The notes beneath the pieces were generated by a model, which saw only the letters and a program-made list of their open reading frames with translations, had not been told where the DNA came from and searched no databases. From IMG/VR virus record IMGVR_UViG_3300028706_000032, positions 1-26,189 of that record: a DNA stretch of 26,189 nucleotides; one strand, 5' to 3'. The position numbers were made by a program, and so were the translations under genes. Below, piece after piece: positions 1 to 26,189 of this stretch. Origin of the DNA: a virus. Position 1 is the stretch's first letter, and each line of letters opens with the position of its first letter.

Positions 1-125
1 CGACATAAATAAATATAATATATACGATATTTCCTTTTGCAATATATATGCATCAATTTTTGGGTAATTAGATATTTATTTATGAGTTATAATATCTATT
101 TTTAATACAATACTGGGAAAATAAA
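1..125 (+). promoter_or_regulatory. Leader region upstream of the first gene
   Basis: This AT-rich stretch precedes the first complete gene. I see no convincing coding region in it; frame 1 meets a stop at 10-12, so an upstream gene could end here, but that cannot be shown. An inverted repeat of 7 bp (arms 70-76 and 91-97, AGATATT/AATATCT) has a 14-base loop containing TATTTAT. The same T-A-T-T-T-A-T core occurs in other intergenic gaps of this window (19110, 20163, 22808, 26129). It may be part of a promoter or a weak hairpin. In DNA this AT-rich, chance occurrence is a real alternative. Confidence 0.3.
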
Positions 126-518
126 ATGAGTCAAGATTACGAATTATTTGAGGGTAAATCACTATCATCATTATTCAAAGATATTTATGATAATTCCAAA
201 CATAATAAAACACAACTTGAAATGTTAGTAAAAGAAGTTGCTTCATTTATCAAAGATGGGGATATGGCTATTCAGTTAATCCCTATGATAAAAGAGTATT
301 TGGAAATAAATGTAAAGAATGATGAACAACTTGTCAAACTGGCAACCGTTGTTCAACGATTAATTGCTGCCGAAAACAAAGGTGGTTCGGAGTCAGAGTT
401 TGGTTTATCAGAGAAAGAAAAAGAACAATTACTTAAAAGTATAGACGATGTAGTTGTGGATATACAAAAAAAATCAGATGATATCACAGAAGATATACAA
501 ACAGTTAAGGAAAATTAA
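126..518 (+). CDS. Small helical phage protein of unknown function, upstream of the spike gene
   Basis: The product has 130 residues, mostly Lys/Glu/Asp-rich with heptad-like hydrophobic spacing, so it is probably largely alpha-helical. It has no signal peptide or membrane segment. The central part (about residues 25-85) contains the pattern PMIKEYLEINVKNDEQLVKL followed by VVQRLIAAE. I believe similar short proteins lie next to baseplate genes in marine T4-like phages, but I cannot name a family. The C-terminal third is acidic and coiled-coil-like. The stop codon overlaps the start of the spike gene (TAATG at 516-520), so the two are probably translationally coupled, which suggests a role in hub/spike assembly or as a minor tail part. 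The start at 126 is preceded only by a weak purine stretch (GGGAAAATAAA). Confidence 0.75.
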   Translation: MSQDYELFEGKSLSSLFKDIYDNSKHNKTQLEMLVKEVASFIKDGDMAIQLIPMIKEYLEINVKNDEQLVKLATVVQRLIAAENKGGSESEFGLSEKEKEQLLKSIDDVVVDIQKKSDDITEDIQTVKEN

Positions 519-1711
519 TGGCATATAAGATAAATCGCGATGATGAATATATAGTTCATCCTAACGGTCCTGCCACTATGAAAGAAGTTGGAAACTTGTA
601 CAGTAAGATAATGCAAGCAACTCCAGAGTTTTATGAATTAGAACCAGCAGAAGTAGTGGGAATTAATTTAGATGAAAAGGATTTACCATTAAATGACGAT
701 GATAAACCAGATTGGACTCAATATGGATGGGCAACAGTTAAATTAAATATTAGTAGAAAAAATGATAGAGAAACTATAGTTGCTAGACCATTAGATTCGA
801 ATATTAAAGAATATCCCCTACCCGGAGAAACTGTAATAGTGGCACGGTATATTGGACAATGGTATTATACACAAAAAGTAAATTTATTTAATTCTATTAA
901 TTTTAATTCTGCACCAAATATTGGTAATGTAGAAGGAAAGTTAAATCCCGCTTTGGAAAATAGATTAATACATCATTTTAATCCTAATTCTGGAATTAGA
1001 CAACTTTTGTCGAATGAGGGAGATATAACATTTAATGGTAGGTTTGGACAATCTATTAGATTTGGAAGCAATATAACAGAAATAGAAGGTCAAGATGAAG
1101 ATACTGGAAAAGAAAATTCACCAAATATTTTAATAAGGGCGGGACAAGGAGTAGAAGAAACTGAACCAGGCAAACCAGTAGTCGAAGATATAAATAAAGA
1201 TGGTTCTTCTCTGTGGATTACAACGGATCAAGTAGTACCAATAAAATTTGCAGCAAAAAGTAAAGTAAGACACTATATCGAACCTTCTGCCAAAAAATTA
1301 GAGGGAAAACAAATAATTTTGAATTCTGATAGAATAGTTTTTAATTCTAAAGAAAAGGCTATGTATTTATCTTCAAATCATAGTGTGGATATTTCAGCAA
1401 ATAGAGGAATAATTTTAGAAGTTCCAGATGACGGTGGTGTAAAATTGGGAACATTCACGGCTACTCAACCGGCACTTGGTGGTGACCAAACAATGAAACT
1501 AATTTCTCTTATTATCGATGCCGTATCAGAATTTGCAGGATCATTAACATCGGCTCTCGGTGGACCAGGAAGCCCAATTACACCGACTTCTTTAATAGCT
1601 GTTAATGTACCAGCATCACTATTAAAAAGTACATTATTATCAATAAAGAAAAGATTAGATGAACCAAAGAGTAAAACCGTATACATCGGACAAATAAGAG
1701 GACCTAAATAG
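518..1711 (+). CDS. Baseplate central spike protein, gp5-like OB-fold, without lysozyme domain
   Basis: The 397-residue protein looks like the central tail spike of contractile phages. Residues about 40-115 have the alternating pattern of an OB-fold (EVVGINL, WATVKLNI, YPLPGETVIVARYIGQWYY), matching the N-terminal domain of T4 gp5 and related spikes. Residues about 165-205 (GDITFNGRFGQSIRFGSN, then NILIRAGQG) and 260-310 (QIILNSDRIVFNS, SSNHSVDISANRGI) have the short beta repeats expected of a trimeric spike. T4 gp5 (575 aa) carries a lysozyme domain between these parts; here I see no such domain or E-D-T catalytic pattern. The C-terminus (GGDQTMKLISLIIDAV onward) is helical and may join it to the hub or tip. 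The gene begins inside the previous stop and is directly followed by the next ATG. Function is assigned from family resemblance; confidence is high for spike, lower for subtype. Confidence 0.8.
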   Translation: MAYKINRDDEYIVHPNGPATMKEVGNLYSKIMQATPEFYELEPAEVVGINLDEKDLPLNDDDKPDWTQYGWATVKLNISRKNDRETIVARPLDSNIKEYPLPGETVIVARYIGQWYYTQKVNLFNSINFNSAPNIGNVEGKLNPALENRLIHHFNPNSGIRQLLSNEGDITFNGRFGQSIRFGSNITEIEGQDEDTGKENSPNILIRAGQGVEETEPGKPVVEDINKDGSSLWITTDQVVPIKFAAKSKVRHYIEPSAKKLEGKQIILNSDRIVFNSKEKAMYLSSNHSVDISANRGIILEVPDDGGVKLGTFTATQPALGGDQTMKLISLIIDAVSEFAGSLTSALGGPGSPITPTSLIAVNVPASLLKSTLLSIKKRLDEPKSKTVYIGQIRGPK

Positions 1712-3163
1712 ATGCCTACAAGATGTGAATATTTAGCAAAAGAAAAAAGATTATTGGGTCCCGGTGATCCTATAATTATTGGATGTGAACTTATTGAGAA
1801 TAGTGGTATTTTTGGTAATGTAGAAAAGTGGTCGCCGCGATTTTGTGATGCAAATGGAGTGGCTGGACCATATGGTGCAACAGTAATATGGCCTGAAACA
1901 GGAAACGATACTTATATATTTTCAGCAGGAGAATCAGTACCAGCAGGAACGGAAATTCATCAAGGACAAGTATATGATAATGGTGAATGGCATGATGCAC
2001 CATATACGGTAACGGGTGACGGTGCAATTGCAGGACCAGAAACTGCAGACATTGATGCGTTGCTAGATTCTTTATCAAAAGATGGAACTGGAGATGGTGA
2101 TGAAGATGAAGATGGTGGAGAAGATGGTGGTGGGACTGGAGATGGTAGTGGAAGTGGAGATGGTGATGCAACTGCACAACCAACAGTAGGAACACCACCA
2201 GAACAACTCGATGAACTTAATCCATTTTGTACTCCACTTACCGGTCTGGCGTTACCATCTGATGAAGAAAAAGATTGGTTGTCAGAGTTCGCTGATTTTC
2301 AACTTCCTGAATTAAAACTTTTTGATCTGAGCGGATTTACAGCATTTATAACAAAACAATTATCTAAAGTAAATGCCATTCTGGGGAAAGTTCAAACAGA
2401 AGTAGATTCGGTTATAGATAAGGTAAAATTAGATCCAGAAAAACTTTGTACGCAGCCAGTAAAGGATGCCATTCGATTTTTACTTGATACTATAAAGTTG
2501 ATAATGAAAATGGTAAAAGTTTTTCAAAAAATGATGAAAATAATAAAAATTATTCAAAGGGCACTGGCAATTGCGAAGAAGATTTTAAAATGGGCTACAT
2601 TTCCAGTTCCAGTAGTACCTATTGTAGAAAAACTAATAGATATGTTACAGATTATGACTCTTGTAGATATGTGTGTAGCTACACTGATACGGTCAATGGC
2701 AAAATTTACAATGATATTACCAATTTTACAATCACAATTGATGGCAATTTTAGCCGCATGTGCAGCCGAACAGGGACAACAGCCACCTACGGACAAGGCA
2801 TCGTGTGAAGCCGCAGGTGGAACATGGATAGATCCAGCAGAAATAAAAGAACTTCAAACATTATACGATCAAATGTTAAGTGAGGCGACCACATTAGATA
2901 ATATGGCTAGCGGTACAGGAAGTGGTTCAGGAAGCGGTACAGGAGAAGATGATGGAGAATTGTTTGGATTTTGTAGTATTACAGAACTTACCAATAGAAA
3001 CGATTGTGAGGCCGCTGGTGGAGATTGGACATCAGTAGATGCAGATACAGATTTTTCTAAGTTAGATACATCAGCACTTTCTAATGAATTAGCAAAACAA
3101 GTTGATGAATTAAATAGTTGTTTTTCAGATCCAGAATTACAAGAGTATTTGGATTCAATATAA
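1712..3163 (+). CDS. Cysteine-containing tail-associated protein with hydrophobic/basic helical region, unknown function
   Basis: I do not recognise this 483-residue protein as a named family. Three parts are visible. The N-terminal region (about 1-115) is probably globular and contains Cys5, Cys25 and Cys44. An acidic Gly/Asp linker (about 120-155) is built from DG and EDG repeats. A long helical region (about 205-355) has dense hydrophobic and lysine residues (IRFLLDTIKLIMKMVKVF, ILKWATFPVPVVPIV) and could interact with a membrane or form a buried bundle. The C-terminal part carries two copies of a C-E-A-A-G-G-x-W motif (about residues 365-375 and 435-445) around a Gly/Ser linker. There are 11 cysteines in all, many for a phage tail protein. 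The ATG directly abuts the spike stop (TAGATG) and an AGAGGA site lies upstream, so it is probably made with the spike. A hub, tip or membrane-contact role is inference. Confidence 0.7.
   Translation: MPTRCEYLAKEKRLLGPGDPIIIGCELIENSGIFGNVEKWSPRFCDANGVAGPYGATVIWPETGNDTYIFSAGESVPAGTEIHQGQVYDNGEWHDAPYTVTGDGAIAGPETADIDALLDSLSKDGTGDGDEDEDGGEDGGGTGDGSGSGDGDATAQPTVGTPPEQLDELNPFCTPLTGLALPSDEEKDWLSEFADFQLPELKLFDLSGFTAFITKQLSKVNAILGKVQTEVDSVIDKVKLDPEKLCTQPVKDAIRFLLDTIKLIMKMVKVFQKMMKIIKIIQRALAIAKKILKWATFPVPVVPIVEKLIDMLQIMTLVDMCVATLIRSMAKFTMILPILQSQLMAILAACAAEQGQQPPTDKASCEAAGGTWIDPAEIKELQTLYDQMLSEATTLDNMASGTGSGSGSGTGEDDGELFGFCSITELTNRNDCEAAGGDWTSVDADTDFSKLDTSALSNELAKQVDELNSCFSDPELQEYLDSI
2077..2175 (+). 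repeat. GAT-GGN codon-repeat linker (DG-rich low complexity)
   Basis: The DNA is a purine-rich run of GATGGT/GATGAA/GGAAGT-type codons encoding Asp, Gly, Glu and Ser inside the 483-aa gene. It separates the N-terminal globular part from the helical part. Such simple repeats are prone to slippage, so the linker length may vary between relatives. A second, shorter Gly/Ser/Thr linker occurs at about 2911-2955. Confidence 0.7.
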
Positions 3164-3183
3164 CGTTATGAGGAGATAACAAA

Positions 3184-3705
3184 ATGAAGAAACAAGAGTT
3201 AATAAAAATAATTGAACTTGTAGTTCGTAAAGAAGTGAAGAAACAGGTAAATGAGATATTTATTAAAGAGAATGAATCACCATCACTTATCGAATTAGTT
3301 TCAGACCCCTTAACCGAAAAAGAGTTCAAAGAACCTATTAGAAAACAGTATAAAACTGAACCTAAAAAGGAAGTAAACTATACAACAAACAAAGCCCTTA
3401 ATAAGGTTTTGAACGAAACCGCCGGTGGTGTTCCACAAGGAGATGGTAGTGGATATGAAACTATGGGTGGTGGAGTTTTTGATAGTAGTAAAGTGAATGA
3501 ATTACTCGCGAGAGAAACTGGTTTAGGAAATCCTGAATCCGTAAAGGAAAAGAAACGAGAAATAGCAGCGGTAGATTCTATAAAGAGAGCTGGTGTTTCG
3601 GTTGACCAAGTTCCTGACCATGTAACAAATGCATTAACGAGAGATTATTCAGCAGTTATGAAAGCAATAGACCAGAAAAAGAGTGGGACAAATTTTCGTC
3701 CATAA
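3184..3705 (+). CDS. Small conserved-type phage protein, unknown function
   Basis: The product has 173 residues. The first 30 residues are strongly basic and helical (KKQELIKIIELVVRKEVKKQ). A middle region reads NKALNKVLNETAGGVPQGDG followed by a Gly-rich YETMGGGVFD. The C-terminal part contains GVSVDQVPDHVTNALTRDYS. These blocks resemble, from memory, a protein found next to baseplate genes in marine T4-like phages, but no function is known to me. No signal peptide or membrane helix is seen. The start at 3184 is well supported by AGGAGATAACAAA just upstream, after a 20-base gap. It lies between the spike group and the fibre gene, so it may be a chaperone, connector or minor tail component; that is inference. 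Confidence 0.75.
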   Translation: MKKQELIKIIELVVRKEVKKQVNEIFIKENESPSLIELVSDPLTEKEFKEPIRKQYKTEPKKEVNYTTNKALNKVLNETAGGVPQGDGSGYETMGGGVFDSSKVNELLARETGLGNPESVKEKKREIAAVDSIKRAGVSVDQVPDHVTNALTRDYSAVMKAIDQKKSGTNFRP

Positions 3706-3715
3706 GAGGTGAGAA

Positions 3716-5188
3716 ATGGCATTAGATAAGAATTTTTTAAAGTATAAACTTGAAAAGATTGAAAATGATAAAATTATAAAAGATTTATCGGCAGAAGATA
3801 AACAACAATCAAGAAAAAAGAATGCAGAGGCAGCACAACAACATGCAGATGCGATTCATTCTTATTTAACTGGAATGGATCCCATAAGAATCTTTAGTAA
3901 TAAATCTTTTTTAGAACCCGATTCAATGCCAGGAAATTTGACATTAAATGATAAAGGTCAGTTGAATCTAACTCAAGTTGAACCACCAGCAGCTAAACTA
4001 ACTCTTTTAATGAGAATGTTACGAAAACATAAAAGTTTTGGTGGAGCAAATAAAGACAAAGGAAAGAAATTAAAGATTCTTAAAAAAGTTTTTGATAGTT
4101 TAAATATTATTTTTAAATTTAATAAACTTTCTATGGATAAGGATTTTGAAGTCAAAGGTAGTGTAGGTGTTGGAAATAATATTATTATAGGTGGTAATAA
4201 TATTGTAAAGAAAAATTCAAGTGTGATTGGAAATCATACAATTGGTGGTGGATTAACTGTAAATGGAAAGTCATCCACATTTCGTGGATCAGTAAATTTG
4301 AAATCCGCGGGAACAAGGACACCCACCAATTTAATAGTAGACGGAAACATACAGGGAACTAAAGATTTAACTTTAGGTCAAAATTTAAAAATTGAAAAAA
4401 ATGGTGAAATTGGTGGAAATTTAATTGTTAATAAAAATGAAATTATTAAAGGTAATGTTCAAGTTAATAAAAATCAACGAATTAAAGAAACTTTACGTGT
4501 TGATAAAAAATTAACGGTTGGTAAAACTACTGATGTAAAAGGAAATCTTATAACCAGAAAAACTTCTAATACATTTGGATTTCATAATGTTGGACTTGGA
4601 TTAAATGTAATGGGACTAACAATATTAGGTGGTGGTGTATTAATAGCACCGATACCCATTCCACCAATACCAGGATTACCAAGACCAGCGAAAACATCTG
4701 CAGATTTAAGAGTTAAGGGTGATATAATTGGAGAACAAGATTTACAAATTACGGATAATTCTGTAGTTGAGGGCAATTCGACAGTTGAAGGAAATTTGGA
4801 AGTTCACGATGAAACTGTATTACGAGGTCAAGTATCAGTACAAGATGATTTAGAAGTACTGGGAGATACAACTTTTGAAGGAGATTCAAAATTTGAAGGA
4901 AATGTGTCTATAAAGGAAAGTGTAGCGGATGTTAATGGATACACATATTTACCAAATGGTATTATATTACAATGGGGAACTGCAACTTCGAACTCAGATG
5001 ATATACAAAGTTTTGAGTTTCCATTGGTATTTCCAAACGCGTGTTTTAATGTTGTCACTCAAAGGAGAAATGGAGATGTAGTAGATGTACTTCCCGTCAC
5101 AAGTATTTCAACTACTAACTTTCAGATTAATAGAAACGCATCCATTGATGGTAGCCATTCTTTTTATTGGCAGGCATTAGGAAATTAG
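3716..5188 (+). CDS. Baseplate/tail fibre with beta repeats and gp53-like C-terminal domain
   Basis: The 490-residue protein has the layout of a trimeric fibre. Residues about 1-50 are charged and helical and likely form an attachment or coiled-coil segment. Two blocks (about 143-285 and 330-400) consist of short repeats with Val/Ile and Gly-Asn or Gly-Asp at regular spacing (VKGNLI, VEGNLEV, VLGDTTFEG), typical of beta-structured phage fibres. A hydrophobic Gly/Pro-rich stretch (about 297-325, LGGGVLIAPIPIPPIPGLP) interrupts them. The C-terminal 85 residues contain GYTYLPNGIILQWG and FPLVFPNACFNVV, the signature of the gp53-like C-terminal domain found at the tip of many phage tail fibres. 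A GAGGTGAGAA site precedes the ATG. It would be a host-contact or spike-associated fibre; the receptor cannot be told from sequence. Confidence 0.82.
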   Translation: MALDKNFLKYKLEKIENDKIIKDLSAEDKQQSRKKNAEAAQQHADAIHSYLTGMDPIRIFSNKSFLEPDSMPGNLTLNDKGQLNLTQVEPPAAKLTLLMRMLRKHKSFGGANKDKGKKLKILKKVFDSLNIIFKFNKLSMDKDFEVKGSVGVGNNIIIGGNNIVKKNSSVIGNHTIGGGLTVNGKSSTFRGSVNLKSAGTRTPTNLIVDGNIQGTKDLTLGQNLKIEKNGEIGGNLIVNKNEIIKGNVQVNKNQRIKETLRVDKKLTVGKTTDVKGNLITRKTSNTFGFHNVGLGLNVMGLTILGGGVLIAPIPIPPIPGLPRPAKTSADLRVKGDIIGEQDLQITDNSVVEGNSTVEGNLEVHDETVLRGQVSVQDDLEVLGDTTFEGDSKFEGNVSIKESVADVNGYTYLPNGIILQWGTATSNSDDIQSFEFPLVFPNACFNVVTQRRNGDVVDVLPVTSISTTNFQINRNASIDGSHSFYWQALGN

Positions 5189-5199
5189 AGGAGAATAAA

Positions 5200-5634
5200 A
5201 TGGGAGCAAGAGAAAAAGATTTAAATCCAGATGTATTTATTGGATTGAAACTTCCTATGGGGTATTCTGATACTGGATATTTTAAACAAACTAAAACTAC
5301 TATTGAGCAGGCCAAGTGGAATATTATGAATTTATTACGGACAATTCCAGGTGAAAGATTAGGCCAACCACTATATGGTTCAACACTTCATCATTTACTT
5401 TTTGAACCTATGACAGATGAGTTAGACGATAGGGTAAAGGATGAGATTAAAACTTCCATTGATACATGGTTGCCATATATAACTATTAAAAAAATTAATG
5501 TTGGACATCCAGAAGGAAATCCAAATCAAATTAATGTATCTATACAATTTGGGTTATCGTTTCAACCCGATGCGACGGAACAAGTTTCTATTGATTTTGA
5601 ACAATTTGAATCAGCAGTACAATCTGGTGGATAA
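5200..5634 (+). CDS. Baseplate wedge subunit, gp25-like (GPW/gp25 family)
   Basis: Starting at the ATG at 5200 this encodes 144 residues, close to the usual length of gp25 (132 aa in T4). The family hallmark is present: a helix leading into NIMNLLRTIPGERLGQPLYG followed by STLHHLLFEPM, then an alpha/beta core ending in VSIQFGLSF. Family members (T4 gp25, P2 gpW) sit in the inner ring of the baseplate and join the wedge to the sheath; despite the name 'lysozyme' used in some databases, they are structural. The frame stays open upstream to a TTG at 5167, but that overlaps the fibre gene; the ATG at 5200 has AGAGGAGAATAAA just before it and is preferred. It is followed by the gp6-like gene, the usual order. 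Confidence 0.93.
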   Translation: MGAREKDLNPDVFIGLKLPMGYSDTGYFKQTKTTIEQAKWNIMNLLRTIPGERLGQPLYGSTLHHLLFEPMTDELDDRVKDEIKTSIDTWLPYITIKKINVGHPEGNPNQINVSIQFGLSFQPDATEQVSIDFEQFESAVQSGG

Positions 5635-5668
5635 TTTTTCAACATTTTAAAATTATTGGAGAAGATTA

Positions 5669-7603
5669 ATGGCTACTACCGCAGTAAGTAAAGAAGTAAA
5701 ATATTTAAATAAGGATTTTGCTTCTTTTAGAAATAGTTTAATGGAGTTTGCAAAGACATACTTTCCAAATACATATAACGATTTTAATGAATCAGATCCA
5801 GGTATGATGTTCATTGAAATGGCATCATATGTAGGTGATGTTTTATCATATTATATTGATGAACAATTTAAAGAAAGTATGTTATCTTTTGCAGAAGAAA
5901 AGAAAACCATATATGAAATATCACAAGGATATGGATACAGACCAAGACAGGCTTCAGCTGCATCTGTAATACTTGATGTGTTCCAAACAGTCCCATCCGA
6001 TCCCAATAATATATCAGAAGGTAAAAGACAACCAAATGAAGATTATTGTCTTACAATTCCTGCAGGAATGCAAGCAATATCAACTAATGGAACAACTTTT
6101 AGAACAACCGATGATATAACATTTAGAGATTCTGGTTCATTTAGTCCACGATCTCAAGATATTTTTGAAGTAGATAATGACAGTAATATTACAAAATGGT
6201 TATTGAAAAAGCAAGTAAAGGCAGTTAGTGGTAATGTTATTACGGAACAAATAACCTTTGGAGTGGCAGAAAAATATAAAAGAGTGTCACTTGGAAATAG
6301 TCCTGTATTAGAAATAATTTCGGTAACAGATAGTGATGGAAATAAATGGTATGAAGTTCCATTTTTAGCACAAGATACGGTATATGCAGATTCGGAAAAT
6401 ACATCTTTAAATTCACCAGATTTGGTAGAGGGTAGAAATTTTGCACCCTTTTTATTAAAATTAGTAAAGACATCTAAACGATTTAAAACATATATAAGAC
6501 CAGACGGAAAAACTGAAATGAGATTCGGATCGGGAGTTTCTTCTGGAAATGATGAAGAAATAATTCCAAATCCATCCAATGTTGGTTCTTCATTACCAGG
6601 AACACCAAGTTTTCTTGATACATCATTTGATCCAGCTAATTTTTTAAATACGGAAACTTATGGTCAGGTTCCTGTAGAAACAACTCTTACGGTTAAATAT
6701 TCTTATGGTGGTGGAAGTGATGACAATACATCATCCAATACTATAGTTAATGTTGGATCCTTTGATGCACAGACTGATAGTTCAGTATCTTTAGATACCA
6801 CAATAGAATCAAAGACTAAAAATTCTGTAATTGTATCCAATCCAGAACCAGCTTCAGGGGGAAGTGGAATGGAAACTCTTGAAGAGATTAAGGTAAATGC
6901 TCTTGCATATTTTCAAGCACAAAGTAGAGCAGTAACAAAGGATGATTATATAACTCGTGTATATTCGTTACCACCTAAATATGGTAATGTTGCAAAAGTT
7001 TATATTATACAAGATGAACAAGTAGCGGCAACAGGACAAAATGAAGCCGATCCTACATTTCAATCTAATCCCTTGGCATTAAATATGTACACTATTGGAT
7101 ATAACCAAGAAAAACATTTAGTAAGATTAAATTCTGCAGTTAAAGAAAATATAAAAACATATTTAAGTCAATATAGAATGATGACAGATGCGGTTCAGCT
7201 TAAAGACTCCTGGATATGTAATATTGGTCTTGATTTTGCAATTTTTACTAAAAAGGGATTTAATAAGAACGAAGTATTATTAAAATGCGTTACAGCTGTA
7301 AAATTATATTTTAACATAGATAAGTGGCAAATAAATCAACCGATAATTTTGGCTGATGTAGTTGCGGAAATATTGAATGTTGAAGGAGTGGCAACTATAG
7401 TTAAACCTAATGATGGTAGAGATGACTTAGTTATTTTCTCTAATAAATGGGGAACTCAATCTGGAAATACATATTCTAATAATATTTATGATTTAGCAAG
7501 TGCAACTTTTAATGGAGTGATTTATCCACCTGTTGATCCTGCAATATTTGAAATTAAATACCCTGATAGTGATATTCGTGGTAGGGTGATGGGAGATATC
7601 TAA
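5669..7603 (+). CDS. Baseplate wedge subunit, gp6/gpJ-like
   Basis: The 644-residue protein matches the length of T4 gp6 (660 aa). The N-terminus has the conserved block NKDFASFRNSLMEFAKTYFP, then NESDPGMMFIEMASYVGDVL and YYIDEQFKE, the recognisable start of the gp6/baseplate J family. The C-terminal half contains the J-like pattern SRAVTKDDYITRVYSLP and ending blocks LADVVAEILNVEGVATI. T4 gp6 dimers form the iris-like ring that ties six wedges and changes shape at contraction. The start at 5669 has a TTGGAGAAGATTA site. Its stop overlaps the next ATG (TAATG at 7601-7605), with GGGAG as a ribosome site for the downstream gene, so they are probably coupled. Assignment is confident. Confidence 0.95.
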   Translation: MATTAVSKEVKYLNKDFASFRNSLMEFAKTYFPNTYNDFNESDPGMMFIEMASYVGDVLSYYIDEQFKESMLSFAEEKKTIYEISQGYGYRPRQASAASVILDVFQTVPSDPNNISEGKRQPNEDYCLTIPAGMQAISTNGTTFRTTDDITFRDSGSFSPRSQDIFEVDNDSNITKWLLKKQVKAVSGNVITEQITFGVAEKYKRVSLGNSPVLEIISVTDSDGNKWYEVPFLAQDTVYADSENTSLNSPDLVEGRNFAPFLLKLVKTSKRFKTYIRPDGKTEMRFGSGVSSGNDEEIIPNPSNVGSSLPGTPSFLDTSFDPANFLNTETYGQVPVETTLTVKYSYGGGSDDNTSSNTIVNVGSFDAQTDSSVSLDTTIESKTKNSVIVSNPEPASGGSGMETLEEIKVNALAYFQAQSRAVTKDDYITRVYSLPPKYGNVAKVYIIQDEQVAATGQNEADPTFQSNPLALNMYTIGYNQEKHLVRLNSAVKENIKTYLSQYRMMTDAVQLKDSWICNIGLDFAIFTKKGFNKNEVLLKCVTAVKLYFNIDKWQINQPIILADVVAEILNVEGVATIVKPNDGRDDLVIFSNKWGTQSGNTYSNNIYDLASATFNGVIYPPVDPAIFEIKYPDSDIRGRVMGDI

Positions 7604-8724
7604 TGCATTATTTTGAATACGCAACAAAAGATACTACTTTATATGAGGGAACTGGAAGTATGAATTCTGGTATGGACCCAATACTTGAAGTTAGAAAGGA
7701 TATGAATGGTGATGGCAGTGTTATAAATATTTCACGGACACTTATCAAATTTGATTTGACTTATATCTCATCGTCTGTTGCAAGTGGATTAATTACTTCA
7801 GGCTCAGCTACAAAATTTTATTTAAATTTATATGACGCCAATTCAAAAGATTTAAATATATCACAAACTTTATACGGATATCCTGTAAGTCAATCATGGG
7901 ATATGGGGTCTGGATATGCTAAAGCAAACCCAGCAATTACAGATGGTAGTAGTTGGAAGTTTAAAGATAACGCAACTGATAAAACCCAATGGTGGGCCCC
8001 AGTAACAGCTTCTGGTGGAACTTGGTATAGTGGAAGTGGATATGAAGCTTCACAATCTTTTACACATGAATCAAAAGATTTAAGAATGGATGTAACTGAT
8101 ATTACTTGGAGATGGTTACATGGTACAGTTGCAAATGAAGGATTTATGTTAAAAAGAAGTGGTAGTATAGCGAATACAAATTCAAATGTTGAGGAAGGAA
8201 ATGCGACACGGTATGGTCATTTTATATTTTTTAGTAGAGAAACACATACAATTTATCAGCCAAAATTAGAAGTTGTTTGGAATGATTCAAAATGGGCAAC
8301 GGGTTCTTTGTCAGCACTTTCATCTGTAAATTTAGAAGATATGACTGTTTATATGAGAGGATTAAAACCAAAATATAAAGAAAATTCAAAAGTAAAATTT
8401 AGAGTTGTTGGTAGAGAAAGCTATCCTGAAAAATCATATTCAAGTACTGGATATAGTACAGGATATATAACTGCAAAAACTTTACCAAGTGGAAGTACCT
8501 ACTATCAGATTAAAGATGCCTATACAGAAGATATACTTGTACCTTATGGGAGTGGTTCTTTGATTAGTTGTGATTCTACAGGAAATTATTTTAATTTTTG
8601 GATGAATGGATTACAGTCGGAAAGATTTTATAGAATAGAATATAAAATTGTAAGTGGAAGCGGAACATCAGATGAAACAGTTCAATATTTCGATGAAAAC
8701 CATTCATTTAAAGTAACGAGATAA
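7603..8724 (+). CDS. Jelly-roll (DNRLRE/CBM-like) structural protein in the wedge operon
   Basis: The 373-residue protein opens with a pattern reminiscent of DNRLRE-type beta-sandwich domains: ATKDTTLYEGTGSMNSG, then ILEVRK, RTLIKFDLTYI and KFYLNLYDANS. Further blocks SQSWDMGSGY, DLRMDVTDITWRWLHG and HTIYQPKLEVVWND (to about residue 230) complete the fold. In bacteria such domains bind carbohydrate or hold surface proteins; in phages similar proteins are structural. The C-terminal part (about 240-373, MTVYMRGLKPKYKENSKVKF onward) is a second beta-rich domain. It sits between gp6 and the giant gp7-like gene, where T4 has no such gene. It may add a carbohydrate-binding or stabilising element to the wedge; that role is inferred. 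Confidence 0.75.
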   Translation: MHYFEYATKDTTLYEGTGSMNSGMDPILEVRKDMNGDGSVINISRTLIKFDLTYISSSVASGLITSGSATKFYLNLYDANSKDLNISQTLYGYPVSQSWDMGSGYAKANPAITDGSSWKFKDNATDKTQWWAPVTASGGTWYSGSGYEASQSFTHESKDLRMDVTDITWRWLHGTVANEGFMLKRSGSIANTNSNVEEGNATRYGHFIFFSRETHTIYQPKLEVVWNDSKWATGSLSALSSVNLEDMTVYMRGLKPKYKENSKVKFRVVGRESYPEKSYSSTGYSTGYITAKTLPSGSTYYQIKDAYTEDILVPYGSGSLISCDSTGNYFNFWMNGLQSERFYRIEYKIVSGSGTSDETVQYFDENHSFKVTR

Positions 8725-8727
8725 AAA

Positions 8728-9036
8728 ATGCCATATTCAAAAGACGAGTTAAAAAATAACGAATATTATCAAGTACTTACAAGGGAAGATGAGGCTAAAT
8801 ATTCAGAGATGGTTCAGGGTAGAATCCAATCTGGAGATATATCAGATGGAACTTTAAGAGATCCAGTTTCTGGAAATATTCTTTTATTTGAACGAATAAT
8901 TCCGGGACAAGGAACTGATGGAACAAGCTATGTGAACGGTGATTTTCATACTATTGAGTATGAAGATGGATATTTTGATTATGAAGAAAATGAAGAACTT
9001 AATAAAATATTAGATAGAGAATTTACGGAATTTTAA
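8728..9036 (+). CDS. Small acidic protein between wedge genes, unknown
   Basis: This 102-residue, acidic and Tyr-rich protein is not recognised. It contains the patterns NNEYYQVLTREDEAKYSEMV, GTLRDPVSGNILLFERI and a very acidic end (EYEDGYFDYEENEELNKIL). No membrane helix or cysteine is present. ACGAGATAAAAA precedes the ATG at a reasonable distance, and the stop overlaps the start of the giant gene (TAATG at 9034-9038). The conserved position between wedge subunits suggests a small adaptor, comparable in place but not visibly in sequence to small wedge proteins such as T4 gp53; that comparison is speculation. Confidence 0.7.
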   Translation: MPYSKDELKNNEYYQVLTREDEAKYSEMVQGRIQSGDISDGTLRDPVSGNILLFERIIPGQGTDGTSYVNGDFHTIEYEDGYFDYEENEELNKILDREFTEF

Positions 9037-12000
9037 TGCCTAAAAAACAACTAACAATAGATCCAAAAACAGGAAAATTATCGAGAATAAAAGATACAGA
9101 ATTGCCTCTTGTGCAATTAGCTAATTCTTTAAATGAAGGTGATCCTGTTGCTCCATTTGGTTCTCTTACAACAGACATAATTGAAGTTTGTCTTTATGAC
9201 ACAGATGATAATTATTTATCAAGTGCGACAATAAGAATCCCATTACCAGAGAGCTTAGATATAGGTCAATATGTGAGGAGTATGGGATATGAACGTGGTA
9301 CATATAAAATAGTATTTAATTTTTTAAGAGAAATAGGTGGCAGTAGTATACCTAAATTTGTCAAAAAAGATAAAACTATTTGGGATGGAGAATTTACATT
9401 AGATACAGATGGTAAGCTTTACGCAGGTTCGGTGAGTAAACCTGTAATAGATCCAGATACCCAAGAGAAAATAGAACTTACCGCAGAAAATGACAAATTT
9501 TGGTTACAAGAAATATCACCATCTCGAACTGAAATAAGACTGAGACCAAATCCAGCAATAAATGATGCTGATGCGAATGAACGATTTAGATTATTAGGAT
9601 ATACGTGTTTATGTCAAGCAGATGTAAATGGTGAAGCCCCACTAACATTTGATGATACTGGAAAATCTGCTACAGTAAATTGGGTTCTTAATGGTGGACA
9701 AGAAGTATCATTAAATGAATTAATGAAAGGTGGGACTCTTATTATACGAGATGCCTTTGTTATCGATTATGAAGAATCTCCCGAAACTATATCAACTTAT
9801 ACTCCAGTAGTAGAAACTATTACCGCGGCAGCATCAGATAATTTGGCAACTAATGGTCATTTTAATTCGGGTAACGGTGTTGTTCAAGAAACCGATAGTA
9901 ATCCAAAAAATGAAGTAGTTGAATTTCCTAATCCAGGTCATAGTAAGTGGTGTTTATTAACTTCCCCAGCTGGGGGAGAAGGTGGAACTAAAGATGTTGA
10001 ATATCAAATGGACTTTGAGGTTATACCCGGTGAAACTTATGTATTGAGTTGTTGGATATATCACGATGAAGATTGGAATGGTAGAACCGATGCACATTTT
10101 TATTCAAGAGCATTTACTGATAATGTAAATGGAATAACAATAAGTGGTGTAGGAACGGTATTAGAAACAAAGGTTGTTGATGGTAAAACTTGGGAGCGTC
10201 AATATAGTCGTATAATTATTCCACCAGAAGGAACAGGAAAATTATCTTGGTACTTAGGTGCCGGTGCAGAAAAACCTGGTACTCCTGTATTGTCTGGGAA
10301 TAGATATTACACCGACATTCAATGTGAACCTGGTTCATCAACTTCGTTACCAACTTCATATATGATGGAAGAAAGACCCGAAGAACTCGAAATCCCTTCT
10401 ACTGGTTTAATTAAATTTATAGACGATAATACGGTATCTGCAACACTCAATGGTGATGAAGAAGGATTAGTTGAGTTAATGCAATCTGGTGACAATAGAG
10501 AAAGTGGTGTTCTTACTATTAAAAATGCTATTGTTACGGATGAAACATTTGATGTAAAAACTGATAGAACTATTGTTGATGGGATACCAACAGATAATTC
10601 TGATGCATCAATTATTAGAGAAAAGGGGAGTGAAACAGAATTTAATAAAAGTCCATTTCATGGTGATGGTCAAACGGATTCAACTGATTTAAATATAACA
10701 TTACAGGCCAATGATACTTATAGATTAATTAAAGTTAATTCAAACGGTAATGAGGAAGAAGTAGGAAGATATGATTTGCCAGTTGATGTTACAGTAGTAG
10801 ATGAAATACCAGTAGAACCTTCAATGGCCCCGGAGATAGTTATAGAAGAGAAGAAACTTCATAAAAGTTCATTTCATGGTGATAACCAATCCGATTCCAA
10901 TGAATTAATTGTTACTATACATAGTAATGACATTTACAGATTATATAGAATAGATTCAGATGGAATAGAAGAATTAATTGGTGAATATGGTATTCCTGAA
11001 GAAGTTAAGGAAATCGATGATTTAGAATTAATTAATCCTGATGGCAGTGAGATCCGAGAAAATAAGAATGAAGGTGAGTGGGGTGCTACAGCAAGTCCGT
11101 ATCATAGTACTACAGATAATAAAATCATATTACAAGTTGATACTAAATATACTTTGTATAGACTTAGACCCAACGGAGAAGAAATTCAAATTGGTACACA
11201 TGATAATTGGAAGGAATCAAAAGAATGGTCTTTAGATTCTCTTGTAGACGGTGATAAATTAAGAATTTTAACAGAGAATACGGGTGGAAAAAACGGTTTC
11301 ATTGGCAAGATATATTATAATAATCAAATATATAAAACTGGAGATCCAAAATCAAAATATCAATCTGATGATGACCAAGAAATTTCTATTACAACTGATG
11401 GTATTTGGGATGCAAGAGCCTTTACTTTAAGGAGAAGAGCCAAATGGTGGAAATTTGGTTTTGGTGACGATATATATGATTGGTTTGATACTACAGCTAT
11501 ATTTGGATCAAATATATTTCTACCAACAAAAACTTATGGAATTCCTGAAAAGGTAAAACAATGGAAAGGTAAAGTACATAAAGATTTAGAGGATTGTAAG
11601 GTAATATGGACTGGTCCAAATTATAGAGAACTTAGATGGGAATGGGAGCCATCCGTTAATGTACATGAAAGAATATGGAAACGACAAGATCCAGCATTAA
11701 ATGTTCGTTCTGTTCATCCGGTAGCTTGGAGTTCTGGTCTGTCAGTACATTCTTGGAGTAGTTCAGGAGCATATGCATTCTGGAAAACGGGTTGGTTAGG
11801 TCATCAAGCAAAATGGGTTAATGGTGAAGGTCACGGTGGTGGTCCTGCTATGAAATTCATAGACCAAAATTCACAATTTCAAAATCCAAATCATCCGGAT
11901 TATAATGGTAAATATTTTGATATAGATGGAAATAGAGTACCAGATCATACTATCAATTATGCATATGGTAATAGATGGGGGTATGGAAGTGCAGATCATC

Positions 12001-15000
12001 CAATTTCATTAGAACATCGTGGCCAGTGGATTGATCAAAGACCACCTTTTAGTTTTGAATCACAAGGAATTAAAATTGGTGATAAACTAAAAATTTCTTG
12101 GTGGCAAAAATCTGATACTGTTGGTAAAGGTGCCAGAGTATATATAAGATATTGGAAAAAAGAAGCACCAATTGATGGAGTATTTTGGGATTCAGCTACT
12201 ACCACCGTTGGAAACACACTAAGATTTATTCCAGTATCAAAAGAGGGTGAATGGGAGAAGGCAGAATATACATTTGAAGTTCAAGAAGATTTTGACCTTT
12301 CAAGAATGGGTTCTTCAATTTATGGAGATAGAAATATCGGGCCCCTATTTCGTATAGACGGGTATTTTGGTCCAGAAGGAATATTGTGGGTAAGTGAACC
12401 AAAAATTACATTAGTTTCAGATGTAGATAATCCAGAAGTAACTAATACAATTACTCTTGATGATTTTGAACCAACTGATAAATTAAAACTCTATACTACC
12501 AACCTTGGTACAGAACCACGTGGTTTTCTTTCAAAAGTAACATATAAAGGTAAAGAATATAGAACAGGTGATCAAGATAAAGAACATTATTATGATGATT
12601 TTGCAGGTTCAACTTTAACTGTAGATTTACCTGGCACTTGGCAAATAACAGATGCAGAAAATAAGAATTGGACAGACCTCGGAGAAGTAACAGATGATAA
12701 AATAGATCCAGAACTTAAAGATTCTAAATGGATTTGGAGTTCGGAAGATACAAATGAAGTAGTATGGCAATGGCTTCCAAATAATAATATTGTTGATGGT
12801 ATATGGAATTATCCCAATCCTGTTACATATGAAGATGCAGTTGGTATAACTGGTTGGAGTGATGGTTTTAATCCTTTTCATTGGGGAGGTGACTCAAGTA
12901 AACAAAGTGAGCTATTCTGGCATAGTGGTTGGGTAGGGCATCATGCAAAATGGGTACGAGATGAAGGTCAATTTGGTACTTGTATTAAATTTGTTGATAT
13001 GAATTCACAATTTGTATCACCAAATCACCAAGATTATGATGGACTTAATGGAACAGGAAATAACTCAGGAGCACAAGCTACATTAGAACATAGAGATATG
13101 TTTGTCTATGCAGATTTACCAAATAAATTAGCATCACAAGGAATACAAGAAGGAAGTTTTATAAAGATTTCTTGGTGGCAAAAAACTAATGTACAAGGTA
13201 AAGGTGCACAAGTTGGATTACGACATTTTAATAAAGATGGTCAAATTTCATGGGGACCAGATAATGAATTTAGAAGAATGATTCCTTGTACATCTGTAGA
13301 TGAATGGGAACAAGTTAATTATACAGGTGTTGTTGATGAAGATTGGGATTTAACTAAAACTGACAAAATTTATGTAAAGGGTCATTTTGGTCCTGAAGGA
13401 ATGTTATGGGTAGAGAACGTAACGATTGAAATAATTTCTGGAATAGCAACAGATCCAGACCAAACTAATATATACACAGTTCATAATTTTAATTCAGATG
13501 ATAAATTAAAACTTTATACTACAAATTTAGGAACATTACCAAATGGATTTATATCTAAAATAAGTTATCGTGGTACGGAATATAAGACAGGGGATCCTGG
13601 TGTAGATTTTTATACAGATCCAATAACCGATGAAACGATAACTATTAATTTACCAGGAGTTTGGAAAATACCAGGATCTAATTGGAAAACACTCGGTAAG
13701 TCAGAAGAAGTCAATCCAGACTTGGTTGTAGATCCTACTTTATCTAATGCCGTATGGGTTGGAAATACAGATGAAGTAGAGGGACAACAACTTTGGGAAT
13801 GGAATCCACTTGGTGATATTGGTAACTACATATGGAATTATCCAAATCCAACTTTACGAACTGATGCAGTTTGGCCAGAGAATTGGTCTAATGGATTTCA
13901 AAATTTTAATTTTAATGATGAAGGTCAGAGATTTTGGCACTCGGGCTGGGTAGGACACCACGCTAAATTTGTTCCTGAAGAGGGACGTGATGGTGAAACG
14001 GCTATGAAATTTATAGACCAAAACTCTGGATTTGATTCACCGAACCATCAATATTATGTAGGAGATTATAAAACAGGCAATTCGTCTGATGCTGACCAAA
14101 CTTTGAAACATCGAGAAATGATGCTTTCACAAAAGTTACCACATACTATGGCTGCACAAGGAGTAGAAGTTGGTGATCAACTTACAATTTCATGGAGACA
14201 AAAATCTGATACGGTTGGTAAAGGTGCAAGAGTTGGTATTCGTCATTATAACACCACAGTAAGTGATGTGGATCCATTAGAAAATACACTTACTGGTACA
14301 CTTCAAATGCGGAGCAATGATGATACAATTTACCAATTGGTAAGTTATAATAATTCTGAATTAATTGGTAAGGCCTTTCCTAATATGACTGTAGCTGTTT
14401 CTAATCCATCACGAGGTATATCTGGTACTTTGACTTTACAAGAAATTAACTTATCCACTTCAGTGTTAACTTTTACCAGTGGGATTCAGGGATTTCAACG
14501 TGGAGATACACTTGACTTTACTTTAGATACTTCTCAACATGATGTACCAGTTGGTCCGTTTGGAGTTGAAACAACTAACGCATATTCTAATATAGAAAAT
14601 ACTCAAAAGGATCGAGAATGGTTAAGATATATTCCTACTACTACGGGAGATTGGCAAGATGTTAGTTATTCAGTTATTGTTGATGGAGATTTTGATTTAA
14701 CTCAACCATCTTGGTTGGTAGTTTATGGTCATAAAGGACCAGAAGGAATGTTATGGGTAGAGAATGTAGAAATTAAAATAACTGTTGATAATCAACAAAT
14801 ATCTGTTGTTCCTGTATTTGGAGATTTTGTAGCAGAAATTGATGGTTGGATTGATAGAAATACTTTAACAGTTAAGGGTGGATATAATAGTGTTGCTGAA
14901 AGTTTAGGACACATTTCCGATAATAGTGATAATATTCGGTCATATAGTACATTTGATGAATTTTCTGTAGAATATACTTCGTCTGTTTATAGTGCAGAAC

Positions 15001-18000
15001 CTATACTTGGATCGTTAAGAGGAGAGATTGCTAATGTTAATGATGATACTATTACTCTTGTTAATTCTTTTAATGAAATCGCTACGGAGGCTGGACATGA
15101 TTTAGAAAATTATCCACTTGAAGCATTACAGTCAGATGATGGACTTCTCGCTTTCAATAAATGGTTCATTCAATATCCAACTGATAGTACTGAAAATTTA
15201 GGTAAATTATTAAAATTGGGTCCAAATAAATATGATGTAATAACTAATTTTAAAATTGATACTCAAACATACCCTGAATATCCGCACTCACTTGTGTATA
15301 AATTATATGAACCATTACCAGATGATATAGTTAATCATGATTTTGTTACCGTAGTTAGGGAAATGATTCCACCGATAGAAGAAACTTGTACTTTAATTCC
15401 ATTTGTAGATGAATGGGTTAGTGATGTAGTTTTGAGAACTCCAGAATTTCAAAGTGTTACGAGTCCGATAGGAACTGGTCAAACAGAATTCAAGAATTAT
15501 ACTGAACTGGCAACTTCAAATTCTGATATTAAGAATAAATTAGAAGATGAAGTAATAAGTGGCAGTTTAAGTGCTGATATCAATGTAGACTTTAATTTAT
15601 TTGAGAATTTTATACATTTTAGTTCAGCAGAACAACGAGTTAAAAACTTTAAATATAAGTTAGATTTAATAGAACAGTATACAGATAGAAGTGCTTCATT
15701 GGCCGGTGCCGGAAGCGGATCTACTGGTACAATAGGAGTAGTTGCTGCACCGGGCAGTGGTTCATATATAACAATATCTGGATCACAATCACTTAATCCA
15801 CCATTTACTCCAGTAAGTGGTTCATTGACACAAATTCAATCTTGGGAAACGAAACGGAGATTGATGATTAATTCATTTGATAAATTTGAAAAGTATATGT
15901 TTAATCAAAGTTCTTCGTATTCGAGTCAATCTATTGGATTATTTCACGATAATGCTTGGCCCAAGAGAGGTGGTTCTGGAAGTTATGCATATCCATATAT
16001 TCTTACAAGAACTTCACAATCAATATCAACGACTTGGTATGATAACCAAATAATTTCTGCTTCTGCATATGATAGGGCAAATAAAAATAGATTAAAAACT
16101 CACTTACCTACATTCGTCCAAGATGATTCACAGAATGATGTCTTTCTAACATTTGTAGATATGATTGGACATCATTTTGATGATATATGGGTATTCATTA
16201 AATCTATGACAGATGTTTACGATAGACGTGATAAATTATCAGAAGGGGTTGCAAAAGATTTATTAAAACCAGTAGCACAATCTTTTGGTTGGGAAGTACA
16301 AGATGGAAAAGATTTAATATCTATGCAAAGATATATTCTTGGAATGGAATCAACTGGATCTGAAGAGCCGTGGGTTTATTCAGGAACTTCGGATAGAGAT
16401 ATATCGAGAGAAATTTGGAGTCGTATTATAAATAATATGCCTTATTTCTTAAAGACAAAAGGAACTGCACGGGCAATTAAAGGTTTGATAAGTTGTTATG
16501 GTATTCCTTCAACTATATTACGAGTTATGGAATATGGGGGACCTAAATTATCAGGTCAAACTCCAGAATTTCTTACAACAAGAAAATTTACCAAGTCATT
16601 AAATTTCTTTGGGGCGAGCAATAATACATATGTTAACACTAATACTTGGTTACCAGTAGTTTCTGGAAGTGGATCAACAAGTAGATTACCAGATACCGTA
16701 GAATTTAGATTCAAAGCTGCTACAGGATCAAATCAAGTATTGGTAAGACGAGGTGATGATTGGGCAATTAGATTATTAGATAATGGTTCAATTGATAACT
16801 ATGGTCGTGTATCTTTTGTATTGAGTGGAAGTGAAGGATACATAGAAACAAGTTCGTCTGCTTTCCCCGTTTTTGATGGTGAATTTTATTCCGTAATGTT
16901 AACAAGAGCATCAGCTTCTGGTAAGTTTTTATCTGATGATACACCAAGTCAAGATGTAGTTTATAGTTTATATACTAAAAAGTATGACGCTGGTAGAAGT
17001 AAGATATTTTTAGAATCTACTGCGACATTGGCAGTAAGTGGTTCTGCGGGGGCAACATCAGAATCATATAATGCATCATGGACGGGAAGTGGTGGACAAA
17101 TTACAATAGGTGGTCCTCAAGAGAATACATATTTCGGAGAATCATTTAGTGGTTCTATGATGGAATTTAGACTTTGGACAACTCCACTTACAGAATCAGC
17201 ATTTGACAATCATGTGGCCTCCCCAATGGCATTTGATGGTAATACACCATCTGCATCATATATGGATATGGTTACTCGATATTCTTTTGACGATGACAAA
17301 GATTTAAGTGTAGCTGCCAATCAATGGTTTCAAGATGCAAGTGCAGACCAATCATTTACTTCATCCGCCACACCTACAAACTATGCCGGTGGCACATCAG
17401 ACTATCATTTTTCAGCCGTAGTAGATGAAACAAAGATGAAAATTCCTAATTTGGGACCAAGTATGAAGTCATCTAATAAATTGAGAATTGAAAATGATAC
17501 TTTATTAGATTTGGCACAATCTGCTAATCCTATATTAAAATTTAAAGAAAGCATAACAATTCCAGCCTATGATAACGCACCAGTAGATTCTAATAAACTT
17601 GGTATTTTCTTCTCACCTACGGCTGTTATTGATGAAGATATAATATCTTCACTACCAAATATTGATTTTGACCAATATATTGGAGATCCACGAGACCAAT
17701 ATAAAGAACAATATACAGGATTGACAACTGCAAGAAATTTATATTGGCAAAAATATTCAGGACCAAATAACTTTTGGGATTATTTAAGATTGTTAAAATA
17801 TTATGATAGTTCATTATATAGACAGATTAGAGATTTAATTCCTGCACGGGCAAATGCAACTGTTGGTATTCTTATTGAACCTACTATACTTGAAAGAGAT
17901 AAAGTAATTATAGGAAAAAAACCTACTTTTGAAACCGCACATTTTAAGAGTGATATAGATTTATATTATATTTCTGAAAGTGCAAGGTACACACCATTGG

Positions 18001-19079
18001 ATTCAGAGATAAATTGGTCTAATGAATTTGGTATTGGTCCATATCAAGCAACAGGTTCGTATATTTCAGCATCTTCGTATTATATGCCATTGGATTCAGA
18101 GATAAATTGGTCTAATGAATTTGGTATTAGTCCATATCAAGCAACGGGTTCATATATTTCAGCATCTTCTGAATATACACCATTAGACTCAGATATAAAT
18201 TATAGTAATCCATTTAAGGTTAATTTTCATACAAAAGAAACAGGGTCATATATTTCCGCATCAGCTGATTATGTTCCACTTGATTCAAGTTTAAATTATA
18301 GTAATCCATTTAAGGTTAATTATTTAACTCAAGAAACGAGTTCATTTATTTCCGCATCTTCTGATTATGTTCCATTAGAAAGTAATATGCAGTATGCAGA
18401 TACATATAGAGTTAATTCTCATACACAAGAAAGTGGATCATTTATTTCAGCTTCTGCATTATATGATGATATAAATATGATATCAAATATTAATTTGAGG
18501 AATCCATATTTACTTGATGGTAGAACTCAAATTACTGGATCTGGTGTATCGATGTCTGCAGATTTTAGTTCATTAAGTGCACCAAGTGAAACTCTTGGAG
18601 AAAATGCAAGAGGAACGGGTTCATTTGTATTAAAACATATTTTAGAAAGACCATCATTATATGGTATAGGTGATAGAGATACAAGTGGTTGGTATGGAAA
18701 TGATTATTATAATTCAACTATACAGGAAGGAAGTCAAAAATTAATTTTTGAAGAAGTGGTAATGCCACGAGTTGAAACTAATGTAACTTCAGAGTTTAAT
18801 CGTGAGATTCAATATTATTATTCATCTTCATTGAGTTCATCTTTGGGAATTTATTATTCATCAAGTTTTGTAACTACCGATTTAGACAATCGTTGGGATG
18901 ATACACTTGGAACGGAAAGACTTTTTTATCTTGGGTGTAGTCAAACTGATACAACAACTGTATCTGATAAGGGTGGAAGATATAGAGATAAAACACCAGC
19001 CGTAGATGTAACAGTTACTTCACCGACAAGGTTAGTAACTACAGATTCACCATCTACACCATTGGATGTTGCTAGATAA
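9036..19079 (+). CDS. Giant (3347 aa) baseplate wedge protein, gp7/gpI-like core fused to adhesin-like modules
   Basis: This one uninterrupted frame is about three times the length of T4 gp7 (1032 aa). Residues about 45-105 form a beta domain (IIEVCLYDTDDNYLSS), followed by LQEISPSRTEIRLRP. Residues 269-444 resemble a CBM_4_9-like sandwich (NLATNGHFNSG). Three FHGD repeats (about 537-725) and three large Trp-rich repeats (about 731-1923) follow. The region about 2035-2510 looks like the wedge core, with LTFVDMIGHHFDDIWVFI and YFLKTKGTARAIKGLISCYG resembling P2 gpI/T4 gp7-type proteins. Residues about 2515-2734 are LamG/concanavalin-like. A block at about 2855-2964 reads KLGIFFSP and FWDYLRLLKYYD, then LIPARANATVGILIEP. 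Six 31-32 aa repeats (from 2985) precede the C-terminus. It follows gp25 and gp6 as expected for the wedge. Core assignment is by resemblance; the host-binding role of the N-terminal modules is inferred. Confidence 0.85.
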   Translation: MPKKQLTIDPKTGKLSRIKDTELPLVQLANSLNEGDPVAPFGSLTTDIIEVCLYDTDDNYLSSATIRIPLPESLDIGQYVRSMGYERGTYKIVFNFLREIGGSSIPKFVKKDKTIWDGEFTLDTDGKLYAGSVSKPVIDPDTQEKIELTAENDKFWLQEISPSRTEIRLRPNPAINDADANERFRLLGYTCLCQADVNGEAPLTFDDTGKSATVNWVLNGGQEVSLNELMKGGTLIIRDAFVIDYEESPETISTYTPVVETITAAASDNLATNGHFNSGNGVVQETDSNPKNEVVEFPNPGHSKWCLLTSPAGGEGGTKDVEYQMDFEVIPGETYVLSCWIYHDEDWNGRTDAHFYSRAFTDNVNGITISGVGTVLETKVVDGKTWERQYSRIIIPPEGTGKLSWYLGAGAEKPGTPVLSGNRYYTDIQCEPGSSTSLPTSYMMEERPEELEIPSTGLIKFIDDNTVSATLNGDEEGLVELMQSGDNRESGVLTIKNAIVTDETFDVKTDRTIVDGIPTDNSDASIIREKGSETEFNKSPFHGDGQTDSTDLNITLQANDTYRLIKVNSNGNEEEVGRYDLPVDVTVVDEIPVEPSMAPEIVIEEKKLHKSSFHGDNQSDSNELIVTIHSNDIYRLYRIDSDGIEELIGEYGIPEEVKEIDDLELINPDGSEIRENKNEGEWGATASPYHSTTDNKIILQVDTKYTLYRLRPNGEEIQIGTHDNWKESKEWSLDSLVDGDKLRILTENTGGKNGFIGKIYYNNQIYKTGDPKSKYQSDDDQEISITTDGIWDARAFTLRRRAKWWKFGFGDDIYDWFDTTAIFGSNIFLPTKTYGIPEKVKQWKGKVHKDLEDCKVIWTGPNYRELRWEWEPSVNVHERIWKRQDPALNVRSVHPVAWSSGLSVHSWSSSGAYAFWKTGWLGHQAKWVNGEGHGGGPAMKFIDQNSQFQNPNHPDYNGKYFDIDGNRVPDHTINYAYGNRWGYGSADHPISLEHRGQWIDQRPPFSFESQGIKIGDKLKISWWQKSDTVGKGARVYIRYWKKEAPIDGVFWDSATTTVGNTLRFIPVSKEGEWEKAEYTFEVQEDFDLSRMGSSIYGDRNIGPLFRIDGYFGPEGILWVSEPKITLVSDVDNPEVTNTITLDDFEPTDKLKLYTTNLGTEPRGFLSKVTYKGKEYRTGDQDKEHYYDDFAGSTLTVDLPGTWQITDAENKNWTDLGEVTDDKIDPELKDSKWIWSSEDTNEVVWQWLPNNNIVDGIWNYPNPVTYEDAVGITGWSDGFNPFHWGGDSSKQSELFWHSGWVGHHAKWVRDEGQFGTCIKFVDMNSQFVSPNHQDYDGLNGTGNNSGAQATLEHRDMFVYADLPNKLASQGIQEGSFIKISWWQKTNVQGKGAQVGLRHFNKDGQISWGPDNEFRRMIPCTSVDEWEQVNYTGVVDEDWDLTKTDKIYVKGHFGPEGMLWVENVTIEIISGIATDPDQTNIYTVHNFNSDDKLKLYTTNLGTLPNGFISKISYRGTEYKTGDPGVDFYTDPITDETITINLPGVWKIPGSNWKTLGKSEEVNPDLVVDPTLSNAVWVGNTDEVEGQQLWEWNPLGDIGNYIWNYPNPTLRTDAVWPENWSNGFQNFNFNDEGQRFWHSGWVGHHAKFVPEEGRDGETAMKFIDQNSGFDSPNHQYYVGDYKTGNSSDADQTLKHREMMLSQKLPHTMAAQGVEVGDQLTISWRQKSDTVGKGARVGIRHYNTTVSDVDPLENTLTGTLQMRSNDDTIYQLVSYNNSELIGKAFPNMTVAVSNPSRGISGTLTLQEINLSTSVLTFTSGIQGFQRGDTLDFTLDTSQHDVPVGPFGVETTNAYSNIENTQKDREWLRYIPTTTGDWQDVSYSVIVDGDFDLTQPSWLVVYGHKGPEGMLWVENVEIKITVDNQQISVVPVFGDFVAEIDGWIDRNTLTVKGGYNSVAESLGHISDNSDNIRSYSTFDEFSVEYTSSVYSAEPILGSLRGEIANVNDDTITLVNSFNEIATEAGHDLENYPLEALQSDDGLLAFNKWFIQYPTDSTENLGKLLKLGPNKYDVITNFKIDTQTYPEYPHSLVYKLYEPLPDDIVNHDFVTVVREMIPPIEETCTLIPFVDEWVSDVVLRTPEFQSVTSPIGTGQTEFKNYTELATSNSDIKNKLEDEVISGSLSADINVDFNLFENFIHFSSAEQRVKNFKYKLDLIEQYTDRSASLAGAGSGSTGTIGVVAAPGSGSYITISGSQSLNPPFTPVSGSLTQIQSWETKRRLMINSFDKFEKYMFNQSSSYSSQSIGLFHDNAWPKRGGSGSYAYPYILTRTSQSISTTWYDNQIISASAYDRANKNRLKTHLPTFVQDDSQNDVFLTFVDMIGHHFDDIWVFIKSMTDVYDRRDKLSEGVAKDLLKPVAQSFGWEVQDGKDLISMQRYILGMESTGSEEPWVYSGTSDRDISREIWSRIINNMPYFLKTKGTARAIKGLISCYGIPSTILRVMEYGGPKLSGQTPEFLTTRKFTKSLNFFGASNNTYVNTNTWLPVVSGSGSTSRLPDTVEFRFKAATGSNQVLVRRGDDWAIRLLDNGSIDNYGRVSFVLSGSEGYIETSSSAFPVFDGEFYSVMLTRASASGKFLSDDTPSQDVVYSLYTKKYDAGRSKIFLESTATLAVSGSAGATSESYNASWTGSGGQITIGGPQENTYFGESFSGSMMEFRLWTTPLTESAFDNHVASPMAFDGNTPSASYMDMVTRYSFDDDKDLSVAANQWFQDASADQSFTSSATPTNYAGGTSDYHFSAVVDETKMKIPNLGPSMKSSNKLRIENDTLLDLAQSANPILKFKESITIPAYDNAPVDSNKLGIFFSPTAVIDEDIISSLPNIDFDQYIGDPRDQYKEQYTGLTTARNLYWQKYSGPNNFWDYLRLLKYYDSSLYRQIRDLIPARANATVGILIEPTILERDKVIIGKKPTFETAHFKSDIDLYYISESARYTPLDSEINWSNEFGIGPYQATGSYISASSYYMPLDSEINWSNEFGISPYQATGSYISASSEYTPLDSDINYSNPFKVNFHTKETGSYISASADYVPLDSSLNYSNPFKVNYLTQETSSFISASSDYVPLESNMQYADTYRVNSHTQESGSFISASALYDDINMISNINLRNPYLLDGRTQITGSGVSMSADFSSLSAPSETLGENARGTGSFVLKHILERPSLYGIGDRDTSGWYGNDYYNSTIQEGSQKLIFEEVVMPRVETNVTSEFNREIQYYYSSSLSSSLGIYYSSSFVTTDLDNRWDDTLGTERLFYLGCSQTDTTTVSDKGGRYRDKTPAVDVTVTSPTRLVTTDSPSTPLDVAR
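9840..10367 (+). other. CBM_4_9-like beta-sandwich domain within the giant wedge gene
   Basis: Residues about 269-444 of the giant protein start with NLATNGHFNSG, continue with YQMDFEVIPGETYVLSCWIY and WERQYSRIIIPPEGTGKLSW, and end with a strand YYTDIQCEPG. This is the usual outline of a family 4/9-type carbohydrate-binding sandwich: an opening N-G-F motif, a G-x-x-Y-x-L-S strand, and a last strand next to the domain boundary. Actual sugar binding cannot be judged from this. Confidence 0.6.
10644..11214 (+). repeat. Three short FHGD-type protein repeats
   Basis: Three successive units of about 60-75 residues start near 10644, 10860 and 11091. The first two begin KSPFHGDGQTDS and KSSFHGDNQSDS, the third ASPYHSTTDN. 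Each continues with a strand pair of the form YRLIKVNSNGNEEEVGRYDL, YRLYRIDSDGIEELIGEYGI or YTLYRLRPNGEEIQIGTHD. The first two also share DNA identity (CATTTCATGGTGAT), showing duplication. They look like small beta domains forming a stalk. Confidence 0.7.
11226..14805 (+). repeat. Three large Trp-rich modules (about 340-445 aa each) in the giant wedge protein
   Basis: Modules start near 11226, 12447 and 13470. Each has a first part with DKLKLYTTNLGT, GFxSKxxYxGxEYxTGD and LPGxWxI patterns, then a Trp-rich part (IWNYPNP), a strongly conserved block (W/HSGWVGHHAKWV, then KFIDxNSxF and PNHxxY), a strand pair with IKISWWQK and GKGAxVxxRH, and an end GPEGMLWVENVxIEI. The last strand pattern resembles carbohydrate-binding jelly rolls. 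The modules are clearly homologous at protein level but diverged at DNA level, so the triplication is old. Module 1 is longer in the middle; module 3 carries an insertion (14253-14612). Confidence 0.85.
15138..16555 (+). other. gp7/P2 gpI-type wedge core region of the giant protein
   Basis: Residues about 2035-2507. Blocks LGKLLKLGPNKYDVITNFKI, VREMIPPIEETCTLIPFVDE and HFSSAEQRVKNFKYKLDLIE precede the most diagnostic part: a helical segment (THLPTFVQDD, then FLTFVDMIGHHFDDIWVFI) and the block NNMPYFLKTKGTARAIKGLI followed by a G-I-P turn. A 'K-G-T-x-x-A-I/L' segment near the end of a helical domain is characteristic of tail protein I of P2-like phages, which corresponds to the core of T4 gp7. 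This places the wedge function in the C-terminal half. Confidence 0.6.
16580..17238 (+). other. LamG/concanavalin A-like domain within the giant wedge gene
   Basis: Residues about 2515-2734 show the pattern of a Laminin_G_3-type sandwich: VEFRFKAATGSNQVLVRRGD, WAIRLLDNGSI, a strand with FYSVMLTRA, ITIGGPQENTYFGESFSGSM, and the closing MEFRLWTTPLTESAFDNHV. The G-x-x-x-E-x-R-x-W ending is typical. Such domains often bind polysaccharide or protein ligands; here it sits directly after the wedge core. Confidence 0.75.
17988..18560 (+). repeat. Six tandem 31-32 residue repeats near the C-terminus of the giant protein
   Basis: Units begin at 17988, 18081, 18174, 18270, 18366 and 18462 (period 93, 93, 96, 96, 96, then a degenerate copy). 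The consensus is Y-x-P-L-D-S-x-I-N-x-S-N-x-F followed by T-G-S-Y-I-S-A-S. Units 1 and 2 differ at about 8 of 93 bases, and only 3 of the first 80 measured from the conserved CATTGGATTC (17995 and 18088), so that duplication is recent. Units 3 and 4 share a 28-base identical stretch starting AATTATAGTAATCC. Copy number is likely to vary among relatives. Confidence 0.9.
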
Positions 19080-19191
19080 GAATAAATGTTAAAAAACAAA
19101 AAAAGATTATATTTATAAGAGAAGAATAATAAGTTATATTATGATCTTATAAAATTATAAAAAATCCGCATATTACATAGGAGAAAAACAA
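19080..19191 (+). promoter_or_regulatory. Intergenic region before the DDEIDY gene family, possible promoter
   Basis: This 112-base gap is the longest between genes apart from the window start. It is almost entirely A/T and holds TATTTATA at 19110-19117, a weak 5-bp inverted repeat (ATAAG/CTTAT) further on, and a strong AGGAGAAAAACAA ribosome site before the ATG at 19192. No hairpin with GC content followed by a T run is present. A transcription start here is plausible because the gap is unusually long, but the elements are not decisive. Confidence 0.35.
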
Positions 19192-20145
19192 ATGGGATAT
19201 TTAAATAATTCAAACAGAACATTAGACGCTATATTGACAAAAAAAGGTCGTGAAATATTGTCAAGTGGTGGAGATTTTAATGTTACTAAATTTGCATTGG
19301 GTGATGATGAGATTGATTACTCGCTATGGGATACTACTCATACAAAGGGTACAGATTTCTATGGTGCAGTAATTGATAATTTACCAGCACTTGAACCTTT
19401 CAACGATCCTTCCGAGATTATGAAATATAAACTTGTATCACGGACAGATGGAGTTCAAGCAATGGCAAAGTTAATAGAAAATCCGGGCACACAAACATCT
19501 CTTAACAACCTAAAGTGGTACGCCGATGATGTATCAGGAGATGGTGGAACAAGAGTCCGAGTTGGAAACACGGCCTATTATCTTGGTTTGGGAACAACAT
19601 TTGGTGTTGGTCATGTTAATAATAGTGATCTTACAATAGATTATGTTGGTGGGGATGATTCAATTTTCGAAGAAGGATATAGAAGTGAAATGTTTACACT
19701 GACAGTATTGGATACTACTGTGGCAGTATTGGCACCACTATACAAAGCCCTTCCAAATAAAGAGTACCCAGTTATTTCATTGGGTGGTGGTGGTAATCGA
19801 AAAAAGAGAAAACCCGGTCGTGGTGCACCCTCAGGTGGTATGCAAGATTCTGATAGAGACAAATGGTTTCCATTTGTAAAGTCAGTACAACATCTTTCAC
19901 AAACAATAAAAGGATGTTTAGTTTCAGATGGTGGTACATTCACCCACAGTAGAGGTAATAACTTTGCACCTACATTAAATGGGGCAATAGCATTATATCC
20001 AAAGAAAATTTCATCTGCATCTTCACCGGCAAAAACTTCTATAATTGTCGCCGGAGAAAGTTCAGGAGCAGTTGTAGAGTTTAATGTTACTATTACACAT
20101 AGAGCTACAGGTATAAGACCAGCTGACGACGCAACATCTGCATAA
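19192..20145 (+). CDS. 'DDEIDY' family structural protein, paralogue 1 (full-length type)
   Basis: The 317-residue protein starts MGYLNNSNRTLDAILTKKGR, then KFALGDDEIDYSLWD and YGAVIDNLPALEPFNDPSEI, a domain of about 85 residues shared with the next three genes. I recall this domain as frequent in marine phage tail regions, without a known role. The middle contains a basic Gly-rich linker (GGGGNRKKRKPGRGAPSGG at about 200-220). The C-terminus (about 265-305) has AKTSIIVAGESSGAVVEFNV, a small beta domain also found in paralogue 2 and, detached, in the gene at 22482. A strong AGGAG site supports the start. It is probably a virion protein attached to the baseplate made from the preceding genes; that is inferred from position. 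Confidence 0.78.
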   Translation: MGYLNNSNRTLDAILTKKGREILSSGGDFNVTKFALGDDEIDYSLWDTTHTKGTDFYGAVIDNLPALEPFNDPSEIMKYKLVSRTDGVQAMAKLIENPGTQTSLNNLKWYADDVSGDGGTRVRVGNTAYYLGLGTTFGVGHVNNSDLTIDYVGGDDSIFEEGYRSEMFTLTVLDTTVAVLAPLYKALPNKEYPVISLGGGGNRKKRKPGRGAPSGGMQDSDRDKWFPFVKSVQHLSQTIKGCLVSDGGTFTHSRGNNFAPTLNGAIALYPKKISSASSPAKTSIIVAGESSGAVVEFNVTITHRATGIRPADDATSA

Positions 20146-20169
20146 TAAATAAAAGTAATTTTTATTTAT
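20145..20169. repeat. Perfect 10-bp AT inverted repeat between paralogues 1 and 2
   Basis: Arms ATAAATAAAA (20145-20154) and TTTTATTTAT (20160-20169) flank the spacer GTAAT. The left arm begins on the last base of the stop codon, and the right arm overlaps TATTTATA (20163-20170) just before the ribosome site AAGGAG. An all-AT stem is weak as a terminator; it could instead be a promoter element or an mRNA end-processing signal. Confidence 0.5.
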
Positions 20170-20183
20170 AAAAAGGAGTCCTT

Positions 20184-20873
20184 ATGGGATTTATAAATAA
20201 CACTTCGTATATACTGAATGCAGTATTAACAAAGAAAGGTAGAGAATATCTTGCAAAAAGTGATGGTAAGTTTAATATTACTAAATTTGCTTTAGCGGAC
20301 GATGAGATAGATTATACCTTATGGGATCATGCACATCCAAAAGGATCAGATTATTATGGGGCCGTTTTAGAGTCCACTCCTATGTTAGAACCTTGTGTGG
20401 ATCCAGAAGTTGTGATGAAGTATAAATTAATTACACAACCAGTTGGAACGCGGGCATTACCGTATATAGAAAATATTACACAGGCTATAAACGGTAATAA
20501 GTTAAAGTCTATAGTGAATGATGATGGATGGACACTTACAGATATGACATTAAATCCTACAACCGTTGGGGCAAACAATGTTTATTCAGCAGAAAAATAT
20601 AGTTATTTGGTGTTGAATAATAATGTGATTGATATTAGAATTGGAGCAATAAATCCAACGACTGCTCCTACATTCGATAGTTTACCAGAAACTGGAGCAG
20701 TTTATGGTGAAGAAAGTGGTAGAATGAGTAAAAAAGTTGTAAATAAAATTACAACAATTAGGGCAAGGCAGATGACATCTGATAGAGAAACATCAATTAT
20801 AATAACCGGTCAAATGTCAGGAGCAGTTTATGTTCTTCGGGTTCAAGTTGGATATGAAGATCAAAGGACTTAA
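20184..20873 (+). CDS. 'DDEIDY' family structural protein, paralogue 2
   Basis: The 229-residue protein has the family N-terminal domain (MGFINNTSYILNAVLTKKGR, KFALADDEIDYTLWD, YGAVLESTPMLEP, VVMKYKLI). It lacks the long basic middle of paralogue 1. The C-terminal domain (about 190-225) reads RETSIIITGQMSGAVYVLRV, alignable without gaps over 31 residues with the detached module encoded at 22482 (ITG-x-x-SGAV core). AAGGAGTCCTT precedes the ATG. It is three bases from the next gene, so the two are co-translated. Probably a virion component; its role is unknown. Confidence 0.78.
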   Translation: MGFINNTSYILNAVLTKKGREYLAKSDGKFNITKFALADDEIDYTLWDHAHPKGSDYYGAVLESTPMLEPCVDPEVVMKYKLITQPVGTRALPYIENITQAINGNKLKSIVNDDGWTLTDMTLNPTTVGANNVYSAEKYSYLVLNNNVIDIRIGAINPTTAPTFDSLPETGAVYGEESGRMSKKVVNKITTIRARQMTSDRETSIIITGQMSGAVYVLRVQVGYEDQRT

Positions 20874-20875
20874 TA

Positions 20876-21379
20876 ATGGGATTTATAAATAAAGATACTT
20901 TAACTGTTGATGCGATACTCACTAAAAAAGGTATAGATTATTTAAGGACTGCAGTATTTGGTCAAAATCAAAATGCTGAACACGTAATTACAAAATTTGC
21001 ATTATCTGATGATGAAATAGATTATGGTTTGTGGGATACTACACCAAGTGGTTCAAATTTTGTAAAACCATATGGACAGGTGATTGATAACCAACCTTTA
21101 ACAGAACCAATGGTTACTAATAATGAAAATATGAGGTATTTTTTGTTCAAGGATGGTATAGTTTTTGATACGGCACCAGAACCGGCGGATGTAACACCAC
21201 CAATTACAAGTTTTAATATGTTTCGAGGCAGAAAAAAAGAATTTAGTTTATTTAGAGGTGGTAGTCCAAAAAGTTTATATCAAGGACGGACAACTGAAAA
21301 ACAAAAACAAGAACAAAAGCAAACAAGCAAACGAGATACAGGTGAACGACAACAAGGACGCCGTAGAGATGGGAAATAA
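20876..21379 (+). CDS. 'DDEIDY' family structural protein, paralogue 3 with basic low-complexity tail
   Basis: The first 100 or so of 167 residues are the family domain (MGFINKDTLTVDAILTKKG, KFALSDDEIDYGLWD, YGQVIDNQPLTEP). In place of a C-terminal beta domain it has the motif PPITSFNMF followed by a Lys/Arg/Gln-rich tail (RGRKKEFSLF, then KQKQEQKQTSKRD and QQGRRRDGK). Paralogues 1 and 2 have the SGAV module at this end instead. The tail is likely disordered and strongly positive. The ATG lies three bases after the previous stop and has AAAGGACTTAATA-like purines only, so it may depend on coupling. It may be a truncated or specialised member. Confidence 0.75.
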   Translation: MGFINKDTLTVDAILTKKGIDYLRTAVFGQNQNAEHVITKFALSDDEIDYGLWDTTPSGSNFVKPYGQVIDNQPLTEPMVTNNENMRYFLFKDGIVFDTAPEPADVTPPITSFNMFRGRKKEFSLFRGGSPKSLYQGRTTEKQKQEQKQTSKRDTGERQQGRRRDGK

Positions 21380-21381
21380 AT

Positions 21382-22191
21382 ATGGGATATTTAGATAAAA
21401 CAACTATGTCTGTAACTGCACATTTTACTAAAAGGGGACGAGAGATTTTAGCAAACGCACTTTCGGGGGTTACTGATGATTCTTATGTGATTACACAATT
21501 TGCACTTGGTGATGATGAAATCGATTATGGTTTATGGGATGAAACACAGGCATCTAATTTGGAGGGTAGAATTATAGAAAATATGCCAGTACTTGAATCA
21601 TTTGTGAATCAAAAAGAAATTATGAATTCATTTATAATAGACCCCCCAGAAATACCTTTTGGATCTAAAATTTCAAATGTTTTAGATCAGATGATATTGG
21701 AGAGTAGAAATGAAATTATTGATATAATTCCATCAACAGAAAATCATGGTGAAACAGAAGAATATGAATTTTTTCTTGAACATGACAATTTATTTGAGAT
21801 GTATGATCCATTTACTGCTCCAATAACAAATTTTACTATGGGTATCGCAAAAGGTGATGTACCAATGACAGATTTTATTATGAGTGTTGCAGCTCCACCA
21901 GAACCTCCACCAACCGCTGATTTTACTGAAATGCACCATCCTTCGGGACTTGCACCTTTAAACGTAGAGTTTACTGATACATCAATAGGTGATAATTTAA
22001 CATATCTATGGAATTTTGGTGATGGACAGACATCTAATGAACAGAATCCAAATAATGTATATACAAATAGTGGAGAGTATACGGTTACTTTAGTAGTTAC
22101 TAATAATGTTGGAACTCACACTAAAACCGGTTTGATCACGGCGGTTCAAGAGTCAAGTGGTGGTGGTGAAGATGATGAACCAGTATTATAA
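21382..22191 (+). CDS. 'DDEIDY' family structural protein, paralogue 4 with PKD domain
   Basis: The 269-residue protein has the family domain (MGYLDKTTMSVTAHFTKRGR, FALGDDEIDYGLWDE, IIENMPVLESF), then an acidic spacer (about 105-140). Three strand-like repeats follow (APITNFTM, VPMTDFIM, PPTADFTE). The C-terminal 85 residues are a PKD (Ig-like) domain, shown by [20 protein letters not shown] followed by FGDGQTSNEQNPNNVY and GEYTVTLVVTNNVG. PKD domains are known as stalk or ligand-binding units on surface proteins. The stop overlaps TATAAATA (22187-22194). The ATG follows the previous stop after only two bases. A host-contact role is inferred. Confidence 0.82.
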   Translation: MGYLDKTTMSVTAHFTKRGREILANALSGVTDDSYVITQFALGDDEIDYGLWDETQASNLEGRIIENMPVLESFVNQKEIMNSFIIDPPEIPFGSKISNVLDQMILESRNEIIDIIPSTENHGETEEYEFFLEHDNLFEMYDPFTAPITNFTMGIAKGDVPMTDFIMSVAAPPEPPPTADFTEMHHPSGLAPLNVEFTDTSIGDNLTYLWNFGDGQTSNEQNPNNVYTNSGEYTVTLVVTNNVGTHTKTGLITAVQESSGGGEDDEPVL

Positions 22192-22211
22192 ATAAAAACG
22201 AGGAGTAGAAG

Positions 22212-22466
22212 ATGGCAATATCAGGAAATGTACCTTTAACCGTAGAGTTTAGTGATACATCTACGGGAGATAATTTAACATATTTGTGGGATTTTGGAGA
22301 TGGTCAAAAATCTACAGAACAAAATCCAAATCATGAATATGCTGCATCAGGACAATACAAAGTTACTTTAACAACTACTAACAATTATGGTTCTGACACT
22401 AAAAGTGATATCGTTACTGCAACATCTACTACGGGTGGAGATGGGGACTATAGCGGTGGATATTAA
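22212..22466 (+). CDS. Free-standing PKD domain protein
   Basis: The 84-residue product is nearly all one PKD domain ([20 protein letters not shown], then [27 protein letters not shown]), very close to the PKD domain of the previous gene; the DNA shares stretches such as GATAATTTAACATAT. It lacks the opening strand (P-T-A-D-F) of that domain. There is no signal peptide. Its own ribosome site (CGAGGAGTAGAAG) and an in-frame TAG at 22206 show that it is translated separately rather than by read-through from 21382. Two adjacent stops (TAATAA, 22464-22469) end it, and the same frame stays open into the next gene. Probably a duplicated virion module. Confidence 0.78.
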
Positions 22467-22481
22467 TAAGAATTAAATTAT
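22464..22481 (+). other. Double in-frame stop (TAA TAA) joining the PKD gene and the next gene in one frame
   Basis: After the PKD domain the frame reads TAA TAA GAA TTA AAT TAT and then ATG of the next gene, with no other interruption. The downstream ATG has no AGGAG-like site within 20 bases. The arrangement fits a longer gene cut by nonsense codons, or re-initiation after termination. Confidence 0.7.
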
Positions 22482-22736
22482 ATGTTAAGTGCAAAACAAA
22501 TACCAAAAGATGGAATTGGCCGGGAAAAAACTTTATATGGGCGAGGAGTCCGTTTAAAGGCAAAAAATTTAAGTAAAATTTCATCAACAACATTAAAAAT
22601 AACAGGAATGACAAGTGGAGCAGTACAGTATATTGATATTGTTGTTAAAAATGGTACACCTGCAAGATTTAGTCCACCCAGTGAAACTCCACCATTAGGT
22701 GAACTGGACAAAGACAAGGACAAAGACAAGAAGTAA
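22482..22736 (+). CDS. Detached C-terminal module of the DDEIDY family
   Basis: The 84-residue product contains LKAKNLSKISSTTLKITGMT followed by SGAVQYIDIVV (about residues 27-57). This aligns over 31 residues without gaps with the C-terminal domain of paralogue 2, and its SGAV core with paralogue 1. No DDEIDY N-terminal domain is present. The last third is Pro- and Lys/Asp-rich (ELDKDKDKDKK). It is in the same frame as the PKD gene after TAA TAA and lacks a clear ribosome site, so expression may rely on re-initiation. Together with 21382 and 22212 it would make one family protein of N-domain, two PKD domains and C-domain. It may be a working split module or the remnant of a broken gene. Confidence 0.6.
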   Translation: MLSAKQIPKDGIGREKTLYGRGVRLKAKNLSKISSTTLKITGMTSGAVQYIDIVVKNGTPARFSPPSETPPLGELDKDKDKDKK

Positions 22737-22745
22737 GACAGAAAG

Positions 22746-22802
22746 ATGGACGAGAGACAGAAAGAAGATAAATCTCGTCAAAAAATTAGTGATTTTAAAT
22801 AA
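22746..22802 (+). CDS. Possible 18-residue basic peptide
   Basis: A tiny frame (MDERQKEDKSRQKISDFK) sits between the detached module and the next structural gene. It has no good ribosome site, only AAGACAGAAAG upstream. Its Lys/Gln/Arg-rich composition is like the tail of paralogue 3, so it may be leftover sequence rather than a gene. Confidence 0.2.
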   Translation: MDERQKEDKSRQKISDFK

Positions 22803-22834
22803 TAACATATTTATATGTAACAAGGAGATAAACA
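22803..22834 (+). promoter_or_regulatory. Short leader with TATTTATA and strong ribosome site
   Basis: The gap contains an imperfect palindrome ACATATTTATATGT (22806-22819) that includes TATTTATA (22808-22815), followed by AAGGAGATAAACA and the ATG at 22835. The octamer also appears before 19192 and 20184. It could be a promoter core for the last gene group. Confidence 0.35.
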
Positions 22835-23893
22835 ATGGCAAGCAATTTCTTCACAGATATAACTGCAGAAGATAAACGGACTAATGTATTAAGTACTATA
22901 TCTTCCCCCGTGTGGTCTAATGGAACAGCAACTTTAACTGCGTTCTATACAAGTTCGACACAAAGTGGAAGTAGTGGTGATTATTACCTTGATGTCTATG
23001 ATAAAGCTGGTAGTGATGCTACTCGAGCCGTCCAATTTGCTGTAGCATACGGACATATCGAAGGAAGTGGTTCTTTATCCACTTCTGCGGGTAACAACCC
23101 ATCAAAGGCTATATATCGACAATTCAGAAATATCTGTATAAAAAACGCATCGAGTGAAACTCGATTTAATTTCAACGCTAATGGCGATGGAACAACTTAC
23201 CAAGCAAAGGACGTTTTCGTAATCAATGTAAACAGAGCACGGTATAGAGAAAAGATAGATCCAGGTAACTGGGAACTCCATTTGAGTGGAAGTGGTCAAT
23301 CGAATATTATGAAACTAATTGATGATAGTGGAGCAACATCCGATTCATCTGTAAAGGCATCTCAGCGAGTTTTTAATATAGTTAGTGGTTCTATTACAAA
23401 TGGAACTTCGAGAACACACGCTACTGCAATAGCAGCTTCAGGAGGTGGTAGTGGTTCACTTGGATATTTTTATCCAGAACTCGGTATCATTGTATTGAAC
23501 GCAGAAGCAATTTCTGGTTCATATGTTGGTGGAACAGGTGGAATTACATTAACTCGTTCAAGTGGTACAGATGATTATACTAATTGGGAATTAGTTGATG
23601 CTATTTCACTTGGTAATAAATTCCAGGCCCGTAGAGAAGAACAAATTAAATCTTCTCATTATTTTTGTAGAGTAAAATCTGACCAGTATAATTATAGTCA
23701 AAACCCGACTTACTATACAGGTTCAAATGCTGAATTACAAAATTCAACTTTTGTTCAAGATCCAAAATCGTATATAACTACGGTTGGACTTTACAACGGT
23801 AAAAATGAATTATTAGCAGTAGCTAAATTAAGTCAACCCCTATTAAAGTCTAAAGATAGAGAAGCTGTAATTAAAGTTCGATTAGACTTTTAA
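22835..23893 (+). CDS. 'DPGNWEL' family structural protein, copy 1
   Basis: The 352-residue protein belongs to a family present three times here. Its blocks are FTDITAEDKRTNVLSTIS at the N-terminus, VQFAVAYGHIEGSGS, PSKAIYRQFRN, VINVNRARYREKIDPGNWEL, IMKLIDDSGAT, RVFNIVSGSI, a turn-rich centre, then QYNYSQNPTYYTGSNAEL and the closing signature YITTVGLYNGKNELLAVAKL followed by SQP. No signal peptide or membrane helix is seen. From memory, proteins with these motifs are widespread in marine phage tail regions and counted as structural, with no proven role. AAGGAGATAAACA supports the start. The repeated family downstream of the wedge genes suggests baseplate-peripheral or adhesin subunits. Confidence 0.8.
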   Translation: MASNFFTDITAEDKRTNVLSTISSPVWSNGTATLTAFYTSSTQSGSSGDYYLDVYDKAGSDATRAVQFAVAYGHIEGSGSLSTSAGNNPSKAIYRQFRNICIKNASSETRFNFNANGDGTTYQAKDVFVINVNRARYREKIDPGNWELHLSGSGQSNIMKLIDDSGATSDSSVKASQRVFNIVSGSITNGTSRTHATAIAASGGGSGSLGYFYPELGIIVLNAEAISGSYVGGTGGITLTRSSGTDDYTNWELVDAISLGNKFQARREEQIKSSHYFCRVKSDQYNYSQNPTYYTGSNAELQNSTFVQDPKSYITTVGLYNGKNELLAVAKLSQPLLKSKDREAVIKVRLDF

Positions 23894-23910
23894 GGAAAGG
23901 AGAACCTTAA

Positions 23911-24972
23911 ATGTCTTTTAAAGTTTTTACAGACGATGACAAGCGAGAAAATGTAGTTAGTACTGTTGCAGAACCAATGTGGACAGATGGAGCAACAAGT
24001 TTAACCACATTTTTTACTGGATCCATCCAAGATTCCAATAATGGAAAATATTATTATGATGTTCATACGACAACTGATCAAACTACAGATGTGCAGTTTG
24101 CCGTATCATATGGTCATGTTAATGGTTCTGGCTCAGAAGGTTCTACTACTGCCGGAACAACGAATCCTTCAAAGGGAATATATTCTCAGTTAAGACAAGT
24201 TATACTTCCAGCACAAACGTTAAAATTTAATTTTCATGGAGGATCAGGAGTAAATCACTATAGCGACAATGTTTTCGCCATTGTTTGTAACAGAGCTCGT
24301 TATAGAGAAAAAATGGATCCAGGTAATTGGGAATTACATTTGATGAGTGGAAGTAGTAATTCAAGTGGTGAAGGTGGAAATAGTATTATAAAGTTGATTG
24401 ACGATAGTGGAGCTACTGCAGATCCAACTATTGGTGCAGCTAAACGAGAATTTAATATAGTTTCTGGTTCAATTGCAGATGGAGTATATACTACCGCGTC
24501 TGCATCAGCAGCAGCAACAAATTCAGGTTCATTTGGTTTATTTTATCCAGAAATGGGTATGATTGTCTTGAATCCTAACTCTCTATCATCAGTATCAGCT
24601 TCGGGAGCAGGTGGTGTTATTCAATCAGTAGGAACAAGTGCATCATCTAATGATTATAATCATAGAAAGATATTCAATTCTATAAAAAGTGGTTCGTATT
24701 TTGCATCGAGGAGAGAAGAAAGGAAACGAAGTTCTTTCTATTTTTGTAGAATTCCAAATTTTGAATTTAACCACAGTCAAAATCCATCTTATTTCACGGG
24801 TTCAAATGCACAATTAGTTAATAATGATTTCATTAAAGAACCAATTACTTATATAACTACAGTTGGACTTTATAATGATAAAAATGAATTATTAGCAGTA
24901 TCAAAATTGAGTCAACCATTCAAAAAAGACCCGAATACTGAAGCACTTATCAAAGTAAGACTTGATTACTAA
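23911..24972 (+). CDS. 'DPGNWEL' family structural protein, copy 2
   Basis: The 353-residue protein is a close paralogue of the preceding gene. Shared blocks are FTDDDKRENVVSTV, VQFAVSYGHVNGSGS, NPSKGIYSQLRQ, CNRARYREKMDPGNWELHL, IIKLIDDSGAT, FNIVSGSI, FEFNHSQNPSYFTGSNAQL and YITTVGLYNDKNELLAVSKL. The two differ most in the centre (about residues 195-250), where Ala/Ser/Gly-rich stretches occur. The gap to the previous gene is 17 bases and holds GGAAAGGAGAACC. The copies probably arose by tandem duplication and may form mixed oligomers or present different surfaces. Confidence 0.8.
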   Translation: MSFKVFTDDDKRENVVSTVAEPMWTDGATSLTTFFTGSIQDSNNGKYYYDVHTTTDQTTDVQFAVSYGHVNGSGSEGSTTAGTTNPSKGIYSQLRQVILPAQTLKFNFHGGSGVNHYSDNVFAIVCNRARYREKMDPGNWELHLMSGSSNSSGEGGNSIIKLIDDSGATADPTIGAAKREFNIVSGSIADGVYTTASASAAATNSGSFGLFYPEMGMIVLNPNSLSSVSASGAGGVIQSVGTSASSNDYNHRKIFNSIKSGSYFASRREERKRSSFYFCRIPNFEFNHSQNPSYFTGSNAQLVNNDFIKEPITYITTVGLYNDKNELLAVSKLSQPFKKDPNTEALIKVRLDY

Positions 24973-24983
24973 AGGAGATTCCA

Positions 24984-26111
24984 ATGTTTAAGGATATATC
25001 TTCTGATGACAGGTCAATCAAAACATTCAAAACTTATAAAAAATTTACCTTTACAAATCTTGATAGTGGAAGTGGTGTATTTGGTCTTGAGGGAATAAGT
25101 GGAAGTGTACATAATTTTGACACGGGTTCGGCAGCATCTCAAAGTTTTGGAGTTTATAATTCTGTTTCTAAAAGTTATGGTCATCCTTGGCATACTTGGT
25201 ATAGTGCAGGAACTTTCTTTAAAATCCCAACTTATTTTCAAATTAGAAATTTATATTATCAGTACGATAACATACCAAATCCTAAATCTACTGAAACACG
25301 ATATCCTTTATATGCCGGTGGGAATTGGAGTAGAAAATGGCCGCATGGCAGAGAGGATTCTGGTTGGGGTACAATAAATCCACGTAAACTTGGTGGTAAG
25401 GTAAATGTTATAACAATTCCACAAGAGTATTTTGGTGAAGAAATAAAACCATACTCTGTTAAAATTCTTGACGATAGTGGTGAAGCCACATTAGATTTAC
25501 GAGATGATGGTCACGGACAACTTTATGATAATCAGTATTCGGCAAGTTTTGCAGCAGGAACTCCAGGTGGTAGTCCACAGACAGGTAGTGTTGTTGGTAA
25601 TGTATTTTATGAACACGGTGTGATTACTATCACAGATACGGGTTCTTTATATTATTCTGCAAGTCTTAAAACAGATACAGATGGATTTTCAGTTGCATTT
25701 GAGTCATCAAAAACTTCTTATGAATATCAATATATGTGTAATATAAATGAATATCAATTTACAGGTACTACAAATCCAAGTGTAGTTACCGGTAGAAGTG
25801 GTAGTATATACATACCACAGGGAGCGAGATATATTTATGATGGAAAATTAAAAGATTGGGAAAAAGGCTCACCCGATTATCAAAATACTATTGATTTAGT
25901 ATTACCCCCGGCCAGTAGTTCGTATTCTTCTTCATATAATACAGGGAATTATTACGAAAATTTCACAACGCATTCGGAATTTGGAACTTATGTTACTAAT
26001 ATAGGTCTTTATAATCCTGAAAATGAGTTGATGGCTATCGCAAAACTTTCAAATCCAATTAAAAATGATAAAGATTTACCTATTTCATTTTTAGTTCGTT
26101 TTGATTCGTAA
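24984..26111 (+). CDS. Divergent third member of the structural protein family
   Basis: The 375-residue protein is more distant but keeps the layout. It starts with FKDISSDDRSIKTFKTYKKF, has KVNVITIPQEYFGEEIKPYS and VKILDDSGEATLDLRDDG in the middle, and ends with YVTNIGLYNPENELMAIAKL and SNPIKND. The 'GEEIKP-S-VKILDDSG' segment corresponds to the DPGNWEL-KLIDDSG segment of the two preceding copies. The N-terminal 150 residues are aromatic-rich (HPWHTWYSAGTFFKIPTYFQ). AAAGGAGATTCCA precedes the ATG after an 11-base gap. The differing N-terminal half could determine attachment to the baseplate; this is inferred. Confidence 0.8.
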   Translation: MFKDISSDDRSIKTFKTYKKFTFTNLDSGSGVFGLEGISGSVHNFDTGSAASQSFGVYNSVSKSYGHPWHTWYSAGTFFKIPTYFQIRNLYYQYDNIPNPKSTETRYPLYAGGNWSRKWPHGREDSGWGTINPRKLGGKVNVITIPQEYFGEEIKPYSVKILDDSGEATLDLRDDGHGQLYDNQYSASFAAGTPGGSPQTGSVVGNVFYEHGVITITDTGSLYYSASLKTDTDGFSVAFESSKTSYEYQYMCNINEYQFTGTTNPSVVTGRSGSIYIPQGARYIYDGKLKDWEKGSPDYQNTIDLVLPPASSSYSSSYNTGNYYENFTTHSEFGTYVTNIGLYNPENELMAIAKLSNPIKNDKDLPISFLVRFDS

Positions 26112-26174
26112 ATTCGCCGTATATATTATATTTATTAGTGTAATAAAAACAATATAATATAGGAGAATAGATTC
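26112..26174 (+). promoter_or_regulatory. Leader of the last, truncated gene
   Basis: This AT-rich 63-base gap has TATTTATT at 26129-26136, close to the octamer seen in other gaps, then AATATAATATAGGAGAATAG with a strong ribosome site. Nothing resembling a GC-rich terminator is present. Confidence 0.3.
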
Positions 26175-26189
26175 ATGGACAACCAGGCA
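26175..26189 (+). CDS. Start of a further gene, cut by the window end
   Basis: An ATG at 26175 preceded by TAGGAGAATAGATTC opens a frame of five codons (MDNQA) that runs off the window. The ribosome site is as good as those of the neighbours, so a real gene is likely. Nothing can be said of its product. Confidence 0.55.

Follow-up and report, generated by a model that had tools for sequence, protein, structure and literature searches.

T4 gp8 assists the folding of gp6 (PMC3004832), and in the tail of Agrobacterium phage Milano many disulfides are present (PMC10811340). How a T4-type tail tip crosses the last envelope layers after passage of the spike is still an open question. Here we describe gene X, which directly follows a spike-position gene in a T4-type baseplate cluster and is best read as coding for a previously undescribed, lineage-specific, spike-linked accessory protein of marine phage.

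A conserved gene directly after the spike

The whole stretch of DNA analysed (the window; 26,189 nucleotides) is a 26-kb virus record, and across the X region a shorter contig matches it with few or no differences. The genes that matter here are the following.

518..1711, + strand: spike-position gene, 397 aa, putative gp5-like central spike (position and sequence character)
1712..3163, + strand: gene X, 483 aa (relatives in 58 viral contigs, constant synteny)
3184..3705, + strand: g173, small conserved gene after the X slot (synteny)
3716..5188, + strand: fiber gene (Pfam Gp53-like_C, E 1.7e-16)
5200..5634, + strand: gp25-like baseplate wedge protein (Pfam GPW_gp25, E 1.1e-12); start adopted from relatives, the ORF list beginning it at 5167
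5669..7603, + strand: gp6-like baseplate wedge protein (PHROG 219, E 7.8e-21)

As the preliminary description had it, the X reading frame directly follows the spike gene, with no base between its start and the stop codon of the 397-aa ORF. X is a genuine conserved gene and not a chance ORF, since 49 distinct relatives, at about 40–91% identity, occur in constant synteny; the order g130-spike-X-g173-fiber-gp25-gp6 is found in every X locus that extends far enough to reveal it. Of 32 loci, 12 have the spike stop and the X start overlapping by one base, and in 26 the distance lies between -1 and +5 bases, suggesting that the two genes are translationally coupled. The spike-position gene, upstream of the gp25 and gp6 genes, has relatives in at least 80 contigs; its product has no sequence match in Pfam, PHROG or PDB, and the label 'spike' comes only from its position, sequence character and family resemblance. 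A protein-level search (tblastn) of 50,697 phage records returned no match to X in cultured phages, a species-level collection of bacterial and archaeal genomes held no relative, and nothing in PHROGs, Pfam or PDB matched across most of its length. Pfam hits to TrAA12, Serglycin and MMS22L, each in one or two members of the family, look like low-complexity or helical noise.

Several features of the surrounding genes were seen along the way. The 130-aa protein encoded before the spike (window 126-518) is the most conserved of the module, about 90% identical across the clade as against 45% for the next gene. In two close relatives (L003:56-1744 and L010:718-2391) the spike is longer at its C-terminus by about 155 residues. 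An in-frame TGA cuts the spike, gp25 and gp6 genes of L073, L074, L085 and L131, all of which are whole once TGA is read; the residues aligned to these positions are mostly Trp (29), followed by Tyr (7), and from these alignments the four look like TGA=Trp recoded phages. In L108, an ORF between g173 and gp25 (4194-4721) resembles a GIY-YIG homing endonuclease, as recognised by eye. After the gp6 cluster, window 9036-19079 encodes a protein of 3347 residues, to which relatives of about 1300 aa align at residues 2040-2957 only, leaving about 2000 extra N-terminal residues here.

X diverges together with the spike and the fiber

Compared with the genes of the window, their counterparts have a median identity of 43% (X), 45% (spike) and 49% (fiber), as against 65–90% for gp25, g173, gp6 and g130, which makes X, spike and fiber the fastest-evolving genes of the module. 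Pairwise distances of X correlated with those of the fiber (rho 0.74) and the spike (0.62) and not with those of g173 (0.00), and after gp25 was partialled out the values were 0.57 for the fiber and 0.56 for the spike; such pairwise distances are non-independent, and no p-value is attached to them.

The presence of the fiber gene follows that of X. In 63 X loci (a redundant set) the gap between g173 and gp25 is 612–1498 bp and is filled by the fiber gene, while in 34 of 36 loci without X it is at most 13 bp. The fiber gene is confined to X-type loci, and therefore X and fiber mark one clade; they may also work together, the co-occurrence being confounded by their belonging to that one clade. 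Conservation of the fiber covers its N-terminal ~150 residues, the beta-solenoid and the Gp53-like tip being optional. We also observed that this tip is exchangeable or missing and that fiber length ranges over about 200–490 aa.

The likely translational coupling, together with fast evolution alongside spike and fiber, could also be expected of an assembly factor or chaperone that serves the spike or fiber and is absent from the finished tail, and T4 gp8 itself, as cited above, sets a precedent for such help. However, X is large and multi-domain, its cysteine modules resemble those found in baseplate proteins of the virion (see below), and we consider a chaperone quite unlikely.

Predicted architecture of the X protein

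An alignment of 41 distinct sequences and two AlphaFold2 models divide X into the following parts.

1712..2065, + strand: N-terminal beta domain, residues 1-118 (AlphaFold2)
2066..2203, + strand: acidic DG/GS-rich linker, residues 119-164, non-conserved (alignment; mostly missing in shorter relatives)
2303..2455, + strand: conserved pre-hairpin region, residues 198-248 (helix 209-237; invariant G208, F209, T210 and C246)
2456..2599, + strand: predicted hairpin helix A, residues 249-296, cationic (models and alignment)
2600..2614, + strand: proline-rich turn, residues 297-301 (alignment; helix broken here in both models)
2615..2770, + strand: predicted hairpin helix B, residues 302-353, hydrophobic (conserved E306, D319, R/K331 and C350)
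2804..2827, + strand: first CEAAGGxW motif, CEAAGGTW, residues 365-372 (motif search)
2948..3040, + strand: C-x10-CEAAGGxW module, residues 413-443 (resembles T4 gp8 138-162 and gp10 domain 3)
3005..3028, + strand: second CEAAGGxW motif, CEAAGGDW, residues 432-439 (motif search)

Much of what had been read from the letters alone holds. All 11 cysteines were counted (5, 25, 45, 173, 246, 321, 350, 365, 421, 432 and 470), of which C246, C350, C365, C421, C432 and C470 are essentially invariant in the alignment, and both claimed C-E-A-A-G-G-x-W motifs are there. The DNA pattern behind CEAAGGxW occurs twice in the window as against never in 100 shuffles, and four related records (43–106 kb) have exactly two copies apiece; among the fetched loci the motif pair is limited to X. 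The dense hydrophobic, lysine-rich stretch, put at about 110 residues, corresponds to a helical stretch of ~105 residues, with 62% ILVMFAW and 15% K/R over residues 249-350. As for the acidic DG linker, it is present in X at ~119-164 but is not a conserved feature, being variable, shortened in most relatives and in some nearly missing.

In the full-length AlphaFold2 model the N-terminal beta domain reaches a pLDDT of about 82–91 for most of the span 10-110 but drops to 60 at residues 61-70, while helices 209-237, 249-296 and 302-353 are predicted at low confidence (mean pLDDT 54). When residues 165-483 were modelled separately from 49 sequences, the same helices came out at a mean pLDDT of 48, so that confidence was not raised. 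Modelling X alone, a check proposed at the outset, thus yielded helices that recur in both models, at low confidence and with no confident buried bundle. From the models, residues 249-353 likely form one long antiparallel helix-turn-helix hairpin around the proline-rich turn. In a hairpin register, conserved lysines can come to lie opposite the invariant E306 and D319, and a charge-register test gave its best sum at 595, a register that is not unique, as rivals score nearly equally. Foldseek searches of PDB and BFVD with the whole X fold gave nothing at E<=0.001. VIA matches (Smc and MacA hairpins, cNMP-binding rolls) stayed below Z 8 and may be mere common arrangements, and the cupin/cNMP-roll-like matches of the N-terminal domain are weak (Z<=6.4). 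No hub fold of the gp27 or Mu gp44 type is among the Foldseek or VIA matches listed, which derive from the low-confidence X models.

The well-predicted beta domain, the fast evolution of X and its co-occurrence with the fiber would also fit a receptor-binding or decoration protein, in which the N-terminal domain binds the host surface and the hairpin is a mere stalk. Unlike a typical receptor-binding tip, though, this domain does not outpace the helical part in evolution (mean distance 0.405 for each), and no carbohydrate-binding family was matched in Pfam, which leaves such a role very unlikely.

A cysteine module of the gp8/gp10 type

Residues 413-443 match Pfam Phage-Gp8 (PF09215) with E 2.7e-4 and 20.5 bits, under the curated cut-off of 25. 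Gp10_D3 (PF22670) is matched by 18 of 41 relatives at E<=0.01 (best E 2.9e-6), with scores of 15.5 bits for the window protein and 16.7 bits for L054 against a cut-off of 27; the L054 match spans positions 65-99 of the 122 in the profile. When the X-family profile was compared with T4 gp8 (PDB 1N7Z), gp8 residues 138-162, 'DTGMCSIASLTDKDECLKLGGKWTP', aligned with the X-family consensus 'siGfCsitehldkkdCeaagGtWtd', 25 residues that include both cysteines, the GG pair and the Trp (E 0.2–0.3 PDB-wide). X thus has a cysteine module of the gp8/gp10 type, C-x(9-10)-C-x3-GG-x-W (C421/C432, GGDW), within a T4-type baseplate cluster. The match is restricted to residues 413-443: X is not a member of the T4 gp8 family as a whole protein, nor does it match gp10 domain 3 as a whole domain.

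The spacing of these cysteines is steady. In 54 of 60 cases a cysteine sits 11 residues upstream of the second motif; before the first motif the distance is 11–15 residues in the relatives (C350 here). This spacing suggests that each module is a small closed loop.

Taken with the strict adjacency to the spike gene, the frequent one-base overlap and the divergence correlated with that of spike and fiber, the gp8/gp10 element bears out the tie of X to the spike and baseplate that its position had suggested.

The slot after the spike in distant relatives

Relatives of the spike at 41% identity or above carry X in the slot that follows, whereas those at about 29–40% identity have other content there. 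The largest group, slot family B (39 ORFs), has an invariant cysteine pair around a hydrophobic helical region, and many of its members have near-transmembrane stretches; the remainder comprises families of 12 and 9 smaller proteins, plus singletons. The slot is empty in L088 and L089, and likewise in twelve contigs (L158-L169) whose spike is related to that of Mel-JY01; g173 is present also in relatives with an empty slot. Because the slot can be empty, X is no universal baseplate part.

In Microcystis phage Mel-JY01 the slot holds an endolysin-like protein (PHROG 181, E 9.9e-33), which we take to be of the GH19 type from its COG3179 chitinase annotation, and in L154 a CHAP-domain protein (E 9.4e-11) is encoded two genes after the spike. 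The slot protein of Flavobacterium phage immuto falls in family B by alignment. Complete genomes of both Mel-JY01 and immuto carry the T4-type capsid protein Gp23, and on this gene content the spike-X module belongs to distant T4-type phages. The putative contractile character of the X-bearing records is read from their gp25 and gp6 genes; the sheath family PF04984 was not found in four related records, all of them fragmentary, a result that does not bear on complete genomes. No literature was found on Mel-JY01, and immuto appears in passing mentions.

Homology of X to family B was considered and rejected: hhalign gave a probability of 2.5%, and full and hairpin-only comparisons were no better than reversed or shuffled controls. 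One single-sequence match between X and family B (L111, E 1.8e-4) was not confirmed. No relation was seen between X and slot family C, and a protein like those of family C is encoded in Mel-JY01 far from the spike, a few genes upstream of the large terminase (PP395634.1 14458-15009).

Thus the slot next to the spike swaps hydrolases, helical proteins or nothing between lineages, and because its content is exchanged in this way it is a good place to seek host-specific penetration parts.

Membrane propensity

Membrane-propensity scoring had been proposed for X, and its outcome was divided: a cationic amphipathic helix A was found, and a transmembrane-like segment, on an approximate insertion scale, was not. 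Helix A (249-296) has a net charge of +10 and a hydrophobic moment of 0.71, and at residues 279, 283, 286, 289, 290 and 293 at least 92% of relatives have K/R. Kyte-Doolittle maxima of X are high (1.75–2.2), yet on a biological scale of approximate coefficients its best windows have a median insertion energy of about +3.7 kcal/mol, which makes membrane-spanning helices unlikely.

These properties bear on the idea that X is a spike-borne penetration protein, which the spike would bring into the envelope and whose cationic amphipathic hairpin would bind or disturb the host membrane and help to open a path for the DNA. The six conserved K/R positions of helix A, the peptidoglycan hydrolases in or beside the same slot in two distant lineages (Mel-JY01 and L154), the cysteine-bracketed, often near-transmembrane hydrophobic regions of the 39 family B ORFs, and a rate of evolution as high as that of host-facing genes are all consistent with it. 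However, conserved acidic residues lie within the hydrophobic helix, X lacks a transmembrane-like segment on the approximate scale, its homology to family B is not demonstrable, and its C-terminal module is a baseplate-type element. Nor does tape-measure likeness help: 35 of 41 relatives matched PHROG 305 (best E 2.9e-7), but reversed segments gave E 0.0013–0.015 as against 0.0001–0.0019 for real ones, and tape-measure homology was therefore rejected. We regard a membrane role, the main rival of the reading that we prefer (see below), as possible though doubtful. A broader version, in which the slot of distant T4-type phages is a cassette for swapping envelope-breaching modules, either wall hydrolases or membrane-acting, non-enzymatic, cysteine-bracketed hydrophobic hairpins such as that of X, we think unlikely. 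If true, X would be a spike-launched membrane-perturbing device; to our knowledge, none of this kind has been described for contractile phages.

A proposed spike-associated adaptor and its comparison with known systems

The reading that we prefer, with a probability of about one in two, is that X serves the central baseplate as a lineage-specific accessory protein, expressed together with the spike and mounted on it or beside it, probably as an elongated adaptor. We infer that X would be part of the injection tail or virion, and that it would oligomerise, form disulfides and act as an adaptor. In such an arrangement, the predicted layout of N-terminal beta domain, flexible acidic linker, antiparallel hairpin and C-terminal cysteine modules would allow the hairpins of several X copies to pack into an elongated bundle, hydrophobic sides in and lysine stripe out. 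The cysteine modules, possibly disulfide-closed outside the cell, would dock onto baseplate partners, and this docking would hold the spike/fiber assembly together. Against the adaptor, model confidence in the hairpin helices is low, so that the bundle is not established, and the gp8/gp10 similarity spans only 25–35 residues, with Pfam scores under the curated cut-offs; the rival charge registers, the single clade shared by X and fiber, and the slots left empty in relatives weigh on the same side.

Among the closest known systems, the immuto slot protein (QQO92073, annotated as 'DNA repair ATPase', RecN-like) has the same slot, a hydrophobic helical region, a proline turn and a bracketing cysteine pair, but its N- and C-terminal domains differ and homology is not demonstrable. 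The 'putative chitinase' of Mel-JY01 (WWT39505) occupies the same slot as X but is an enzyme, as is the CHAP protein of L154, encoded by the second gene after the spike, whereas X has no recognisable catalytic domain. The likeness to tape-measure proteins (PHROG 305) is one of composition, with no ancestry demonstrated. With T4 gp8, X has only about 25–31 residues in common, the gene position differs and no similarity to the rest of gp8 was detected; with domain 3 of T4 gp10 it shares the same short cysteine module, about 35 of the 122 profile positions, none of the other gp10 domains being found in X. What recurs is the small cysteine module of T4 gp8 and gp10, here within a baseplate-cluster protein that is otherwise unrelated to them.
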